From positions 744,001-808,000 of the forward strand of contig NZ_CP107996.1 of NCBI RefSeq assembly GCF_036088315.1: a stretch of DNA of 64,000 nucleotides, given 5' to 3'. Numbering within the stretch: position 1 is the stretch's first letter; every line of letters begins with the position of its first letter. A program made the translations under genes and the position numbers. The stretch is from Streptomyces sp. NBC_00344. Lineage in GTDB: Bacteria; Actinomycetota; Actinomycetes; Streptomycetales; Streptomycetaceae. Positions 1-64,000 of the stretch are shown here, one piece after another. The notes under the pieces are model-generated. The model was not told the origin of the DNA. It saw only the letters and a program-made list of their open reading frames with translations, and made no database searches.

Positions 1-65
1 AAGCCGCCCGCGACCAGGATCTTCAGTGCGGTGGGGAAGAGATCAGAGCCGTCGTCGTAGGCCAT
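1..65 (-). CDS. CvnD-type small GTPase, 5' end only
   Basis: Only the first 21 codons are present; the gene runs off the left edge. The translation begins MAYDDGSDLFPTALKILVAG, which matches the strand leading into the P-loop of the Ras/Rab-like GTPases that close Streptomyces conservon operons. The P-loop itself is outside the window. The ATG at 63-65 overlaps the end of the upstream DUF742 gene by 23 bp, so translation is probably coupled. In conservons this GTPase is thought to be the membrane-associated output partner of the kinase/roadblock/DUF742 proteins. The identification rests on context and a short N-terminus. Confidence 0.75.
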   Translation of the reverse strand, partial: MAYDDGSDLFPTALKILVAGG

Positions 66-414
66 CGAGCACTGCCTCCAGCAAAGAAATGTCGGTGGGT
101 TCTTCATCGAAGCGGGGGGCGCGCGCAGTGACCGCCCCGCAGTCCATCAGGTCGGAGAGCAGCACTTTGGTGACGACAACGGGGAGTCGCAGATGGGCCG
201 CGACCTCCGCCACCGAGGTCGGCCGCTCGCACAGTCCCCGCGCCTGGGTGTGTTCGGGACCGAGATGCCCTGGAAGCACCGTCCCGGTCGCCATCACCTG
301 GGACAGCAGGTCGAGTTCGGCTGTCGGCCGGGTGCGGCCGTTGCTCACCGCATACGGACGGATCAGCCGTCCGGCCGCCTCGTCGAGCCATGGGCTGTCC
401 TGGGGGAAGGACAC
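43..414 (-). CDS. DUF742 protein (CvnC-type)
   Basis: A 123-aa protein of the DUF742 family, the third member of the conservon set. The visible family signature is the central run with PYAVSNGRTRP, then LDLLSQVMATG, then a winged-helix-like stretch ending in HLRLPVVVTKVLLSDLMDCG. Known members behave as small DNA-binding-like adaptors in a membrane-bound GTPase complex. It starts 2 bp after the roadblock gene and overlaps the GTPase gene by 23 bp, so the four genes form one operon. Length is normal. The family is secure; the specific conservon number is not determinable. Confidence 0.9.
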   Translation of the reverse strand: MSFPQDSPWLDEAAGRLIRPYAVSNGRTRPTAELDLLSQVMATGTVLPGHLGPEHTQARGLCERPTSVAEVAAHLRLPVVVTKVLLSDLMDCGAVTARAPRFDEEPTDISLLEAVLDGLRRRL

Positions 415-416
415 GC

Positions 417-851
417 TCAGCGCCCCGTGACGCTCGTTGCGGCGGCATGCCTGCGGGGCGGTGTCACCAGATACGGCCGGACACTCTTCACCAGCATCGC
501 CATCTCGTATCCGAGCACGGCCGCGTCCGTCTCACGGCCGGCCAGTACGGCGAGGCAGGTGCCCGACCCCGCGGTCGAGACGAACAGCAGAGTGGAGTCG
601 AGTTCGACCACCACCTGCCGGACCTCACCGTTGTCGCCGAAGCGCGCCCCCGCACTGCGGCCGAGCGAGTACAGCCCGGAGGCGAGCGCCGCCATGTGGT
701 CGGCGCTGTCGGAGTCGAGACCGTGCACCGATTTCACCAGTCCGTCCGCGGAGAGCAGGACCGCGTTGCGGGTGAAAGGGACGCGCTGGACCAGGCCGCT
801 CAGCAGCCAGTCGAGATCGGACACATGTCCGGTCGGCACATCACTCGCCAT
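417..851 (-). CDS. Roadblock/LC7 domain protein (CvnB-type)
   Basis: A 144-aa roadblock/LC7 protein. The fold is recognisable from DLDWLLSGLVQRVPFTRNAV, followed by LLSADGLVKSV and the helix DHMAALASGLYSLGR, which resemble MglB-type GTPase partners. Such proteins dimerise and modulate the cognate GTPase. It lies 7 bp downstream of the sensor kinase and 2 bp upstream of the DUF742 gene. ATG at 849-851 is the first start in frame and the length is that expected for the family (about 135-145 aa). Confidence 0.92.
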   Translation of the reverse strand: MASDVPTGHVSDLDWLLSGLVQRVPFTRNAVLLSADGLVKSVHGLDSDSADHMAALASGLYSLGRSAGARFGDNGEVRQVVVELDSTLLFVSTAGSGTCLAVLAGRETDAAVLGYEMAMLVKSVRPYLVTPPRRHAAATSVTGR

Positions 852-858
852 GGTGCAT

Positions 859-2643
859 CTACTCCTTGAAGGTGTCGTCGTCAGTGTGCGGCGCGTCGTC
901 GGGCTCCCGCTCCGGCTGCGCCTCGGCGAGGCTGATGCCGCGCTGGAACGCCGCCATGAGCCCCGGGTCGTGGACCGCCGGGTGCTCGTCCTCCGCGCGC
1001 GGCGCGGGAATGTCCTTGAGCTGGGGAACCAGGTGCTCCTGGCTCCGGCGTCTCGGCAGCTCCGGACGGTGTTGCGGGGCGCGGGCCGGGCCGGGGCCGG
1101 TGGCGGACGGGCCGGCGCGGCTGATCACCCCCGTGCCGCCGTCGGGCGGGGGCCCGTGATGGGCGCCCGGGAGGGCGGCAGCCGGGTTCGGCCGCTCCCC
1201 CCGTGCCTCGCGTACGGGCAGCGGCGCGGGCGGGGGCGTGAGCGGCCCGGACAGCGCGTCCGCAGCCGCCGGGGCACCGGCAGGCTGCTGCGGCCGGCGC
1301 GAGGAGGCAGCAGGCTCCGGCCGCTGCGGTGCAGGCTGCTGCGGTGCGCGGGCGGACGCCGGGGCGGGCTGAAGCCCTGTCTGGTCCGTCCCCAGCAGCC
1401 CGGCGGGCAGTACCAGCACAGCCTGCACACCGCCGTAGATATTGCTCTGCAGCCTGACCGAGATGCCGTGCCTGCGCGCCAGGGCCGAGACGACGTACAG
1501 ACCGATCCGCCCGTCCTGGAGCAGATGGCCGACGTTGACCTGGTCGGGGTCGGCGAGCAGGGCGTTCATCCGGTTCGTCTCGGTGACCGACATGCCGAGG
1601 CCCCGGTCCTCGACCTCAACGGCGAGCCCGGAGGTGACGCGCTGGGCCCGCAGCAGCACCTGGGTGTGCGGGGCGGAGAACACGGTGGCGTTCTCGACCA
1701 GCTCGGCCAGCAGATGGATCACGTCGGCGACGGCGTGCCCGCGCAGGGTGCCGTCGATGGGCGGTACCAGCTTGACCCGCGGATACTGCTCGACCTCGGC
1801 GATCGCGGAGCGCATCACCTCGGTGAGCGTCACCGGGTTGGACCACTGACGCCGGGAGATCGCACCGCCGAGAACGGCGAGGTTCTCCGCATGCCGGCGG
1901 ATGCGGGTGGCCAGATGGTCGACGTGGAAAAGACCCTTGAGCAGTTCGGGGTCCTCTACCTGGTTCTCCAGCTCGTCGAGCAGCTGGATCTCGCGGTGTA
2001 CCAGCGACTGCAGGCGGCGGGCGAGATTGACGAAGACTTCGACCTTCTGCTCGTCGACCACGCTGCTGGAGAGCTGGGACGCCTGGACCACGGAGGCCAT
2101 GGCGACCTCCTGCGCGCGGGCGAGCTCCTGGGCGAGCAGGTCGAAGGCGTCACCCCGGGAGGAGCCGTTCGGTGCGGGTCGTCCGGCGGGCAGGGTCTCC
2201 CCGCGCCGGAGCCGGTCGACCACGGACCGCAGATCGGCCTGGCTGTGCGCGCTGGCGCGGCGCAGCACATTGCACCGGTCGAGCACCGTTCTGGCGACCC
2301 GGTCGGCGCCCAGCGCCGCGGCGGCCATCGCTGCCGCGGCGAGGGCCGCGCAAGCGGCAAGCACCCCGCGCAGCGCTGCCGAAGGATGCACTCCGGCGGA
2401 GTGGATCGTGAACACGACGGCCGCTGTGCCGCTGAGCGCCGCGACGACGGTCGGCAGTATGGCGGTACGCAGCAGCTGTGGCCGTATGCGGGCCTCGGGT
2501 GCGGGTGGTACGGATCGGGGTCGGCGGGGAGCGGACGGAGCCGGGCCGGCACCCGGCGGGGGGACGGGACGGGTGGCCGTCCGTCCGTGCCGTCCGCCTT
2601 CCGGGCGGTCCGTCCGCGCAGCGGGTGCGCGAAGATGAGACAT
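859..2643 (-). CDS. Conservon sensor histidine kinase (CvnA-type)
   Basis: A 594-aa membrane sensor with an HATPase domain, the first gene of the conservon operon. A proline/arginine-rich N-terminus is followed by two hydrophobic segments (about residues 60-80 and 90-112), a helical linker, then the ATPase domain with an N-box (LVENATVFS), a G1 box (EDRGLGM) and a G2 box (GRIGLYVVSALARRHG). The C-terminal 170 residues are low-complexity Pro/Ala/Arg and probably disordered. A canonical HisKA phospho-acceptor is not obvious; the dimerisation-like helix contains HVDHLATRIRRHAENL. The ATG at 2641-2643 has GAGG 6 nt upstream. By analogy with other conservons it should signal through the roadblock/DUF742/GTPase proteins rather than a response regulator. 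Confidence 0.9.
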   Translation of the reverse strand: MSHLRAPAARTDRPEGGRHGRTATRPVPPPGAGPAPSAPRRPRSVPPAPEARIRPQLLRTAILPTVVAALSGTAAVVFTIHSAGVHPSAALRGVLAACAALAAAAMAAAALGADRVARTVLDRCNVLRRASAHSQADLRSVVDRLRRGETLPAGRPAPNGSSRGDAFDLLAQELARAQEVAMASVVQASQLSSSVVDEQKVEVFVNLARRLQSLVHREIQLLDELENQVEDPELLKGLFHVDHLATRIRRHAENLAVLGGAISRRQWSNPVTLTEVMRSAIAEVEQYPRVKLVPPIDGTLRGHAVADVIHLLAELVENATVFSAPHTQVLLRAQRVTSGLAVEVEDRGLGMSVTETNRMNALLADPDQVNVGHLLQDGRIGLYVVSALARRHGISVRLQSNIYGGVQAVLVLPAGLLGTDQTGLQPAPASARAPQQPAPQRPEPAASSRRPQQPAGAPAAADALSGPLTPPPAPLPVREARGERPNPAAALPGAHHGPPPDGGTGVISRAGPSATGPGPARAPQHRPELPRRRSQEHLVPQLKDIPAPRAEDEHPAVHDPGLMAAFQRGISLAEAQPEREPDDAPHTDDDTFKE

Positions 2644-2890
2644 CAGCGTCCTCGGTACGTGGGATACCAGGGCTCACCGACAGGGATCCAACTCGTTGGG
2701 CGCGTCTCCCTGTTGATCAGCAGCCACTCACAGTAGTCGCCACGCCGTCACGCTCGATGCGCAGTTGCCGAACTTGCGCGCCCAGCGTCCCGCTCTGGTA
2801 TGAGAGTTCGTACGCACGCCCGAAAATTATGCCGATGTCACACGGTGGCCGACGCGTCCCCGTCCGGCGCGCCGGCCTGCGGCACCGGTC

Positions 2891-3415
2891 TCACTGCGCG
2901 GCGGCGCCGTCCCTGTGGGGGAGCTTCCACTCCGGCCGCACGAAGTGGCAGGTGTAGCCCTCCGGGTAACGCTCCAGGTAGTCCTGGTGCTCGGGCTCGG
3001 CCTCCCAGAACGGCCCGGCGGGCGCGAGCTCGGTCACCACACGCCCCGGCCACAGCCCGGACGCCTCGACGTCGGCGATGGTGTCCTTGGCGACGAGCCT
3101 CTGCTCCTCGCTCGTCCAGTAGATGCCGGACCGGTAACTGGTGCCGATGTCCCCGCCCTGGCGGTTCGGCGTGGTCGGGTCGTGAACCTGGAAGAAGAAC
3201 TCCAGGATGGTGCGGAACGTCGTCTTCTCCGGGTCGAAGATGATCTCGATCGCCTCGGCGTGCGTGCCGTGGTGGCGGTATGTCGCGTCGGGCACGTCAC
3301 CACCGGTGTAGCCGACACGCGTGGAGACCACGCCGGGGTAGCGGCGAACCAGGTCCTGCATGCCCCAGAAGCAGCCTCCGGCGAGCACCGCCCGCTCAGT
3401 CGATGTAGTCGTCAT
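2891..3415 (-). CDS. msrA: Peptide-methionine (S)-S-oxide reductase MsrA
   Basis: A 174-aa cytosolic enzyme that reduces methionine-(S)-sulfoxide in proteins or free Met. The catalytic motif GGCFWG is at residues 13-18 (nucleophile Cys15). VGYTGG, HAEAIEI and a late Cys in [11 protein letters not shown], a likely resolving residue, are also as expected for the family. I chose the ATG at 3413-3415 because GGAGG lies 12 nt upstream and the family starts here; the frame stays open for 13 further codons without a good site. It is transcribed alone, preceded by a hairpin and an AT-rich stretch. Confidence 0.96.
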
Positions 3416-3720
3416 ATCGATCTTCCGCCTCCGATCAGGTCGGCCCAGGGTCAAGCAAAATGGGCTTCGCAGCCCATAATATCAGGTGACGAGCGAAGGC
3501 CGGTTCTGGAGAACATCCGCACAGCGGTTCACCGGTGAAAACGTTCACGGTCGTGGACCGCGCGCCACTGCCGCGCGCGGAACCGGGAGATCACCGTCCC
3601 GGAAATCACCGCCCCGGAGAGCGGTGAAGCAGGCGTGGACCCGTTCGACGGCTTGGGATCCCCGCACGCTTCGCGTTGCGTGGCGAGCACCCGGCAGACG
3701 CCGGCGGCGTGCTGCCGCGC
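3416..3720. other. Gene-free interval with a hairpin ahead of msrA
   Basis: No coding signal is evident in this 305-bp interval. It contains a perfect inverted repeat, ATGGGCT/AGCCCAT with a TCGC loop (3460-3477). On the minus strand this is followed by TTTTG, so it resembles a short terminator for the upstream TetR gene or a 5' structure on the msrA mRNA. An AT-rich TATTAT element (minus strand, 3481-3476) could be a -10 box for msrA. The remainder is G/C-rich with nothing I recognise. Confidence 0.45.
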
Positions 3721-4290
3721 TCAGCGCACCAGGGGAAGGAAGATCGTGTCGACGATCTCCTCGAGGACGTGATCGGCCGCGGGTGCGAAGGTCGTGAGGA
3801 ATTCGTGGCGCAGCAGGTCGAAGGGGAGGGACTTGATGCGCCCGGTGAGGCGTTCCGGGCTGACTTCGCCGCGCTCGACGGCCCGGTCGAAGAGCGTGTC
3901 GACAGCTTCCTTGCGCCCGGTCGTGAGGGGGTCGGCCAGGTCACTGGGGCGCGTTCCGGTCGCCTGGTAGTAGGCGGCCAGATGCGCGATCATGACGGTG
4001 GCGAGCTGCACACGAGTGCCGTTGATCTCCCGCATGAGGGTGAGGACGTCCTCGCGCAGGCTTCCCGTGTCGGGAATGTCCAGGCGGGACTCCTTCAGGG
4101 TGTGGACGATGGCCGCCCGGACGAGTTCGTCGCGGTCCGACCAGCGGCGGTACAGCACGGGCGGACTGGTACCCGCCCGCTTGACGACGGCATCCATGGT
4201 GAACCTGGCGTAGCCGTGGACGGCGAGTTCTTCCCAGGCCGCATCGAGAAGAGCCTTCTCCAGTGCCGCCCCGCGGCGCCGCTCGGGCAT
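3721..4290 (-). CDS. TetR-family regulator of the adjacent MFS pump
   Basis: A 189-aa TetR protein. The N-terminal helix-turn-helix is visible as LAVHGYARFTMDAVVKRAGT followed by LYRRWSDRDELVRAA. The C-terminal ligand domain is variable and contains LPFDLLRHEFLTTFAP. It is divergent from a drug-efflux transporter with an 89-bp gap containing a palindrome, the classic layout of a repressor controlling an efflux pump and itself. ATG at 4288-4290 has no strong ribosome site. The ligand is unknown. Confidence 0.92.
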   Translation of the reverse strand: MPERRRGAALEKALLDAAWEELAVHGYARFTMDAVVKRAGTSPPVLYRRWSDRDELVRAAIVHTLKESRLDIPDTGSLREDVLTLMREINGTRVQLATVMIAHLAAYYQATGTRPSDLADPLTTGRKEAVDTLFDRAVERGEVSPERLTGRIKSLPFDLLRHEFLTTFAPAADHVLEEIVDTIFLPLVR

Positions 4291-4347
4291 CCGTACTCCC
4301 TTGGATAGATTTGCCTTTCTTATTTTAGCGCCTTACCCTGACCCTCG

Positions 4348-4369
4348 TAAGATAGACCTCTATATCTTA
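4348..4369. promoter_or_regulatory. Candidate TetR operator between regulator and MFS gene
   Basis: Inverted repeat TAAGATA-N8-TATCTTA, ending 10 bp before the GTG start of the MFS transporter. It lies in an AT-rich divergent intergenic region, so it sits where a repressor would block transporter transcription. The arms are 7 bp and perfect. Assigning it to the adjacent TetR is inference from position. Confidence 0.6.
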
Positions 4370-4379
4370 GGTGGTGTTC

Positions 4380-5891
4380 GTGAGCACTCATAACGGAACC
4401 GGACCCGCACTCGCGGCGGTTCGCTCCCCTGACTCGCCCCGGTCGTTGCGCGAGGCATGGGTGGCCCTGGCCGGACTGTCGGCAGTCTTTCTGTTCGAGA
4501 TGCTGGATAACTCGATCTTGAACGTCGCACTGCCCACGATCGGACGCGAGTTGCACGCTTCGACGCTCGCCCTGCAGTGGGTGACGGGCGCGTACGCGAT
4601 CACGTTCGGCGGGTTGATGCTGGTCTTCGGCGCGATGGCCGACCGGTTCGGCCGGCGGCGGATCATGCTCGTCGGCCTGGTACTGCTCGGCGTTGCGAGT
4701 CTGGCGACCGCTTTCGTCACCACTGCGGAGCAACTGATCGCCGTCCGCGCGGTGACGGGCGCTGCGGCGGCCATGACGACCCCAGGGTCGATGGCGCTGG
4801 CTTTCCGACTGTTCGAAGGGGACAGCCTGCGCGTCCGAGCTGCGACCCTCATCTCGACCGTGGGGCTGGTGGGTCTCGCGATCGGCCCGACGGTGGGTGG
4901 CTTCGTGCTCGCGATCGCTCCGTGGCAGACGCTGCTGCTGGTGAACGTGCCGATCGCGGTGCTCGCATTCATCGGCGTACGCACAGGAATCGCGCAGGAC
5001 GAAGCGGCTGGTCTCAACCGCGATCCGGTGGACATCCTCGGTGCGGTGCTGGGCACGGCGACGCTCGTGCCGACGCTCGTCGCGCCCACACTGTTCGTGA
5101 ACGAGGGCACCGGTTCGTGGGAACCGTGGGCGGCCACCGCTGCTGCCGCCGCGGGGGCGTTTCTCTTCCTCTTCCGCGAGCTCACAGCGCGCCATCCGCT
5201 CCTCGACCTCCAGCTCGTCGCTCGCCCCCTGGTTTCGAGCGGCCTGGCCTACAAGGCCGCGGCCGGGCTGGCGACCGCCGGCCTCGGTTACCTGGTGACA
5301 CTGCAACTCCAGCTCGACTGGGGATGGTCACCCGCGCACGCTGCCATCGGGATGCTGCCGCAGGTCGTTGTCCTCGTCGCGGGCGGTGTGTTCGTCAATC
5401 CGTTCGTGCAGCGTGTGGGTCTCGACCGGGCCGCATGGCTCAGTGCCTCAGCGGTCGTGTTCGGGCTCGCCGTCTACAGTCTGATGGGCAGCGTTGGATA
5501 CGTATGGGTGGCGATCGCACTCGTACTCGTGGCCGCCGGGATGCGCGTGGTCGGCGTTGTCGCCGGGGTCAACGTGCTCCGTGGCCTGCCGAAGAATCGG
5601 ACCACGATCGGCGCTGCGCTCACCGACACCGCCACCGAGGTCACCTCCGGCGTCGGCATCGCCGTCAGCGGCACCATTCTCGCGGGGCTGTTCACCGGCA
5701 ACATCGCTACATCGAACTGGAGTACGCAGCAGACCGCGGACTTCCACGCGGCAGTCACGGTGTCCGGCCTCGTACTCACCACTGCGGCCGCGGCGCTCGT
5801 CGGCTGGGCGATCCTGCGCACGCGGGGCGCCACGGCCGGCCGGGCGAGCACATCCGTCGCCGACGCGATCGGCACCGAGACCGGGGCATGA
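4380..5891 (+). CDS. MFS drug-efflux transporter, EmrB/QacA (DHA2) type
   Basis: A 503-aa proton-coupled multidrug exporter of the 14-helix DHA2 group. Visible marks are the first helix with LFEMLDNSILNVALPTIGRE, motif A GAMADRFGRRRIMLVG after helix 2, GPTVGGFVL in helix 5 (antiporter motif C), and a run of hydrophobic segments to the C-terminus. The GTG at 4380 is preferred over GTG 4371 because AGGTGG sits about 7 nt upstream. Codon use is looser than in the neighbours (more TTG, GCT, CGA, GTT), hinting at acquisition with its TetR. A hairpin follows the stop codon. Substrate unknown. Confidence 0.93.
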   Translation: MSTHNGTGPALAAVRSPDSPRSLREAWVALAGLSAVFLFEMLDNSILNVALPTIGRELHASTLALQWVTGAYAITFGGLMLVFGAMADRFGRRRIMLVGLVLLGVASLATAFVTTAEQLIAVRAVTGAAAAMTTPGSMALAFRLFEGDSLRVRAATLISTVGLVGLAIGPTVGGFVLAIAPWQTLLLVNVPIAVLAFIGVRTGIAQDEAAGLNRDPVDILGAVLGTATLVPTLVAPTLFVNEGTGSWEPWAATAAAAAGAFLFLFRELTARHPLLDLQLVARPLVSSGLAYKAAAGLATAGLGYLVTLQLQLDWGWSPAHAAIGMLPQVVVLVAGGVFVNPFVQRVGLDRAAWLSASAVVFGLAVYSLMGSVGYVWVAIALVLVAAGMRVVGVVAGVNVLRGLPKNRTTIGAALTDTATEVTSGVGIAVSGTILAGLFTGNIATSNWSTQQTADFHAAVTVSGLVLTTAAAALVGWAILRTRGATAGRASTSVADAIGTETGA

Positions 5892-5915
5892 TGCCGGGCT
5901 GCGGCCGCGTTCGGA

Positions 5916-5937
5916 CATGGAGCCTCGCAGCTCCATG
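5916..5937 (+). terminator. Hairpin after the MFS gene
   Basis: Perfect 8-bp inverted repeat CATGGAGC/GCTCCATG with a 6-nt loop, 24 bp after the MFS stop codon. There is no U-tract, as is common in Streptomyces terminators. Confidence 0.5.
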
Positions 5938-6076
5938 CCGGCTCGGTAGCTGCGCGGGGTCTGCCCTGCACCGCACCACCGGGCACGGACGTCGGTGCCA
6001 TGCCATTCACATCGACTGCGTTCATGCCACGGATTCAGTTCCAGCGAAGTACTGGTCGATCTCACGGGCCGGCCGG

Positions 6077-6589
6077 TCAGAAGAGCCTGGCGGACTCCTC
6101 CTCATCGGTTTCTTCCAGTTCGAGGAGCGTCTGCTTGCGCTTCAGCCCGCCCGCATAGCCGGTGAGTCTCCCGTCGCTGCCGACCACCCGGTGGCACGGC
6201 ACGATGACGGAGATCGGATTATGACCGACGGCCCGGCCCACCGACTGCGCCAGGGCCTTGTTCCCGAGGCGTTCCGCTATGGCGCCATAGGTCGTGGTCT
6301 CACCGAAGGGAATCTCGTTGAGTACGGCCCAGACCCGCTCCTGGAGCGGGTCGCCGTCGGTCGCCGTCGGCAGGTCGAACACGGTCCGCCCGCCGTCGAG
6401 ATACTCGCCGAGCTGGGCCCGCGCCCTGTCGAGGAGAGCGTCGTCCGCGACCGCGACCCTGGTGCCGAGGGACGCCTCGGACGGCATGTACCAGTGATGC
6501 GGGAAGTACAGGCCGGTGATCGCATCGCCCGAAGCCACCACCGTCACTTCGCCCAGCACTGTCACGACGACCGCATGGCGCGTATTCAT
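6077..6589 (-). CDS. ogt: Methylated-DNA--protein-cysteine methyltransferase
   Basis: A 170-aa suicide DNA-repair protein that transfers alkyl groups from O6-alkylguanine to its own cysteine. The signature IPFGETTTYGAIAERLG, then NPISVIVPCHRVVGSDG with acceptor Cys in PCHR, then LTGYAGGLKRKQTLLELE, is complete. The N-terminal domain is short and divergent, as in Ogt rather than Ada. The ATG at 6587-6589 is preferred because GGAGGGAG lies just upstream; an earlier in-frame start would add 17 unsupported residues. It is divergent from the small membrane protein at 6850. Confidence 0.95.
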   Translation of the reverse strand: MNTRHAVVVTVLGEVTVVASGDAITGLYFPHHWYMPSEASLGTRVAVADDALLDRARAQLGEYLDGGRTVFDLPTATDGDPLQERVWAVLNEIPFGETTTYGAIAERLGNKALAQSVGRAVGHNPISVIVPCHRVVGSDGRLTGYAGGLKRKQTLLELEETDEEESARLF

Positions 6590-6814
6590 GGTCCCGCTCC
6601 CTCCTTGTGCTGCGGATCCCCGGAGGGATTCCTCCGTCATTGAGCAGACGTTGTGGGGGTGCGGATTGTGAGGTCCGCAGCGGGCGCACGCACTGGACCC
6701 AGGTCGAACGCAGCCGCGGCCCGTTCGCGATGCCGCGCAGCCACCTCTCGGCCGGCCGGTGCCCCCTCCACTCCCCCGGCGAGTTCACCGGCCGGATACC
6801 TCACAGGCCTCCTG

Positions 6815-6860
6815 TTGACCATGCGGTCAACCGGCCTACTATTGACCGCATGGTCAATAG
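6815..6860 (+). promoter_or_regulatory. Double palindromic operator overlapping a leaderless promoter
   Basis: Two copies of a 16-bp palindrome lie 27 bp apart: TTGACCATGCGGTCAA (6815-6830) and its exact reverse complement TTGACCGCATGGTCAA (6842-6857), the second extending to 9-bp arms (6839-6860). The first TTGACC also reads as a -35 box and TACTAT (6837-6842) as a -10 box with 16-bp spacing, putting the transcript start at about 6850, the A of the ATG. One site therefore covers -35 and the other covers the start point and start codon. The likely ligand is the TetR encoded downstream. Confidence 0.7.
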
Positions 6861-7278
6861 TGCTGGAAGAGATGCCTTCGCGTCGGTATCGCTCGCCTCC
6901 GCATCGCTCTCGAGGGTGAAGCAGTTGGTGGCCGCCTACGTGGTGGTGGCCTTGGGCACACTGGTGACTCTGGCCGTCCTGGCAACGACAGCACCGCATC
7001 TGGCGACCGACGAGGCATGGGGCCACGCCGTGATCGTCGCCGTCTTCGCGATCGTGCTGCCCCTGCGGACGCGCGCAGCACTCAGAGGGAGCCCCTCCGG
7101 CCTTCGCGCGCTCACCGTCATTGGAGGTGTCCTGCTGGTGGTGAATCTCCTCGAGGCCGCGCTGCCTGGCACCTTCCCCGCGTGGATGCGCGCGGAGATG
7201 CTCGTCATTGCCGCAATGATGCTGACCCTTGTGATCCTGTCGGTCCGGGTTCGCCGGGACCGCCGGACAGTCGCCTGA
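6850..7278 (+). CDS. Small four-helix membrane protein of a TetR operon
   Basis: A 142-aa protein with four predicted membrane segments: about residues 20-42 (LVAAYVVVALGTLVTLAVLA), 55-72 (AVIVAVFAIVLPL), 90-108 (ALTVIGGVLLVVNLLEAAL) and 118-134 (MLVIAAMMLTLVILSV), ending in a basic tail. I do not recognise a named family. ATG 6850 is the first sensible start; it has no ribosome site and lies at the predicted transcript start, so it is probably translated from a leaderless mRNA. It is 10 bp ahead of a TetR gene, which suggests that it is the regulated partner (stress or drug-inducible membrane protein). Confidence 0.8.
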   Translation: MVNSAGRDAFASVSLASASLSRVKQLVAAYVVVALGTLVTLAVLATTAPHLATDEAWGHAVIVAVFAIVLPLRTRAALRGSPSGLRALTVIGGVLLVVNLLEAALPGTFPAWMRAEMLVIAAMMLTLVILSVRVRRDRRTVA

Positions 7279-7288
7279 GGCCGGACCG

Positions 7289-7942
7289 ATGAGCCACAGT
7301 GACCGCATGACCACTTCGTCCCCACGCACCGCGCGGTCGAGTGCACGTCGGCAGCGACTTGACGAGAAGCAGCGCCGGGCGCAAATCATGACCGCGACCC
7401 TGGAGGAACTCGCCGACCACGGCTACGGCGGCCTTTCGTTGACTCGTGTCGCCGAGCGGGCCGGCGTGTCCAAAGGCCTGATCTGGCACTACTTCGCCGA
7501 CAAGGACGACCTGATGGAGTCCACCGCCAAGACGGCGGTGACCACCATCCGCGAACGCATCGCGAACTCGCTCGACCTGACCGAGCCCGTCCCGGACATC
7601 ATCCGCGCGGCCCTGCACCGGGCCGCGGCCCTGACCCTCACCCACCGGGGAGAACTCGCCGCGCTGAACCACATCGTTCGCAATCTGCGTCACCCCGATG
7701 GCACGCCGCGCCTGACCCTCGACACCTACGAAACGACGTACCAAGCACAGGAATCACTGTTCCGACGCGGTCAGACCGAGGGAACCCTGCGTGGCTTCGA
7801 CACCCGCGTGATGGCCATCACCTACCAAGGCGCGGTCGACATGATGATCGAGTACCTCGGAACGAAGCACCCCCACATCGACCCTGACGACTACGCCGAC
7901 AGACTCGCAGACATCCTGCTCGCCGGCATCCAGCGAAGCTGA
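7289..7942 (+). CDS. TetR-family regulator, likely autoregulatory
   Basis: A 217-aa TetR protein. After a basic N-terminal tail, the helix-turn-helix is clear: LADHGYGGLSLTRVAERAGV then SKGLIWHYFADKDDLMEST. The C-terminal domain (about residues 85-215) resembles the BetI/AcrR-like TetR_C group. It is translated 10 bp after the small membrane protein and should repress the promoter at 6815-6860, controlling both genes. A downstream alternative ATG at 7307 is possible but lacks a better site. A terminator hairpin follows. Confidence 0.92.
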   Translation: MSHSDRMTTSSPRTARSSARRQRLDEKQRRAQIMTATLEELADHGYGGLSLTRVAERAGVSKGLIWHYFADKDDLMESTAKTAVTTIRERIANSLDLTEPVPDIIRAALHRAAALTLTHRGELAALNHIVRNLRHPDGTPRLTLDTYETTYQAQESLFRRGQTEGTLRGFDTRVMAITYQGAVDMMIEYLGTKHPHIDPDDYADRLADILLAGIQRS

Positions 7943-7944
7943 TT

Positions 7945-7966
7945 CCGGTGGCGCAACGCCACCCGG
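7945..7966. terminator. Hairpin between convergent TetR genes
   Basis: GGTGGCG/CGCCACC with a CAA loop (7947-7963), extendable outward, directly after the stop of the 7289 TetR gene and before the convergent TetR at 8065. It could serve both strands; no U-tract. Confidence 0.55.
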
Positions 7967-8064
7967 TCATCGAAGCTCCCTTGTCCTGGTTCCAACGGCG
8001 TGCGGACGGAGGCCCGGCAGCCGGTGAAACCGTCGTTGGGATCCAGGGGATCAGGCCCTGCACA

Positions 8065-8730
8065 TCAGCCCGGGCACACGTTCCGGGCCGACGGGCCGGT
8101 CTTCTCCGCCGTGCCGGTGGCGAACGACTCGACGTGGGCGAGCGCACCGTTCAGGGCCGCCCGCAGCGGCTCCACGCTCCCGGCCGCCTGGTTCAGAAGC
8201 ATCCCGCCCTGGAACGCGGCCATGAGGACATAGGTCAGCCGGTCCGGATCCGCGTCGGCGGCGAGCTCGCCGCGGTCTCTCATCGCCCGCAGCCCCGCCC
8301 GGAAGAGGTCCTCCCAGCGCTCGAACCCGTCGGCCAGGTCGCCCCGGACGCCCGGCTCGTTCTTGAGCACCTCGCCGGCGAGGGATCCGTACGAGCAGCC
8401 GCCACGGCAGAGATCCTCCCGCTCGATGTACGAGTCGGCCCACAGCCGCAGCGCGGCGAAACTGTCGAGGTGGCCGAGTGCCGGGATCCGGTGAGCGCGG
8501 ATCACCGAGTCCGCCCGCCACGCGATCACCGCGCGGATCAGGCTCTCCTTGGTGGGGAAGTGCCGGCTCAGCTGCGACCCGCTGACGCCTGTCGCCTTGC
8601 GGATGGCCTCGTTGTTGGTGTTCTGCACCCCGTGCTCATAGATGAGCAGCGCAGCCGCCTCGACGATGCGTTCGCGGGTGGCGAGGCCCTTGGGTGTGAG
8701 CCGCCGCACTGATGCTTCCATGCCTGCCAT
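8065..8730 (-). CDS. TetR-family regulator with overlapping operator
   Basis: A 221-aa TetR protein. The helix-turn-helix reads IYEHGVQNTNNEAIRKATGV followed by SGSQLSRHFPTKESLIRAV. The C-terminal part contains a cysteine pair in LCRGGCSYGSLAGE, typical of the TetR_C_6/YcdC-like group. I place the start at the ATG 8728-8730 (a second ATG at 8719-8721 is also possible); the frame continues upstream but that sequence is not protein-like. A 22-bp imperfect palindrome covers both ATGs, so autoregulation is likely. It lies 107 bp downstream of an MBL-fold hydrolase on the same strand. Confidence 0.9.
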   Translation of the reverse strand: MAGMEASVRRLTPKGLATRERIVEAAALLIYEHGVQNTNNEAIRKATGVSGSQLSRHFPTKESLIRAVIAWRADSVIRAHRIPALGHLDSFAALRLWADSYIEREDLCRGGCSYGSLAGEVLKNEPGVRGDLADGFERWEDLFRAGLRAMRDRGELAADADPDRLTYVLMAAFQGGMLLNQAAGSVEPLRAALNGALAHVESFATGTAEKTGPSARNVCPG

Positions 8731-8741
8731 ACGGCAAGCAT
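8720..8741. promoter_or_regulatory. Palindrome over the TetR start codon
   Basis: On the minus strand the sequence is ATGCTTGCC-GTAT-GGCAGGCAT, 9-bp arms with one mismatch, covering both candidate ATGs. A TATGCT -10-like element overlaps its upstream arm. The position fits a TetR operator that represses its own gene at or near a leaderless start. Confidence 0.55.
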
Positions 8742-8837
8742 AGACCGAAAAGGGGCCCGGCAGCCCATAAATGGCCGGTGCGCCGTGCCGGCGCAGATCG
8801 GGCGAAGGTACGTGAGCGGGGCGACGCCCCCCTTCGC

Positions 8838-10025
8838 CTAGTCGGTGGCGCCGGCGGTCTTGCGTACGACCGTCTGAGCATGCTCGGCGGGAGGCGGCCA
8901 GACCGGCCAGCCACGCTCGGGAGACGCTGCCACCTTGCGCCACCAGGGCGTCACGACATGCCCGGCGGCCGGCTCGAACGGCTCACCCGGGCGGGGTACG
9001 GCGGCGGAAACCCCGGCTCCGTGCGCCGCGAACAGCGTTCTCTCGGCCGGTTCCTCCCAGGGGTGGAAGGCCAGGTTGAACGTGCCCCAGTGAATGGGCA
9101 GCAGCACACCGTGCGGCCGCCCGCCCTGCAGGTCGAGGTGGGTGCGCACACCCTCTTCCGGTGTCATGTGGATGTCGGGCCAGTAGTCGCTGTACGCGCC
9201 GATCTGGATCATGGTGGCGTCGAAGGGCCCGTGTTCTGCGCCGATGTCACTGAAACCGGGGAAATAGCCGGTGTCCCCGCTGTGATAGATGCGGTGCTCG
9301 GGGCCGGCGACGGCCCAGGACGCCCAGAGGGTGTGCTGCTGGTTGCGCAGGCCGCGGCCGCAGAAGTGCCTGGCAGGCGTGGCGGTGAGACTGAGACCGC
9401 CCACCTTGGCGGTCTCGTTCCAGTCCAGCTCGCGCAGCCGGTCGGGGGAGACTCCCCAGCGCTCCAGATGCGCGCCCACGCCGAGCGGTACCGCGAAGAC
9501 CGTGTCGGTGCCCGCGAGCGCGCGGATGGACGGGAGATCGAGGTGGTCGTAGTGGTCGTGGGAGATCACCACCACATCGACGGAACCGAGCGAGGGCAGC
9601 GGCACCGGAGCGGGGTGCAGCCGCTTGGGCCCCGCGAAGGAGAAAGGCGAACAGCGGTCGCCCCACACCGGGTCGAAGAGCACCCGCTGGCCGTCGATCT
9701 CGGCGAGCACGCTGGAGTGCCCCATCCAGGTCAGTCTCAGCCCGGAGACCGGAGGCTCGGCCAGATCGGCGATGGTCGTGGCGTGGACCGGCACCGTCCC
9801 GCCGGGGAACCTGAGGACCCTCTCCTCCTTGCGGAAGTAGACCTTGGCGAACTCCACCATGGAGGCGGAGGGCCTGGTGCTGGCTTCCACCGGATTGCGG
9901 AAGGTCCCATCCGCGAAGTTCGGGGAGCGACGGATACGCTCCATCCGCTCCCCGTCCGGGTCCGCGCCGAAGCCTTCCGGCCGCAGCGCGCGGAGCCGGG
10001 AACGCAGAGGACGGGAGTCGGGCAC
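8838..10025 (-). CDS. MBL-fold metallo-hydrolase, NAPE-PLD/UlaG-like
   Basis: A 395-aa metallo-beta-lactamase-fold hydrolase. Metal ligands are visible in SHDHYDHLD (motif HxHxDH), ARHFCGRG, HSGDTGY and PIHWGTFN. The N-terminal region RRSPNFADGTFRNP and the WMGHSSVLAEIDG strand are typical of the NAPE-PLD-like phospholipase/lactonase branch (YjcS/RomA type). The GTG start at 10023-10025 has GGAGG 5 nt upstream. A CATAAT element lies about 35 bp upstream of the start. Cytosolic, no signal peptide. Substrate unknown. Confidence 0.92.
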   Translation of the reverse strand: MPDSRPLRSRLRALRPEGFGADPDGERMERIRRSPNFADGTFRNPVEASTRPSASMVEFAKVYFRKEERVLRFPGGTVPVHATTIADLAEPPVSGLRLTWMGHSSVLAEIDGQRVLFDPVWGDRCSPFSFAGPKRLHPAPVPLPSLGSVDVVVISHDHYDHLDLPSIRALAGTDTVFAVPLGVGAHLERWGVSPDRLRELDWNETAKVGGLSLTATPARHFCGRGLRNQQHTLWASWAVAGPEHRIYHSGDTGYFPGFSDIGAEHGPFDATMIQIGAYSDYWPDIHMTPEEGVRTHLDLQGGRPHGVLLPIHWGTFNLAFHPWEEPAERTLFAAHGAGVSAAVPRPGEPFEPAAGHVVTPWWRKVAASPERGWPVWPPPAEHAQTVVRKTAGATD

Positions 10026-10250
10026 GGGGACCTCCAGGTGTTCGTTGTCGCTCTATTATGTGCGGCCGGTACGACACTGAGGGAATGCACCGGTGAACGA
10101 TGAGGCCGTCCCCGGCGGCGGGCCGGTGGTCGTGGCACCGCGGACGCCGCCTTCAGCGGGTATTCACCACGGTCTGTCCACGGTCTGTCCCCAGCCGTTC
10201 TTCGCCGTCCGGGCGCGGTCATCAGAGGCGGTCACCCTGCCGCGCACGTC

Positions 10251-11042
10251 TCACAACGGGAGCAGATCCGGACGCTTGGCCGCGACATGGTCACCCGACG
10301 ACTCACCGCGCAGCCGTCGTCCGATCCACGGCACCAGGTGTTCGCGCGCCCACTGGATGTTGTCCCGGCGCACCGCTGCCGAACCGCGTGGCGGCTCCGG
10401 CGGCCACGGCTGGTCCGGGTCCGCGGGTACCTCGAGGCCGAGGACCTGGGCGGCCCGCAACGCGACCCTGGTGTGCCCCTCCGGTGACAGATGCAGCCGG
10501 TCGGCGTCCCAGGCGCGCCTGTCCTGAACGGTCTTGAGCGACCAGAGGTCGAGCACCGGGCAGCCATGGCGTGCCGCGATCACCCTGACATGCTCGTTAT
10601 AGGTCGCGATCTTGCCCCGCAGATGGCGCAGGACCGGGACACCCCGGGTGTCGAACCCCGTGGTCACCATGACGGTGCCGACCGAACCGCTGAGATCGGC
10701 GAGCGCCCGCTCGAAGCGCTCGGCCGCGCCGTCCGGGTCGGAGCCCGGGCGGATGATGTCATTGCCGCCGGCGGAGAAACTCACCAGGTCGGGGGCCAGC
10801 TCCTTGGCCCGCGGGACCTGCTCGTCGACAATCTGGTCCAGCAGGCGCCCTCGGACCGCGAGGTTCGCGTAGCGGAAGGTGTGTTCGGGGACACGGTCGT
10901 CGAGGAGTACCGCAAGGCGGTCGGCCCAGCCGACGAAGGTGCCGTCGGGTCCGGGGTCGCCGACACCCTCGGTGAAGCTGTCGCCGATCGCCGCGTACGA
11001 CCCGATGATGTCCCTGTTTTTGAATGCCCAGTCGTCTGCCAC
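10251..11042 (-). CDS. SGNH/GDSL-family hydrolase
   Basis: A 263-aa SGNH esterase/lipase-fold protein. Block I is AAIGDSFTEGVGDP (nucleophile Ser), the Gly of block II is in NLAVRG, block III is FSAGGNDII, and block V is WDADRLHLSPEGH with the catalytic Asp and His. There is no signal peptide, so it acts in the cytoplasm; such enzymes deacylate or de-esterify lipids or sugars. The GTG at 11040-11042 is preceded by AGGA about 10 nt upstream. It is divergent from the phosphatase gene at 11246. Confidence 0.93.
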   Translation of the reverse strand: MADDWAFKNRDIIGSYAAIGDSFTEGVGDPGPDGTFVGWADRLAVLLDDRVPEHTFRYANLAVRGRLLDQIVDEQVPRAKELAPDLVSFSAGGNDIIRPGSDPDGAAERFERALADLSGSVGTVMVTTGFDTRGVPVLRHLRGKIATYNEHVRVIAARHGCPVLDLWSLKTVQDRRAWDADRLHLSPEGHTRVALRAAQVLGLEVPADPDQPWPPEPPRGSAAVRRDNIQWAREHLVPWIGRRLRGESSGDHVAAKRPDLLPL

Positions 11043-11245
11043 AAACGCCCATCCTGCACCTCGCGTTGTGACCTACGCGACCGTATTTAGGGGGTGACAG
11101 GCCGTGAGAAAAGCCACCCGGCTTCTTTGGGTGAAGCCGGAATAAGCCGCCCGCCGGCCGACTCCCACCGGGACGTCCGGCCAGGAAACCGATGTCGTAT
11201 CGTCAAAAACCGCAATGCCTGATCACACGCCCGGAGGAGCCCCCC

Positions 11246-12061
11246 GTGACGCAGCAGCTGCCGCAGGTCCCGTCGACCGAACCCGAGCTGGCCGGGGTGC
11301 GTAACTTCCGGGATGTGGGGGGACTGCCCACCGCGGACGGCAGGCGCGTCCGGCAGGGCCGGCTCTTCCGCAGCGGTCATCTGGCGCAGGCGACGGCCGC
11401 CGACGCCGCGTTCCTCTCCTCGCTCGGGCTGCACACGGTCTTCGACTTCCGCAATGCGGCCGACCAGGCCCTGGACGGTCAGGACGTGGAACTGCCCGGC
11501 GTGCGCAATGTGAACATCCCGCTCACCGACCCGGCGGACGGCTCGGAGTTCTGGAAGATGGTCCGCGACGGGAATCTCGGCGAGTTGCGCGAGATCCTGG
11601 GGGACGGCAGGGCGGCGGCCCGGATGGCCGCGTCCTACCGCTCCATCGTCAGGGACCGCACCACCGAGCACAGCCGGGTGCTGCACGCCCTGGCGGAGGA
11701 CAGCGTTCCCGCCCTGATGCACTGTGCGGCGGGCAAGGACCGGGCAGGTCTCTCGATAGCGGTTTCACTGCTGGCGGTGGGTGTGGAGCGCGACGCCATC
11801 GAGGCCGACTACCTGAAGTCGAACGATCCCCGGCGCCGCTACCGCGTGAAGCGCGGCGACGAGTCGGCGGCGGCGCAGTCCCCCGAGGTGATGGAGCTGC
11901 TCAGTCCGCTCTTCGAGGCACGCGCCGCGTACCTGGACGCGGGTTTCGCCACGATCGAGGAGTTCTGGGGCACCACCGACCGCTATCTCACCGAGGGCCT
12001 GAAGATCGCTCCGGAGACCCGGGAGAAGCTGCGCGCCCGGCTGCTGGACGGTACGGCCTGA
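11246..12061 (+). CDS. PTP-type tyrosine/dual-specificity phosphatase
   Basis: A 271-aa phosphatase of the PtpB/Siw14-like group. The N-terminus has the family mark GVRNFRDVGGLPTADGR and the catalytic loop is MHCAAGKDRAG (Cys nucleophile, HCxxGKxR). The C-terminal part carries the helical lid. Such enzymes act on phosphotyrosine or phosphoinositides. The GTG at 11246 is strongly supported by GGAGGAG 7-8 nt upstream; an upstream ATG in frame has no site. It stands alone, divergent from the SGNH hydrolase gene. Confidence 0.94.
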   Translation: MTQQLPQVPSTEPELAGVRNFRDVGGLPTADGRRVRQGRLFRSGHLAQATAADAAFLSSLGLHTVFDFRNAADQALDGQDVELPGVRNVNIPLTDPADGSEFWKMVRDGNLGELREILGDGRAAARMAASYRSIVRDRTTEHSRVLHALAEDSVPALMHCAAGKDRAGLSIAVSLLAVGVERDAIEADYLKSNDPRRRYRVKRGDESAAAQSPEVMELLSPLFEARAAYLDAGFATIEEFWGTTDRYLTEGLKIAPETREKLRARLLDGTA

Positions 12062-12067
12062 GCGCGA

Positions 12068-12196
12068 CTACTGCCGGGCGCCCAGCGTGAACAGCAGAAA
12101 GACGAAACCTGCGAAGAGGTGTCCGGCCACCAGATAGGCGAAAAGCCGTACGACAAGCCCCCTGGGGAACTTCTTCTCCTCGTTCGTGACGGACAT
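12068..12196 (-). CDS. DUF6126 single-pass small membrane protein
   Basis: A 42-aa protein starting MSVTNEEKKFPRGLVVRLFA, with one hydrophobic segment (about residues 18-38, LFAYLVAGHLFAGFVFLLFT) and ending GARQ. It matches what I know as the DUF6126 family, small Streptomyces membrane proteins encoded beside a cupin/XRE regulator. The ATG at 12194-12196 follows the regulator stop by 51 bp on the same strand. Its position at the end of the hopanoid block suggests a role linked to membrane hopanoids or their transport, but this is inference. Confidence 0.8.
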   Translation of the reverse strand: MSVTNEEKKFPRGLVVRLFAYLVAGHLFAGFVFLLFTLGARQ

Positions 12197-12247
12197 GACG
12201 CACCTCTCGTCCTTCGGTTCGGTGGGGTTCGGGGCTCCGGCCGGCGT

Positions 12248-12835
12248 TCAGTGCAGGTCCGGGCTCTGCAGCAGGGTGTGCACGAAGAGCAGCTCGGTCC
12301 CCGCACGGGTAGCGGCGGCGATCCGGTGCGGGGTCAGCGAGTCGAAGTGCGCGCTGTCCCCAGGCCCGAGTTCGTGGACGGCTTCGCCGAGGCTCAGCCG
12401 CAGCGTCCCTTCCAGGACGTACAGCCACTCCTCACCGGGGTGGACGCGTACCAGATCGCCCTGCGCCCCGAACGGCACCTGCACGCGCAGCGCCTGCAGA
12501 GCGCGTCCCGGCGCACCCGCCGTGTGGTAGGTCCAGCCGTCCGCTGCCACAGGCTCCCGGTCACCGCCACGGATGACGGGGTCACGCTCGGGCGGCGTCT
12601 CCCCGAGCAGCTCGGAGACCGTCGTACCGTAGATGCGGGTCAGGGAGAGAAGCATCGGCAGCGAAGGCTGCCTGGCGCCGGTCTCCAGTCGGGAGAGGTG
12701 CGCCGGGGAGAGGCCGGCCCTGCGGGCAGCGGCCTCCAGGGTGAGACGGCCGCGGCGGCGCATGTCGCGCAACCGTGGTGCGACATCGGGGAGCTCTTCG
12801 GCAGGAGCGGTCTCGGGCTTGCTCATGCCGTCCAT
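12248..12835 (-). CDS. XRE-family regulator with C-terminal cupin domain
   Basis: A 195-aa protein. Residues about 15-75 form an XRE helix-turn-helix (LRDMRRRGRLTLEAAARRAG, then LSPAHLSRLETG), and residues 115-190 form a cupin (HPGEEWLYVLEGTLRLSLGE, then GPGDSAHFDSLTPH). Proteins of this build bind tandem palindromes and sense a small ligand in the cupin pocket. A perfect long inverted repeat just upstream is the likely operator. Start is ATG 12833-12835 or the ATG at 12824-12826; neither has a strong ribosome site. It follows hpnO and precedes the DUF6126 gene, so it may regulate the hopanoid region. Confidence 0.92.
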   Translation of the reverse strand: MDGMSKPETAPAEELPDVAPRLRDMRRRGRLTLEAAARRAGLSPAHLSRLETGARQPSLPMLLSLTRIYGTTVSELLGETPPERDPVIRGGDREPVAADGWTYHTAGAPGRALQALRVQVPFGAQGDLVRVHPGEEWLYVLEGTLRLSLGEAVHELGPGDSAHFDSLTPHRIAAATRAGTELLFVHTLLQSPDLH

Positions 12836-12848
12836 TGAGACAGCGAAG

Positions 12849-12881
12849 TGCCTCAGAGGCAAATTTCTTGCCTCTGAGGCA
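12849..12881. promoter_or_regulatory. Double TGCCT-N3-AGGCA operator upstream of the XRE-cupin gene
   Basis: TGCCTCAGAGGCAA (12849-12862) and TTGCCTCTGAGGCA (12868-12881) are exact reverse complements separated by 5 bp. Each half is itself a palindrome, TGCCT-N3-AGGCA. It ends 13 bp upstream of the XRE-cupin start and 23 bp beyond the stop of hpnO. This is the expected form of a tandem operator for XRE-cupin regulators, probably used for autoregulation. Confidence 0.75.
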
Positions 12882-12904
12882 AAATCGTCAGCCTGCCGGA
12901 GGGC

Positions 12905-14302
12905 TCATCGGTTGGCGACGGCCTGTTTCATCAGTGTCTTTCCGAAGTCCCACATCAGTCCGCCGCCTCCATGCGCGTCGTCCATCACCGCGGTGAAGGC
13001 CGCGACGAAGCGGTCCACCTCGGGCTCTCCGATGCCCAGTGGCGGAATCAGCTTGATCACTTCCAGATGGTCGCCGGAGACCTGGGTGAGGATCCGGTGC
13101 CTCTGGAGCAGCGGCACCACCACCATCTGCGCGAAGAGCCCCTTACGGGCCGCCTGGAGTACGGTCCACCGGCTGCGGAGCTTCAGCGACGAGGGGCGTC
13201 CGAACTCGATGCCGATCATCAGTCCCCGGCCGCGCACATCGTGCAACAGCTCGTACTTCGGGACGAGGGCGGCGAGCCGGTTTCTCAGCAGATCGCCGAC
13301 GGCCCGCGCATTGGCCACGGTCTCCTCGTCCTCCATCACCGAGAGCACCGCGAGGCCCGCGGCCATGGCCTGGGCGTTGGAGCCGAAGCTGGCCGAGTGC
13401 ACCAGCACGCGATCCATCGACGAGTAGACCTTTTTGAAGATCCAGTCCTTGCCGAGGGTCGCGCCGACCGGGACATACCCGCCGGACAGCGCCTTGGCCA
13501 CACAGACCAGATCCGGCTCGACGCCGTCCTCGTGCTGATAGGCGTAGAAGTCGCCGGTGCGCCCGAGCCCCGTCTGTACCTCGTCGGCGATCAGCAGTGC
13601 CTTGTGGCGGTGCAGCAACTCCTGTGCCGCACGCAGGAATCCGGGCGGGGGCTCGAGCACCCCCTTGCCCTGGATGGGCTCGACGACGAAGCCTGCGACG
13701 TCTCCGCGCCGCAGTTCCGTTTCCAGAGCGGCCAGGTCGCCCATCTCGATCGCGGTGTCGGGCAGCAGCGGTGCGAAGCCGTCGCGGAATCCCTGCTCCC
13801 CGTTGACCGACAGCGATCCGGTGGTCAGCCCGTGGAAGGCGTGCGAGCAGTAGATGATCCTGGGCCTGCCGGTGGCGTACCGGGCGAACTTCAGCGCGGT
13901 CTCCACCGCTTCGGTGCCGCTGTTGCCGAAGAACACCCGGTCCAGGTGCGGTGAGTGGGCCAGTAGTCTCTCGGCGAGCAGGCCGGGCAGCGGCTGGCAG
14001 TCGAACCGGGTCAGATCCGCCAGTGACGCGTCCAGGACGTCGTGCAGCGCTTTGCGTACCACCGGATGGTGCCGGCCGAGCCCCATCACTCCGAAACCCG
14101 CGAGCATGTCGAGGTAGTCGTTTCCTTCGGCGTCCCAGAAATACGCGCCTTCGGCCCGTTCGTAGACCTTGTCGAAGCCGATGGTGTGGAGCATGCGCGG
14201 CAGCTGGTGGTTCAGGTACCTGGTATGCAGTTCATAGCGTTCGCCGCCCCGCTCGGCCAGCAGGGTGGCCAGGTCGAAGCCCTTCGGCGCGCCTTCCGTC
14301 AT
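12905..14302 (-). CDS. hpnO: Aminotransferase HpnO (aminobacteriohopanetriol formation)
   Basis: A 465-aa class III PLP-dependent aminotransferase. Marks include [20 protein letters not shown], then [13 protein letters not shown], and the PLP lysine in [15 protein letters not shown]. In hopanoid clusters this enzyme converts the ribosylhopane-derived aldehyde to aminobacteriohopanetriol, the main amino-hopanoid of Streptomyces. The ATG overlaps the dxs stop by 4 bp (ATGA), so translation is coupled. The C-terminal extension ending [16 protein letters not shown] is typical of the hopanoid-linked members. Family assignment is firm; HpnO function is by context. Confidence 0.9.
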
Positions 14303-16179
14303 TCCGTCGTCTCCTTGGCTTCCAGTGCGGCGCTGATCCGTCCCGCGATCTCGACCGGCGTGAGCCCGATATCGGCCAGCAACTCACCGCGCTTGGCATG
14401 CGGGAGGAACTGCTCGGGAATTCCGAAGGTGCGCAGCGGTACGTCCACGCGGCCGTCGCGCAGTGCCTGCCCGACGGCCGAACCGACGCCGCCGCTGCGG
14501 CTGTTGTCCTCCGCGACGGCGACGATACGGTGTCCGGCCGCGAGCGGCGGCAGCTGTTCGTCGACCGGCTTGACCCATCGGGGATCGACGACCGTGCAGC
14601 CGATTCCCCGGCCCTCCAGCAGTTCGGCGGCCTGCAGACAGACCGGCGCGAGTACGCCGACGGCCACCAGCAGGACGTCGGGGCGCCCGGTCCGGCGCAG
14701 TACGTCGATTCCGCCCACCCGGTCGAGGGCTGCGATGGGCTCGCCCACCGACTCCTTGGGGAAGCGCAGCACCGTCGGTGCGTCGTTCACGTCGACGGCT
14801 TCCCGCAACTGGGCGCGCAGCTGATCGGCGTCACGCGGGGCGGCGATCCGGAGCCCGGGAACGGCCTGCAGGAGGGACATGTCCCACATGCCGTTGTGCG
14901 AGGCGCCGTCGGCCCCGGTCACCCCGGCCCGGTCGAGAACGAACGTCACCCCGCACCTGTGCAGGGCGGCATCCATCAGCAGCTGATCGAAGGCACGGTT
15001 GAGGAAGGTCGCGTACACGGCGACCACCGGGTGCAGGCCGCCGGTGGCGAGTCCGGCAGCCGAGGTGACCGCGTGCTGTTCGGCGATGCCGACATCCCAG
15101 GTCCGCTCGGGGAAGCGCTCGGCGAAAGCGGCGAGTCCCACGGGGTGCAGCATGGCGGCGGTGATGGCCACCACATCGGGCCGCTCGGCCCCGATCGCGG
15201 TGATCTCGTCGCTGAACACCGAGGTCCATGAGGCGCCGCCGGCCGGGGCGAGGGGCGCACAGGTCAGCGGGTCCATGACACCCACGGTGTGGAAGCGGTC
15301 GGCCTCGTCCTCAAGCGCGGGCCGGTACCCCCGGCCCTTCTCGGTCAGGCAGTGCACGAGCACCGGCCCGTGGAAACCTTTGGCCCGGGACAGCGCCGAT
15401 TCGACGGCCTCGATGTCGTGGCCGTCTATCGGTCCGACGTACTTGAGTCCCAGATCCTCGAACATGCCCTGCGGTGCGACGGCGTCCTTGAAGCCCTTCT
15501 TCGCCCCGTGCAGCGATTCGTAGAGCGGCTGTCCCACGACCGGAGTGTTCTGGAGTACGTCCTTCCCCCAGGCCAGGAAGCGTTCGTAGCCGTCCGTGGT
15601 GCGAAGCGTGGTGAAGTGGTCGGCCAGACCGCCGATCGTCGGCCCGTAGGAGCGTCCGTTGTCGTTGACCACGATGATCAGAGGACGGTCCGCCGCCGCG
15701 GCGATGTTGTTGAGGGCCTCCCAGGCCATCCCGCCGGTGAGCGCTCCGTCGCCGGTGACGGCGACCACATGGCCGGACCTGCCCAGCACCTCGTTGGCCT
15801 TGGCCAGGCCGTCGGCCCAGCCCAGGACCGTGGACGCGTGGGAGTTCTCGATCACATCGTGCTCGGACTCCTCCCGCGACGGATATCCGGAAAGGCCGCC
15901 CTTGGTGCGCAGCTTCGAGAAGTCCTGCCGCCCGGTGAGCAGTTTGTGCACATAGCTCTGGTGGCCGGTGTCCCACAGAATGCGGTCGACCGGTGAGTCG
16001 AAGACACGGTGCAGCGCGATGGTGAGCTCGACCACCCCAAGGTTCGGTCCCAGATGGCCGCCTGTTCTGGCCACCGCGTGGATCAGGAACTCTCTGATCT
16101 CCCCGGCCAGTTCACCGAGTTCCGCCGCCGGCAGCGCCTTCAGTTCGCGCGGCCCCCGGATACCCTCCAAGATCGACAC
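14299..16179 (-). CDS. dxs: 1-deoxy-D-xylulose-5-phosphate synthase (hopanoid-linked copy)
   Basis: A 626-aa thiamine-diphosphate enzyme that condenses pyruvate and glyceraldehyde-3-phosphate, the first step of the MEP isoprenoid pathway. GDGALTGGM (about residues 143-151) with the downstream NN is the ThDP/Mg site; [15 protein letters not shown] and the catalytic Glu region [13 protein letters not shown] are present. Full length. The GTG at 16177-16179 has GAGAGGGG upstream. Its place in the hopanoid cluster suggests a second, cluster-specific copy boosting C5 supply. It is separated from hpnH by 263 bp holding a strong hairpin. Confidence 0.96.
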
Positions 16180-16349
16180 GCTCGGGCCCCTCTCGGGTGT
16201 CTGTTCAGCTCACTCCGGCACCGGGAACCCGGCGCCCTCCGTCCGCCGCTGCCGGAGATCCGGCTATGGAACGATCCGCACAACGGCCCCGGCCCCCTCC
16301 GCCGGCAGTGATCCGCGCCGCCGTGGGTGCGTCCGTGACGGCCGCTGCC

Positions 16350-16396
16350 GGCCCCACCCGGATGCGCTGCGACAGACAGCGCGTCCGGGTGGGGCC
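16350..16396. terminator. Large hairpin between hpnH and dxs
   Basis: Arms 16350-16369 and 16377-16396 are 20 bp each with one mismatch and a 7-nt loop (arm core GGCCCCACCCGG). It lies 47 bp after the hpnH stop on the minus strand and ahead of dxs, so it probably ends or attenuates the hpnC-hpnH transcript. The rest of the 263-bp gap shows no recognisable gene remnant. Confidence 0.7.
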
Positions 16397-16442
16397 GACG
16401 GCCCGGGGAGCCCAGGTGTCAGAGGCTCCCCCGGTCATCACG

Positions 16443-17465
16443 TCACCTGCGGTTCGCCGAGATGGTCTCGCGGGCCGCCCTGATGCTCTCCTTGAGCGAG
16501 CCCATCGTGGCGAGTACGGCGGTGGGCTCGTAGCCGCAGTGCGCCATGCAGTTGGCGCATCGGTCGTCCTTGCCACGGCCGTAGGCGTCCCAGTCGGTCT
16601 CCTCGACCAGCTTCTTGTACGTCGTCACATACCCGTCGTTCATCAGATAGCAGGGACGCTGCCAGCCGAAGAGCGAGTAGTTGGGGATGGCCCACGCCGT
16701 GCACGGGAAGTCCACCTTGCCCTCCAGGAAGTCCAGGAAGAGCGGCGAGTGGTTCAGACGCCAGCGGCGCCTGTTGCCACCTGCGAAGGACTTCCTGAAA
16801 AGCTCCCTCGTCTGCTCCACGCCCAGGAAGTGCTCCTGGTCGGGCGCCTTCTCGTAGGCGTAGGCGGGCGAGATCATCATCTCGTCCACGTCGAGGTCGT
16901 CGTTGAGGTAGTTGAGCACCTCGATGATGTTCTGCGGAGTGTCGTTGTTGAAGAACGTGGAGTTGGTCGTGACCCGGAAGCCGCGCCTCTTGGCCTCCTT
17001 GATGGCCTCCACCGCCTCGTCGAACACCCCCTCCTTCGCCACAGACTCGTCATGCCGCTCACGAAGTCCGTCGATGTGCACGGTGAACGCGAAATACGGG
17101 GACGGCGTGAACTTCTCGATCTTCTTGCGCAACAGCATCGCGTTGGTGCAGAGGAAGACGTACTTCTTCTTCGCCACCAGCTGGCGGACGATTTCATCGA
17201 TCTGCGGGTGCATCAGCGGTTCGCCACCGGCGATGGAAACCATCGGCGCACCGGACTCGATGACTGCCCCGACGGCTTGCGCCACCGGCATACGCTGTTT
17301 GAGCACCCCCGCCGGATGCTGGATCTTCCCGCAGCCCTCGCAAGCGAGGTTACATGCGAACAGTGGTTCCAGCTCGACGATCAACGGGAACTTCTCGCGC
17401 TTGCGGAGCTTCTGTTCGAAGAGATAGGTCCCGACCCTGATGGTCTGGCGGAGCGGCATGGCCAT
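16443..17465 (-). CDS. hpnH: Adenosyl-hopene transferase HpnH (radical SAM)
   Basis: A 340-aa radical-SAM enzyme that joins the 5'-deoxyadenosyl group to diploptene to give adenosylhopane. The 4Fe-4S motif is CNLACEGC (Cys38, Cys42, Cys45). A C-terminal Cys-rich stretch CANCMAHCGYEPTAVLATMG is also typical. Start MAMPLRQTIRVGTYLFEQKL is that of the family; the ATG is preceded by a perfect GGAGGTGA that overlaps the hpnG stop codon. Cytosolic/peripheral. Confidence 0.96.
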   Translation of the reverse strand: MAMPLRQTIRVGTYLFEQKLRKREKFPLIVELEPLFACNLACEGCGKIQHPAGVLKQRMPVAQAVGAVIESGAPMVSIAGGEPLMHPQIDEIVRQLVAKKKYVFLCTNAMLLRKKIEKFTPSPYFAFTVHIDGLRERHDESVAKEGVFDEAVEAIKEAKRRGFRVTTNSTFFNNDTPQNIIEVLNYLNDDLDVDEMMISPAYAYEKAPDQEHFLGVEQTRELFRKSFAGGNRRRWRLNHSPLFLDFLEGKVDFPCTAWAIPNYSLFGWQRPCYLMNDGYVTTYKKLVEETDWDAYGRGKDDRCANCMAHCGYEPTAVLATMGSLKESIRAARETISANRR

Positions 17466-17470
17466 CTAGC

Positions 17471-18109
17471 TCACCTCCTGGGGAGCAGCAAAGAACGGTG
17501 CCATTCATAGAAAGCTGGGAGGACGGCACGGAGAACGCGGAATGCCGATATTCCACCGCGGACCGTCCCCATACGAACGAGCTCATGTTCTGGAGCGTCC
17601 ACGACCACTCGTACGGCCGCAACCGGGCGAGGTCCGGCCCCTACGGCACTCCAGAGCGTCGCCGCGGACTCCATGTCCACGGCGATAGCCCCTGTGGCAC
17701 GCAGCTGGGCCCTCTCCTGGCCGCGTACGACATGGTCTGATCCGGTCAGCGGACCGGTGTGCACGGTTCGCCCGGGCAGGGCGGCGGCGAGGGCCTCGGC
17801 GAGTACATCGGTGCCCACACAGGGCGTGACGCCTCTGACCCCCCTGGTCTCGTCGGCGACGATCAGATCCCCCGGATGCATCCCGGGTGAGAGACCGGCG
17901 CAGAAGCCCGAGGCGATGACCGCCGCGTCCCGCGCCGGACCGTCGCCGAGCGTGCGGGTGACCGCGTAGGCGGCCGCCTCTGGGCCCATCCCCGTGCGGA
18001 GGAAGGTCACCGGTCCCGGCGCACCGCTGCGGTCGCCGCCACGCAGGGCCAGCCTTTCGATACCCAGCGCGCAGGCGATCAGAAGCGGTGTGCTGTCGGG
18101 TTCTGTCAT
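17471..18109 (-). CDS. hpnG: Adenosylhopane phosphorylase/nucleosidase HpnG
   Basis: A 212-aa protein of the nucleoside phosphorylase superfamily, which removes adenine from adenosylhopane on the way to ribosylhopane/bacteriohopanetetrol. Family marks are the N-terminal LRTGMGPEAAAYAV, VIASGFCAGLSPGMHPGDLIVADE, and AIAVDMESAATL. Its ATG shares one base with the shc stop, and its stop overlaps the hpnH ribosome site, showing tight coupling. Length is within the hopanoid-associated range. Confidence 0.93.
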   Translation of the reverse strand: MTEPDSTPLLIACALGIERLALRGGDRSGAPGPVTFLRTGMGPEAAAYAVTRTLGDGPARDAAVIASGFCAGLSPGMHPGDLIVADETRGVRGVTPCVGTDVLAEALAAALPGRTVHTGPLTGSDHVVRGQERAQLRATGAIAVDMESAATLWSAVGAGPRPVAAVRVVVDAPEHELVRMGTVRGGISAFRVLRAVLPAFYEWHRSLLLPRR

Positions 18110-20109
18110 CAGTCCGCCCGGCGTGTTGCGGCGAAGGGTTCACCGTGGACGTACCGGCCCAGCGCGGTCAGCGGAAAGACCTGCCGGTACAGGTGGTAGT
18201 TGATCGAGAAGTCCCAGGGAAAGCCGGTGCCTGTGAAGTACGGCTCGTCCCAGGAGCCGTCCTCGCCCTGGGCCCCGGCGAGCCAGGAGACACCGCGTTC
18301 CACCGGTTTGTTGTCCCGCTCGCCCGCCGCCAGCAGCGCCAGGAGCGCCCACGCCGTCTGGGAGGCGGTCGAAACCCCGTGTCCTACCCACTCCTGCTGC
18401 TTGTAGGAACGAAGATCCTCGCCCCAGCCGCCGTCCTCGTTCTGCACGGACTCCAGCCATGCGACCGCCCGGCGGATCGCCGGGTGCGAGGTGCGCAGGC
18501 CGGCCGCGGTGAGTGCGGGAACGACCGAGCCGGTGCCGTAGATGTAGTTGACACCCCAGCGCCCGAACCAGGCTCCGTTCGCCTCCTGTTCGGCGAGCAG
18601 CCACTCGATGCCGCGCCGGGTGCGCGGGTCGTGTGCCAGTCCCTCGACGGCCAGCATCTCCACCACATGCGCGGTGACATCGGCCGACGGCGGGTCGATG
18701 ACCTCGCCGAAGTCACAGAAGGGGAGGCGGTTGGGGAAACCGCTGGTGTTGTCCGCGTCGAAGGCGCCCCAGCCCCCGCCCCTGGACTGCATACCGAGAT
18801 TCCAGCGCACCCCGCGCGCGATAGCGCCCTCCAGCCGGCCGGAGTCGGGCACCCGGACCCTGCGGAGGGCAAGGGCGACCTCCGCGGTGTCGTCGATGTC
18901 CGGGTAGTTGTCGTTGTGGAACTCGAACGCCCAGCCGCCGGGGGCCAGTCCGGGCCGGCGTACGGACCAGTCACCCGGCCGGTCGATCTCCTCACCCAGC
19001 ATCCACTCGGCGGCCTTGACCAGGGCCGGGTGGTCGGGACTCAGGCCGGCGTCGGCCAGAGCGATCGTGGCCAGGCAGGTGTCCCACACCGGGGACTGGC
19101 ATGCCTCGATCATGCGGGCGCCGTCCTCGCGCCAGATGGCGAACCGGTCGAGCGATTCGAGGCCGGCCCGCATCACGGGGTGGTCGATGTCGTAACCGAG
19201 GAGATGCAGCGCGATGACCGAGTACACCGCGGGCGGCTGAATTCCGCCCCAGCAGCCGTCGTTCTCCTGGCGCTCGATGATCCACCGGGCCGCAGCGTTC
19301 ATCGCCGTGCGGCGAAGTCTGCGGGGGGCGAATCTGTGGTAGACGTGCAGCGCCTTGTCGAGGCGCTGGAAGGCCCCGCTCCAACTCGCCATCGGGGCCA
19401 GTGGTTTCACCGGGTTGGGGTTGGCGGGATCGCTGTGCAGCTCGTTCAGCGCGAACGGAGCCGGACGCACCGGACGCTTCGCGGAGACCACCGTGAGCGG
19501 CACGATCGTCTGCCGCGCCCAGCAGCCGAAGTCGTAGATATTTAACGGGACCCACTTCGGGAGGAAGATGATCTCGGGTGGCAGCTCGGGCAGATCCTCC
19601 CACTTCCACCAGCCGAAGAGCGCCAGCCAGATCCGCGTGAACACCCGGCTCGCGGCGACGCCGCCGTTCTCACGGATCCACCCGGAGGCGAGTGCCATGT
19701 GCGGTGCGTCAGGGGCGTCACCGGCAAGCCGCAGGGCGACGTATGCCTCGACGGTGGTGGACAGTTCGCCGGGGCCCTCGAAGAAGGTGGCCCAGGTGCC
19801 GTCGGCACGCTGCTCGCCGCGGATGAAGCGACCTGCGGCCTGGGCGGTCCGTTCGTCGAGGATCCCGAGGAACTGCCTCAGCAGCAGATCCTCGGCGTCC
19901 ATGGTCACGTTTGTCTCCAGGTCGCCCTTCCACCAGCCCTGGGCGTCCTGGATGTCGAGCAGGTATCCGACGGAGCGCGCCGCGGCCCCCTCGGCGGCCT
20001 CGTGCACCGGGCCGCGGACGGGGGGAGGTGCGGCGGTCGCGGTTGTGTCACTGGCCGCGGTTGCGCGGGGCTCGATGGCTCCGGGGCTTCCGTCGGTCGT
20101 CGCTGTCAT
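18109..20109 (-). CDS. shc: Squalene--hopene cyclase
   Basis: A 666-aa monotopic membrane cyclase that converts squalene to hopene/hopanol. The proton-donating DxDD motif is DIDDTA (near residue 405), and several QW repeats are visible, such as QDAQGWWKGDLE, QENDGCWGG, QNEDGGWGE and QGEDGSWDE. The ATG at 20107-20109 is chosen because of GAAGGGGAAGCC upstream; the open frame continues 73 codons further but that part is not cyclase-like. Residue 189 is encoded by TTA (19543-19545), the only in-frame TTA I found in the window, pointing to bldA tRNA dependence. The stop shares one base with hpnG. Confidence 0.97.
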   Translation of the reverse strand: MTATTDGSPGAIEPRATAASDTTATAAPPPVRGPVHEAAEGAAARSVGYLLDIQDAQGWWKGDLETNVTMDAEDLLLRQFLGILDERTAQAAGRFIRGEQRADGTWATFFEGPGELSTTVEAYVALRLAGDAPDAPHMALASGWIRENGGVAASRVFTRIWLALFGWWKWEDLPELPPEIIFLPKWVPLNIYDFGCWARQTIVPLTVVSAKRPVRPAPFALNELHSDPANPNPVKPLAPMASWSGAFQRLDKALHVYHRFAPRRLRRTAMNAAARWIIERQENDGCWGGIQPPAVYSVIALHLLGYDIDHPVMRAGLESLDRFAIWREDGARMIEACQSPVWDTCLATIALADAGLSPDHPALVKAAEWMLGEEIDRPGDWSVRRPGLAPGGWAFEFHNDNYPDIDDTAEVALALRRVRVPDSGRLEGAIARGVRWNLGMQSRGGGWGAFDADNTSGFPNRLPFCDFGEVIDPPSADVTAHVVEMLAVEGLAHDPRTRRGIEWLLAEQEANGAWFGRWGVNYIYGTGSVVPALTAAGLRTSHPAIRRAVAWLESVQNEDGGWGEDLRSYKQQEWVGHGVSTASQTAWALLALLAAGERDNKPVERGVSWLAGAQGEDGSWDEPYFTGTGFPWDFSINYHLYRQVFPLTALGRYVHGEPFAATRRAD

Positions 20110-20209
20110 GGCTTCCCCTTCGTGCAGTGCTTCCTCTGCTGTGCTGGGGTCTCCGTCGGCCGGCACAGAAGGGTGCCGGCCGGCGACGCGATTTATCTGG
20201 CGATGGCGA

Positions 20210-21292
20210 TCATCTCTTCCGTACGACGACGAAGTCCGCGAGCGCGATGAGCTGCGCCCGTACGCTTTCCGGCATCTCGACCCCGGCAAGTGCCTCGATC
20301 GCGATGGCGTGCTGCCTTCGGGCCTCATCCGAGGTCCATTCCCGGCCGCCCGCTTCCTCGATCAGTGCCGCCCTCGCCGCGAACTCCTCCTCGGAGAAGG
20401 TGTCGAAGTCATTGCTCTTGGCATCCGCCGCGAGCAGCTCGCCCAGTCGCTCGGATGCCCGTCCGCCCGCCGCCAGCGCGGCGACGACCGGCAGGGACTT
20501 CTTCCGCTGGCGCAGATCACTCCAGGTCTGCTTGCCGGTGGCCTCCGGGTCTCCCCAGATACCGAGCAGATCGTCGACGGCCTGGAAGGCGAGCCCGAGG
20601 TGGTAGCCGTACGACTCGAGCGTGTCTGCCGTCCGGTCGTCCGCGCCGCCGAGCACTGCCCCGATGGACACCGCGCAGGCGAGCAGCGCACCGGTCTTGT
20701 TGCCCTCCATCTCCAGGCACTCCTCCACCGTCACCCGTTCCCGGTGCTCGTAGGAGATGTCCTGGGCCTGACCGTCGATCAGTTTCCGGCTCGCGGTGGT
20801 GAGCCTGCGCGTCGCGCGCCCGGCCTCCGCGGTTCCGAGCTCCAGCAGGATCTCGTTGGCGAGTGCGAAGAGCGCGTCTCCGACGAGAATCGCCTGGGCG
20901 GGCCCGTGCACCTTCCAGACGGTGTCGCGGTGGCGGCGCTGCTCGTCGCCGTCCATCAGGTCGTCGTGCAGCAGCGAGAAGTTGTGCACGAGTTCCACGG
21001 CCACCGCGCCGGGGACTCCGACCTCGGCCGCGGCCCCCGCGGCCTCCGCGGACAGCAGCGCGAGCGCCGGGCGTACTGCCTTGCCGCCGTCGCCGTCGGC
21101 GGGTCGGCCATCGGCGTCGATCCAGCCGAAGTGGTAGGCGGCGACGGTGTCCATGGGCGGTGCGAGCCGGTCAACGGCAGCACGCAGCACCGGTGAGGAC
21201 AGGGTCCGTCCGCGCTCCAGAAGCGCGACAATGTCGACGGTGTCTGCGGCCGGGGTCACAGGCTCTCCTCTTGTTCCAGTAGCAATGCTCAT
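20210..21292 (-). CDS. Polyprenyl diphosphate synthase (hopanoid cluster)
   Basis: A 360-aa trans-prenyltransferase. The first Asp-rich motif is LLHDDLMDGDEQRR, with the second at AVDDLLGIWGD; KAVRPALALLSAEAAG precedes the first. It most likely makes farnesyl diphosphate for the HpnD step, though chain length cannot be read with certainty. The ATG at 21290-21292 overlaps the hpnE stop by 4 bp (ATGA); a GTG 11 codons later is an alternative. A 100-bp gap separates it from shc. Confidence 0.93.
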   Translation of the reverse strand: MSIATGTRGEPVTPAADTVDIVALLERGRTLSSPVLRAAVDRLAPPMDTVAAYHFGWIDADGRPADGDGGKAVRPALALLSAEAAGAAAEVGVPGAVAVELVHNFSLLHDDLMDGDEQRRHRDTVWKVHGPAQAILVGDALFALANEILLELGTAEAGRATRRLTTASRKLIDGQAQDISYEHRERVTVEECLEMEGNKTGALLACAVSIGAVLGGADDRTADTLESYGYHLGLAFQAVDDLLGIWGDPEATGKQTWSDLRQRKKSLPVVAALAAGGRASERLGELLAADAKSNDFDTFSEEEFAARAALIEEAGGREWTSDEARRQHAIAIEALAGVEMPESVRAQLIALADFVVVRKR

Positions 21293-22677
21293 GCCGCCTC
21301 CTGAAGCGGATGATCGTGGGGACGCCCGAGTCCGGAGAGCGCGGCCCCTGCGGCGCTGAAGCCACTGCGCACGGCGCCCTCCATGGTCGCGGGCCACCCT
21401 GTGGCGGTCCAAGCGCCGGCCAGATAGAGGCCGGGGGCCCGGGTGCGGGCCCCGGGACGCAACAGTCCTACACCGGGTGCGGGCGCGAATGTGGCGGTCC
21501 GCTCCCGGGTGACGAAGAAGTCCTGCACACCGGCGCCGCGCGCGGCCGGCAGCAGCCGCTCGAGCTCCGGGAGATAGCGCGCACGCAGTACGGAGACGGG
21601 CTCGTCGATGTCGTCGTCGGCCGCGGACTGGGACAGCGCCAGATACTGTCCGCCGCCCTTGAGGCCCGAGGCCGCGGTCCTGTCGAAGACCCACTGGACC
21701 GGGCTGCCCAGCGCGGCGAAGAAAGGCCTGCGAAGCACCTGACGGTCGTACACCACATGGATGTTGAGGATCGGCGACGTGCCGATCTCCAGCAGCCGGC
21801 CGGCCTCTTCGAGCGCGCCTTCGGGAAGCAGCGCATGTGTCTCGCGCTGCGGCACTGCGAGCACCACGGCGTCGGCGTCGAGGTTCTCGCCGTCGGTCGC
21901 GACTCTCCAGCGGCCGTCGTCCGTACGGGAGACGCCTGTCGCCCGGGTCCGCAGTTCGGTGCGCACACCCGCGGAGTCGAGGGCCTTGCGGGCGAGTGTG
22001 TCGTGGAGGTCGCCGAGCGGCACCTGCGCCCAGCCGATGTCGGCGGCGCCGGCATCCGAGAGCAGACCGGTCTTGAAGACCATCGCCGCGAGTCCGAGTG
22101 AGGCATGGGGCGCGGTGGCGTTGAGCGTCGCCACACCCACCAGGTCCCAGAGGGCCTCGATGGTGCGGTCGGACTGGCCGTGCCGTCGGAGCCAGGTCGC
22201 GAAGTCGACCTCGTCCAGGGCCGGGTCGGTGAGATCGAGCCGGCGGAGTGCGAGCGCGGCCCGGCCGACACTTGCCCGCTCGGCGAGCGAGAGATGCGGG
22301 TAGGTGGCGAGACTCGCGGCCAGGTGGAGCGGTACGGGCAGCGCGCTGCGGCGCAGCCGTCCGAGCCGCGGCCCGCCGGGCGGCGCGACATCGAGCACGG
22401 GCACGTCGAGCCGGTCCTGCAGGGGTGCCAGCGCAGCCCCTTCGACCCGGTCGAGGAACCAGCGGTACGCCGTGCAGCAGCGGAGGTAGACATGCTGGCC
22501 GTTGTCGACGGTGAGCTCGCCGCGCCGGAAGGAGAACGCGAGTCCCCCCAGCCGCGGGCGCCCCTCGAGCAGCGTCACCTGCACCCCCGCGTCGGTGAGT
22601 TCCAGCGCCGTCGTGACACCCGCCAGGCCTCCGCCGACCACCACCGCGTGTGCGGGCCGCACGCCGTCGCCCCTCAT
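21289..22677 (-). CDS. hpnE: Hydroxysqualene dehydroxylase HpnE
   Basis: A 462-aa FAD-dependent amine-oxidase-fold enzyme that reduces hydroxysqualene to squalene. The Rossmann motif VVVGGGLAGVTTALEL is at about residues 13-28, followed by LEGRPRLGGLAFSF and NGQHVYLRCCTAY, all hallmarks of HpnE. The C-terminal FAD-contact LYLAGAWTATGWPATMEGAV is complete. I use the ATG at 22675-22677 with GGAGGAGG upstream rather than an in-frame start 11 codons earlier. HpnC, D and E together replace a classical squalene synthase. Confidence 0.95.
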   Translation of the reverse strand: MRGDGVRPAHAVVVGGGLAGVTTALELTDAGVQVTLLEGRPRLGGLAFSFRRGELTVDNGQHVYLRCCTAYRWFLDRVEGAALAPLQDRLDVPVLDVAPPGGPRLGRLRRSALPVPLHLAASLATYPHLSLAERASVGRAALALRRLDLTDPALDEVDFATWLRRHGQSDRTIEALWDLVGVATLNATAPHASLGLAAMVFKTGLLSDAGAADIGWAQVPLGDLHDTLARKALDSAGVRTELRTRATGVSRTDDGRWRVATDGENLDADAVVLAVPQRETHALLPEGALEEAGRLLEIGTSPILNIHVVYDRQVLRRPFFAALGSPVQWVFDRTAASGLKGGGQYLALSQSAADDDIDEPVSVLRARYLPELERLLPAARGAGVQDFFVTRERTATFAPAPGVGLLRPGARTRAPGLYLAGAWTATGWPATMEGAVRSGFSAAGAALSGLGRPHDHPLQEAA

Positions 22678-22804
22678 ACGCCCTCCTCCGCGGCTCCGCC
22701 GTCCGGGCACGGACGGCAGGCAGTTGAAGTCAGGGACGCGTCAGCTCCCGGGGAGGTTGCCTGCTGTCCGGACGCCGACGGCAGCCGAGGTACGTCGAGA
22801 GGCA

Positions 22805-23755
22805 TCAGGCGCGCCGCCGGGCAGTCTGGCGGGAGATGGATCTGGTGTCGAGCCCGGAGAGCCCGCGCACCGCGACATAGGCCTTTTCCCTGCTGGGCAG
22901 CGACACCCGGCCGCGCAGAACGGCCTCGGGGTCGCGTTCGATGCGGTCGAGAAGACGTCGGTAGATACCCGCCATGGCAGCCACGCAGGCACCGCTGCGG
23001 CGGTCGAGATGGGGCAGCAGCCGGTAGCCGTCGGCGAAGAGCGACCTGGCGCGGCGGACCTCGAAGTGCACCAGCCCGGCGAAGTCCGCACCCGGGGGCG
23101 GCGTCGCGCTGCGAAAGCCGTCGGAGCAGCCGAACTTCGCCAGGTCCTCGGCAGGCAGATAGGTGCGTCCGTTGCTCGCGTCCTCACGGACATCCCTGAG
23201 GATATTGGTGAGTTGCAGGGCGAGGCCGAGGGTGTCTGCGTACTCGGAGGCCCGGTCGGCTCCGGGCGCGCCGGTCCCCTCACCGAAGATGCCGAGCGAG
23301 AGCCGTCCGATGGCGCCCGCGACGCAGCGGCAGTAGACCTCCAGGTCGTCCCAGGTCTCGTAGGTCTCGCCGCGTACGTCCATCAGTACGCCGTCGATGA
23401 GTTCATCGAGGCCGCCGAGCGGGATGGGGAAACGGCGCGAGGCGTCCGACAGTGCCACCGCGACCGGGTCCGTGTCGTCCTCGTCGACTGATCCCCGGCG
23501 GATCCGTCCGAGGAGTTCACGAGTCGACTCCAGACGTGTCTGCTTGACATCGGGGGCCAGCTCGCCGTCCCCGATGTCGTCGACACGTCGCGAGAACGCG
23601 TACAGCGCGGACATGGCCTGCCGCTTGTCGGCGGGCAGCAGTCTGATGCCGTACGCGAAATTGCGGGCCTGCTGCCCGGTCACGGCCTCGCAGTAGGTGT
23701 ATGCGGCCGCTACGGGCCCGGATACCGGCGTCTGTCCTTCCACGGTCCGGCTCAC
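22805..23755 (-). CDS. hpnD: Presqualene diphosphate synthase HpnD
   Basis: A 316-aa head-to-head prenyl synthase that joins two FPP to presqualene diphosphate. Both substrate-binding motifs are present: RRVDDIGDGEL (about residues 56-66) and TNILRDVREDASNGRTYLP. The start shares ATGA with the hpnC stop (23752-23755). Length is typical. A 127-bp gap with no gene follows before hpnE. Confidence 0.95.
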   Translation of the reverse strand: MSRTVEGQTPVSGPVAAAYTYCEAVTGQQARNFAYGIRLLPADKRQAMSALYAFSRRVDDIGDGELAPDVKQTRLESTRELLGRIRRGSVDEDDTDPVAVALSDASRRFPIPLGGLDELIDGVLMDVRGETYETWDDLEVYCRCVAGAIGRLSLGIFGEGTGAPGADRASEYADTLGLALQLTNILRDVREDASNGRTYLPAEDLAKFGCSDGFRSATPPPGADFAGLVHFEVRRARSLFADGYRLLPHLDRRSGACVAAMAGIYRRLLDRIERDPEAVLRGRVSLPSREKAYVAVRGLSGLDTRSISRQTARRRA

Positions 23756-24684
23756 CCCTCTCTACGCGTTCCTCGCAAGACGGCTCCCACCTCGCGCAGC
23801 AGGCTGAGCTTGGTGGGCTTCGGCGGTCCAGGAAGTACGTCGAACCCGGCGGCGGCGACCGCCCGCAGGGCGGCGCTTCCGCCGGCCACGAACCCGGCGA
23901 GCAGCAGCTTGAGTCTGCCGTGGACGCTACCCACCAGGGGGGTGCCTTCATTCAGCAGTTCCCGGGCACGTCCGGCCTCGTGGGCGACGAGTGCGCGTAC
24001 CGGAGCGCCGGCGCTCGGCGCAGCCAGGTCCGCCTCCGAGACATGGAACCGCTTCATGTCCTGGACGGGAAGATAAATACGGTCGCGGCCGAGGTCCTCG
24101 GCGACGTCCTGGAGATGCTCGACGATCTGCAGGGCGGTGCAGACGGCGTCGGAACGCCGGATCCGCTCGGGGCTCGCGGTACCGGTGATCTGGAGTACCA
24201 GGCGCCCGACGGGGTTGGCGGAGAGCTCGCAGTATGCGAGGAGGTCCTCGAAGGTCTCGTAGCGCCGCACCTTCTGGTCCTGGCGGTTGGCCTCGAGCAG
24301 GGCCAGGAACGGCTCGGGCGTGAGCGCACAGCGGCGGACCGAGGGCTCCAGCGCGCGCAGGATGGGGTGGCGCGGCGCCCCGCCCGATCCGGGCCGCGCA
24401 CCGGGGAAGACACGGTGCAGGTCGGCCTCGACGGCGTCGAGCATGGCGAGGCGGTCACCGGCCGTCTCCGGTTCCATGCCCAGCAGCCGGGCTTCGGTGG
24501 AGGCGGACGCGAGATCGCCGTCACCGATGTCGTCGACGAGGCGTGCGTAGCCGTACACGGCCATCAGGTCGTCACGCCAGGCGCGCGGCAGGAAGAACGG
24601 GGCCACCGGAAAGTTCTCGTCGGCAGCCTTGTCGAGCGTCGTGCGCGCATGAGGATCGGTGCCCGCGTCCCCGATTCCCGTCAC
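23752..24684 (-). CDS. hpnC: Hydroxysqualene synthase HpnC
   Basis: A 310-aa squalene-synthase-fold enzyme that turns presqualene diphosphate into hydroxysqualene. Motifs: YARLVDDIGDGDL near residues 46-58 and VEHLQDVAEDLGRDRIYLP. DENFPVAPFFLPRAWR at the N-terminus is characteristic of HpnC. The GTG at 24682-24684 overlaps the stop of a 21-codon upstream ORF (GTGA), so initiation may depend on coupling. First enzyme gene of the hopanoid operon. Confidence 0.95.
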   Translation of the reverse strand: MTGIGDAGTDPHARTTLDKAADENFPVAPFFLPRAWRDDLMAVYGYARLVDDIGDGDLASASTEARLLGMEPETAGDRLAMLDAVEADLHRVFPGARPGSGGAPRHPILRALEPSVRRCALTPEPFLALLEANRQDQKVRRYETFEDLLAYCELSANPVGRLVLQITGTASPERIRRSDAVCTALQIVEHLQDVAEDLGRDRIYLPVQDMKRFHVSEADLAAPSAGAPVRALVAHEAGRARELLNEGTPLVGSVHGRLKLLLAGFVAGGSAALRAVAAAGFDVLPGPPKPTKLSLLREVGAVLRGTRREG

Positions 24685-24746
24685 CGCACATATCCAGGCG
24701 CGGGAACGGCGGAAGCGTCTCGGAGCTGGGACACGTCCGTTGCCAT
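24681..24746 (-). CDS. Possible 21-aa leader ORF coupled to hpnC
   Basis: ATG at 24744-24746 opens a 21-codon frame, MATDVSQLRDASAVPAPGYV plus Arg, whose TGA overlaps the hpnC GTG in GTGA. GGGAG lies about 10 nt upstream, a better ribosome site than any for hpnC itself. It could be a leader peptide that feeds ribosomes into hpnC. It may also be a chance frame, since codon use in so short a stretch proves little. Confidence 0.45.
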   Translation of the reverse strand: MATDVSQLRDASAVPAPGYVR

Positions 24747-25070
24747 TGCCGTCACATCTCCCGTTCTACACTGCCGACTCAATACATCCCTTTTCGGACA
24801 CGCCGCGCGGACCTTCGAGCAAGGTGGCGCCGTTGGCGGCGCGGGGTCGCCCCCGTCCTCCCCGCGAATCAGCACCGGTACAGCTTACGTTGTACAACTA
24901 CCAGCCTGTCGGCGGGGCACGGCGCGCATTGTTACAACAATTCAATCGTCGCCAACCTTCCCCACTCCGGAGGGACTTGACGATCACTTGACTCTTTCGG
25001 AGCAGCGGGAGGGCGGCCGGTATTCGCCGTGCCCGCCTTTGCGGCGGTCCGTACCACCGGCACAACGGCA
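24747..25070. promoter_or_regulatory. Upstream region of the hopanoid operon with two TTGT/ACAA palindromes
   Basis: A gene-free, unusually AT-rich stretch between the ABC exporter operon terminator and hpnC. It holds GTTGTACAAC (24889-24898, perfect) and ATTGTT-AC-AACAAT (24928-24941), centred 41 bp apart, i.e. about four helical turns. No convincing -35/-10 pair could be fixed. These are candidate regulator sites for hopanoid expression. Confidence 0.45.
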
Positions 25071-25098
25071 GGCCCCGCCGGACAACTCCGGCGGGGCC
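25071..25098. terminator. Strong hairpin terminator after the ABC exporter operon
   Basis: Perfect 12-bp arms GGCCCCGCCGGA/TCCGGCGGGGCC with a CAAC loop, 15 bp beyond the stop of the ABC ATPase gene. It separates the surface-polymer operon from the hopanoid operon on the same strand. Confidence 0.85.
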
Positions 25099-25113
25099 CG
25101 TGAAGCGAATCGG

Positions 25114-25899
25114 CTACTTGCCGGTCTCCTTCTCGTACGCCTTGACGACCTCTTCGGTCGGCCCGTCCATCAGCAGTTCGCCCTTCTCCAGCCAGAGAAC
25201 GCGGTCGCAGGTGTCCCTGATCGACTTGTTGCTGTGGCTGACGAGGAAGACCGTGCCCGCCTCCTTGCGGAGCTCCCGGATGCGCTGCTCGGAGCGGATC
25301 TGGAACTTGCGGTCGCCGGTGGCCAGAGCCTCGTCGATCATCAGCACATCATGGTTCTTGGCCGCCGCGATGGAGAAGCGGAGCCTAGCCGCCATGCCCG
25401 ATGAGTAGGTCCGCATCGGCAGGGTTATGAAGTCGCCCTTCTCGTTGATGCCGGAGAAGTCGACAATCCCCTGGTAGCGTTCGCGGATCTCCTCACGCGA
25501 CATGCCCATGGCCAGGCCGCCGAGTATGACGTTCCGCTCGCCGGTCAGATCGTTCATCAGAGCCGCGTTGACTCCGAGCAGCGAGGGCTGACCGTCGGTG
25601 TAGACCTTGCCGCTCTCGGTCGGCAGCAGTCCCGCGATGGCCCGCAGCAGGGTGGACTTGCCCGATCCGTTGGATCCGATCAGCCCGATGGCCTCCCCGC
25701 GGTACGCGGTGAAGGTCACCCCGCGTACGGCATGGACCTTGCGGACACCGCGTGATGCCCCCTTGTCCTTGCCGACGATCCGGCTCAGCGCCGCCGTCGC
25801 GCCGCCCTTGGCGCCACCGCCGGCGTTGACGCGGTACACGATGTGCACCTGGTCGGCGATGACCGTGGGGATGCGTGCCAGATTCTTGTCCTCAGCCAC
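25114..25899 (-). CDS. ABC exporter ATPase, TagH/Wzt-like
   Basis: A 261-aa ATPase of the polysaccharide/teichoic-acid exporter class. Walker A is LIGSNGSGKSTLLRA, the signature is YSSGMAARLRFSIA, Walker B is VLMIDEALATGD, and the switch His is LVSHS. The N-terminal region (HIVYRV then SRGVRKVHAVRGV) is characteristic of TagH-type subunits. It lacks a C-terminal Wzt carbohydrate-binding domain. The GTG at 25897-25899 has GAGAGG upstream and overlaps the permease stop by 8 bp. It should power export of the polymer made by the genes upstream. Confidence 0.93.
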   Translation of the reverse strand: MAEDKNLARIPTVIADQVHIVYRVNAGGGAKGGATAALSRIVGKDKGASRGVRKVHAVRGVTFTAYRGEAIGLIGSNGSGKSTLLRAIAGLLPTESGKVYTDGQPSLLGVNAALMNDLTGERNVILGGLAMGMSREEIRERYQGIVDFSGINEKGDFITLPMRTYSSGMAARLRFSIAAAKNHDVLMIDEALATGDRKFQIRSEQRIRELRKEAGTVFLVSHSNKSIRDTCDRVLWLEKGELLMDGPTEEVVKAYEKETGK

Positions 25900-26821
25900 G
25901 GCCGTACCTCTCTTCAGCCTTCCAGAAGTACACGAAGCCCACGGCACCCATGAAGACCGCCCAGAACAGCGCGGCGAACCAGACGTGTGCAGGCAGGTTC
26001 GCGGGTCCGTATCCGTCGATCAGCGAGTAGCGGACGAGGTCCATGTAGACGGCCGCCGGGTTGTACTGCAGCACGTTGGCGATCCAGGACGGCTTGCCGG
26101 CCAGCATGACCGTGATGCTGAACATGACGCCCGATGAGTACATCCAGGTCCGCATGATGAACGGCATCAGCTGGGCGAGGTCCGGGGTCTTGCTGCCCAG
26201 CCTGGCCATGACCAGGGCCAGGCCCGTGTTGAAGACGAACTGGAGCGCCAGCGCGGGGATCACCATCAGCCAGGCGAGCGAGGGATAGCTGCCGAAGGCC
26301 ATCGCCACGATCACCAGGACGATCATGGAGAACAGCAGTTGCTGGAGCTGCTGGAGCGCGAACGAGATGGGCAGCGAGGCGCGGGGGAAGTGCAGCGCCC
26401 TCACCAGCCCGAGGTTCCCCGAGATCGCCCGCACTCCGGCCATCACGGAACTCTGCGTGAAGGTGAAGACGAAAACACCCGTGACCAGGAAGGGGATGAA
26501 GACGGCATGGGACATCCCCCTGCCGGAGTGCAGGATCAGGCCGAAGATCAAGTAGTAGACCGCGGCGTTGAGCAGCGGGGTCGCCACCTGCCACACCTGG
26601 CCGAGCTTGGCCTGGCTGTACTGGGCCATCAGCTTGGCCTGGGAGAAGGCCAGGATGAAATGGCGCCTCCCCCAGAGTTGCCTGGCGTAAGCGAAGAGGC
26701 CGGGCCGGGCACCGCTCACCGACAGGCCGTACTTGCCGGCCAGCTCGGCCGGGGACAGACCGTCGTCGGGAGACGGGCGCTCGCTCAGCGCGACCGCACC
26801 GTCATGGGTTGTGTCACTCAC
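25892..26821 (-). CDS. ABC exporter permease, TagG/Wzm-like
   Basis: A 309-aa inner-membrane protein with six predicted helices after a soluble N-terminus of about 55 residues. KLMAQYSQAKLGQVWQVATP and LLNAAVYYLIFGLIL are typical of ABC-2 polysaccharide permeases, as are FPRASLPIS and MRTWMYSSGVMFSI. With the ATPase it forms a lipid-linked glycan or teichoic-acid flippase. It follows the glycosyltransferase gene after 99 bp. Confidence 0.93.
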   Translation of the reverse strand: MSDTTHDGAVALSERPSPDDGLSPAELAGKYGLSVSGARPGLFAYARQLWGRRHFILAFSQAKLMAQYSQAKLGQVWQVATPLLNAAVYYLIFGLILHSGRGMSHAVFIPFLVTGVFVFTFTQSSVMAGVRAISGNLGLVRALHFPRASLPISFALQQLQQLLFSMIVLVIVAMAFGSYPSLAWLMVIPALALQFVFNTGLALVMARLGSKTPDLAQLMPFIMRTWMYSSGVMFSITVMLAGKPSWIANVLQYNPAAVYMDLVRYSLIDGYGPANLPAHVWFAALFWAVFMGAVGFVYFWKAEERYGRG

Positions 26822-26920
26822 AAGTTGAAACTTCCGTGTTCAAGATGCGCTGCCGGGTCGGGCGCAGGCACAGGTGGCCAGGCCCCAAAAGTACGCCCGA
26901 TGCTCTCAGACTCGAGCCTC

Positions 26921-27805
26921 TCAGACCACAGGAGGTCGGCCCAGTCGGGTCAGCCGCCAGACGGTACGCCATTTCATCGGCCGGCGGGGACCACAGGGCG
27001 TCGTCCAGCCCTCCTTGAACCCGCCGAACCAGGCCTTCAGCGCAGGTCCGGAGGGTCGGCGGAGCAGTGTGAGGACCATCCACACTCCGGGATAGACGGG
27101 TACGAGCAGCGCGGGGAGATTGCGGCGTGCCAGCCAGACGCGGTTGCGGGCCACCATCCGGTGGTAGACCGCGTGCCGGGACGGCGCTGTCGTCGGGTGG
27201 AACAGCACCATGTCGGCGCGGTAGTCGATCATCCAGCCGCCGTCGAGCGCCCGCCAGGCCAGGTCGGTCTCCTCATGGGCGTAGAAGAACTCTCCGGGCA
27301 GCGCGCCGACCTCGGCGACGACCCGGGACCGTACGGCGTTGGCGCCGCCGAGGAACGTGGTGACCCGCGAGGAGTGCATGGGGTCGGACGCGCGCAGCCG
27401 GGGGACGTGGCGGCGCTGGGTCACGCCGGTGTCCGGGTCGGCGATCCGGAAGCTGATGATGCCCAGCTCGGGGTCGGCGGCGAAGGCCTGCCGGCAGAGC
27501 TCGGCCGTGTCGGTGTTGGGCAGCAGCCCGTCGTCGTCGAGGAAGAGCAGTACGTCCACATCGCTGCCGGCCGGGCCGAATGCCTCGATGCCGACATTGC
27601 GGCCACCGGGGATGCCCAGGTTCTCGGGCAACTCGACGGTGCGTACGCCTGCGGGGACGTCCGGTACCGGGGCTCCGTTGCCGACCACGACGACCTCGAC
27701 GGGGTCGCCGTCCTGCTTGGCGACCGAGTCCAGCAGGGCTCGCAGCTCGTCGGGGCGGTTGCCCATGGTGATGATGACCGCGCCGACCTTCAGGGGGGCG
27801 GTCAT
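26921..27805 (-). CDS. Family 2 glycosyltransferase
   Basis: A 294-aa GT2 (GT-A fold) enzyme. Marks: AVIITMGNRPDELRALLDSV at the N-terminus, ENLGIPGGRNVGIEAFG, the nucleotide-sugar/metal motif LFLDDDG, and EFFYAHEETDLAWRALDGGW. A hydrophobic C-terminal segment (LLVPVYPGVWMVLTLL) suggests membrane association. The ATG overlaps the upstream transferase stop by 4 bp (ATGA). It probably adds sugars to the polyol-phosphate product of the cluster. Confidence 0.92.
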   Translation of the reverse strand: MTAPLKVGAVIITMGNRPDELRALLDSVAKQDGDPVEVVVVGNGAPVPDVPAGVRTVELPENLGIPGGRNVGIEAFGPAGSDVDVLLFLDDDGLLPNTDTAELCRQAFAADPELGIISFRIADPDTGVTQRRHVPRLRASDPMHSSRVTTFLGGANAVRSRVVAEVGALPGEFFYAHEETDLAWRALDGGWMIDYRADMVLFHPTTAPSRHAVYHRMVARNRVWLARRNLPALLVPVYPGVWMVLTLLRRPSGPALKAWFGGFKEGWTTPCGPRRPMKWRTVWRLTRLGRPPVV

Positions 27806-28581
27806 TTGAGCCTGCTCGAGGCCAGGATGGACACAAGGTGGAGCAGCGTCTGCAGGAGCGCGATACCGGCCAGCACGGCGACGCCGAGCCGGGAGAAGAA
27901 CAGATCGCCCCTGATGGAGTCCAGGATCGCCAGGACCAGGATCAGCAGAGAAGCCTCGATACCCAGGACCAGCCGGTGGAACTTCAGTGCCGCGGCCGCC
28001 CTGCGGGCCAGCGCCACCCCGGACGAGCGCGGCTCGGAGGCCGCCTCCTTGACCGGCGGCAGGCCCTGCTGGTGACGGGCGACACCGACGAGGTCGGTCT
28101 CGGCCTTGATCAGGATGGCACCGAGTGCGGCAAGGGTGCCGAGGAAGGCCCACAGCCAGTCGATCCGTCCGGAGCCCCACAGATCGGAGGCGCGCAGGCC
28201 GAAGCCGACCAGCACCGCGGCGTCGCACAGATACGCGGCGACACGGTCCAGATACACCCCGGCCATCGAGTACTGCTTCTTCCAGCGGGCGATCTCGCCG
28301 TCGACGCAGTCGAAGAGCAGATAGAGCTGGACCATCACCACGCCGAGTACGGCGCCGGTGATTCCCGGAACCAGGAGGGCGGGGGCGGCGAGGGCTCCGG
28401 CGACCGTCATCACATAGGTGACCTGGTTGGGCGTGACCCGCGTGTTCACCAGGTGCCGGTCGATGCGCAGCGAGACCTCGCGCATGTAGAGGCGGCCTCC
28501 CCAGTGCTCGCCACTCCGCCGGTCCTTGACGCCCGGGGGGTGAACGACCGGGCGGAGTTCAGCTACCGATGGCTTTTGCAT
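27802..28581 (-). CDS. CDP-alcohol phosphatidyltransferase family protein, last motif Asp missing
   Basis: A 259-aa integral membrane protein. The family motif DxxDGxxAR(x8)GxxxDxxxD is seen as DCVDGEIAR (residues 91-99), Gly108 and Asp112, but residue 116, normally the catalytic Asp, is Ala (LDRVAAYLCD). A further Asp is at 120. TPNQVT upstream is also typical. Five or six hydrophobic segments follow. The ATG at 28579-28581 overlaps the dehydrogenase gene by 23 bp. It should transfer a phospho-alcohol from a CDP-activated donor, unless the missing Asp makes it inactive or a binding partner. Confidence 0.88.
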   Translation of the reverse strand: MQKPSVAELRPVVHPPGVKDRRSGEHWGGRLYMREVSLRIDRHLVNTRVTPNQVTYVMTVAGALAAPALLVPGITGAVLGVVMVQLYLLFDCVDGEIARWKKQYSMAGVYLDRVAAYLCDAAVLVGFGLRASDLWGSGRIDWLWAFLGTLAALGAILIKAETDLVGVARHQQGLPPVKEAASEPRSSGVALARRAAAALKFHRLVLGIEASLLILVLAILDSIRGDLFFSRLGVAVLAGIALLQTLLHLVSILASSRLK

Positions 28582-29620
28582 AGTCGGCGTAAGCGTCCTT
28601 GATCTGGTCTGCGGACAGGTTGAGGTGCTCCAGGATCGTGAAGCGTCCCGGGCGGGTCTGGGGTGCGTACTCGACGGCCTGGACGAACTCGTCCACGCTG
28701 AAGCCGAGTTCGGCGGGCAGTACGGGAAGGGAGTGCCTGCGCAGCACATCGGCGAAGAGTCCGGATTCCTCCGGCGCGCCCCGCAGGTGCATCGCGAAGG
28801 CGGCTCCCAGACCGACCTGCTCGCCGTGGCTCCCGGCGCGCTCGGGGAAGAGCAGGTCGAAGGCGTGACTGATCTCATGGCAGGCGCCGGACGACGGGCG
28901 GGTGTCCCCGCTGATCGAGATCGCGATACCGGAGAGCACGAGACCCTCGGAGAGAACCATCAGGAACTCGTCGTCGCCGACCCCGCCGGGGTGGCGCAGG
29001 ACGGCCTCTCCGGCGGTACGGGCCATGGCGGCCGCAAGACCGTCGATCGCCTCGCCGTTGACCTCGTGCGACAGCTCCCAGTCGGCGATCGCCGAGATGT
29101 TGGAGATCGCGTCTCCGATGCCGGAGCGGATGAAGCGGTCCGGTGCGTCCCTGATCACATCGAGGTCGATGACGATGGCGATCGGTGTGGGGACGCCGTA
29201 GGAGCCGCGGCCGTTGTCGTTGTCCAGCGTGGACACCGGCGAGCAGATGCCGTCGTGCGAGAGGTTGGTCGCGACAGCGACCATCGGAAGCCCGACCCGG
29301 GCCGCCGCGTACTTGGCCACGTCGATGATCCTGCCGCCGCCGAGGCCGACGACCGCGTCGTAGCGCTTGCCCTTGATGCCGTCGGCCAGCGTGACCGCCG
29401 CGTCGATGGTGCCGTCGGCGACCGCGTACCAGTCGGCGCCCGGCAGCACCGGGGCGAGCCGTTCGCGCAGCGCCTGTCCCGAGCCGCCGCTGACCGCGAA
29501 GGCGAGCTTCCCCGAGGCGGAGATCCGCTGGTCGGCCAGGAGGCTCGCGAGATCGTCCAGCGCGCCGCTGCGGATGTCGACGACGACCGGGGAGGGGATG
29601 AGCCTCGTCAGTACTGGCAC
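28559..29620 (-). CDS. sn-glycerol-1-phosphate dehydrogenase family (EgsA/AraM-like)
   Basis: A 353-aa iron/zinc-dependent alcohol dehydrogenase-fold protein. NAD(P) binding is shown by VVGLGGGRIIDVAKYAA; metal/substrate residues lie in TNLSHDGICSPVSTL, GACHEISHAFDLL and GSHGEQVGLG. These are the marks of the archaeal G1P dehydrogenase and bacterial AraM group, which reduce dihydroxyacetone phosphate to sn-glycerol-1-phosphate; a related phospho-ketose substrate is possible. The GTG at 29618-29620 overlaps the nucleotidyltransferase gene by 13 bp. In context it would make the polyol phosphate for CDP activation. Confidence 0.85.
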   Translation of the reverse strand: MPVLTRLIPSPVVVDIRSGALDDLASLLADQRISASGKLAFAVSGGSGQALRERLAPVLPGADWYAVADGTIDAAVTLADGIKGKRYDAVVGLGGGRIIDVAKYAAARVGLPMVAVATNLSHDGICSPVSTLDNDNGRGSYGVPTPIAIVIDLDVIRDAPDRFIRSGIGDAISNISAIADWELSHEVNGEAIDGLAAAMARTAGEAVLRHPGGVGDDEFLMVLSEGLVLSGIAISISGDTRPSSGACHEISHAFDLLFPERAGSHGEQVGLGAAFAMHLRGAPEESGLFADVLRRHSLPVLPAELGFSVDEFVQAVEYAPQTRPGRFTILEHLNLSADQIKDAYADYAKAIGS

Positions 29621-30345
29621 GCGATCTCACGGCCCTTCGCGAGGTCCTCGTGGTTGTCGATCTCGACCCACTTCAGATCGCCGATCGGCGCCACGTCGAC
29701 GCGGAAACCACGGTTGACCAGCTCCTGGTAGCCGTCCTCGTAGTAGAGGTCGGGGTCACGCTCGAAGGTGACCTTCAGGGCGTCCGCCAGCTCCTCGGCG
29801 GCATCGGGCTCGATCAGGGTGACCCCGATGTACTCGCCGGTGGCCCCGGCCGGGTCCATCAGCTTGGTGATGGAACGGACGGCACTGGCGTCGTCCGTGA
29901 TGACCTTCATCTCCTCGTCGGCGAGGTGCTTCACCGTGTCCAGAGCCAGAATGATCCGCTGGCCCTGGCCTCGTACGGCGAGCAAGGTCTTCTCGACGGA
30001 GACCGGGTGCACGGTGTCGCCGTTGGCGAGGATCACGCCCTGCTTGAGGACGTCACGCGCACACCACAGGGAGTAGGCGTTGTTCCACTCCTCCGCTTTG
30101 TCGTTGTCGATCAGGGTGAGCTTGACGCCGTACTTCGCCTCGAGATCGGCGCGGCGCGCGTACACGGCCTCCTTGCGGTAGCCGACGACCACCGCGACCT
30201 CGGTGAGTCCGACCTCGGCGAAGTTGGCCAGCGCGATGTCGAGGACGGTCCGCTCACCGTCCACCGGGACCAGGGCCTTCGGGAGCGTGTCGGTGTAGGG
30301 GCGCAGACGCCGGCCGGCGCCGGCCGCCAGTACGAGGCCGATCAT
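29608..30345 (-). CDS. NTP (CTP?) transferase for a phospho-alcohol
   Basis: A 245-aa nucleotidyltransferase of the GT-A-like fold. The N-terminal signature is GLVLAAGAGRRLRPYTDTLP followed by KALVPVDG; ILANGDTV is the metal-binding region. Similar single-domain proteins activate inositol phosphate, choline phosphate or sugar phosphates. Beside a G1P-dehydrogenase-like gene and two CDP-alcohol transferases, a CTP:phospho-alcohol cytidylyltransferase is the best guess. The ATG at 30343-30345 has AAGGAG upstream and overlaps the DUF5941 stop (ATGA). Confidence 0.88.
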   Translation of the reverse strand: MIGLVLAAGAGRRLRPYTDTLPKALVPVDGERTVLDIALANFAEVGLTEVAVVVGYRKEAVYARRADLEAKYGVKLTLIDNDKAEEWNNAYSLWCARDVLKQGVILANGDTVHPVSVEKTLLAVRGQGQRIILALDTVKHLADEEMKVITDDASAVRSITKLMDPAGATGEYIGVTLIEPDAAEELADALKVTFERDPDLYYEDGYQELVNRGFRVDVAPIGDLKWVEIDNHEDLAKGREIACQY

Positions 30346-32117
30346 GCGGGTTCTCCTTCGTCGTGTACAGCGGGTGCTCCGGAGGACACCCAGAATCGGA
30401 TGCTTTCCGCGAGCACCACAAGCGCCACGACCACGGCGAACACCGTGAGCGCGACCGTGAAGTCGGTGTTGTCGGTGTGCTGCGCCGTCAGAACGGCGGC
30501 GAGTACGGCCACCACCAGTGTCCGGCCCTCGTGGCCGCCGACCGTGCGCACCAGCCACTGGGGCGGCGCGCCGGTGCCGCCGCGGATGCGGTACACCGTG
30601 TCGTAGTGATGGTAGGCGACGGCGGAGACCAGTCCGAATGCCGCGGGCAGGGCCCCCTGCACATCGGAGCGGGCCGCGAGGACCAGGACCGTCAGGTACT
30701 CGGCGGCGCGGAACACCGGCGGCACGAGCCAGTCGAGCGAGCCCTTCAGGGGGCGCGAGACGGCCACGCCGGCGAGGACGCCGTACACGGCAGCGGCGGC
30801 AACCGGCCACCAGCTGCCGACGGGCGCGGCGGCCGATGTGGCGACCACCACGGCGCCGCCCACGAACGCGATCACCGGCAGGGCGCTGCGCGGTCCGCGG
30901 ACGAGACGGCTGAAGATCTGCGCGATCGGGCCCGAGTCGGCGAGATCGGCAAGCGCCCCGGCCGCCCGTTCGGTGCGGGTGGCACGGCGGGTCAGGGAGC
31001 GCAGCACCCGGCCTGCCGTGGTGTAGCAGGCGGCGAGCGCGCAGCCTATGAGCAGCGCGTAGAAGACGATCCGCGGGGTGGTCACCGCGGTCAGTACCGC
31101 GATCATCGCCCAGCGCTCGCCGATCGGCAGCACGATCATGCGGCGTACCCAGACCGTCCAGCCGACGCTGTCGAGCTTGTCGGAGAGCGCTGCCGTCGGG
31201 CTCGTGTTGGCGGCCGCGTCGTGGTTCGCCTCGTTGAAGGAGAAGTCCACGACGTGGCGGCAGGTCTGCAGCACCATCGCGCCGAGAGCGAGCGCCCAGA
31301 TGTCGTCTCCGCCCCGGGCCGCGCCCAGCGCGAGGCCGGCGTAGTAGGCGTACTCCTTGGCCCGGTCGAAGGTCGCGTCCAGCCAGGCACCGAGCGTCGA
31401 GTACTGGAGCGAGTACCGGGCGAGCTGGCCGTCCGTGCAGTCCAGGACGAAGGAGCAGAGCAGCAGCACACCGGCGGCGACATAGCCGGCCCGGGTACCG
31501 GTCGCCGCACAGCCGGCCGCGATCAGCGCGGTGAGCAGGGAGGCGGTGGTGACCTGGTTCGGGGTCAGTCCCCGGCGGGCGCACCAGCGGGCGATGTACC
31601 GCGAGTAGGGGCTGATGCAGTACGTGGTGAAGAAGCCGTCGCGGGACTTCACCGCCGTACGCAGCCGCACGGCCTCGTCGTCGACAGCGGCGACGGCGGC
31701 CCTGGCCTCGTGCCTGGACTGCGGGTCAGAGGGAACGGCGGCGACCAGGGTGCCGAGCTCGGGCCGCTGTACGGCGGTCCCCCGGCTGTCCAGCGCCGCG
31801 GCGAGAACGTCCGGGGACGGTTCGGCGACGGTCAGTGCACGGTTGAGCGCGGGGCGTGCCTCCGGCTGGACGGTGAGTGCGCCGGGGACCGCGGCCGCGG
31901 CGAAGCGGGGGTCGGTCAGCGCGAGCCGCAGCGAGTGGAGGTGGCCGACGAAGCGGGTGTCCACGACCGCGACGCGCTCGTCGGCGGGGGCCGCTATGAG
32001 CAGCTTGGCGGTCTCTTCGGCCTCGGCTGCGGTGCATACGTCAAAACCCAGCGACCGCAGATCGCCCTCGAGCGACGATCCGGGTACCGGCGCACCGGTG
32101 AGGATGGCGGTCGACAG
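30342..32117 (-). CDS. DUF5941/CDP-alcohol phosphatidyltransferase, apparent CTG start
   Basis: A 591-aa membrane protein. Residues about 1-150 form a soluble domain beginning STAILTGAPVPGSSLEGDLR; then comes the CDP-alcohol transferase motif LDCTDGQLAR...LGAWLDATFD with all four Asp present (about 226, 229, 247, 251), preceded by TPNQVT, and then a C-terminal set of membrane segments (the DUF5941 part). The first ATG/GTG/TTG in frame is GTG 31964, which has no ribosome site and would cut into conserved-looking sequence. The frame is open back to a CTG at 32115-32117 with AAGGAG 9 nt upstream, so I place the start there. First gene of the polymer operon, divergent from galE. Confidence 0.8.
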   Translation of the reverse strand: MSTAILTGAPVPGSSLEGDLRSLGFDVCTAAEAEETAKLLIAAPADERVAVVDTRFVGHLHSLRLALTDPRFAAAAVPGALTVQPEARPALNRALTVAEPSPDVLAAALDSRGTAVQRPELGTLVAAVPSDPQSRHEARAAVAAVDDEAVRLRTAVKSRDGFFTTYCISPYSRYIARWCARRGLTPNQVTTASLLTALIAAGCAATGTRAGYVAAGVLLLCSFVLDCTDGQLARYSLQYSTLGAWLDATFDRAKEYAYYAGLALGAARGGDDIWALALGAMVLQTCRHVVDFSFNEANHDAAANTSPTAALSDKLDSVGWTVWVRRMIVLPIGERWAMIAVLTAVTTPRIVFYALLIGCALAACYTTAGRVLRSLTRRATRTERAAGALADLADSGPIAQIFSRLVRGPRSALPVIAFVGGAVVVATSAAAPVGSWWPVAAAAVYGVLAGVAVSRPLKGSLDWLVPPVFRAAEYLTVLVLAARSDVQGALPAAFGLVSAVAYHHYDTVYRIRGGTGAPPQWLVRTVGGHEGRTLVVAVLAAVLTAQHTDNTDFTVALTVFAVVVALVVLAESIRFWVSSGAPAVHDEGEPA

Positions 32118-32238
32118 ACGAACTCACTCCTTGGAGCTGGCGTGGCACACGCGGAGACGGCCCGTCCCCGGCAGGGGCGGGCGGCATGTCGGCAGAGGCT
32201 ATCGGATGGATGGAAGCAGGAGTTCACGGGCCGTTTAC

Positions 32239-32293
32239 GTCCCGCCTACGCGGGACCCGGCTGTGCGCAATCTGCCTCGATCATCATGATCGA
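32239..32293. promoter_or_regulatory. Two palindromes in the DUF5941/galE divergent promoter region
   Basis: A hairpin GTCCCGC-CTAC-GCGGGAC (32239-32256) and a near-perfect palindrome TCGATCAT-C-ATGATCGA (32277-32293) lie between two divergent genes, 64-118 bp ahead of galE. TCTAAT at about 32338 may be the galE -10 box. The second palindrome is a plausible regulator site. Confidence 0.45.
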
Positions 32294-32356
32294 TCCATGC
32301 CTCGCCCGACAAACGCGGGCCCGCCGTCCCCACGGTCCTCTAATAGGGTGGCCGAT

Positions 32357-33340
32357 ATGACGTGGCTGATCACAGGTGGTGCGGGGTACATCGGGGCGCA
32401 TGTGGCGCGGGCAATGACGGACGCCGGTGAGCGGGTCGTCGTCCTCGACGATCTCTCCAGCGGTGTCGTCGAGCGCCTGCCCGAAGGCATGCCGCTGGTC
32501 CGCGGCTCGGTCCTGGACCGCGGGCTGCTCGACGAGACCCTTGCCCGGCACGAGATCAGCGGTGTGGTGCATCTCGCGGGACAGAAGCAGGTCGGGGAGT
32601 CCGTCGAGCAGCCGCTGCGCTACTACCGGGACAACGTGCACGGGCTGACGGTGCTGCTGGAGGCCGTGGTCGCCGCCGGGGTGCGGAACTTCCTGTTCTC
32701 CTCGTCGGCCGCCGTCTACGGCGTACCCGACGTGGAACTCATCACCGAAGCGACCCCGTGTCTGCCCATCAACCCCTACGGCGAGACGAAACTCGCCGGT
32801 GAGTGGCTGGTGCGGGCCACCGGCAGGGCTCACGGGCTGTCGACCGCCTGTCTGCGCTACTTCAACGTGGCGGGCGCGGGCGCCCCCGAGCTGGCGGACA
32901 TCGGCGTGTACAACGTCATACCGATGTTCTTCGACCGGCTGACGCGTGGCGAGGATCCCCGGATCTTCGGCGACGACTACGCCACCCCGGACGGCACCTG
33001 CATCCGCGACTACATCCATGTCGCCGATCTCGCCGACGCCCATCTCACGATGGCCCGGAAGGTCGCGGGCTCGGACAGCCCCGGCGATCTCACGGTCAAC
33101 ATCGGTCGCGGCGAGGGCGTGTCGGTACGTGAGCTGGCAGATCTGGTGGGCGAGGTCTCCGGGCTGCCGCTGTCACCCGTGGTCGAGCCCCGGCGGCCGG
33201 GGGATGCGGCGAAGGCCGTGGCCTCCGCCGCGCTGATCAGCGGCGAGCTCGGCTGGGAAGCGAAGCGCGGAGTGCGCGAGATGGTCGAGTCGGCCTGGGA
33301 GGGCTGGTGCCTGCGACACCCCGGGGCAGGCCGGCACTGA
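32357..33340 (+). CDS. galE: UDP-glucose 4-epimerase
   Basis: A 327-aa extended SDR enzyme interconverting UDP-Glc and UDP-Gal. NAD motif TGGAGYIGAHV near the N-terminus, substrate SSSAAVYG, catalytic YGETK (Tyr-x3-Lys as YGETK), RYFNVAGA and DGTCIRDYIHVADLADAH are all as expected. ATG 32357 is used; a GTG three codons earlier is an alternative. It is divergent from the polymer operon and may supply UDP-Gal for it. A hairpin terminator follows. Confidence 0.95.
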   Translation: MTWLITGGAGYIGAHVARAMTDAGERVVVLDDLSSGVVERLPEGMPLVRGSVLDRGLLDETLARHEISGVVHLAGQKQVGESVEQPLRYYRDNVHGLTVLLEAVVAAGVRNFLFSSSAAVYGVPDVELITEATPCLPINPYGETKLAGEWLVRATGRAHGLSTACLRYFNVAGAGAPELADIGVYNVIPMFFDRLTRGEDPRIFGDDYATPDGTCIRDYIHVADLADAHLTMARKVAGSDSPGDLTVNIGRGEGVSVRELADLVGEVSGLPLSPVVEPRRPGDAAKAVASAALISGELGWEAKRGVREMVESAWEGWCLRHPGAGRH

Positions 33341-33351
33341 GCTTCGGCACC

Positions 33352-33385
33352 GCTCTGACCTGCACTCATTTGCGCAGGTCAGAGC
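33352..33385 (+). terminator. Hairpin after galE
   Basis: Perfect 12-bp arms GCTCTGACCTGC/GCAGGTCAGAGC with a 10-nt loop, 11 bp after the galE stop. Confidence 0.75.
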
Positions 33386-33484
33386 AGCTGACAACGGTGT
33401 TCACTCTCGTGTTGCCCAGTGCCCCCGCCGCGTAGTTAGCTGGCTTACCGACAGACCACGCTCGCGACCCGGGAGGCGGCCTTC

Positions 33485-34426
33485 ATGGGGGCTGGGCACG
33501 ATCACGGACATACGCACGGTGGGCCGCCCCCGACGGGTACCGCGGCGGCAGCCCACCGTGTGCGGCTGCGGATCGCGCTCTGCATCACCCTGACCGTGAT
33601 GGTCGTGGAGATCGTCGGCGGTCTGCTCGCCGACTCACTCGCGCTGATCGCGGACGCAGCGCACATGGCGACGGACGGACTCGGGCTCGCGATGGCGCTG
33701 CTCGCCATTCACTTCGCCAATCGTCCGGCGACGGGAAACCGCACCTTCGGTTTCGCCAGGGCCGAGATTCTGGCCGCACTGGCCAACTGTCTGCTGTTGC
33801 TCGGTGTCGGCGGGTACGTGCTGTACGAGGCAATCCAGCGGTTCATCACGCCGGCCGACACGGCGGGCGGGCTCACCATCGCCTTCGGTCTCGTCGGCCT
33901 GGTCGCCAACATGATCTCGCTCTCCGTCCTCGTCCACGGGCAGAAGGACAGCATCAACGTCCGTGGCGCCTATCTGGAGGTGCTCGCGGACGCGCTCGGC
34001 TCGGTCGCCGTACTGATCTCGGCCGCACTCATCCTCACCACCGGATGGCAGACGGCCGACCCCATCGCCTCGCTGGTGATCGGACTCATGATCGTTCCGC
34101 GAACGGTCAAGCTTCTGCGCGAGACTCTCAACGTGCTGCTCGAAGCTGCGCCGAAGGACATCGACATGGGCGAGGTGCGGGCCCATATCCTGGCGCTTCC
34201 CGGGGTGGCGGACGTCCACGACCTGCATGCCTGGACGATCACCTCAGGGTTGCCGGTACTTTCCGCGCATGTGGTGGTCAGTCCCGATGTGCTCGACTCG
34301 GTGGGGCACGAGAAGATGCTCCACGACCTGCAGGGCTGTCTCGGCCATCACTTCGACGTCGAGCACTGCACCTTCCAGCTGGAGCCGGGCGGCCACGCGG
34401 AACACGAAGCGAAACTCTGCCACTGA
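33485..34426 (+). CDS. Cation diffusion facilitator (zinc/cobalt exporter)
   Basis: A 313-aa CDF protein with six membrane helices. A His-rich N-terminus (GAGHDHGHTHGG) is followed by helix 2 ADAAHMATDGLGL (HxxxD metal site), and helix 5 contains YLEVLADALGSVAVL, where Glu replaces the more usual first His/Asp. The C-terminal domain has DVHDLHAWTITSG and ends in a metal-binding-like HEAKLCH. It exports Zn(II) or a similar ion in exchange for protons. ATG 33485. Monocistronic as far as can be seen. Confidence 0.94.
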   Translation: MGAGHDHGHTHGGPPPTGTAAAAHRVRLRIALCITLTVMVVEIVGGLLADSLALIADAAHMATDGLGLAMALLAIHFANRPATGNRTFGFARAEILAALANCLLLLGVGGYVLYEAIQRFITPADTAGGLTIAFGLVGLVANMISLSVLVHGQKDSINVRGAYLEVLADALGSVAVLISAALILTTGWQTADPIASLVIGLMIVPRTVKLLRETLNVLLEAAPKDIDMGEVRAHILALPGVADVHDLHAWTITSGLPVLSAHVVVSPDVLDSVGHEKMLHDLQGCLGHHFDVEHCTFQLEPGGHAEHEAKLCH

Positions 34427-35001
34427 CCGGTGAACGGGCTGCCGCCGGAACGGCATGCCGCCTCCCACGAACTCCGGGACCCGATCCGTACCGTCAACGC
34501 CGGCCTACGGAACCCCCTATCCGGATGGTTCATTCGATCTCGTCCGGTCGACGGTTCCGCCGGCGCCGACCGCGCCCTGGTGCCCGCGTTCCGGGAGACA
34601 GTGTCTCCGCGGCGCGCTGTGTCCGGGAGCGGGGCGGCCGCGACGGCCGCCGGGCACCGGTGCCGGTGGGCACAAGCAGCCCGGGAGCGATCGGGAGGGG
34701 TACCGCGGCGCGCTCACCGCCGGGCCTGCGGCCGAGGTTCCGCCCTGAAACCGTGGTCCCGGGTGCCCTTGAGGAGCTCGCCGTGCGGCGGGAACACCAC
34801 GGGGAATACCGTTACGCCGGATACACCGCGCCCCGATCACCCGGGCCAGGGCCGCGGCGGTCGGAGAATTCTGATATTCCGGTCGGTGCCCCCAGCACTC
34901 AGTGTGCCGGGGCACCGACACGTCCCGCGCTCCGAAGTGCGGACAAGCCGCTTTTGTACGGCAGACTGAGGAGCCGGTGACGCCCGATACGAAGGATGGT
35001 T
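34427..35001. other. 575-bp gene-free interval with a cruciform ahead of idi
   Basis: Open frames exist here but their translations are low-complexity Arg/Pro/Ala without protein character, so I see no gene. The main structure is a large inverted repeat with arms GTCGGTGCCCC (34882-34892) and GGGGCACCGAC (34909-34919) around an inner CACT-C-AGTG stem, 82-120 bp ahead of idi. The length of this gap is unusual for the window. Confidence 0.5.
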
Positions 35002-35562
35002 ATGTCGAACGGCGCAGCAGAAGCGATCTTGCTCGAACTGGTCGATGAGAGCGGCACGACCATCGGGACGGCGGAGAAACTCTCCGCCCATCAGGCCCCT
35101 GGTCAGCTGCACCGGGCCTTCTCGGTGTTCCTCTTCGACGAGTCGGGACGACTGCTGATCCAGCGTCGGGCACTCGGCAAATACCACTCTCCGGGAGTGT
35201 GGTCCAACACCTGCTGCGGGCACCCCTACCCGGGCGAGTCCCCGTTCGCGGCCTCGGCCCGTCGCACTTATGAGGAACTGGGCGTCTCCCCCACGCTGCT
35301 CGCCGAGGCCGGCACGGTCCGCTACAACCACCCCGACCCGGACTCGGGCCTGGTGGAGCAGGAGTTCAACCATCTCTTCGTCGGTCTGGTGCGGTCGCCG
35401 CTGCGTCCCGATGCCGGGGAGGTCGACGACACGGCCTTCGTCACAGCGGCCGAGCTGGCGGAACGTCACTCATCTGCGCCGTTCTCCTCCTGGTTCATGA
35501 CGGTGCTCGATGCGGCGCGCCCCGCGATCAAAGAGCTGACGGGGCCGCACGGCGGCTGGTGA
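35002..35562 (+). CDS. idi: Isopentenyl-diphosphate delta-isomerase, type I
   Basis: A 186-aa Nudix-fold isomerase balancing IPP and DMAPP. Key parts: LHRAFSVFLFD, SNTCCGHPYPGE with the catalytic Cys, the Nudix-like ARRTYEELGV, and the metal/proton Glu in VEQEFNHLF. I prefer ATG 35002 because AAGGA lies 5 nt upstream; ATG 34996 overlaps that site. Its 3' end overlaps the convergent ATPase gene by 35 bp. It can feed the hopanoid pathway encoded nearby. Confidence 0.96.
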   Translation: MSNGAAEAILLELVDESGTTIGTAEKLSAHQAPGQLHRAFSVFLFDESGRLLIQRRALGKYHSPGVWSNTCCGHPYPGESPFAASARRTYEELGVSPTLLAEAGTVRYNHPDPDSGLVEQEFNHLFVGLVRSPLRPDAGEVDDTAFVTAAELAERHSSAPFSSWFMTVLDAARPAIKELTGPHGGW

Positions 35563-36067
35563 AAGCGGGAGCGAGCGGCAGCGCGGCCCAGATGACCTTG
35601 CCGCCGCTCGCGGTCTGCTCCACCCCGCAGGTTCCACCCGCCTCGGCGGCGGTCTCACGGACCAGCATGAGTCCACGGCCGCCGGTCTGACCGTGATCGG
35701 CCTCCAGGGCCTTCGGCCGGTAGGGATGATTGTCCTCGACGGACACCCGGATCCACGCGGCCCCCACCGCCACCTCCACGGCCACCTCGGGTGACAGCAG
35801 AGCGGCGTGCCGCACAGCGTTGGTCACCAGTTCAGAAACGATCAGCAGCAGGCCCTGGACCAAGTCGTCGTCGACCGGCACCTGCTGGCGCCTCAGCAGA
35901 TCACGTACCGCGTGCCTGGCCTGCGGTACGGAGGCGTCGACCGAGGGAGCGGTGAAACGCCAGACACCTTCGTACGGCAGGGGGCGGGCGGGTTCCGGGT
36001 CTGGCGGGCTGTTGCTCCCGCGGCCGTCCATATCCCGGCTCCCACCCTCGCGCTCGATTGTCGCCAC
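35528..36067 (-). CDS. HATPase anti-sigma/regulatory kinase-like protein
   Basis: A 179-aa protein with a single histidine-kinase-type ATPase domain (SpoIIAB/RsbW-like), very common in Streptomyces. N-box: LLIVSELVTNAVRHAAL; G-boxes: VSVEDNHPYRP and GQTGGRGLMLVRETA. There is no sensor or HisKA domain, so it is a soluble regulator rather than a two-component kinase. GTG 36065-36067 is the first start; the ATG at 36029-36031 is also possible. The last 35 bp overlap idi convergently. Confidence 0.9.
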   Translation of the reverse strand: MATIEREGGSRDMDGRGSNSPPDPEPARPLPYEGVWRFTAPSVDASVPQARHAVRDLLRRQQVPVDDDLVQGLLLIVSELVTNAVRHAALLSPEVAVEVAVGAAWIRVSVEDNHPYRPKALEADHGQTGGRGLMLVRETAAEAGGTCGVEQTASGGKVIWAALPLAPAFTSRRAAPSAL

Positions 36068-36274
36068 ACGAAGAGTGTTGGGAATGCACCGGTCCGTACC
36101 GAGCAGCTGAACAGAAGTCAGCGCCTATCGACGCAATCCGATCGAATGAGGCCAAACAATTAAAATTCCCGATTGTTTCTGATCTCCCAGTTACGTCTTT
36201 GTATTCACCTTGCGCGCTTCCCGGGCCGGGTACCGGACGATCCGGGTACCGCAGGCCCGGATAGCATCCGGCGC

Positions 36275-37048
36275 ATGGAGCCGCAGCTGCAGCACACCGT
36301 CGCCGACGGAGCCGCCACCGTCGTCATCGACAACCCCGCCAAACGCAACGCCATGACGGCCGGGATGTGGAGTGCCCTTCCCCCGCTCCTCGACCGGCTG
36401 GCGGCCGATCCGGCCGTGCGCGTGCTGGTGCTGACCGGCGCGGGCAACACCTTCTGCGCGGGCGCGGACATCTCGGCCCTGCACGAGACCGCCGAGAACG
36501 CCCAGGCTCTCGCGGTGCGCGCCGAGGAAGCTCTCGCCGCGTTCGCGAAGCCCACACTGGCCGCCGTGCGCGGTTACTGCGTGGGAGGCGGCTGCCAGCT
36601 GGCCGCCGCGTGCGATTTCCGGTTCGCCGATGAGGGCGCGTCCTTCGGGGTGACACCCGCCAGACTCGGCATCGTCTATCCGTCACCCTCCACCCGCAGA
36701 CTGGTCGCCCTGGTGGGTCCAGCCACCGCCAAATACCTGCTGTTCTCCGCCGAGTTGATCGGCTCGGACCGGGCACTGCGCACCGGCCTCGTCGACGAGG
36801 TGCTGCCCGCGAGCGGGCTCGGCAAGCGGGTGGCGGAGTTCAGCCGGGTGCTCGTCTCACGCTCGCAACTGACTCAGGCGGCTGCCAAGGAGTTCGCCCA
36901 GGGCCGCGTGGACCGCGACGCGTACTGGTCGCAGCAGGCCGGCGCGGCCGGCGACAGGGCCGAGGGTGTCGCCGCTTTCCTTGAGCGCCGTGAGCCCCGC
37001 TTCACCTGGAGCCCCGCGCCACCCGCCCCGGGGACTACTCCAGGATGA
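36275..37048 (+). CDS. Enoyl-CoA hydratase/isomerase family protein
   Basis: A 257-aa crotonase-fold protein. Oxyanion-hole segments are GAGNTFCAGADISAL and GYCVGGGCQLAAACDFRFA. The usual catalytic Glu positions following PxxxLG are not obvious in PARLGIVYPSPSTRRL, so activity could be isomerase or hydrolase rather than hydratase. ATG 36275 lies 7 nt after a TAGCAT -10-like box, with no ribosome site, consistent with a leaderless mRNA. The 3' end overlaps the convergent DJ-1 gene by 14 bp. Confidence 0.9.
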   Translation: MEPQLQHTVADGAATVVIDNPAKRNAMTAGMWSALPPLLDRLAADPAVRVLVLTGAGNTFCAGADISALHETAENAQALAVRAEEALAAFAKPTLAAVRGYCVGGGCQLAAACDFRFADEGASFGVTPARLGIVYPSPSTRRLVALVGPATAKYLLFSAELIGSDRALRTGLVDEVLPASGLGKRVAEFSRVLVSRSQLTQAAAKEFAQGRVDRDAYWSQQAGAAGDRAEGVAAFLERREPRFTWSPAPPAPGTTPG

Positions 37049-37670
37049 ACCGGCTCCGGGCGCGGAGTTTCTCCACCAGCGCGGCCGGCGCCTTCAGCGG
37101 CGACCCCGCGTCGTAGGGGGGCTGGGGGTCGTACTCGGTGGCCAGCTGTACGGCCTGCGCGTGTTCGTCGCCCGCGACCAAGCCCACCAGGGCGAGACCC
37201 ATGTCGATGCCCGAGGAAACCCCGGCAGCGGTGATGAACTTCCCGTCGGTGACAACTCGTTCACCGGTCGGCTCGGCGCCGAATTCCGCGAGTTCGCCGA
37301 GTGCCAGCCAGTGCGATGTCGCCCGGCGGCCGGTGAGCAGGCCCGCCGCCGCGAGCAACAGCGAGCCGGTGCAGACGGAGGTCGTCCAGACGCTGGTGGA
37401 GTCGGCCGTCCGCAGCCAGTCGAGCAGCGTCGCGTTGGTCATCTGGGCCGACTGGCCCGGTCCGCCGGGCACCACCACGATGTCGGGGTGTCTCACGTCG
37501 CCGAGCGCCCGGTCCGCGACGAGGGCGAGACTGCCGCTGTCGTTGCGCACCGGGCCGGGCCGCTCCGCGACGAATACCGTCTCGGCGCCGGGGATCCGGC
37601 AGAGCATCTCGTAGGGGCCTACCGCGTCCAGTGCGGTGAACCGGTCGAAGAGGACGATGGCTGTCTGCAT
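37035..37670 (-). CDS. DJ-1/PfpI-family protein
   Basis: A 211-aa glutamine-amidotransferase-like protein. The nucleophile elbow is SVCTGSLLLAAAG (Cys) and the preceding strand is VPGGPGQSAQM. Such proteins include isonitrile hydratases and glyoxalases; GELAEFGAEPTGERVVTDGK matches the isonitrile hydratase-like branch. It lies 10 bp downstream of a GlxA-type regulator that contains a paralogous DJ-1 domain, so the two are probably co-transcribed. Confidence 0.9.
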   Translation of the reverse strand: MQTAIVLFDRFTALDAVGPYEMLCRIPGAETVFVAERPGPVRNDSGSLALVADRALGDVRHPDIVVVPGGPGQSAQMTNATLLDWLRTADSTSVWTTSVCTGSLLLAAAGLLTGRRATSHWLALGELAEFGAEPTGERVVTDGKFITAAGVSSGIDMGLALVGLVAGDEHAQAVQLATEYDPQPPYDAGSPLKAPAALVEKLRARSRFILE

Positions 37671-37680
37671 GGGCTGCCTT

Positions 37681-38661
37681 TCAGATAGCGGCGTGCCGGT
37701 CGGTGGGCGGAGTGCCCGAACGGAAGCGGCGGCGGTATTCCGCCGGCGCGGTGGCGAGTGACTTCACGAAGGCCCGGCGCATCGCCTCCGGGGTGCCGTA
37801 GCCGCAGGCGCGGGAGATCTCCTCGATTCCGCCGGTGGTGTCCTCCAGGAGGCGTCTGGCGTGCTCCAGGCGCACCTGTTCCACGTAGCGGCCCGGGGTC
37901 GTCCCGGTCTCCGACCGGAACGCACGGGCGAAGTGACGGGGTGAGAGGCGGGCCCGGCCGGCCAGCGATTCCACCGACAGGTCGTCTCCCGGGTGCTCGG
38001 TGATCCACTGCTGGATCGTTCGCAGCGGCTCACGGCGGGCGGTCTGTGCGGCGAGCTGGGCACTGAACTGGGCCTGGTTCCCGGGACGTCTGAGGAAGAC
38101 CACGAGATGCCGGGCGACGGCCAGCGCGGTGTCCCTGCCGCAGTCCTCCTCGACCAGCGCCAGCGCCAGATCTATCCCTGCGGTGACCCCGGCCGACGTG
38201 GCGAACTTCCCGTCCCTCACGAAGATCGGGTCCGGGTCGACGTGCACGGCCGGAAACGTCCTGGCCATGTGGCCGCAGACCGACCAGTGGGTGGTGGCCC
38301 GCCGGCCGTCCAGCAGCCCCGCCGCGGCGAGCAGCAACGCCCCGGTGCACACCGAGACGATGCGCGTTGCCGGCGGTGCGTACAGGCGCAGCCACTCGAT
38401 CAGCAGGGGATCGGGACGACGGGTCCCGGGGCCGCCGGGCACGAGCAAGGTGTGCGGCGTCACGGCGTCGGCCAGGGCGCAGTCGGGCACAAGGGTGAGC
38501 CCGCTGGACGTGCGCACGGGGGCGCCGTCGAGTGACGCGGTGCGGATCCGGTAGGTGTCCCCGCGGAGGCGGCCGGCTCCGGAGAAGACCTCCACTGGGC
38601 CGCTGACGTCGAGGCTCTGCAGATCGTCGAAGAGGACGACCAGCACGGATCGCTGGGTCAT
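37681..38661 (-). CDS. GlxA-family transcriptional regulator (DJ-1 plus AraC HTH)
   Basis: A 326-aa regulator. The N-terminal DJ-1/PfpI domain contains VPGGPGTRRPDP and SVCTGALLLAAAGLLDGRRA; the C-terminal AraC domain has LSPRHFARAFRSETGTTPGR and CGYGTPEAMRRAFVKSLATA. Members sense small metabolites and activate genes nearby. The ATG at 38659-38661 has AAGGA upstream; ATG 38668-38670 is an alternative. The adjacent DJ-1 enzyme gene is the obvious target. Confidence 0.93.
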   Translation of the reverse strand: MTQRSVLVVLFDDLQSLDVSGPVEVFSGAGRLRGDTYRIRTASLDGAPVRTSSGLTLVPDCALADAVTPHTLLVPGGPGTRRPDPLLIEWLRLYAPPATRIVSVCTGALLLAAAGLLDGRRATTHWSVCGHMARTFPAVHVDPDPIFVRDGKFATSAGVTAGIDLALALVEEDCGRDTALAVARHLVVFLRRPGNQAQFSAQLAAQTARREPLRTIQQWITEHPGDDLSVESLAGRARLSPRHFARAFRSETGTTPGRYVEQVRLEHARRLLEDTTGGIEEISRACGYGTPEAMRRAFVKSLATAPAEYRRRFRSGTPPTDRHAAI

Positions 38662-38771
38662 AACGGTCATCCTTGACGATGCCACTCATGGCCGCAATGA
38701 CGAACAACCCACCTTTCCTGCCATCAACACCGGCCTTCCCATGCGTACCGACCAGTCGGTAACATGTGGCC

Positions 38772-39629
38772 ATGACCTCCCTCCAGCCGCGCGCCGGCCG
38801 CCGCTGCCACAACTCCGTCAATCCCCTGCACTCCACGTTGTACTTCTCCCCCGACTTCACGCAGCAGCTCGCCGGGGTGGGAATCGACGATCCGCAGGCC
38901 GCCTACTTCGCCGGGCGGGGAGCTGCGATGGGGGCTGTGGGGCCCGGCACCGTCGCCGCCACCTTCTACAACTTCAACCCCGAGCTGATCGCCCGGCACC
39001 TCCCCGCCGTATGGGAGACGGCCTCACCGCAGACCGTGCTCGACGCACGGCTGCGGGCGGTCGATGCCACCCTGCGCAGGCTGCTCGGCGACGACGCAGT
39101 CGCCTCCGACGAGATGGCGGAAGCGGCCCGACTGGCGCTGCGCGCGGCGGAGGCCTGCTCACGGCACGCCCGGCCGCTGTACGCCGCGCATGCCGATCTC
39201 CCAGTGCCCGAGCAGCCGCACCTGGCCTTCTGGCACGCCGCGACCCTGCTCCGTGAGCACCGGGGCGACGGCCATCTGGCGGTGCTCCTCGCCGCCGGGC
39301 TCGATCCGCTGGAGGCACTGGTCAGCCACACGGCGACCGGCAAGGGGATGGCGCCGCGGTGGATCCTCGCCACCCGGGGCTGGCGCAGGACGGACTGGGA
39401 CGCCGCGGCGGAACGGCTGCGCGGGCGGGGGCTGCTGGACGCCGAGAGCGGTCTGACGGAAGCCGGGGCCCAGCTGCGCCAGGATGTCGAGGCGGACACC
39501 GACCGCCTCGACAGCGCGCCGTACGAGCACCTGGGCGCGGAGGGTGTGGAGCGGCTCACCGAACTGGGCCGGGGCTTCCTCGTCACGGCCGCGAGCGCAG
39601 GCGCGTTCCCGGGAGATCTGAGCGGCTGA
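38772..39629 (+). CDS. SCO6745-family protein
   Basis: A 285-aa cytosolic protein of the actinobacterial SCO6745 family. It shows a conserved N-terminal block (NPLHSTLYFSPDFTQQLAGV, then AAYFAGRGAAMGAVGP and ATFYNFNPELIARHLPA) and a C-terminal winged-helix-like part (RGRGLLDAESGLTEAG). The family has no firmly established role that I know of. ATG 38772 stands 6 nt after a TAACAT -10-like box and lacks a ribosome site, consistent with leaderless translation. Divergent from the GlxA gene. Confidence 0.85.
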   Translation: MTSLQPRAGRRCHNSVNPLHSTLYFSPDFTQQLAGVGIDDPQAAYFAGRGAAMGAVGPGTVAATFYNFNPELIARHLPAVWETASPQTVLDARLRAVDATLRRLLGDDAVASDEMAEAARLALRAAEACSRHARPLYAAHADLPVPEQPHLAFWHAATLLREHRGDGHLAVLLAAGLDPLEALVSHTATGKGMAPRWILATRGWRRTDWDAAAERLRGRGLLDAESGLTEAGAQLRQDVEADTDRLDSAPYEHLGAEGVERLTELGRGFLVTAASAGAFPGDLSG

Positions 39630-39746
39630 CCGCACTCGGAACGCTCCGCGTGTTTGCGAGCGCCCGGTGCGGCAAGGCGACCTGCGTAAGGGGTTGCGCC
39701 GGGCATGGAGCCCGTTGCGAATCCGGAAGCGAGGAAGGGAGCTTGT

Positions 39747-39878
39747 GTGCTGAGCGCCATAGCAGATGTACTGCGTCAGATCGGTGGCGCGATCGCCACC
39801 GTCGTCACCCTGCCGTTCCGGGCGGTCGCCCGGCTCTTCGGCGGAGCCTCGAGTTCCGCGAGGGGCCACGGGGTGTGA
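39747..39878 (+). CDS. LPFR-motif small protein
   Basis: A 43-aa protein starting MLSAIADVLRQIGGAIATVV and continuing TLPFRAVARLFGGASSSARG to HGV. The central LPFRAVARLFGGAS is the hallmark of the LPFR small-protein family of Streptomyces. One amphipathic/hydrophobic helix (residues 3-22) suggests membrane contact. GTG 39747 is supported by GGGAG 5 nt upstream. It sits 67 bp before tex on the same strand. Function unknown. Confidence 0.82.
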   Translation: MLSAIADVLRQIGGAIATVVTLPFRAVARLFGGASSSARGHGV

Positions 39879-39945
39879 TCCGCCGACTGTCCGTGCCGCC
39901 TGCCACAATGCTGGTTCAAGCTCAGCGAGAAGGCGGTACCGGATC

Positions 39946-42339
<2,394 letters not shown>

Positions 42340-42350
42340 CACCGCTTCAC

Positions 42351-42399
42351 CGGGTGCGGCGGCCGACAGGCAGGTTCTGTCGGCCGCCGCACCCGTTTG
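42351..42399 (+). terminator. Intrinsic terminator after tex
   Basis: Perfect 19-bp arms (42351-42369 and 42377-42395, core GTGCGGCGGCCGACAG) with a 7-nt loop, followed by TTTG. One of the strongest terminators in the window. Confidence 0.9.
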
Positions 42400-42600
42400 T
42401 GTGCCGCCTCATCACGGTGCGCCGCCTCCACTCGTGCAAAAACACGACATTAAAATGCAGTTGTACGTCAGCGACACGAAAATACTTCGCATGCACCTTG
42501 TGAGAAGAGGGTGCGCGCTCCTACTGTCGGCTCACCCTTGTGGCGTCGGCCCCACATCGAACGTCTCCGGGGTTCGTCCTCCCAAGAGAAACGAGTTCCG

Positions 42601-44664
42601 ATGTTCCCGAACATCACCGGAGTTGTGGCGAAGCGGTCCGGCAGACCGCCGCGAAGATCCGCCGCCGCGGTCGCGGCGGTAGCCGCCGCCACCATGGGGC
42701 TGAGCGCGGCACTCGGCAGCACCGCCCTGGCCGGCACGGCTGTGCAAGCCGCCACGGGCCCGGTCGTGACCCGCGCCGCCCTCGACCCCGCGCTGGTGGC
42801 GGGACGGGGTGCCCGCACCGGCTTCGAGGAACAGGAGGCGGAGAGCGCCGCGACGAATGGGACGGTCATCGGGCCCGGCCGGGACGCCTACAGCCTCCCG
42901 GCGGAGGCATCCGGCCGTTCGGCGGTCACCCTGGTGCCGGGCCAGTACGTCGAGTTCACGCTGGCGGACCCGGCCGATGCGATCAGTGTGCGCTACAGCA
43001 TTCCGGACGCGGTATCCGGCGGCGGGATCACGTCGCCACTCGACGTCACGGTGAACGGCAAGGCCAAGAAGGCCATGACACTGACGTCGAAGTACGCCTG
43101 GCTCTACAACCAGTATCCGTTCTCCAACGATCCTGGCGCGGATCTGCTGCATCCCGACTACTGGGTCACCGAATGCGGCTGCGTCCCGCGGAACACCACT
43201 CCCGCACCGGCGTTCGCCAAGCCGCTGCGCCCGAACCACTTCTACGACGAGCAGCGGCTGCTGCTGGGCCGTACGTACCGTGCGGGTGACAAGGTGCGCC
43301 TGACGGTCCCCGCCGGCGCCGCGACGACGACCGTCGACCTGCTCGACGCACAGCTCGTGGGGCGCCCGCACATCGATGCCGCGGCCGCGAATGTGCTGGC
43401 CTTCGGGGCCGACCCGACCGGCAGGCGCGACTCGGCCGGCGCGTTCGACAGGGCGATCGGCTTCGCGAAGCGCAAGCACCTCAGGGTGTACATCCCGCCG
43501 GGAACCTTTCAGGTGAACCGCCACATCGTCGTCGACCATGTGTCCATCGAGGGAGCGGGAAACTGGTACACGGTCATCAAGGGCCACCAGGTCTCTCTCA
43601 GCACCCCGGCACCCGACGGATCGGTCCACTCGGGCGTCGGCTTCTACGGCAAGGACGCTGCCGCGGGAGGCAGTTCGCAGGTCCACCTGTCCGGCTTCGC
43701 GATTCAGGGGGACGTGCGTGAGCGCATCGACACCGACCAGGTGAACGGCATCGGCGGCTCGCTCAGCGACTCCACCATCGACGGCCTGTACATCCAGCAC
43801 ACCAAGGTCGGCATGTGGTTCGACGGCCCCATGAAGAATCTGAGGATCACCGGCAACGTGATTGCCGACCAGATCGCTGACGGCATCAACTTCCATACCG
43901 GCGTGAGCGGTTCACTCATTTCCGACAACCTCGTCCGCAACTCGGGCGACGACGCCATCGCCCTGTGGTCGGAGAAGACCGAGGACGCGGACAACACGAT
44001 CGAGAACAACACCGTGCAGACTCCGGTGCTCGCCAACGGCATCGCTCTCTACGGAGGCACCGACAACACCGTCTCCGGAAATCTCATCGCCGATCCGGTC
44101 CGCGAGGGCAGCGCAATCCAGGTGGGCTCCCGATTCGGCTCGCAGGCGTTCACCGGCCGCCTGCGGATCACCGACAACACCACGGTCCGCGCGGGCACCT
44201 ACGAACTGAACTGGAACATCGGCCTCGGTGCCATCTGGTTCTACGCCCTCGAGAAGAACATCGCCGCGGACATCCAGGTGACCGGGGACAACTTCCTGGA
44301 CAACACCTACAACGCGATCATGCTGGTCAGCGATTTCCCGGTGCGGGATCTCTACTCGGTCACCGGTGTCCGTTTCAAGGACATCACGGTCGACGGCACG
44401 GGCACTTCGGTGGTCAGCGGCCGGACGGCCGGATCCGCCACCTTCGAGAACGTCGATGCCCGCAATGTCGGAGCGGTCGGGGTCAACAACTGCGGGTCGT
44501 TCCACTTCACGCCGGCCGGCTCCGAGTTCTCGCTCACCGACCTCGGCGGGAACGATGGCGGCGGCACGACCGGGCCCTGGCTCGCCCCGTGGGAGCTCCC
44601 CAACACCATCACCTGCGACGATCGTCCGGCAGTGGTCCCCCCACCGGCCCCCAAGGCCTGGTGA
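42601..44664 (+). CDS. Secreted beta-helix glycosidase, GH87/mycodextranase-like
   Basis: A 687-aa exported protein. A signal peptide spans about residues 1-50 (twin Arg in RPPRRSAAAVAAVAAATM, then Ala-rich to VQA). Residues 60-260 look like a carbohydrate-binding module (EQEAESAATNGTVIGPGRD). The rest is a right-handed beta-helix with NVLAFGADPTGRRDSAGAFD, VYIPPGTFQV, and a probable active-site run ADGINFHTGVSG / NSGDDAIALWSEKTEDADN with paired Asp, as in alpha-1,3-glucanases. Substrate unproven. The 200 bp upstream are AT-rich (AAAACACGACATTAAAATGC), suggesting a regulated promoter. Confidence 0.82.
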   Translation: MFPNITGVVAKRSGRPPRRSAAAVAAVAAATMGLSAALGSTALAGTAVQAATGPVVTRAALDPALVAGRGARTGFEEQEAESAATNGTVIGPGRDAYSLPAEASGRSAVTLVPGQYVEFTLADPADAISVRYSIPDAVSGGGITSPLDVTVNGKAKKAMTLTSKYAWLYNQYPFSNDPGADLLHPDYWVTECGCVPRNTTPAPAFAKPLRPNHFYDEQRLLLGRTYRAGDKVRLTVPAGAATTTVDLLDAQLVGRPHIDAAAANVLAFGADPTGRRDSAGAFDRAIGFAKRKHLRVYIPPGTFQVNRHIVVDHVSIEGAGNWYTVIKGHQVSLSTPAPDGSVHSGVGFYGKDAAAGGSSQVHLSGFAIQGDVRERIDTDQVNGIGGSLSDSTIDGLYIQHTKVGMWFDGPMKNLRITGNVIADQIADGINFHTGVSGSLISDNLVRNSGDDAIALWSEKTEDADNTIENNTVQTPVLANGIALYGGTDNTVSGNLIADPVREGSAIQVGSRFGSQAFTGRLRITDNTTVRAGTYELNWNIGLGAIWFYALEKNIAADIQVTGDNFLDNTYNAIMLVSDFPVRDLYSVTGVRFKDITVDGTGTSVVSGRTAGSATFENVDARNVGAVGVNNCGSFHFTPAGSEFSLTDLGGNDGGGTTGPWLAPWELPNTITCDDRPAVVPPPAPKAW

Positions 44665-44671
44665 CACCGTG

Positions 44672-44700
44672 CCCGCCCCACCCTCGCGGGTGACGGCGGG
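44672..44700. terminator. Hairpin between convergent glycosidase and ABC-F genes
   Basis: CCCGCC-C-CACCC (44672-44683), TCGC loop, GGGTG-AC-GGCGGG (44688-44700): a stem with a small internal loop, lying 8 bp after the glycosidase stop. It may act for both strands. Confidence 0.6.
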
Positions 44701-44771
44701 GCGACGCCCCCTCCGTAGCGATGGCTCCCGGGGGCGCCGCTGTCACCCGGCAGCCCGGCACCGCCATCAGG

Positions 44772-46409
44772 TCAGAGTTCGGTCACCTTGCCGTCCGCCA
44801 CCTCGATACGCCGCGTGGTGCGGACCGCGTCCAGCATCCGCCGATCGTGGGTGACGAGCAGCAGGGTGCCCTCGTAGCTGTCCATCGCGGACTCCAGCTG
44901 CTCGATGGCCGCCAGGTCCAGATGGTTCGTCGGCTCGTCCAGAACCAGCAGATTGACGCCCCTGCCCTGGAGGAGGGCGAGGGCCGCACGGGTGCGCTCG
45001 CCGGGTGAGAGCGTCGTCGCCGGGCGAAGCACGTGGGCGGCCTTCAGGCCGAACTTCGCCAGCAGCGTCCTGACCTCCGCGGGTTCGGTCTCGGGGACCG
45101 CCGCGCAGAACGCGGCCAGCAAGGTCTCCGTGCCGTGGAAGAGGCCACGCGCCTGGTCGACCTCGCCGACCACCACGCCGGGCCCGAGGGCAGCATGGCC
45201 GGTGTCGAGCGGGATACGGCCGAGAAGAGCACCGAGCAGTGTGGACTTGCCCGCCCCGTTGGCTCCGGTGATGGCGACCCGGTCCGCCCAGTCGATCTGC
45301 AGATGCGCCGGGCCGAAGGTGAAATCACCGCGGCTGACGGTCGCGTCGCGCAAGGTGGCCACCACCGCGCCCGCACGGGGAGCCGCGGCGATCTCCATAC
45401 GGAGCTCCCACTCCTTGCGGGGCTCCTCCACCGTGTCGAGGCGTTCGATCATGCGCTGGGTCTGCCGGGCCTTCGCCGCCTGCTTCTCGCTCGCCTCGCT
45501 GCGGAACTTACGGCCGATCTTGTCGTTGTCGGTCGCCTTGCGGCGGGCGTTCTTGACGCCCTTGTCCATCCAGCCGCGCTGCATCTGGGCGCGGCCCTCC
45601 AGCGCGGACCTCTTGTCGGCGTACTCGTCGAACTCCTCACGGGCATGCCGGCGGGCGATCTCGCGCTCCTCCAGATATCCCGTGTAGCCGCCTCCGTACA
45701 GCGTGATCCGCTGCTGCGCCAGGTCCAGCTCCAGCACCTTGGTGACCGTGCGGGTCAGGAATTCCCGGTCGTGGCTGATGACGACCGTGCCGGCTCGCAG
45801 GCCGGCGACGAAACGCTCCAGCCGCTCCAGGCCATCCAGGTCGAGATCGTTCGTCGGCTCGTCGAGCAGGAAGACGTCATAGCGCGAGAGCAGCAGCGAG
45901 GCGAGACCCGCTCTCGCCGCCTGGCCGCCCGAAAGCGAGGTCATCGGCTGGTCGAGACCGACGGCCAGGCCGAGGGACGCTGCCACCTCATCGGCCCGCT
46001 CATCGAGGTCGGCGCCACCCAGGTCCAGCCATCGCTCCAGCGTGGTGGCATACGCGTCGTCGGCGCCCGGGGCCCCGTCGACGAGCCCCTGGGTGGCCTC
46101 GTCCATGGCCGTCTGGGCTGCGGAGACGCCGGTACGCCGGGCCAGGAAATCCCGTACCGTCTCGCCCTCCCGCCGTTCCGGTTCCTGCGGGAGGTGGCCG
46201 ACGGTGGCGGTGGGCGGCGACAGCCTCAGTTCGCCGTCCTCGGGGGTGTCCAGACCGGCGAGCAGGCGAAGGAGTGTGGACTTGCCGGCGCCGTTGACAC
46301 CGACGAGCCCGATCACGTCCCCGGGCGCGACCACGAGGTCGAGGCCGGCGAAGAGCGAGCGGTCGCCGTGGCCGGCGGCGAGATTCTTGGCGACGAGGGT
46401 TGCAGTCAT
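44772..46409 (-). CDS. ABC-F family ATPase (ribosome-associated)
   Basis: A 545-aa protein with two ABC domains and no membrane segment. Domain 1: GLVGVNGAGKSTLLRLLAG, LSGGQAARAGLASLLL, DVFLLDEPTNDLDLDGL. Domain 2: ITGANGAGKSTLLGALLG, LSPGERTRAALALLQG, LLVLDEPTNHLDLAAIEQ. The charged linker (RRHAREEFDEYADKRSALEG) is the P-site-tRNA interaction motif region. Members protect ribosomes from antibiotics or tune translation. The ATG at 46407-46409 lacks a good ribosome site; a 30-codon ORF and hairpin lie in its leader, typical of inducible ABC-F genes. Confidence 0.92.
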   Translation of the reverse strand: MTATLVAKNLAAGHGDRSLFAGLDLVVAPGDVIGLVGVNGAGKSTLLRLLAGLDTPEDGELRLSPPTATVGHLPQEPERREGETVRDFLARRTGVSAAQTAMDEATQGLVDGAPGADDAYATTLERWLDLGGADLDERADEVAASLGLAVGLDQPMTSLSGGQAARAGLASLLLSRYDVFLLDEPTNDLDLDGLERLERFVAGLRAGTVVISHDREFLTRTVTKVLELDLAQQRITLYGGGYTGYLEEREIARRHAREEFDEYADKRSALEGRAQMQRGWMDKGVKNARRKATDNDKIGRKFRSEASEKQAAKARQTQRMIERLDTVEEPRKEWELRMEIAAAPRAGAVVATLRDATVSRGDFTFGPAHLQIDWADRVAITGANGAGKSTLLGALLGRIPLDTGHAALGPGVVVGEVDQARGLFHGTETLLAAFCAAVPETEPAEVRTLLAKFGLKAAHVLRPATTLSPGERTRAALALLQGRGVNLLVLDEPTNHLDLAAIEQLESAMDSYEGTLLLVTHDRRMLDAVRTTRRIEVADGKVTEL

Positions 46410-46730
46410 GAGGAGACTGATCCTAGGTCGTGCCCGAGAAGTAGGGGCGTCCGCCCGGGGGACGGGCCCCGCGGCGTCCGGCGTGTGCCATCGCACGGCG
46501 GAGGATCGCGCACATACGGGATAAATCCGGCCCATGCGGTAACCAGCGCGTGTGCGTGCCGGACGCCGGAGCGCAGCCGGGGCATCTCACACACGGCCTG
46601 AGCCAGGGCGGGCGGGTGCGACGGCGGAGGCCCATAAGCCGGTCCGTACCGTGGGTTCCTGGCCCGCGCCGTGGCGGGCAGCGCGCCGGCACGAAGAGGT
46701 GCGGCCGCGCCCTGGCGGACTCCCCCGGGG
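46410..46730 (-). promoter_or_regulatory. Leader of the ABC-F gene with a candidate leader peptide and hairpin
   Basis: This 321-bp interval, between the carboxypeptidase stop and the ABC-F start on the same strand, holds a possible 30-aa ORF (46423-46515) beginning MCAILRRAMAHAGRRGARPP and ending RPYFSGTT. It also has a stem with a 2-nt bulge (46444-46470) between that ORF and the ABC-F ATG. The layout resembles ribosome-mediated attenuators that induce ABC-F resistance genes. The small ORF has no clear ribosome site, so this is tentative. Confidence 0.4.
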
Positions 46731-48014
46731 TCAGCAGCCGTGGTACGGCCGGGCCGCCGTCAGCGGATGGCCGGCACGCGGGTCGAGCAGCAGCGGTACG
46801 AGCGCCCTCTCGGGCTGTCGCAGTGCCACGACCGCGCCGTCGGCCGTGCGCCGCACCGTGATGCCCTGCAGATCCAGTACGTCCTGTACACGGGTGTACT
46901 GCGCCGCCGTGAGCCGGTATCCGCAGGGCGGGTCGGCCAGGATCTGCGCCGCATCGGGCGGATCGTTGTCCGCGCCTGCGAGATACACCGGCCCCCGGTC
47001 GTCCAGGCCTGCGGCGCGCGCCGCGTCGGTCACCGCGTCGAGTCGGCCGCGGCGCCGGTCGGCATAGCGCAAGGCCCCCTTCAGTGCTGCCAGTTGGACT
47101 GCCACGCGATGCCGCAGACGGGAGGCCGGATCCGGGGACGCCCCGGTACCGTCCGGAGCGTCCGTCCGGGACTCGACGAGCAGCCCCACCGCGTTCTTGA
47201 TGCCTGCCATGTTGCGGAGAATGCCCTCCTGGCCGTCCCCGGCGGTCTGTCTGACGGGCCGTCCCGTCATCTGGTCGGTCCAGATGCCGTAGTGGCCACT
47301 GGTGAAACCGGCTGCTGCGGCGGCGGGTCTGACGAACCCCTCGGAGAGCTGGTACGCCTCGTCACGGACGGCCGGGTAGGTGTTGAGGTTGCGCGGCCAG
47401 AGCGTCATCAGGTCATCGTCGTAGTAGGGCGCGGTGGCTTCGTACTCGTGCATGTCGTAGATGACATCGGGCTGTTGGTCACGGATCACGGTGGCCACAG
47501 CCCGCGCCTCGGTCGTTCTCAGTGCGAGGTGGTCGCGGTTGATGTCGATCCCGTCCGAGTTCCCGCGGGTGCCGGCCGCGCTGCCGTCCGGATTGGCGGT
47601 CGGCACGACGAGCACGGTGGTGTGGCGCAGAAAGGTGAGCGTGGCACGGTCGTCGGCGCGGACCAGATCGCGGACCGTGATCAGACAGGCCTCGCGGCCG
47701 GCCGGCTCGTTGCCGTGCTGGCCGCAGATCAGCAGCATGACGTTCCGGGCGTGACGAGCGCCGATCCGCACGAGTCTCAGTGGCCGGCCGAGCCGGGTCG
47801 AACCGATACGCCGGACGTCCGCCCGCTCACCCGAGTGGGCCACCACGTCCAGAAACCGGCTCTCTTCCCGCGCGGAGGTCCAGTGCGCGCCGTGGCCGGC
47901 CTCGAATCCGGTACGCGGCACATCCGCCGTGGCGCGGGCCGGGGCGGTGATCAGGGGCAGCACGAGGGCCGCTGCGGCGATACCCATGACGGCCGGACGA
48001 ATACGGGACGGCAT
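46731..48014 (-). CDS. Secreted M14-family zinc carboxypeptidase
   Basis: A 427-aa exported metallopeptidase. Signal peptide residues about 1-28 (RPAVMGIAAAALVLPLITAP, ARA). Zinc ligands: GQHGNEPAGREAC (HxxE) and the second His in YDMHEYEA; the catalytic Glu is in GLLVESRTD. Substrate-binding VPTANPDGSAAGTRGN and DINRDHLAL are also family marks. The ATG at 48012-48014 has GGAG 6 nt upstream; the open frame extends far upstream but that is antisense to the M1 peptidase gene and is not coding. It trims C-terminal residues of extracellular peptides. Confidence 0.93.
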   Translation of the reverse strand: MPSRIRPAVMGIAAAALVLPLITAPARATADVPRTGFEAGHGAHWTSAREESRFLDVVAHSGERADVRRIGSTRLGRPLRLVRIGARHARNVMLLICGQHGNEPAGREACLITVRDLVRADDRATLTFLRHTTVLVVPTANPDGSAAGTRGNSDGIDINRDHLALRTTEARAVATVIRDQQPDVIYDMHEYEATAPYYDDDLMTLWPRNLNTYPAVRDEAYQLSEGFVRPAAAAAGFTSGHYGIWTDQMTGRPVRQTAGDGQEGILRNMAGIKNAVGLLVESRTDAPDGTGASPDPASRLRHRVAVQLAALKGALRYADRRRGRLDAVTDAARAAGLDDRGPVYLAGADNDPPDAAQILADPPCGYRLTAAQYTRVQDVLDLQGITVRRTADGAVVALRQPERALVPLLLDPRAGHPLTAARPYHGC

Positions 48015-48260
48015 CGGGTTCTCCAGGGAGTCGGACACGCCCGGAACCGGTCCTGCGCATCTCCGTGAGGCGGAAGCTACCCCCTCCGCCCTCCGGGCAA
48101 CAGGGTGAGGAGGAGACAGAGTTGGCCGGAACGCTCCGGCAGGCCGGGGCGTATGACGGCCGAATGGCGATCCTGTGACAGCAGTGACCGTGGACATGCC
48201 AGGGGATGGTGGGCTGAATAGGGTCGAAGAGATCCACGACCCCCACGACTTGGAGCTTCC

Positions 48261-49751
48261 GTGCACCGCAGACTCATCGCCCCCGGCGCACTCGCGGCCT
48301 CGCTCATGCTGGCGATCCCGGCATCGGCAGCCGGTTTCGCGCCCGGGGCCCCGGGCATCGGCGATCCCTACTACCCGGCCTACGGCAACGGCGGATACGA
48401 CGTATCGCACTACGACCTGAAGCTGCGGTACGAGCCGTCGACAGACCTCCTGAACGGCACGGCGACCCTCCTCGCCACCACCACCGAGGACCTTTCGCGC
48501 TTCGATCTGGACTTTCTGCTCGATGTGAGCGAGGTACGGGTCAACGGCGCCAAGGCGTCCTTTGCCACATCCGGCCAGCACGAGCTGGAGATCACCCCTG
48601 CCAAGCCGCTCACCAAGGGCTCCCAGGTCACCGTGGTCGTGCGCTACAGCGGTGTCCCCTCGACCAGATCTGCGTACGGATTCTCCACCTGGCACCGCAC
48701 CCCTGACGGAGCGGTCGCCGCGGACGAGCCCGAATCCGCATGGTGGTGGTATCCGAGCAACGACCACCCGCTCGACAAGGCCACCTACGACGTCTCGGTG
48801 AGCGTGCCCGACGGTACCCAGGCGATCAGTAACGGCGTTCTGCAGTCGCAGAGTTCGAAGCTGGGCCGCACTACGTTCAACTGGCGGGACAACAAGCCGC
48901 AGGCGACCTATCTGACCACGCTGGCGGTGGGCAGGTTCGACATCACCACCGGGAGCACCACGGCAGGTGTGCCCATCGTCAACGCCTACAGCAAGGACCT
49001 CGGCGACAACGACGGCGCGGCACGGGCAAGCGTGGAGCGGACAGGTGAGGTCGCGGACTGGCTGAGCGGATACTTCGGCCCCTACCCCTTCAGCGCTCTC
49101 GGCGGCTACGTACCGAACACCACCACCGGGTACGCGCTGGAGACGCAGACCCGGCCTTTCTACAGCCCCAAACAGTTCGCCAACGGCTCGAACGTCTCGC
49201 TGATCGTCCATGAGCTCGCCCATCAGTGGTACGGCGACGACGTGTCCGTCAAGGGCTGGAAGGACATCTGGCTCAACGAGGGCTTCGCCAGCTACGCCCA
49301 GTGGCTCTGGTCGGACAGCGAGGGCCAGGGCACCGCACAGGAGCTCGCCGACTACGTGTACGCGTCGCATCCGGCCGGCGACGCGTTCTGGACGGTGAAA
49401 CCGGGCGACCCCGGCGCCGACAACCAATTCGACGCCGCCGTCTACGACCGGGGCGCGCTCGCCCTTCAGGCTCTGCGCAACAAGATCGGTGACACCGCGT
49501 TCTTCAGGATTCTCAAGGGCTGGCCCGCCGGGCACGCCTACGGCAACGCATCGGTCCCCGACTTCGAGAAGTACGCCGAACAGGTCTCGGGCACCCCGCT
49601 GGCCTCGTTCTTCGACACCTGGCTCTTCACGGCCGCCAAACCGGCCGCCCCGACAGCGGCGCAGGTACGGATCGCAGGCGCCGGTGTCCGGCCGGTGCGC
49701 CCGCGGTCCTGGCAGCAGATCGCCCGGACGCACTCCACCCACCGGCACTGA
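48261..49751 (+). CDS. Secreted M1-family aminopeptidase, short form
   Basis: A 496-aa exported zinc aminopeptidase. Signal peptide about residues 1-24 (LIAPGALAASLMLAIPASAA). The zinc motif HELAHQW is at residues 317-323 with the third ligand Glu340 in NEGFASYAQW. A GAMEN-like exopeptidase motif is not evident; the region reads TTGYALETQTRPF. It lacks the long C-terminal domain of cytosolic PepN. GTG 48261 has GGAG 5 nt upstream. Divergent from the M14 gene, so the two form a peptide-degradation pair. Confidence 0.93.
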   Translation: MHRRLIAPGALAASLMLAIPASAAGFAPGAPGIGDPYYPAYGNGGYDVSHYDLKLRYEPSTDLLNGTATLLATTTEDLSRFDLDFLLDVSEVRVNGAKASFATSGQHELEITPAKPLTKGSQVTVVVRYSGVPSTRSAYGFSTWHRTPDGAVAADEPESAWWWYPSNDHPLDKATYDVSVSVPDGTQAISNGVLQSQSSKLGRTTFNWRDNKPQATYLTTLAVGRFDITTGSTTAGVPIVNAYSKDLGDNDGAARASVERTGEVADWLSGYFGPYPFSALGGYVPNTTTGYALETQTRPFYSPKQFANGSNVSLIVHELAHQWYGDDVSVKGWKDIWLNEGFASYAQWLWSDSEGQGTAQELADYVYASHPAGDAFWTVKPGDPGADNQFDAAVYDRGALALQALRNKIGDTAFFRILKGWPAGHAYGNASVPDFEKYAEQVSGTPLASFFDTWLFTAAKPAAPTAAQVRIAGAGVRPVRPRSWQQIARTHSTHRH

Positions 49752-49764
49752 CCCGGGCACGCCG

Positions 49765-49804
49765 GCCGCGCCGCACCCGTCACCGGGGTGCGGCGCGGCT
49801 TTCT
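49765..49804 (+). terminator. Intrinsic terminator after the M1 peptidase
   Basis: Perfect 14-bp arms GCCGCGCCGCACCC/GGGTGCGGCGCGGC with a 7-nt loop, followed by TTTCT; begins 14 bp after the stop codon. Confidence 0.9.
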
Positions 49805-49842
49805 GTGCGGGTGGCCGGTGGTTACGCTGACTCCACGCAGCG

Positions 49843-50922
49843 ATGCCGCGCACCGCCAAAAGCAGCCACGCCGACGAGGAGCCTCAGTTGCCCGATTCGA
49901 TACCTGGCTCCCGGCCCACTCTGGAGGCCGTCGCAGCCCGTGCCGGTGTGTCCCGGGCCACGGCCTCGCGGGTCGTCAACGGGGGCGACGGCGTCCGCCG
50001 ACCGCTCGTCGACCGGGTCCACCAGGCCGTGGACGAACTCGGATATGTGCCCAACCACGCTGCGAGAACGCTGGTCACCAGGCGAAACGGCGCCGTGGCA
50101 GTGATCATCGCCGAGCCGGAGATCCGGATCTTCTCGGATCCGTTCTTCTCGCTCCAGCTGCGTGGGATCAGCCGAGAGCTGACCGCGCACGACTCCCAGT
50201 TGGTGCTGCTCCTGGTGGAGGGCAGCGGGGACTACGACCGCATCGGCCGCTATCTGGCGGGCGGTCACGTCGACGGGGCCCTGGCGTTCTCGCTGCACAC
50301 CGAGGATCCGCTGCCCGCGGTCACGCACAAGGCCGGCATCCCGACCGTGTTCGGCGGCCGCCCGGTGTGGGCCGGCCCCGGGTCGGACCTCGCGGTGCCC
50401 TACGTCGACTGCGACAACCGTGGCGGAGCCCGCGAGGCCGTTCGGCATCTGGTCTCGCTCGGGCGACGGCGCATCGCGCACATCGCCGGCCCGCAGGACC
50501 AGACATCCGGCATCGACCGGCTCGACGGCTACCGGGACGTACTGCTCGATGTCGACCCGGGGCTCACCGTCCAGGGCGCCTTCACGGCGGAGAGCGGTGC
50601 CAGGGCGATGGCCGAACTCCTCGAGCACCACCCGGACGTGGACGGTGTGTTCGCCGCCAACGATCTGATGGCATCGGGCGCCCTGCGGACGTTGCGCGAC
50701 CACGGACGGCGGGTGCCGGACGATGTGGCGGTCGTCGGCTTCGACGACATGGTCAATGTCGCCGAGGCCACCGATCCGCCGCTCACCACGGTCCATCAGG
50801 ACATCGAGGGAATGGGACGGCTGATGGTCAAGGTCCTGATCCGGGGTCTCGACCGGGAGAGCGTCTCACCGCCGGACTCCGTCATCATGCCGACGGAGCT
50901 GGTCAGACGGGCAAGCGCCTGA
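49843..50922 (+). CDS. LacI-family transcriptional regulator
   Basis: A 359-aa regulator. The helix-turn-helix is TLEAVAARAGVSRATASRVV (residues about 26-45) with the hinge ELGYVPNHAARTLVTRR. The periplasmic-binding-protein-like domain includes VDGALAFSLHTEDPL and PDDVAVVGFDDMVNVAEATD. The N-terminus is 25 residues longer than usual. It binds a sugar effector and a palindromic operator. No sugar-uptake genes adjoin it, so its regulon is elsewhere; the palindrome at 63357 is a conceivable but distant target. Its last 20 bp overlap the convergent MpaB-type gene. Confidence 0.94.
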   Translation: MPRTAKSSHADEEPQLPDSIPGSRPTLEAVAARAGVSRATASRVVNGGDGVRRPLVDRVHQAVDELGYVPNHAARTLVTRRNGAVAVIIAEPEIRIFSDPFFSLQLRGISRELTAHDSQLVLLLVEGSGDYDRIGRYLAGGHVDGALAFSLHTEDPLPAVTHKAGIPTVFGGRPVWAGPGSDLAVPYVDCDNRGGAREAVRHLVSLGRRRIAHIAGPQDQTSGIDRLDGYRDVLLDVDPGLTVQGAFTAESGARAMAELLEHHPDVDGVFAANDLMASGALRTLRDHGRRVPDDVAVVGFDDMVNVAEATDPPLTTVHQDIEGMGRLMVKVLIRGLDRESVSPPDSVIMPTELVRRASA

Positions 50923-51775
50923 TCCGGTCGTGTGCGCGGGCCTCACGGGCCAGGGGCAGGTAACGCAGCCGCTCGGGCAGCAGCGGCACCACGGCTCTGA
51001 CCAGGAGGCCGAAGCGGCGCAGGGCGCGCTCCTGGGAGGATGTCCACTCCAGGCCGATGGCCTCGCGTGCGTCCGGTGGCATCAGACCGGCGGTGACGAA
51101 CCGCCGGAACCGGGCCATCGGCGGCAGCAGTACGGGCCACAGCACCCGCAGCAGCAGCCGGACCGGGGCCGGGCCCCGGTCCGGGGGCGGTACCGGAGTG
51201 TCGAGGTCGGTCAGTTCTCTGACCACCGGGGTGGCCTCGATCTCGTCGGCCAGCATTTTCCGGTAGTAGGGCCAGAATTCCTCGATGCTCTGCGGCATGT
51301 CCCGGTCACTGATGCCGAGTATCCGGCCGACCTGGAGCCATTCGGCATAGAGCTGCCTCTCCTGCGCCTCGGTGTAGGGGCGGCCGAGGTACTTCCTGCC
51401 CTGAAGGAAGACCGGAAAGCCGGTGGCATGGACCCATGCGTACGTGTGTCCGGCGAGCGCGTGGTAGCGGCGGCCACGGGTGTCGGTGCCCTGGATCGTC
51501 CGGTGCAGCCGCCGGAGCCGGCGGCCCTCGGCAGCGGCCACGTCACCTCCGTACACCCAGAGCTGCATCGAACGCAGCGAGCGTTCGCCTCGCCCCCAGG
51601 GGTCGGTGCGGAAGACCGAGTAGTCATCGACTCCGGCGCCCACAGCCGGGTGCGCGACCTGCATGGTCAGGGCGGCGGGCAGGGTGAGCAGCACCCGGAT
51701 GTCGCCGACCTCGCTCCACAGCACTCCGCCGGGCGGAGGCGGCGCCGGGTCGGGTCCGGTGTCACGACTGCTCAT
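50903..51775 (-). CDS. Oxygenase MpaB family (DUF2236) protein
   Basis: A 290-aa protein of the MpaB/DUF2236 family, b-type haem-linked oxygenases. Recognisable parts: MQVAHPAVGAGVDDYSVFRT, DPWGRGERSLRSM, HALAGHTYAWVHATG, and GRPYTEAQERQLYAEWLQVG. A hydrophobic stretch (LLRVLWPVLLPPM) near residue 210 suggests membrane contact. ATG 51773-51775. Substrate unknown; convergent with LacI and divergent from MerR. Confidence 0.88.
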   Translation of the reverse strand: MSSRDTGPDPAPPPPGGVLWSEVGDIRVLLTLPAALTMQVAHPAVGAGVDDYSVFRTDPWGRGERSLRSMQLWVYGGDVAAAEGRRLRRLHRTIQGTDTRGRRYHALAGHTYAWVHATGFPVFLQGRKYLGRPYTEAQERQLYAEWLQVGRILGISDRDMPQSIEEFWPYYRKMLADEIEATPVVRELTDLDTPVPPPDRGPAPVRLLLRVLWPVLLPPMARFRRFVTAGLMPPDAREAIGLEWTSSQERALRRFGLLVRAVVPLLPERLRYLPLAREARAHDRIRRLPV

Positions 51776-51956
51776 GCGCGCACTCCCCGTGGCTCGCGGG
51801 AATTCGGTCTGTTGCCCGGTTCACCCGGGTTCCAGTATGCGACCGCTGGCGGGCGGCGTCCGAATCAGGCGCCGGGAGGGTTTCACAGAGGTGGTGAGAC
51901 AGCAATACTGTTGCACCGGATAGGCCGCATCGAGTTCGGGAAGACGAGGCACTGTC

Positions 51957-52712
51957 ATGGGGACGGAGACCGAGGAGGCAGCCCTCACCGTCGACGAGCT
52001 TGCCGCGCGCGCCGGGGTGACCGTGCGGACCGTCCGCTTCTACAGCAGCCGCGGCCTGCTGCACCCGCCGGTGATCGGTCCGCGGCGCGTCGGCCTGTAC
52101 GGTCCGGCCCATCTCTCCCGGCTCGCTCTCATCGAGGAGTTGCAGCATCACGGGATGACGCTCGCGGCCATCGAGCGCTATCTGCAGCAGTTGCCGGAGG
52201 ACCTGAGCGCGCACGATCTGGCGATCCACCGTGCCGTGGTGGCGTCCTGGGCGCCCGAGGGCGCGGACGATGCCACCCGCGCCGATCTGGAGCGCCGGGC
52301 CGGGCGGTCGCTGTCCGAGGGGGACGTCGACCGGCTGGCCGCGATGAACGTACTGGAGCGGGTGGCCGGCGAACCGGACGGGTTCCGGGTCGACACCGGG
52401 CTGCTGGCCCTCGGCGTCCAGTTGCTGGACGTACCCATCGCGCAGGAGACGATCCTGGCCGCCCGCACCGTGATGCTCCAGCACACCCGGGCCGCCGCGA
52501 AGGAGCTGACCCGGCTCTTCCAGGACCAGGTGTGGGGGCCGTACCGGGAGCGCGAGCAGGACCCGGATGCGGTGGAGGCGATGAAGTCGCTGTCCGCCCA
52601 TATGCAGCCGATGGTGGTGCAGGCCCTGGTGACCGCCTTTCAGCGGTCACTGAAGGAGGAGCTGCGCGCCCGGTATGTGGACGGACCCGCAGCACCTGAG
52701 CCGCCTCGCTGA
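51957..52712 (+). CDS. MerR-family regulator facing the beta-oxidation operon
   Basis: A 251-aa MerR-type protein. DNA-binding: LTVDELAARAGVTVRTVRFY, SSRGLLHPPVIGPRR, LYGPAHLSRLALIEELQHHG. The 180-residue C-terminal effector domain is long, without the Cys set of metal sensors, and fits the branch that sits next to fatty-acid oxidation genes. It is convergent with the FadB-like gene and shares a terminator hairpin with it. The ligand could be an acyl-CoA, by inference. An imperfect palindrome GCAATACTGTTGC (51902-51914) lies about 43 bp upstream. Confidence 0.9.
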   Translation: MGTETEEAALTVDELAARAGVTVRTVRFYSSRGLLHPPVIGPRRVGLYGPAHLSRLALIEELQHHGMTLAAIERYLQQLPEDLSAHDLAIHRAVVASWAPEGADDATRADLERRAGRSLSEGDVDRLAAMNVLERVAGEPDGFRVDTGLLALGVQLLDVPIAQETILAARTVMLQHTRAAAKELTRLFQDQVWGPYREREQDPDAVEAMKSLSAHMQPMVVQALVTAFQRSLKEELRARYVDGPAAPEPPR

Positions 52713-52735
52713 AATCCGCGGAACAGCGAGGCGGC
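52700..52735. terminator. Bidirectional hairpin between merR-type and fadB-like genes
   Basis: Perfect 12-bp arms GCCGCCTCGCTG (52700-52711) and CAGCGAGGCGGC (52724-52735). The left arm overlaps the MerR stop codon and the right arm ends 11 bp from the FadB-like stop, so one structure serves both convergent genes. Confidence 0.8.
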
Positions 52736-52746
52736 CCGGCAGGGGT

Positions 52747-54918
52747 TCAGCTGTCGCTGAACCGCTCGCCCTTCCCGGCCTTCTCCACCAGCAGCGCCGG
52801 CGGCTCGAAACGCGTCCCGTACCGCTGCGCCAGCTCACGGGCGCGGGCCACGAATCCGGGCAGCCCGCCCTCGTAGCCGTTGATGTACTGGATGACACCA
52901 CCGGTCCAGCCCGGGAATCCGATACCGAGGATGGAGCCGATGTTGGCGTCGGCGACCGAGGTGAGGACGCCTTCCTCGAAGCAGCGGACGGTGTCCAGCG
53001 CCTCCGAGAAGAGCATCCGCTCCTGCATGTCGGTGAAGGGGACATCCACGCCGCTCCGGGTGAAGTGCTCGCGCAGCCCGGGCCAGAGTCCGGCCCGCTT
53101 GCCCTCCACGTACTCGTAGAAGCCCGCTCCCCCGCTGCGCCCGGTCCGGCCGAACTCGTCGACCATCCGGTCGATCACCGCGTCCGAAGGATGCCCGGCC
53201 CAGGTGCCGCCCCCCTCCTCGACGGCGCGCTTCGCCTCACCCCTGATCTTGCGCGGCAGGGTGAGCGTCAGCTCGTCCATCAGCGAGAGCACCTTGGCGG
53301 GGTATCCGGCCTGCGCCGCGGCCTGCTCGACCGACGCGGGGTCGACGCCCTCGCCGACCATCGCGACACCCTCGTTGATGAATTGGCCGATGACCCGTGA
53401 GGTGAAGAAGCCCCGTGAGTCGTTCACGACGATCGGCGTCTTGTTGATCTGGCGTACCAGGTCGAAGGCGCGCGCCAGCGCCTCGTCGCCGGTGCTGCCG
53501 CCCTTGATGATCTCGACGAGCGGCATCTTGTCCACCGGCGAGAAGAAGTGCAGACCGATGAAGTCTGCCTGTCGCGAGACCCCTTCGGAAAGCAGCGTGA
53601 TGGGCAGGGTGGAGGTGTTGGAGCAGAGCAGTGCGTCCGGCTCGATGACGTCTTCGATCTCCTGGAACACCTTGCGCTTGAGCGCCACGTCCTCGAAGAC
53701 CGCCTCGATCACCGCGTCGCAGCCCGCGAGATCGGCCGGGTCCGAGGTGGGGGTGATGCGAGCGAGCAGCGCGTCCCGCTTGGCCTCGGTGGTGCGGCCC
53801 CGGGAGAGCGCCTTCTCGAGCAGCTTCTCCGAGTACGCCTTGCCCTTCTGCGCGGCATCGGCCGACACGTCCTTGAGGACGACCTCGATCCCCGCGCGGG
53901 CGCAGGAGTACGCGATTCCGGCGCCCATCATCCCGGCGCCGAGCACGGCCACCTTGCGCACCGGACGGGCTTCGATGCCCTGGGGGCGATTGGCGCCGGA
54001 GTTGACGGCCTGAAGGTCGAAGAAGAACGCCTGGATCATGTTCTTCGCCGTCTGGCCGGTGACCAGTTCGGTGAAGTACCGGGCCTCGATGGTCAGCGCG
54101 GTCTCGAAGTCGACCTGCGAACCCTCCACCGCCGCGGCCAGGATGTTGCGCGGCGCCGGATAGGGCGCGCCCTGCAGCTGCTTCTTCAAGTTGGCGGGGA
54201 ACGCCGGCAGGTTGGCCGCGAAGCGCGGGTTCGACGGGGTGCCGCCGGGGATCTTGTAGCCCTTGACGTCCCAGGGCTGCTGGGATTCCGGGTGGGCGTC
54301 GATGAACGCGTGCGCCTTGGCGAGCATGTCCTCTGTCGTGCCGGCGACCTCGTGGACCAGGCCGTTCTCCAGCGCGCGCTGCGGGGAGTACTGGGTGCCC
54401 TGGAGGAGCACCTTGAGCAGGGCGTCCGCGATGCCCATGAGGCGTACGGTGCGTGTGACGCCGCCGCCGGCCGGCAGCAGGCCGAGGGTGACCTCCGGCA
54501 GGCCGATCTTCGAGCCGGGCGTGTCGAGCGCCACCCGGTGGTGGCTGGCCAGGGCGATCTCGTAGCCGCCGCCCAGAGCGGCGCCGTTGATGGCAGCGAC
54601 GACCGGCTTGCCCAGCGTCTCGATGCGGCGCAGGGAGTTCTTGATGGCCGTGCCCGTGTCGAACGCCTGCTGGGCGTTCTCGGGGCCGACCTTCATCATG
54701 TCCTTGAGGTCGCCGCCGGCGAAGAACGTCTTCTTGGCGGAGGTGTAGATGATGCCGCGGATCGAGTCCTTCTCTGCCTCGGCGCGGTCGGCGACCGCCG
54801 CGATCGACTCCTTGAAGGCCTGGTTCATGGTGTTGGCGGACTGGCTGGGATCGTCGAGTACCAGGGTGACGACGCCGGTCTCGTCCTGTTCCCAGCGGAT
54901 GGTGGTGTTCTCGCTCAT
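52747..54918 (-). CDS. FadB/FadJ-like bifunctional enoyl-CoA hydratase/3-hydroxyacyl-CoA dehydrogenase
   Basis: A 723-aa multifunctional beta-oxidation enzyme. The N-terminal crotonase domain (to about residue 200) has KKTFFAGGDLKDM and NGAALGGGYEIALASHHRVA; the NAD domain has VAVLGAGMMGAGIAYSCARA, and the dehydrogenase part has SNTSTLPIT, GLHFFSPVDKMPLVEI and two C-terminal 3HCDH segments (RGFFTSRVI...EGVDPASVEQA). It hydrates enoyl-CoA and oxidises the L-3-hydroxyacyl-CoA. Upstream of it in the same operon is the thiolase gene, 41 bp away. Confidence 0.96.
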   Translation of the reverse strand: MSENTTIRWEQDETGVVTLVLDDPSQSANTMNQAFKESIAAVADRAEAEKDSIRGIIYTSAKKTFFAGGDLKDMMKVGPENAQQAFDTGTAIKNSLRRIETLGKPVVAAINGAALGGGYEIALASHHRVALDTPGSKIGLPEVTLGLLPAGGGVTRTVRLMGIADALLKVLLQGTQYSPQRALENGLVHEVAGTTEDMLAKAHAFIDAHPESQQPWDVKGYKIPGGTPSNPRFAANLPAFPANLKKQLQGAPYPAPRNILAAAVEGSQVDFETALTIEARYFTELVTGQTAKNMIQAFFFDLQAVNSGANRPQGIEARPVRKVAVLGAGMMGAGIAYSCARAGIEVVLKDVSADAAQKGKAYSEKLLEKALSRGRTTEAKRDALLARITPTSDPADLAGCDAVIEAVFEDVALKRKVFQEIEDVIEPDALLCSNTSTLPITLLSEGVSRQADFIGLHFFSPVDKMPLVEIIKGGSTGDEALARAFDLVRQINKTPIVVNDSRGFFTSRVIGQFINEGVAMVGEGVDPASVEQAAAQAGYPAKVLSLMDELTLTLPRKIRGEAKRAVEEGGGTWAGHPSDAVIDRMVDEFGRTGRSGGAGFYEYVEGKRAGLWPGLREHFTRSGVDVPFTDMQERMLFSEALDTVRCFEEGVLTSVADANIGSILGIGFPGWTGGVIQYINGYEGGLPGFVARARELAQRYGTRFEPPALLVEKAGKGERFSDS

Positions 54919-54959
54919 GGTGTGGCTGCTCCGTGAGGGCCGAAAGGGAAGGGACGCGG

Positions 54960-56174
54960 TCAGAGACGCTCGATGACGGTGGCGACACCCATGCCGCCGC
55001 CGACGCAGAGCGTGGCCAGGCCGTACCGCTGGTCGCGGCGCTCCAGTTCGTCGATGAGGGTGCCGAGGATCATCGCGCCGGTCGCTCCCAGCGGATGACC
55101 GAGGGCGATGGCACCGCCGTTGACGTTGACCTTGTCGAGCGGGAGTCCCATGTCCTTGGTGAAGCGCAGCACGACCCCGGCGAAGGCCTCGTTGATCTCC
55201 ACCAGGTCGATGTCGTCGATCGTCAGACCCGCCTTGGCGAGGGCCTTGCGGCTGGCGGGCGCGGGTCCGGTCAGCATGATGGTGGGCTCGGAGCCGGAGA
55301 CAGCGGCCGAGACGATACGGGCCCGCGGTGCGAGTCCGTACCGTTCGCCGATCCCGGCGGAACCGATGGCGACCAGCGACGCTCCGTCCACGATGCCGGA
55401 GGAGTTTCCGGCGTGGTGGACGTGGTCGATCTTCTCGACCCAGTGATACTTCTGCAGCGCCACCGCGTCGAATCCGCCCATCTCACCGATCGCGGCGAAC
55501 GAGGGCTTCAGTCCGGCAAGCGATTCGGCGGTCGTGCCCGGCCGCATGTGTTCGTCGTGGTCGAGCACGACCAGACCGTTGCGGTCCAGGACCGGGACGA
55601 CGGAGCGCTCGAAACGGCCGGCCTTCCAGGCTTCGGCTGCCCGCTCCTGGGAGAGCGCGGCATAGGAGTCGACGTCGTGCCGGGAGAACCCCTCGAGGGT
55701 GGCGATGAGGTCGGCGCCGACGCCCTGGGGGGCGAATCCGGTGTCCCAGTTGGTCATCGGGTCCATGGCCCAGGCGCCGCCGTCGGAACCCATCGCGACC
55801 CGGGACATCGACTCGACGCCCCCGGCCAGGATGAGGTCCTCCCATCCCGAACGCACCTTGGCCGCCGCGAGGTTGACGGCCTCGAGGCCCGACGCGCAGA
55901 AGCGGTTCTCCTGGACGCCGGCGACGGTGTCCGGGAGTCCGGCGGCGACAGCGGCCGTACGGGCGATGTCGGAGCCCTGGTCACCGATCGGGCTGACCAC
56001 ACCGAGCACGATGTCGTCGATGGCGGCCGGGTCCAGGTCGGGGAACCTGCGGCGCATCTCATGGATCAGTCCCACGACCAGGTCGATCGGCTTGGTGCCG
56101 TGCAGGGCGCCATTGGCCTTTCCGCGCCCGCGCGGGGTGCGGATCGCGTCGTACACAAACGCTTCGGTACTCAA
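54960..56174 (-). CDS. Acetyl-CoA C-acyltransferase (beta-oxidation thiolase)
   Basis: A 404-aa thiolase releasing acetyl-CoA from 3-ketoacyl-CoA. The acyl-accepting Cys is in [16 protein letters not shown], the His in [13 protein letters not shown], and the second Cys in [13 protein letters not shown]. The start is a TTG at 56172-56174 with AAAGG about 9 nt upstream; the first downstream ATGs would delete the conserved AIRTPRG. It lies between the acyl-CoA dehydrogenase (30 bp upstream) and the FadB-like gene, so the operon covers all beta-oxidation steps. Confidence 0.95.
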
Positions 56175-56204
56175 GACAGCAGCCTTTCGGAATTCGGATG
56201 AGGG

Positions 56205-57347
56205 TCAGGCCAGCAGGGACCGGCCGATGATCTCCTTCATGATCTCGGTCGTACCGCCATAGATTGTCTGGATACGTCCATCGGTGAAGGCCTTCGCGAC
56301 CGGGTACTCGGTCATGTATCCATAGCCGCCGTGAAGTTGCAGACAACGGTCGGCGACGCGCTTCTGTAGTTCGGTGGCCCACCACTTCGCCATGGAGGCA
56401 TGGACGGCATCCAGTTCGCCCGCCGAGTGGTCGACGATGCAGCGATCGAGGAAGGTCCGGGTGACCGCACACTCGGTCGCCATCTCGGCGATCTCGAACC
56501 GGATGTGCTGAAGCTTCGACAACGGACGTCCGAAGGCCTCGCGCTCCTTGACGTACTCCATGGTGATGTCCAGGAGGTGTTCGGCCGCCGCGATCCCGGC
56601 GACCGCGATGCCCATGCGCTCCTGAGCGAGGTTGGTCATCAGATGGATGAACGCGCCGTCCCGCTCACCGAGCAGATTCTCCTTCGGGAGGCGTACGTCG
56701 TTGAAGAACAGCTCTGCCGTGTCCTGCGACTTCTGGCCGATCTTGTCCAGATTGCGCCCGCGCTCGAACCCCTCCGCGCCACGCTCGACGACCAGCAGCG
56801 ACAGCCCCTTCGCGCCGCCTTCGGGTGATGTCCTGGCGACGACGATCACCAGATCGGCGAGGATGCCGTTGGAGATGAACGTCTTGGAACCGTTGAGGAT
56901 CCAGTGATCGCCCTTGTCCTCGGCCGTCGTGCGGATTCCCTGAAGATCGGAGCCCGCTCCGGGCTCGGTCATCGCTATCGCCGTGATGATCTCGCCGCTG
57001 CAGAACCCGGGGAGCCAGCGCCGCTTCTGCTCGTCGGTGGCAAGGCCGGTCAGATACGGGCCGACGATGTCGTTGTGCAGCCCGAGCGCGAGCCCGGCCA
57101 CACCCGCACGGGTGAACTCCTCCGCGATGACTGCGCTGTACCGGAAGTCGGGATTCCCTCCACCTCCGTACTCCTCGGGCACGGCAAGACCGAGGAGCCC
57201 CTGCCGGCCGGCCGCCGACCAGGCCGCCCGGGAGACGATCCCGTCCTTCTCCCACTGCTCGTAGTGCGGCAGTACTTCCTTGGCGAGAAAGGTTCGGACG
57301 GTCTCGCGGAACGCCTCGTGCTCTGCGGTGAAGATCCGGCGCTTCAA
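56205..57347 (-). CDS. Acyl-CoA dehydrogenase
   Basis: A 380-aa FAD-dependent acyl-CoA dehydrogenase, first step of beta-oxidation. Signatures: AMTEPGAGSDLQGIRTTAED and QLHGGYGYMTEYPVAKAFTD, then RIQTIYGGTTEIMKEIIGR, the last containing the catalytic-region Glu. The start is TTG 57345-57347, overlapping the CoA-transferase stop in TTGA, with GGGGGAA just upstream; coupling explains the rare start. Length is normal. Confidence 0.95.
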   Translation of the reverse strand: MKRRIFTAEHEAFRETVRTFLAKEVLPHYEQWEKDGIVSRAAWSAAGRQGLLGLAVPEEYGGGGNPDFRYSAVIAEEFTRAGVAGLALGLHNDIVGPYLTGLATDEQKRRWLPGFCSGEIITAIAMTEPGAGSDLQGIRTTAEDKGDHWILNGSKTFISNGILADLVIVVARTSPEGGAKGLSLLVVERGAEGFERGRNLDKIGQKSQDTAELFFNDVRLPKENLLGERDGAFIHLMTNLAQERMGIAVAGIAAAEHLLDITMEYVKEREAFGRPLSKLQHIRFEIAEMATECAVTRTFLDRCIVDHSAGELDAVHASMAKWWATELQKRVADRCLQLHGGYGYMTEYPVAKAFTDGRIQTIYGGTTEIMKEIIGRSLLA

Positions 57348-58591
57348 CGGTTCCCCCTCTGATGAGGTCCGGCCCTGCGGTCATGAGTGATCCGCGGCTC
57401 GGACTGCTGTGACGCGGAGGTCCGCGGCCCGGACTTCGGCAGCTCGGACATCTGCGGCTCGGAGTTCTGCGGCTCGGCGATGCCGGGCACCCCCCAGTCG
57501 CGGGCCACCTCCGCGGTGTCGGCGCCCGGCCTGGCCGGGCCCCGGCGCACGGATCCCGGTGTCACGGAGAACCGGGGCGCGGGAGCCGGCTGGGTCATCC
57601 CGCTGTGTTCGACGAAGGTCCCGCGTGCGGCCATGTGCGGATGGGCGGCGGCCTCGCGGAGAGAGAGAACCGGCGCCACACATGCGTCGGAGCCGTCGAA
57701 GACCGCAGTCCAGTGGGCGCGCGTCCCGGTCCCGAACCGTGCGGCGATGGCGGCCCGGAGCTCCGGCCAGCGCGCCGGGTCGTGGCGCGCCGGAGCCTGT
57801 TCCGTGATGCCGAGCAGTTCGGTGAACTCGTCGTAGAACCGCTCCTCGAGGGCGCCCACGGCCATGTACGCACCGTCCGACGTCCGGTAACTGCCGTAGA
57901 AGGGGCAGCCCCCGTCGAGCAGGTTCACCCCGCGGCGGTCCTGCCAGCCGCCGGCCGCCATCATTCCGTGGATCATCGTGCCCAGATGCGCCGCGCCGTC
58001 CACGATGGCCGCGTCCACGACCTGCCCGGTACCTCCGTCAGCGCGTGCGTGCTGCAGCGCGGCGAGCACGCCGACCACCAGATACAGCGAGCCGCCCGCG
58101 TAGTCACCGACCAGGTTGGCCGGGACCGCGGGCGGTTCGTCGGGCTTTCCGATCATGCCGAGGGTGCCGGTGACCGCGATGTATCCGATGTCGTGGCCGG
58201 CGCGCTGGGCCAACGGGCCGTCCTGCCCCCAGCCGGTCATCCGCCCGTACACCAGGTCCGGATTGCGCGCGTGGCACTCCCGCGGCCCGACCCCGAGCCG
58301 CTCCGCGACCCCCGGCCGGTAGCCCTCGATCAGGATGTCGGCACGCTCCACAAGACGCAGGACCCTCGCTGCTCCGTCCGGGGCCTTCAGGTCGATGACG
58401 ACGGAGCGCTTGTTGCGGTTGGTGAGGTCGTGCTGCGGATCGATTCCCAGTCCCGCACCACCGGGCCGGTCGACCCGTACGACGTCGGCGCCGAGGTCGG
58501 CGAGGAGCATCGCGGCGAACGGGCCGGGACCGATGCCCGCCAGTTCGACCACGCGCACCCCGGCCAGCGGGCCGCTTCCTGTCGCCGTCAT
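57344..58591 (-). CDS. CaiB/BaiF CoA-transferase, alpha-methylacyl-CoA racemase-like, with pentapeptide tail
   Basis: A 415-aa class III CoA-transferase-fold protein. VVELAGIGPGPFAAMLLADL, then GADVVRVDRPGG, and RAGHDIGYIAVTGTLGMIG are closest to alpha-methylacyl-CoA racemase, which prepares branched acyl-CoAs for beta-oxidation. The last 43 residues are unusual: six degenerate five-residue repeats (EPQNS, EPQMS, ELPKS, GPRTS, ASQQS, EPRIT; residues 373-402) and a basic tail. The ATG at 58589-58591 has GGGGG upstream. First gene of the beta-oxidation operon. Confidence 0.92.
   Translation of the reverse strand: MTATGSGPLAGVRVVELAGIGPGPFAAMLLADLGADVVRVDRPGGAGLGIDPQHDLTNRNKRSVVIDLKAPDGAARVLRLVERADILIEGYRPGVAERLGVGPRECHARNPDLVYGRMTGWGQDGPLAQRAGHDIGYIAVTGTLGMIGKPDEPPAVPANLVGDYAGGSLYLVVGVLAALQHARADGGTGQVVDAAIVDGAAHLGTMIHGMMAAGGWQDRRGVNLLDGGCPFYGSYRTSDGAYMAVGALEERFYDEFTELLGITEQAPARHDPARWPELRAAIAARFGTGTRAHWTAVFDGSDACVAPVLSLREAAAHPHMAARGTFVEHSGMTQPAPAPRFSVTPGSVRRGPARPGADTAEVARDWGVPGIAEPQNSEPQMSELPKSGPRTSASQQSEPRITHDRRAGPHQRGNR
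57386..57475 (-). repeat. Degenerate 15-bp tandem repeat inside the CoA-transferase gene
   Basis: Six in-frame 15-bp units (e.g. TCTGCGGCTCGGAGT on the plus strand) encode the Ser-Glu-Pro-Gln-x type tail of the CaiB-like protein. Copy number probably varies between strains. Confidence 0.7.
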
Positions 58592-58706
58592 CAAGCCCCC
58601 AGCGCCGTGACACAACCGATGTGACATCAATGATGTTAAGAACGTGTTCCACTCCGCACAAGCCTTTTGGCTGAGCGTTTGCTTAGACACCTCACGGGCG
58701 CCGTGT

Positions 58707-59105
58707 TCAGCCGGAGGATGCCCGGCAGGCGTCCAGCTCGGCGATCAGCCTCCTGGTGGCGACGACCCGGTAGCTCTCCTCGACCCAGTCGCAGAGCACC
58801 GCCGCGGACGGCGCCCCCTTCCGGTCGAGCGGCACCCGCACCCACCCCGCGGCGCCGAGCCCGTACCCGGACGGCGCGGCGCCCGGCGACGACAAGGCGT
58901 GTGCATGCGCTTGCGCCCCCGTGAGCTTGGCGCCGACGCCGAGCGGAGAGCTCCCGTCGGTGACACCGAGAAAGACGAAGATCTTCTTGTTGACCTTGAC
59001 CACGGTCTCGCCCCAGGGGAACTCCTCCGACGCCCCCGGCAGCGCCAGTGCGAATTGCCGCACCTTTTCCCACTTCTTCAGGGCTGCTGTGGGCACTCCA
59101 GTCAT
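58707..59105 (-). CDS. MmcQ/YjbR-family protein
   Basis: A 132-aa small cytosolic protein with the CyaY-like YjbR fold. The family signature is LALPGASEEFPWGETVVKVN followed by KKIFVFLG, then WVRVPLDRKGAPS and a C-terminal DWVEESYRVVATRRLIAELD. Members are annotated as DNA-binding but their role is not settled. ATG 59103-59105; divergent from the enoyl-reductase-like gene with 87 bp between starts. Confidence 0.92.
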   Translation of the reverse strand: MTGVPTAALKKWEKVRQFALALPGASEEFPWGETVVKVNKKIFVFLGVTDGSSPLGVGAKLTGAQAHAHALSSPGAAPSGYGLGAAGWVRVPLDRKGAPSAAVLCDWVEESYRVVATRRLIAELDACRASSG

Positions 59106-59192
59106 CCGGGCCTCCCGGTCCGTACGGTTCAGCCCTAGTCACGCTAACCTCAGCCACCAACAATGGCGCGGCACCCACGGCGGAGGAGCAAG

Positions 59193-60365
59193 TTGAAGAG
59201 GCCGTACGACATCGTGCTCTTCGGAGCGACGGGCTACGCGGGCACACTGACCGCGGAGTATCTCGCCAGAAACGCACCCGAGGACTGCTCCTGGGCCCTG
59301 GCCGGGCGCGACACCGCGAAGCTGGAGGCACTGCGGGAGCGGCTCGCCGCCATCGAACCGGCCTGCTCGACGCTCCCCCTCGTCCACGCCGACTCCGGTG
59401 ACCCGGACTCGCTGCGTGCGCTCGCCGAGTCGGCGAGGGTCGTCGCGAGCACCGTCGGTCCATTCATCTGGTACGGCGAGGGTCTGGTGGCCGCCTGCGC
59501 GGAAGCCGGCACCGACTACGTGGATCTGACCGGCGAGCCGGAGTTCGTCGACGCCATGTACGTGCGTTACGACGCCCGGGCCCGCGAGACAGGTGCCCGG
59601 CTGGTCCACTCCTGCGGCTTCGACTCCGTGCCCACGGATATCGGGGTCCTCTTCACGGTGCAGCAGCTCCCCGAGGGAGCGCCCCTGAACGTGGACGGCT
59701 TCGTCCGTACCAACGCGGCCTTCTCCGGCGGGACCTTCGCCTCCGCGCTGACCGCGATGGGACGCGGCCCCCAGACGATGCGCGCCGCCCGGGAGCGGCG
59801 GCTGTACGAGCCCCGTCTGGTGGGCCGACGGGCACGGGCTCCGATGGGCACGCCGCACTTCAGCAGGGAGACCGGTGTCTGGGCTCTGCCCCTGCCGACG
59901 CTCGATCCCCAGGTGGTGGCCCGCTCCGCCGTCGCGCTCCCGCGGTACGGACCGGACTTCCGCTACCGCCACTACGCGGCGGTGAAGACCCTGCCGATGG
60001 CGCTCGGCGGGGTGGCCGGCGCGGGCGCGGCCCTGGCGGTGGCTCAGGTGCCGCCGGCCCGATCCTGGCTGATGGGCAGGGTGGAGCCGGGCCAGGGACC
60101 CAGTGCGGAGCGGCGCGGCAACAGCTGGTTCATCACCCGCTTCGTCGGTGAGGGCGGCGGGCGGCGGGTGTTCACCGAGGTGTCCGGGGGCGATCCGGGC
60201 TACGACGAGACCGCGAAGATGCTCTCCGAGTCCGCGCTGAGCCTGGCCTTCGACGAGCTGCCGCCGACGGCCGGACAGGTCACCACGGCCATGGCGATGG
60301 GCGATGCGCTGCTGGCCCGGCTGCGGGCCGCGGGACTGACGTTCCGGGTGGCACACGTCCGATGA
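59193..60365 (+). CDS. Saccharopine dehydrogenase-like/trans-acting enoyl reductase family protein
   Basis: A 390-aa Rossmann-fold protein related to mycobacterial Rv2449c/Rv2953 (trans-acting enoyl reductase) and saccharopine dehydrogenase-like oxidoreductases. DIVLFGATGYAGTLTAEYLA is the NAD(P) motif near the N-terminus; YVDLTGEPEFVDAM, SCGFDSVPTDIGVLF and NAAFSGGTFAS are family blocks. I choose TTG 59193 because GGAGGAG lies 5 nt upstream; ATG 59163 in the same frame has no site and adds ten basic residues. Substrate unknown. Confidence 0.88.
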   Translation: MKRPYDIVLFGATGYAGTLTAEYLARNAPEDCSWALAGRDTAKLEALRERLAAIEPACSTLPLVHADSGDPDSLRALAESARVVASTVGPFIWYGEGLVAACAEAGTDYVDLTGEPEFVDAMYVRYDARARETGARLVHSCGFDSVPTDIGVLFTVQQLPEGAPLNVDGFVRTNAAFSGGTFASALTAMGRGPQTMRAARERRLYEPRLVGRRARAPMGTPHFSRETGVWALPLPTLDPQVVARSAVALPRYGPDFRYRHYAAVKTLPMALGGVAGAGAALAVAQVPPARSWLMGRVEPGQGPSAERRGNSWFITRFVGEGGGRRVFTEVSGGDPGYDETAKMLSESALSLAFDELPPTAGQVTTAMAMGDALLARLRAAGLTFRVAHVR

Positions 60366-60370
60366 CGGGC

Positions 60371-60434
60371 CGTCCGGACGCACAGTCCGGACGTGCTGTT
60401 CTGCCGGCGGCCGTCGCCACCGGCGGAACAGCAC
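60371..60434 (+). terminator. Tandem hairpins between the reductase-like gene and ROK gene
   Basis: CGTCCGGAC-GCACA-GTCCGGACG (60371-60393) is followed by a larger stem with 15-bp arms GTGCTGTTCTGCCGG (60393-60407) and CCGGCGGAACAGCAC (60420-60434), one mismatch. It starts 6 bp after the stop codon and ends 35 bp before the ROK start. Confidence 0.7.
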
Positions 60435-60468
60435 CCCGCGCGCGGTGTCGCATAGGCTCAGCGGCGAT

Positions 60469-61707
60469 ATGAAGAACAACCTCACTCCGCTCGGGCCCAA
60501 GGCCGACAAGGACACCGTGCGGCGGCACAATCTCAGCCTGGTGCTGCGCGCCGTCCGTGACCAGGGCGAAGCGACCCGGGCCGGCGTGGCGGGACGGGTG
60601 GGGCTGACCCGCGCGGCCGTGTCCTCGCTGGTGGAGCAATTGCTGGAGAGCGGCTTCCTCGCCGAGACGGGCAAGACGTTCAGCGGCCAGGCAGGCCGCC
60701 CGGGCACGGTACTGAAACCCGCCAGGACCGGAGCCGCGGGCATCGGGGTCGAGATCAACATCGACTACGTCTCGGTGTGCGTGGTCGATCTGGCGGGCAC
60801 CGACCGGGTACGGCTCACCGAGCATCTCGACAACCGCGGCGCACCGCCGGCCGATGTGCTGGCCCGTGCGGCCCGGGTGGCCGCGCGCGCTCTGGAGTCG
60901 GCCCGTGAGCAGGAACTGCGCCCTGTCGGAGTGCAGCTGGCGCTGCCAGGACTGGTCTCCGGTGGGACCGTCAGGCAGGCTCCCAACCTCGGCTGGAACC
61001 GGGTGGCTGCCGAAGGCCTCTTCGCCCAGGCGCTCTCCACTCTCCGCCCCGACCACCGAGCGCTGCCGGTGAGTTCGGAGAACGAGGCCAATCTCGCCGC
61101 GCTCGCCGAGCTGTGGTTCGGCGGCCTCGAACGGATCCGCAGCTTTCTCTATCTGACGGGCGAGATCGGTGTCGGCGGGGCGCTGGTGCTCGACGGCGAA
61201 CTGCTGCGCGGGGCCCATGGATTCGCCGGTGAGATCGGGCATGTGGTGGTGGACGCGACAGGTCCGGAGTGCCGTTGCGGCTCACGCGGCTGTCTGGAGC
61301 AGTACGCGGGCCAGTCCGCGCTGCTGCGGGCCGCCGGCATCGACGAGAACACCGGGGTCTCCGGGGTCTCCGAGCTGGAGCGGCGGGCGCGGGACGGCGA
61401 CGGGCGCACGGTCGCCGCCGTCGAGGAGGCCGGCCTGATGCTCGGACGGGTGCTGTCCGGGGCGGTGAATCTCCTCGACCCCGATGCCGTGGTGCTCGGC
61501 GGGATCTACCGCGGCCTGATGCCGTGGCTTTCGCCGGCCGCCGACCGGGAACTCACCAGCCGGGTGGTCTCCGGACTCTGGTCCCGGGGCAGCGGCCGGC
61601 TGCGCGCCTCGTCCGTGGCCGGCGACGCTGCCCGCGGTGCTGCGGCGCTGATCGTCCAGGAGGTACTGGCCGACCCCATTGCGCACACGGAGCGCCGGGC
61701 AGGCTGA
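60469..61707 (+). CDS. ROK-family transcriptional regulator
   Basis: A 412-aa ROK repressor. Winged helix near the N-terminus (RRHNLSLVLRAVRDQGEATR, then RVGLTRAAVSSLVEQLLESG), followed by a ROK sugar-kinase-like domain with ELWFGGLERIRSFLYLTGEI, GVGGALVLDGELLRGAHGFA and the zinc-binding motif CRCGSRGCLEQYAG. It probably responds to a sugar or sugar-phosphate. A TAGGCT -10-like box (60453-60458) ends 10 nt before the ATG, so the 5' leader is very short. It may govern the carbohydrate genes to the right. Confidence 0.93.
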   Translation: MKNNLTPLGPKADKDTVRRHNLSLVLRAVRDQGEATRAGVAGRVGLTRAAVSSLVEQLLESGFLAETGKTFSGQAGRPGTVLKPARTGAAGIGVEINIDYVSVCVVDLAGTDRVRLTEHLDNRGAPPADVLARAARVAARALESAREQELRPVGVQLALPGLVSGGTVRQAPNLGWNRVAAEGLFAQALSTLRPDHRALPVSSENEANLAALAELWFGGLERIRSFLYLTGEIGVGGALVLDGELLRGAHGFAGEIGHVVVDATGPECRCGSRGCLEQYAGQSALLRAAGIDENTGVSGVSELERRARDGDGRTVAAVEEAGLMLGRVLSGAVNLLDPDAVVLGGIYRGLMPWLSPAADRELTSRVVSGLWSRGSGRLRASSVAGDAARGAAALIVQEVLADPIAHTERRAG

Positions 61708-61784
61708 CCGCTGTCTGCCCTCCCTGCGCCTCACCGGGCCGGGCGTCCCCGCTCCTCGGCACACCGAGCCGGGTCCCTGATACC

Positions 61785-61797
61785 TGACGTGACGTCA
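61785..61797. promoter_or_regulatory. TGACG-N3-CGTCA palindrome upstream of the secreted gene
   Basis: Perfect 5-bp arms TGACG/CGTCA separated by TGA, 130 bp before the start of the secreted protein gene and 78 bp after the ROK stop. It may be a regulator site; there is no further support. Confidence 0.3.
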
Positions 61798-61926
61798 ATC
61801 AGCTGTGTGTGAACGGTTTTCCGGGCAGATGTGCGCACGCATACTGCCGTTCAGGGGACGACAGCAGTCTCCTGAGCACCGCACGGACCTGAGGGACAGC
61901 GAACCGGAAGAGGGGCTGGGACACCT

Positions 61927-63341
61927 ATGAGTGCACACGGAGGAAAGCGCGCCGTCCGCCGGGCCGGTCCGGCGGTCGCGGCCGCCACCGCCGCGCTGGC
62001 TGCGGCCGCCGCGCTCGGCATAGCGGGCCCGGCCCAAGCGTCCACCGCTGCGGGAGCCTCCGCCGGACCGGCGGGCCCGGCTGTCGGGCACGCCGTCACC
62101 GTGCGCCGCGGCGGGCCCGGCCGTACGGTCCTCTTCACCACCTCCCGCTCCGGGGAGACTCTGCTCGGCGTCGAATCCGCGGCACCCGGTGTCTCCTGGC
62201 AGACCGTCGGCAGCGAGTCCGCGGTGGTGTCCCTCCGGGTCGACGGCCACGGCACCTGCGCGCGGGACATCACACCCTGCGTCTGGCCTTCGCCGCGGAC
62301 CGCTCCCCGGCCGGTGCCGTATCCGCCCGGATCGGCGCGTTCTCGGTCTCCGTCGCCCACCACGGCGCGGACGACACGGTCCTGCGCAACGCCCCCGTCC
62401 TCTACGGCCGCAACATTCCGGCACTCGGTACGGAGTTCCAGAGCGCCACCACCGATACGCCGCTGTTCATGTGGCACGAGTTCCTGCCGTCCACCACACC
62501 CGGTCACCGGGTGCTTCAGTACTCGGTGATCTGGAGCAACGAGGACGGCGGCACGGACACCCCGGCCCTGATGTCCCGCTGGGGCCGCACCACCGACATC
62601 GAGTGGGTGTACCGCACCGAGATCGACGCACACGGCCGGTCCGTCCCCGGTACCGGTGTCTACCAGGCCCCCGACCACCAGACCCTGCCGTTCGCAGGGT
62701 CCTACGAGGGCGGGCGCCCGCTCCTCGAAACGTGCACGTCGAACAACAACATGTGCGACAGGGTCGACGACCCGATGCGGTTCTCGCTATCCCCCGAACA
62801 GACCCTGCCCGCCGGTCAGCCGCGCGAGCACATGATGGACGTCAACGCATGGACGTACCCCGTGATGGCGCAGGAGATGATCCGCGAGGGAAAGATCGAG
62901 TCCCCGGGCGACCCGTCCACCGTGGAGGTCGGGGACCAGCGCAACTACCTCTGCATCGCGGTCGCCCACTCGGCCGTCCCCGCCGCCGACACCGGCAGCG
63001 TAGGGCTCAGCATCGGCGTCCGGCTGCGCGGCGACGACACGCTCTACCGCTCGGACCACGGCGTCCCGACGTCCTCGGTCAACCGCGACGGCACAGCGGC
63101 CACCACCGTCGAGCTCCCGCCGGGCACGGCGGCGGGGGACATCGCGGAGATCACCGCGCTCCGCACCCCCGTCACCGAGACGGGCGCCGCACTCCACGTC
63201 ACGGCTGTCACCCGTGCCTTCCTCCTCGGCCGGGACTACCTGCCCCAGGCGTCCTTCGCCGGCTGGAACGGGGACATCACCCTGACACCTGCCGCCCCGA
63301 GCGCGGTGCTGTGGAAGCCCGTGGTGAAGCAGCAGGGGTGA
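61927..63341 (+). pseudogene. Secreted protein of unknown function, one-base frameshift
   Basis: Two frames together would give about 471 aa. The first (from ATG 61927) has a Tat/Sec-like signal, RAVRRAGPAVAAATAALAAA, to AQA at about residue 38, and reads sensibly to SLRVDGHGTCAR. Sensible sequence then continues one base off, HHTLRLAFAADRSPAGAVSA, through RNIPALGTEFQSATTDTPLF and LLETCTSNNNMCDRVDDPMR to the stop at 63341. Adding one G at the GGG run 62264-62266 restores the frame exactly (GCG CGG GGA CAT CAC). It is either a sequencing error or a real inactivating slip. The family is not recognised; conserved Cys and Trp suggest an extracellular binding domain. Confidence 0.75.
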
Positions 63342-63356
63342 TCACGCATCCCTCTA

Positions 63357-63370
63357 TCGAAGCGCTTCGA
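63357..63370. promoter_or_regulatory. LacI-type operator upstream of the alpha-xylosidase
   Basis: Perfect 14-bp palindrome TCGAAGCGCTTCGA with the central CG-flanked AGCGCT typical of LacI-family operators, 143 bp upstream of the GH31 start and just beyond the secreted gene stop. A GTAATTT element follows (63377-63383). It probably mediates sugar-dependent repression of the xylosidase gene. Confidence 0.7.
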
Positions 63371-63513
63371 CATCGCGTAATTTGTGTTGCGCACATCCAG
63401 GAGTTCCGGACCGGCGTTCCGGAGAGGAGCGGCTGCCGCCACCGGTGCGGCCCGCCTCTCCCGGGCCCGGCCTCCTGTGACCGATCCGCTTCTGCACCAC
63501 GCAAGGAACCTCT

Positions 63514-64000
63514 ATGAAGTTCACAGATGGCTTCTGGCTCATGCGCGAGGGCGTGCGCGCCTCGTACGCGACCGAAGTGCGAGATCTCCAGGTCGGTGCC
63601 GACCGGATCACCGCGTACGCCGCGGTCAAGCGCGTCGTGGATCGCGGCGACACGCTCAACTCCCCCCTGATCACCGTCGAGTGCTTCTCCCCCGCCGAGG
63701 GCGTGATCGGCGTACGCACCATCCACCATGCCGGGAAGACTCACCGCGGGCCGGAATTCGAGCTGGTCGGGGCCGACACCACGGCGGCCGCCCGCACCCG
63801 CCGCGAGGGCTCGGCCACCGAGCTGACCAGCGGCCCGCTGACCGTGCGGCTCGACACCGACGGGCCCTGGGGGCTGCGGTTCCTGGACGCGGACGGCCGC
63901 CGGCTCACCGGCGTCGAGTCCCGCGGTACCGCCTTCGCGACCGTCCCGGACGGCACGCACCACATGGCCGCGCAGCTCGCGCTGAGCGCCGGCGAGAACA
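63514..64000 (+). CDS. Alpha-xylosidase, GH31 (YicI-like), 5' part
   Basis: The first 162 residues of a gene that runs off the right edge. The N-terminus MKFTDGFWLMREGVRASYAT, then VYECFSPAEG-like VECFSPAEGVIGVRTIHHAG and PWGLRFLDADGRRLTGVES match the N-terminal domain of YicI-type alpha-xylosidases, which release xylose from isoprimeverose or xyloglucan pieces. The catalytic domain is outside the window. ATG 63514 has AAGGAA 5 nt upstream. Likely controlled from the palindrome at 63357. Intracellular, no signal peptide. Confidence 0.85.
   Translation, partial: MKFTDGFWLMREGVRASYATEVRDLQVGADRITAYAAVKRVVDRGDTLNSPLITVECFSPAEGVIGVRTIHHAGKTHRGPEFELVGADTTAAARTRREGSATELTSGPLTVRLDTDGPWGLRFLDADGRRLTGVESRGTAFATVPDGTHHMAAQLALSAGEN

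Follow-up and report, generated by a model that had tools for sequence, protein, structure and literature searches.

A conserved seven-gene operon of Streptomyces as a candidate pathway for an exported glycerol-phosphate glycopolymer

Described routes to glycerol-phosphate envelope polymers

Lipoteichoic acid of Bacillus is a polymer of Gro1P (PMC7086022), and B. subtilis AraM makes glycerol-1-phosphate (G1P) (PMC4244643). Given these reports, the initial annotation of the locus described here overstated its case in calling the stereochemistry of its product unusual for bacteria. In Streptomyces and relatives, lipoteichoic acid is described as polyglycerolphosphate, and clear LtaS orthologues are reported absent from the same group (PMC3196553). 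Actinobacterial G1P dehydrogenases (G1PDHs) have so far figured in arguments over how the lipids of archaea and bacteria came to differ, the lipid divide, as in PMC6431249.

We analyzed a 64,000-nucleotide stretch of a Streptomyces genome (the window) and identified a seven-gene operon. We give it about an even chance of encoding the synthesis and export of a teichoic-acid-like glycopolymer or glycolipid with glycerol phosphate, built from sn-glycerol-1-phosphate. Like Bacillus wall teichoic acid synthesis (TagD, TagB/TagF, TagGH), it would involve CDP-activated glycerol phosphate, cytoplasmic assembly and TagGH-type export, and LCP genes occur near 11 of 37 related actinobacterial loci. Unlike the Bacillus pathway, the operon encodes G1PDH-like and LicC-like NTP enzymes and no TagD, and has membrane proteins of the CDP-alcohol phosphotransferase (CDP-AP) fold, with no clear TagB/TagF in this genome; its units are predicted to be sn-1, those of Bacillus being sn-3. 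The Gro1P configuration predicted for its unit is that of the LtaS pathway, but the donor would be cytoplasmic CDP-glycerol, whereas LtaS uses phosphatidylglycerol outside the cell. Bacillus AraM, which acts with PcrB, belongs to the same bacterial G1PDH family; the operon lacks PcrB, and its G1P would go to CDP-glycerol rather than to an ether lipid. The archaeal CDP-APs IPCT-DIPPS and AF2299 differ from the first operon protein, CAPT1, in which the cytidylyltransferase domain is degenerate (a separate NTP enzyme is encoded) and an extra pseudo-CDP-AP domain, DUF5941, is carried. Finally, the pneumococcal capsule genes gtp1-gtp2-gtp3, reportedly described by Wang in 2010, provide CDP-2-glycerol. 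Both systems would pair a reductase with a cytidylyltransferase for glycan glycerol phosphate, but the operon lacks a Gtp3-type HAD gene and has a TagGH-type exporter and two CDP-AP homologues.

Operon structure and conservation

ORF calling and domain searches placed seven genes on the minus strand at 25114-32117 (Table 1). Five of the six junctions overlap (by 4, 13, 23, 4 and 11 nt), bearing out the overlapping cluster first annotated; the sole exception is a 99-nt spacing between the GT2 and TagG genes. The hairpin beyond tagH, initially called a strong terminator, is indeed strong (-41.5 kcal/mol with flanks, z -4.1; none of 200 shuffles equally stable), but it has no T-tract downstream and is absent from the terminator scan's list, so that a terminator role is only likely. 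The galE-type neighbor is retained in four same-genus loci (L020 to L023) and might possibly belong to the pathway.

Table 1. Features of the operon and its borders
Feature	Position	Strand	Description
DUF5941/CAPT1 gene	30342-32117	-	591 aa from probable CTG start; PF01066 and PF19365 over cut-offs
CAPT1 N-terminal domain	31683-32114	-	model residues 1-144; IspD/PntC-type cytidylyltransferase fold, degenerate
CAPT1 CDP-alcohol phosphotransferase domain	30981-31649	-	residues ~156-378; all four signature Asp present
DUF5941 domain	30345-30971	-	residues 382-590; predicted degenerate CDP-AP fold, without signature
NTP transferase (nucleotidyltransferase)	29608-30345	-	245 aa; LicC/IPCT-like
EgsA/AraM-type dehydrogenase	28559-29620	-	353 aa; PF13685
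CAPT2, CDP-alcohol phosphotransferase homologue	27802-28581	-	259 aa, ATG at 28581; PF01066
GT2 glycosyltransferase	26921-27805	-	294 aa
TagG/Wzm-type ABC-2 permease	25892-26821	-	
TagH/Wzt-type ATPase	25114-25902	-	
GC hairpin after tagH stop	25069-25100	-	14-bp stem; probable terminator without T-tract
Divergent galE-type epimerase	32348-33340	+	operon neighbor

The dehydrogenase and CAPT2 genes overlap on the same strand in all 81 sampled same-genus genomes (this one included), and the gene order recurs in other actinobacterial classes; the arrangement is therefore not chance, and the operon is probably present throughout Streptomyces. Beyond the genus we surveyed 37 actinobacterial loci chosen for the dehydrogenase, comprising L016, L017, 16 of the 22 loci of a first sample and 19 of the 20 stretches of a second. 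Of 38 genomes outside the genus that gave a match, 20 supplied the second sample. We left out L024, L027 and L146 (same contigs as L016, L017 and L035), L018 and L019 (stretches without the dehydrogenase) and L042 to L045 (other phyla). One search scored 7,997 candidates and listed 120.

The NTP transferase gene precedes that of the dehydrogenase in 33 of the 37 loci (L029, L031 and L147 have no match, and L028 begins at a contig end). CAPT2 is found in 28, GT2 in 24, a CAPT1 homologue in 23 and TagH in 21. Near seven of the nine loci without CAPT2 there is another candidate CDP-polyol user (PIPS-like, LicD, or CAPT1 plus a TagF-type protein); no such user was found in L029 and L145, where the contigs end within about 3.3 kb. 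The glycerophosphotransferase half of a TagF query matched only in L151 and L152, and L033, L034 and L147 matched over the GT2 half only. Co-conservation of a make-and-export set, on which the first proposal had been staked, thus holds across the 81 genomes and in the 37-locus survey. A literature search returned one synteny listing, with no function assigned to the operon.

Predicted activities and competing readings

The dehydrogenase matches PF13685 (E 2.2e-29, over cut-off) and, by sequence scores, is far closer to G1PDHs than to most glycerol dehydrogenases. D170, H248 and H265, kept in 52 of 52 sequences, occupy what we take to be the Asp-His-His metal-ligand positions of M. jannaschii G1PDH, mapped by alignment. 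The original EgsA/AraM-type assignment stands in these respects, but the score against the NCBIfam G1PDH equivalog PRK00843 (229.7 bits) falls below the cut-off of 413, so the protein is a G1PDH relative rather than a certified equivalog. The NTP transferase is most similar in the PDB to the cytidylyltransferase LicC (1jyk, E 2.7e-14 over residues 3-106), followed by 4jd0 (E 1.7e-8) and mannose-1-P guanylyltransferases (E 3e-7). Its best NCBIfam models are nucleotide-sugar enzymes (AglF at 69.8 bits, archaeal GlmU, RmlA), all far below cut-off, and it scores 51.1 bits against the IPCT model, also below cut-off. By homology, it is probably a CTP:polyol-phosphate cytidylyltransferase.

These matches bear on two alternatives. 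It is unlikely that the dehydrogenase acts on another phospho-ketose or a cyclitol, giving a CDP-alcohol (or NDP-sugar-like product) based on something other than glycerol. The resemblance of the NTP transferase and both CAPT proteins to inositol-phosphate cytidylyltransferase/DIPP synthase points that way, as do the nucleotide-sugar models and the sub-cut-off G1PDH score, but the dehydrogenase is far more similar to G1PDHs, with which it shares the SxDGxxSP and HGEQ segments, than to most other Fe-ADH relatives, and several loci have PF04464, whose family name refers to CDP-glycerol transfer, near related genes. We consider it somewhat less probable again that the product of the pair is CDP-2-glycerol or a different CDP-polyol, rather than CDP-sn-glycerol-1, and serves to decorate a glycopolymer with a side group, in the manner of gtp1-gtp2-gtp3. 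A related dehydrogenase-NTP pair in Lachnospiraceae (L045), with a HAD phosphatase after it and a PF04464 transferase before it, resembles those genes, but the HAD gene of that set has no equivalent among the operon ORFs of the window.

The mechanical ORF start of CAPT1 is GTG at 31964 (540 aa); the true start is probably CTG at 32117, as first annotated, because the N-terminus is conserved in L020 and L023 and GGAG lies upstream. The N-terminal domain, identified by fold match only, has no LAAGxGxR motif and matches no Pfam family. In Foldseek, the CAPT1 model matched AF2299 with E 4e-8 and CHPT1, ranked much lower, with E 0.02. All eight residues of the CDP-AP signature D1xxD2G1xxAR..G2xxxD3xxxD4 (defined in PMC4634129) are present, as they are in 18 of the 37 other loci; L018 has SR in place of AR. 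In five of the 37 (L136, L137, L148, L150 and L153) the signature is gone from the CAPT1 homologue, so CAPT1 cannot be the transferase everywhere; CAPT2 in these loci keeps His.

DUF5941, on which we found no paper, is predicted from its modeled structure to repeat the CDP-alcohol-transferase fold once more in degenerate form, with the catalytic motif gone, which corrects the domain's place in the gene first annotated as DUF5941/CDP-alcohol transferase. Its translation contains no DxxDGxxAR. We used structure prediction because hhalign against CAPT1 was weak (P 0.03-0.09, probability 0.7-1.5%), and on those values we rejected internal duplication as a conclusion from sequence alone. Ten other loci encode DUF5941 as a separate gene; the search behind the domain evidence listed 120 of 357 matches.

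CAPT2 passes the PF01066 cut-off and has D1 to D3, with D4 replaced by Ala. Across 66 CAPT2 sequences (at least four from repeated contigs), the position of the catalytic fourth aspartate is Ala in 38, His in 28 and Asp in none; L152, with His, was missed by the search pattern. CAPT2 is therefore a homologue and not a canonical CDP-AP, and the two CDP-alcohol transferases first annotated, though both PF01066 homologues, are not equivalent. Changing the catalytic aspartate to Asn nearly abolished activity in a PIP synthase (PMC4634129). Standalone CAPT2 paralogues (L080 to L085) gave no functional lead from the few neighbors examined. New here are the fold predicted for DUF5941, a CDP-AP subfamily that lacks the catalytic aspartate, and the five loci in which it is CAPT1 that has lost its motif and CAPT2 that keeps His.

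The exporter genes match PF00005 and PF01061 over cut-off, supporting the proposed TagGH-like homology, although the ATPase scores 170.7 bits against PRK13546, below the equivalog cut-off of 320. A second TagG elsewhere in the genome is 63% identical. GT2 is weakly similar to MftF and GlfT1. Galactan exporter models score 154 and 55 bits against the exporter proteins, both below cut-off, and in L041 and L142 the dehydrogenase-NTP pair has GlfT2 as a neighbor; the galactofuranan reading that these likenesses suggest is not supported here because no UDP-galactopyranose mutase over cut-off was found in the genome.

That the cluster modifies hopanoids with a glycerol-phosphate head group seems very improbable. 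HpnC and squalene-hopene genes, identified by eye, adjoin the operon in the window, and HpnC lies downstream in L020 to L023 (across a larger gap in L023), but the stretches retrieved around these genes from the other loci examined contained no HpnC match, and TagGH-type exporters carry polyprenyl-linked glycans. As a general feature the link is rejected because HpnC adjoins the operon only in same-genus loci among those examined. Archaeal-type ether lipid synthesis, with G1P feeding prenyl transfer, has the G1PDH-like enzyme and the lipid-divide literature (PMC6431249) in its favor but is scarcely credible and is rejected because PcrB/GGGPS is absent from 81 of 81 genomes (the control search was positive for 7 of 14 genomes, B. 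subtilis and archaea among them), and the dehydrogenase is tied to a nucleotidyltransferase.

A proposed glycerol-1-phosphate pathway and its meaning

Part of the case for the dedicated glycerol-1-phosphate make-and-export pathway first proposed stands: the co-conserved set, the G1PDH likeness and the exporter homology. From the genes, their co-conservation, motifs and predicted folds, which were observed or computed, we infer the substrates and product. The EgsA/AraM-like enzyme would reduce DHAP to sn-glycerol-1-phosphate, and the LicC/IPCT-like enzyme would use CTP to form CDP-glycerol of sn-1 configuration. CAPT1 would then transfer glycerol phosphate from CDP to an acceptor in the membrane, probably a sugar carried on a polyprenyl lipid or glycolipid, with the DUF5941 pseudo-domain perhaps forming an extra membrane module like that in CDP-APs with lipid acceptors. 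CAPT2, without the catalytic base here, may be a partner or have altered chemistry; the His form of other lineages is probably a transferase itself. Judging by family, GT2 would add a sugar and TagGH would flip the product outward, where LCP proteins encoded elsewhere in the genome could attach it to peptidoglycan.

Several observations weigh against this pathway: the sub-cut-off score of the dehydrogenase, the nucleotide-sugar models of the NTP enzyme, the CAPT1 homologues without the signature, L029 and L145, the Foldseek ranking of CAPT1 and the second TagG. In addition, the genome has no clear TagF (PF04464 only at E 7.1e-4; of the 81 genomes, 77 have a PF04464 match). Long chains would thus call for some other polymerase, and the addition of just one glycerol phosphate is an equally good fit. 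TagD (TIGR01518) is over cut-off in none of the 81 genomes, and weaker matches in 58 (69 bits in this genome) keep conventional CDP-glycerol conceivable.

More speculatively, and with considerable doubt, we suggest a second, so far unrecognized route to Gro1P chains, in which a cytoplasmic G1PDH-cytidylyltransferase pair supplies CDP-activated sn-glycerol-1-phosphate for membrane transfer by CDP-AP-fold proteins and TagGH export. For Streptomyces and other actinobacteria this would be the missing substitute for LtaS, and for many bacterial G1P dehydrogenases called "archaeal-type" it would be the true function. If so, the reciprocal decay of CAPT2 (without its base in Streptomyces) and CAPT1 (without its site in five other loci) would imply that the two form one complex, with the active site in either half, and Gro1P chains of lipoteichoic acid stereochemistry would arise by a mechanism like that of wall teichoic acid. 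The operon, found in 81 of 81 same-genus genomes, is a concrete candidate for what lies behind polyglycerolphosphate lipoteichoic acid without LtaS. It may help to explain teichoic-acid-like polymers in Streptomyces without the usual enzymes, and actinobacterial G1P dehydrogenases would gain an ordinary role in the cell envelope.

The operon and its genomic setting

The seven-gene cluster proposed in the initial annotation was borne out, with all seven genes identified on one strand (see table). Coding regions overlap at five of the six junctions, and the GT2 gene is separated from tagG by 99 nt. The first gene probably starts at a CTG codon; the first ATG/GTG/TTG leaves only 540 aa. The strong terminator said to close the operon was recovered in part, as a hairpin with a 14-bp stem (z -4.1) lies 3' of tagH, but no T-tract comes after it. 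The small hairpin upstream of tagG is of a kind whose frequency is within chance expectation; it could attenuate expression of the exporter.

Features of the operon, its surroundings and related loci (coordinates are those of the window unless a fetched locus, L, is named; G000 is the window's own genome)
Feature	Coordinates	Strand	Length	Content
Operon	25114-32117	minus		seven genes, in transcription order below
Gene 1, CAPT1-DUF5941	probable start at 32117	minus	591 aa	CDP-alcohol transferase domain (CAPT1), PF01066 + PF19365/DUF5941
Gene 2, NTP		minus	245 aa	nucleotidyltransferase
Gene 3, dehydrogenase		minus	353 aa	EgsA/AraM-type, PF13685
Gene 4, CAPT2		minus	259 aa	CDP-alcohol transferase homologue
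Gene 5		minus		GT2
Genes 6 and 7		minus		TagG/TagH-type ABC exporter
Small hairpin	26895-26911			between GT2 and tagG, followed by TTTT
Hopanoid/squalene genes (by eye)	18109-24684			directly downstream of operon; squalene-hopene cyclase, polyprenyl synthase, HpnC/HpnD-type synthases, HpnE-type oxidase
Two DJ-1/PfpI-like genes	37035-38685	minus		side by side; larger with AraC-type C-terminus (by eye)
TagD-like cytidylyltransferase	L104:5546-6794 (G000 ~736.5-737.8 kb, 6-7 kb before window)			69 bits to TIGR01518, below cut-off
Second TagGH-type pair	L103:7783-10402 (G000 ~4.27 Mb)			GT2-type gene alongside
Two sulfotransferase-type genes	L024:10760-13024 (Nitriliruptorales)			between GT2 and TagGH; one confirmed by Pfam
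Consecutive PF04464 transferase, dehydrogenase, NTP and HAD phosphatase genes	L045:8610-12444 (Lachnospiraceae polysaccharide cluster)			LicD nearby

Elsewhere in this 7.06-Mb genome, the TagD-like gene adjoins an apparent further CDP-alcohol transferase (by eye), and the two are possibly a separate CDP-glycerol system. The TagG of the second exporter pair is 63% identical to that of the operon. PF04464 has only a marginal match in the genome, and eight LCP domains were found. In S. roseosporus, tagGH is reported to be controlled by the neighbouring tagR, and loss of tagG to impair sporulation and cause plasmolysis (PMC10269677). Those genes probably correspond to the other copy, not to the operon's TagGH, and the second pair may be their homologue.

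A constant enzyme pair with changing partners

A neighbourhood survey found co-conservation: the dehydrogenase and CAPT2 both occur in all 81 sampled Streptomyces genomes (own included), where their alignments lie on one strand and overlap by 38-44 nt, and the order CAPT1-DUF5941-NTP-dehydrogenase-CAPT2-GT2 recurs in several classes. DUF5941 was found in 13 of 296 genomes sampled over the phylum, and in all nine Streptomyces genomes listed within that sample. Within the class, 60 of 246 genomes, spread over 25 of 103 genera, carry a dehydrogenase orthologue (E <= 1e-40); Streptomyces accounts for 22 of these genomes. A collection scan seeded with two dehydrogenases from outside the genus (L016 and L017) yielded 22 loci, from Nitriliruptoria, Solirubrobacterales/Thermoleophilia, Frankiales, Acidothermales, Nocardioides and others, four of them from other phyla.

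Across 37 distinct actinobacterial loci from outside the genus, the NTP adjoins the dehydrogenase in 33, and CAPT2 is present in 28, GT2 in 24, TagH in 21, TagG in 18, an LCP ligase in 11, a PIPS-like CDP-alcohol phosphotransferase (CDP-AP) in five and LicD in two. The CAPT1-DUF5941 protein has a match in 23, of which 18 keep an intact CAPT1 signature; glycerophosphotransferase domains of the TagF type occur in two loci (L151, L152). Given the sulfotransferase-type genes in the Nitriliruptorales locus, the product may have a sulfated form there.

The NTP and dehydrogenase form a constant core, and the likely consumer of their product differs between loci. Among the nine loci that lack CAPT2, a canonical PIPS-like CDP-AP lies directly downstream in L140 and L141 and ~6 kb off in L035 and L039; in L041 and L142 the candidate is a LicD-type gene, with GlfT2 and genes of the TagG/TagH type alongside, and in L151 a TagF-type gene with CAPT1/DUF5941. 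No candidate consumer was seen in L029 and L145, whose contigs stop within ~3.3 kb. Outside the 37, L019 carries CAPT1-DUF5941, TagGH and a GT2-TagF fusion, and L018 combines CAPT1-DUF5941-NTP and TagGH with a gene that matches PF04464 weakly. The Lachnospiraceae gene run resembles the pneumococcal CDP-2-glycerol genes. Four of the 81 Streptomyces genomes (G362, G372, G298 and G314; loci L076, L077, L078 and L079) encode a second NTP-dehydrogenase pair, flanked by rne-like and rplU-rpmA-obg genes (identified by eye); in L079 the contig ends within the NTP gene. In G362 and G314, TagF-type genes lie <=10 kb away. Taken together, these partners favour a CDP-polyol as the putative product of the pair, and the association of PF04464 with CDP-glycerol favours glycerol as the likely polyol.

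The dehydrogenase scores 148 bits (phmmer) against 4rgq, the sn-glycerol-1-phosphate dehydrogenase (G1PDH) of M. jannaschii, 145 against 3ce9, deposited as a glycerol dehydrogenase, 127 against 5fb3, and 44-63 against the other glycerol dehydrogenases listed; its score is below the NCBIfam G1PDH cut-off. D170, H248 and H265, at the metal-ligand positions of G1PDH, are retained in 52 of 52 sequences as mapped through the phmmer alignment. The closest solved relative of the NTP is LicC, a CTP:phosphocholine cytidylyltransferase (residues 3-106 aligned); the NTP also aligns over residues 4-236 with 4jd0, an inositol-phosphate cytidylyltransferase, and mannose-1-phosphate guanylyltransferases come next (E 3e-7). 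Counting against a polyol-phosphate role, it matches AglF, archaeal GlmU and RmlA best among the NCBIfam models, followed by the inositol-phosphate enzyme (51 bits), all far below cut-off. In the 81 Streptomyces genomes PcrB was not found, and TagD was never above its curated cut-off (weaker matches in 58).

Reciprocal decay of the two transferases

CAPT2 proteins form a coherent subfamily that starts EHWxGRLYxR and retains the first three aspartates of the CDP-AP signature (D1-D3), lacking the catalytic fourth (D4). All 30 Streptomyces loci fetched, the one in the window among them, have Ala at that position, as do six standalone paralogues; the other actinobacteria examined have His, except L154 (Ala). 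Overall, 66 sequences give Ala 38, His 28 and Asp 0. The standalone paralogues (L080-L085; six Streptomyces genomes) are ~50-52% identical, and the fetched stretches hold no other operon genes, save a weak TagH-like match in L084. In a FastTree phylogeny of 43 sequences, L154 groups with His relatives (support 0.99), whereas the Streptomyces Ala sequences form a clade of their own (support 1.0); this separation suggests that Ala arose twice. In PIP synthases, changing D4 to Asn is reported to leave almost no activity (PMC4634129; PMC9385802).

In a single family, five loci (L136, L137, L148, L150, L153) have a recognizable CAPT1 homologue that has lost its DxxDGxxAR site and with it the entire CDP-AP signature, with DUF5941 alongside and a His-type CAPT2 kept. 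Judged by these motifs, that family and Streptomyces display reciprocal decay. Given the site loss in CAPT1 where His-type CAPT2 is kept, and the D4 loss in CAPT2, the working transferase is probably CAPT1 in Streptomyces, and CAPT2 of the His type probably works as one too.

Predicted envelope product

The transferase architecture of the operon is novel. The only published account of the gene set that we found, in literature coverage mostly outside subscription journals, is the synteny listing (crtB, tagH, tagG, araM, GT2, CDP-alcohol transferase) in a study of 929 Streptomyces genomes (PMC13118837). Actinobacterial G1PDHs are reported to belong to a bacterial clan of deep origin (PMC6431249).

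The initial annotation proposed a dedicated polyol-phosphate envelope pathway with a stereochemistry unusual for bacteria. That proposal is supported in part. A dedicated glycerol-phosphate envelope pathway is our best reading, although we give it only an even chance. Its stereochemistry would be less exotic than proposed: the product would match lipoteichoic acid (LTA), which in B. subtilis is reported to be built of sn-glycerol-1-phosphate units, with sn-glycerol-3-phosphate in wall teichoic acid (PMC7086022). The LTA of Streptomyces hygroscopicus is reported as polyglycerolphosphate, in an account that describes LtaS orthologues as missing and supports overlap with the teichoic acid route (PMC3196553). 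If this reading is true, a CDP-glycerol-1-phosphate pathway would yield LTA-type stereochemistry through a cytoplasmic route.
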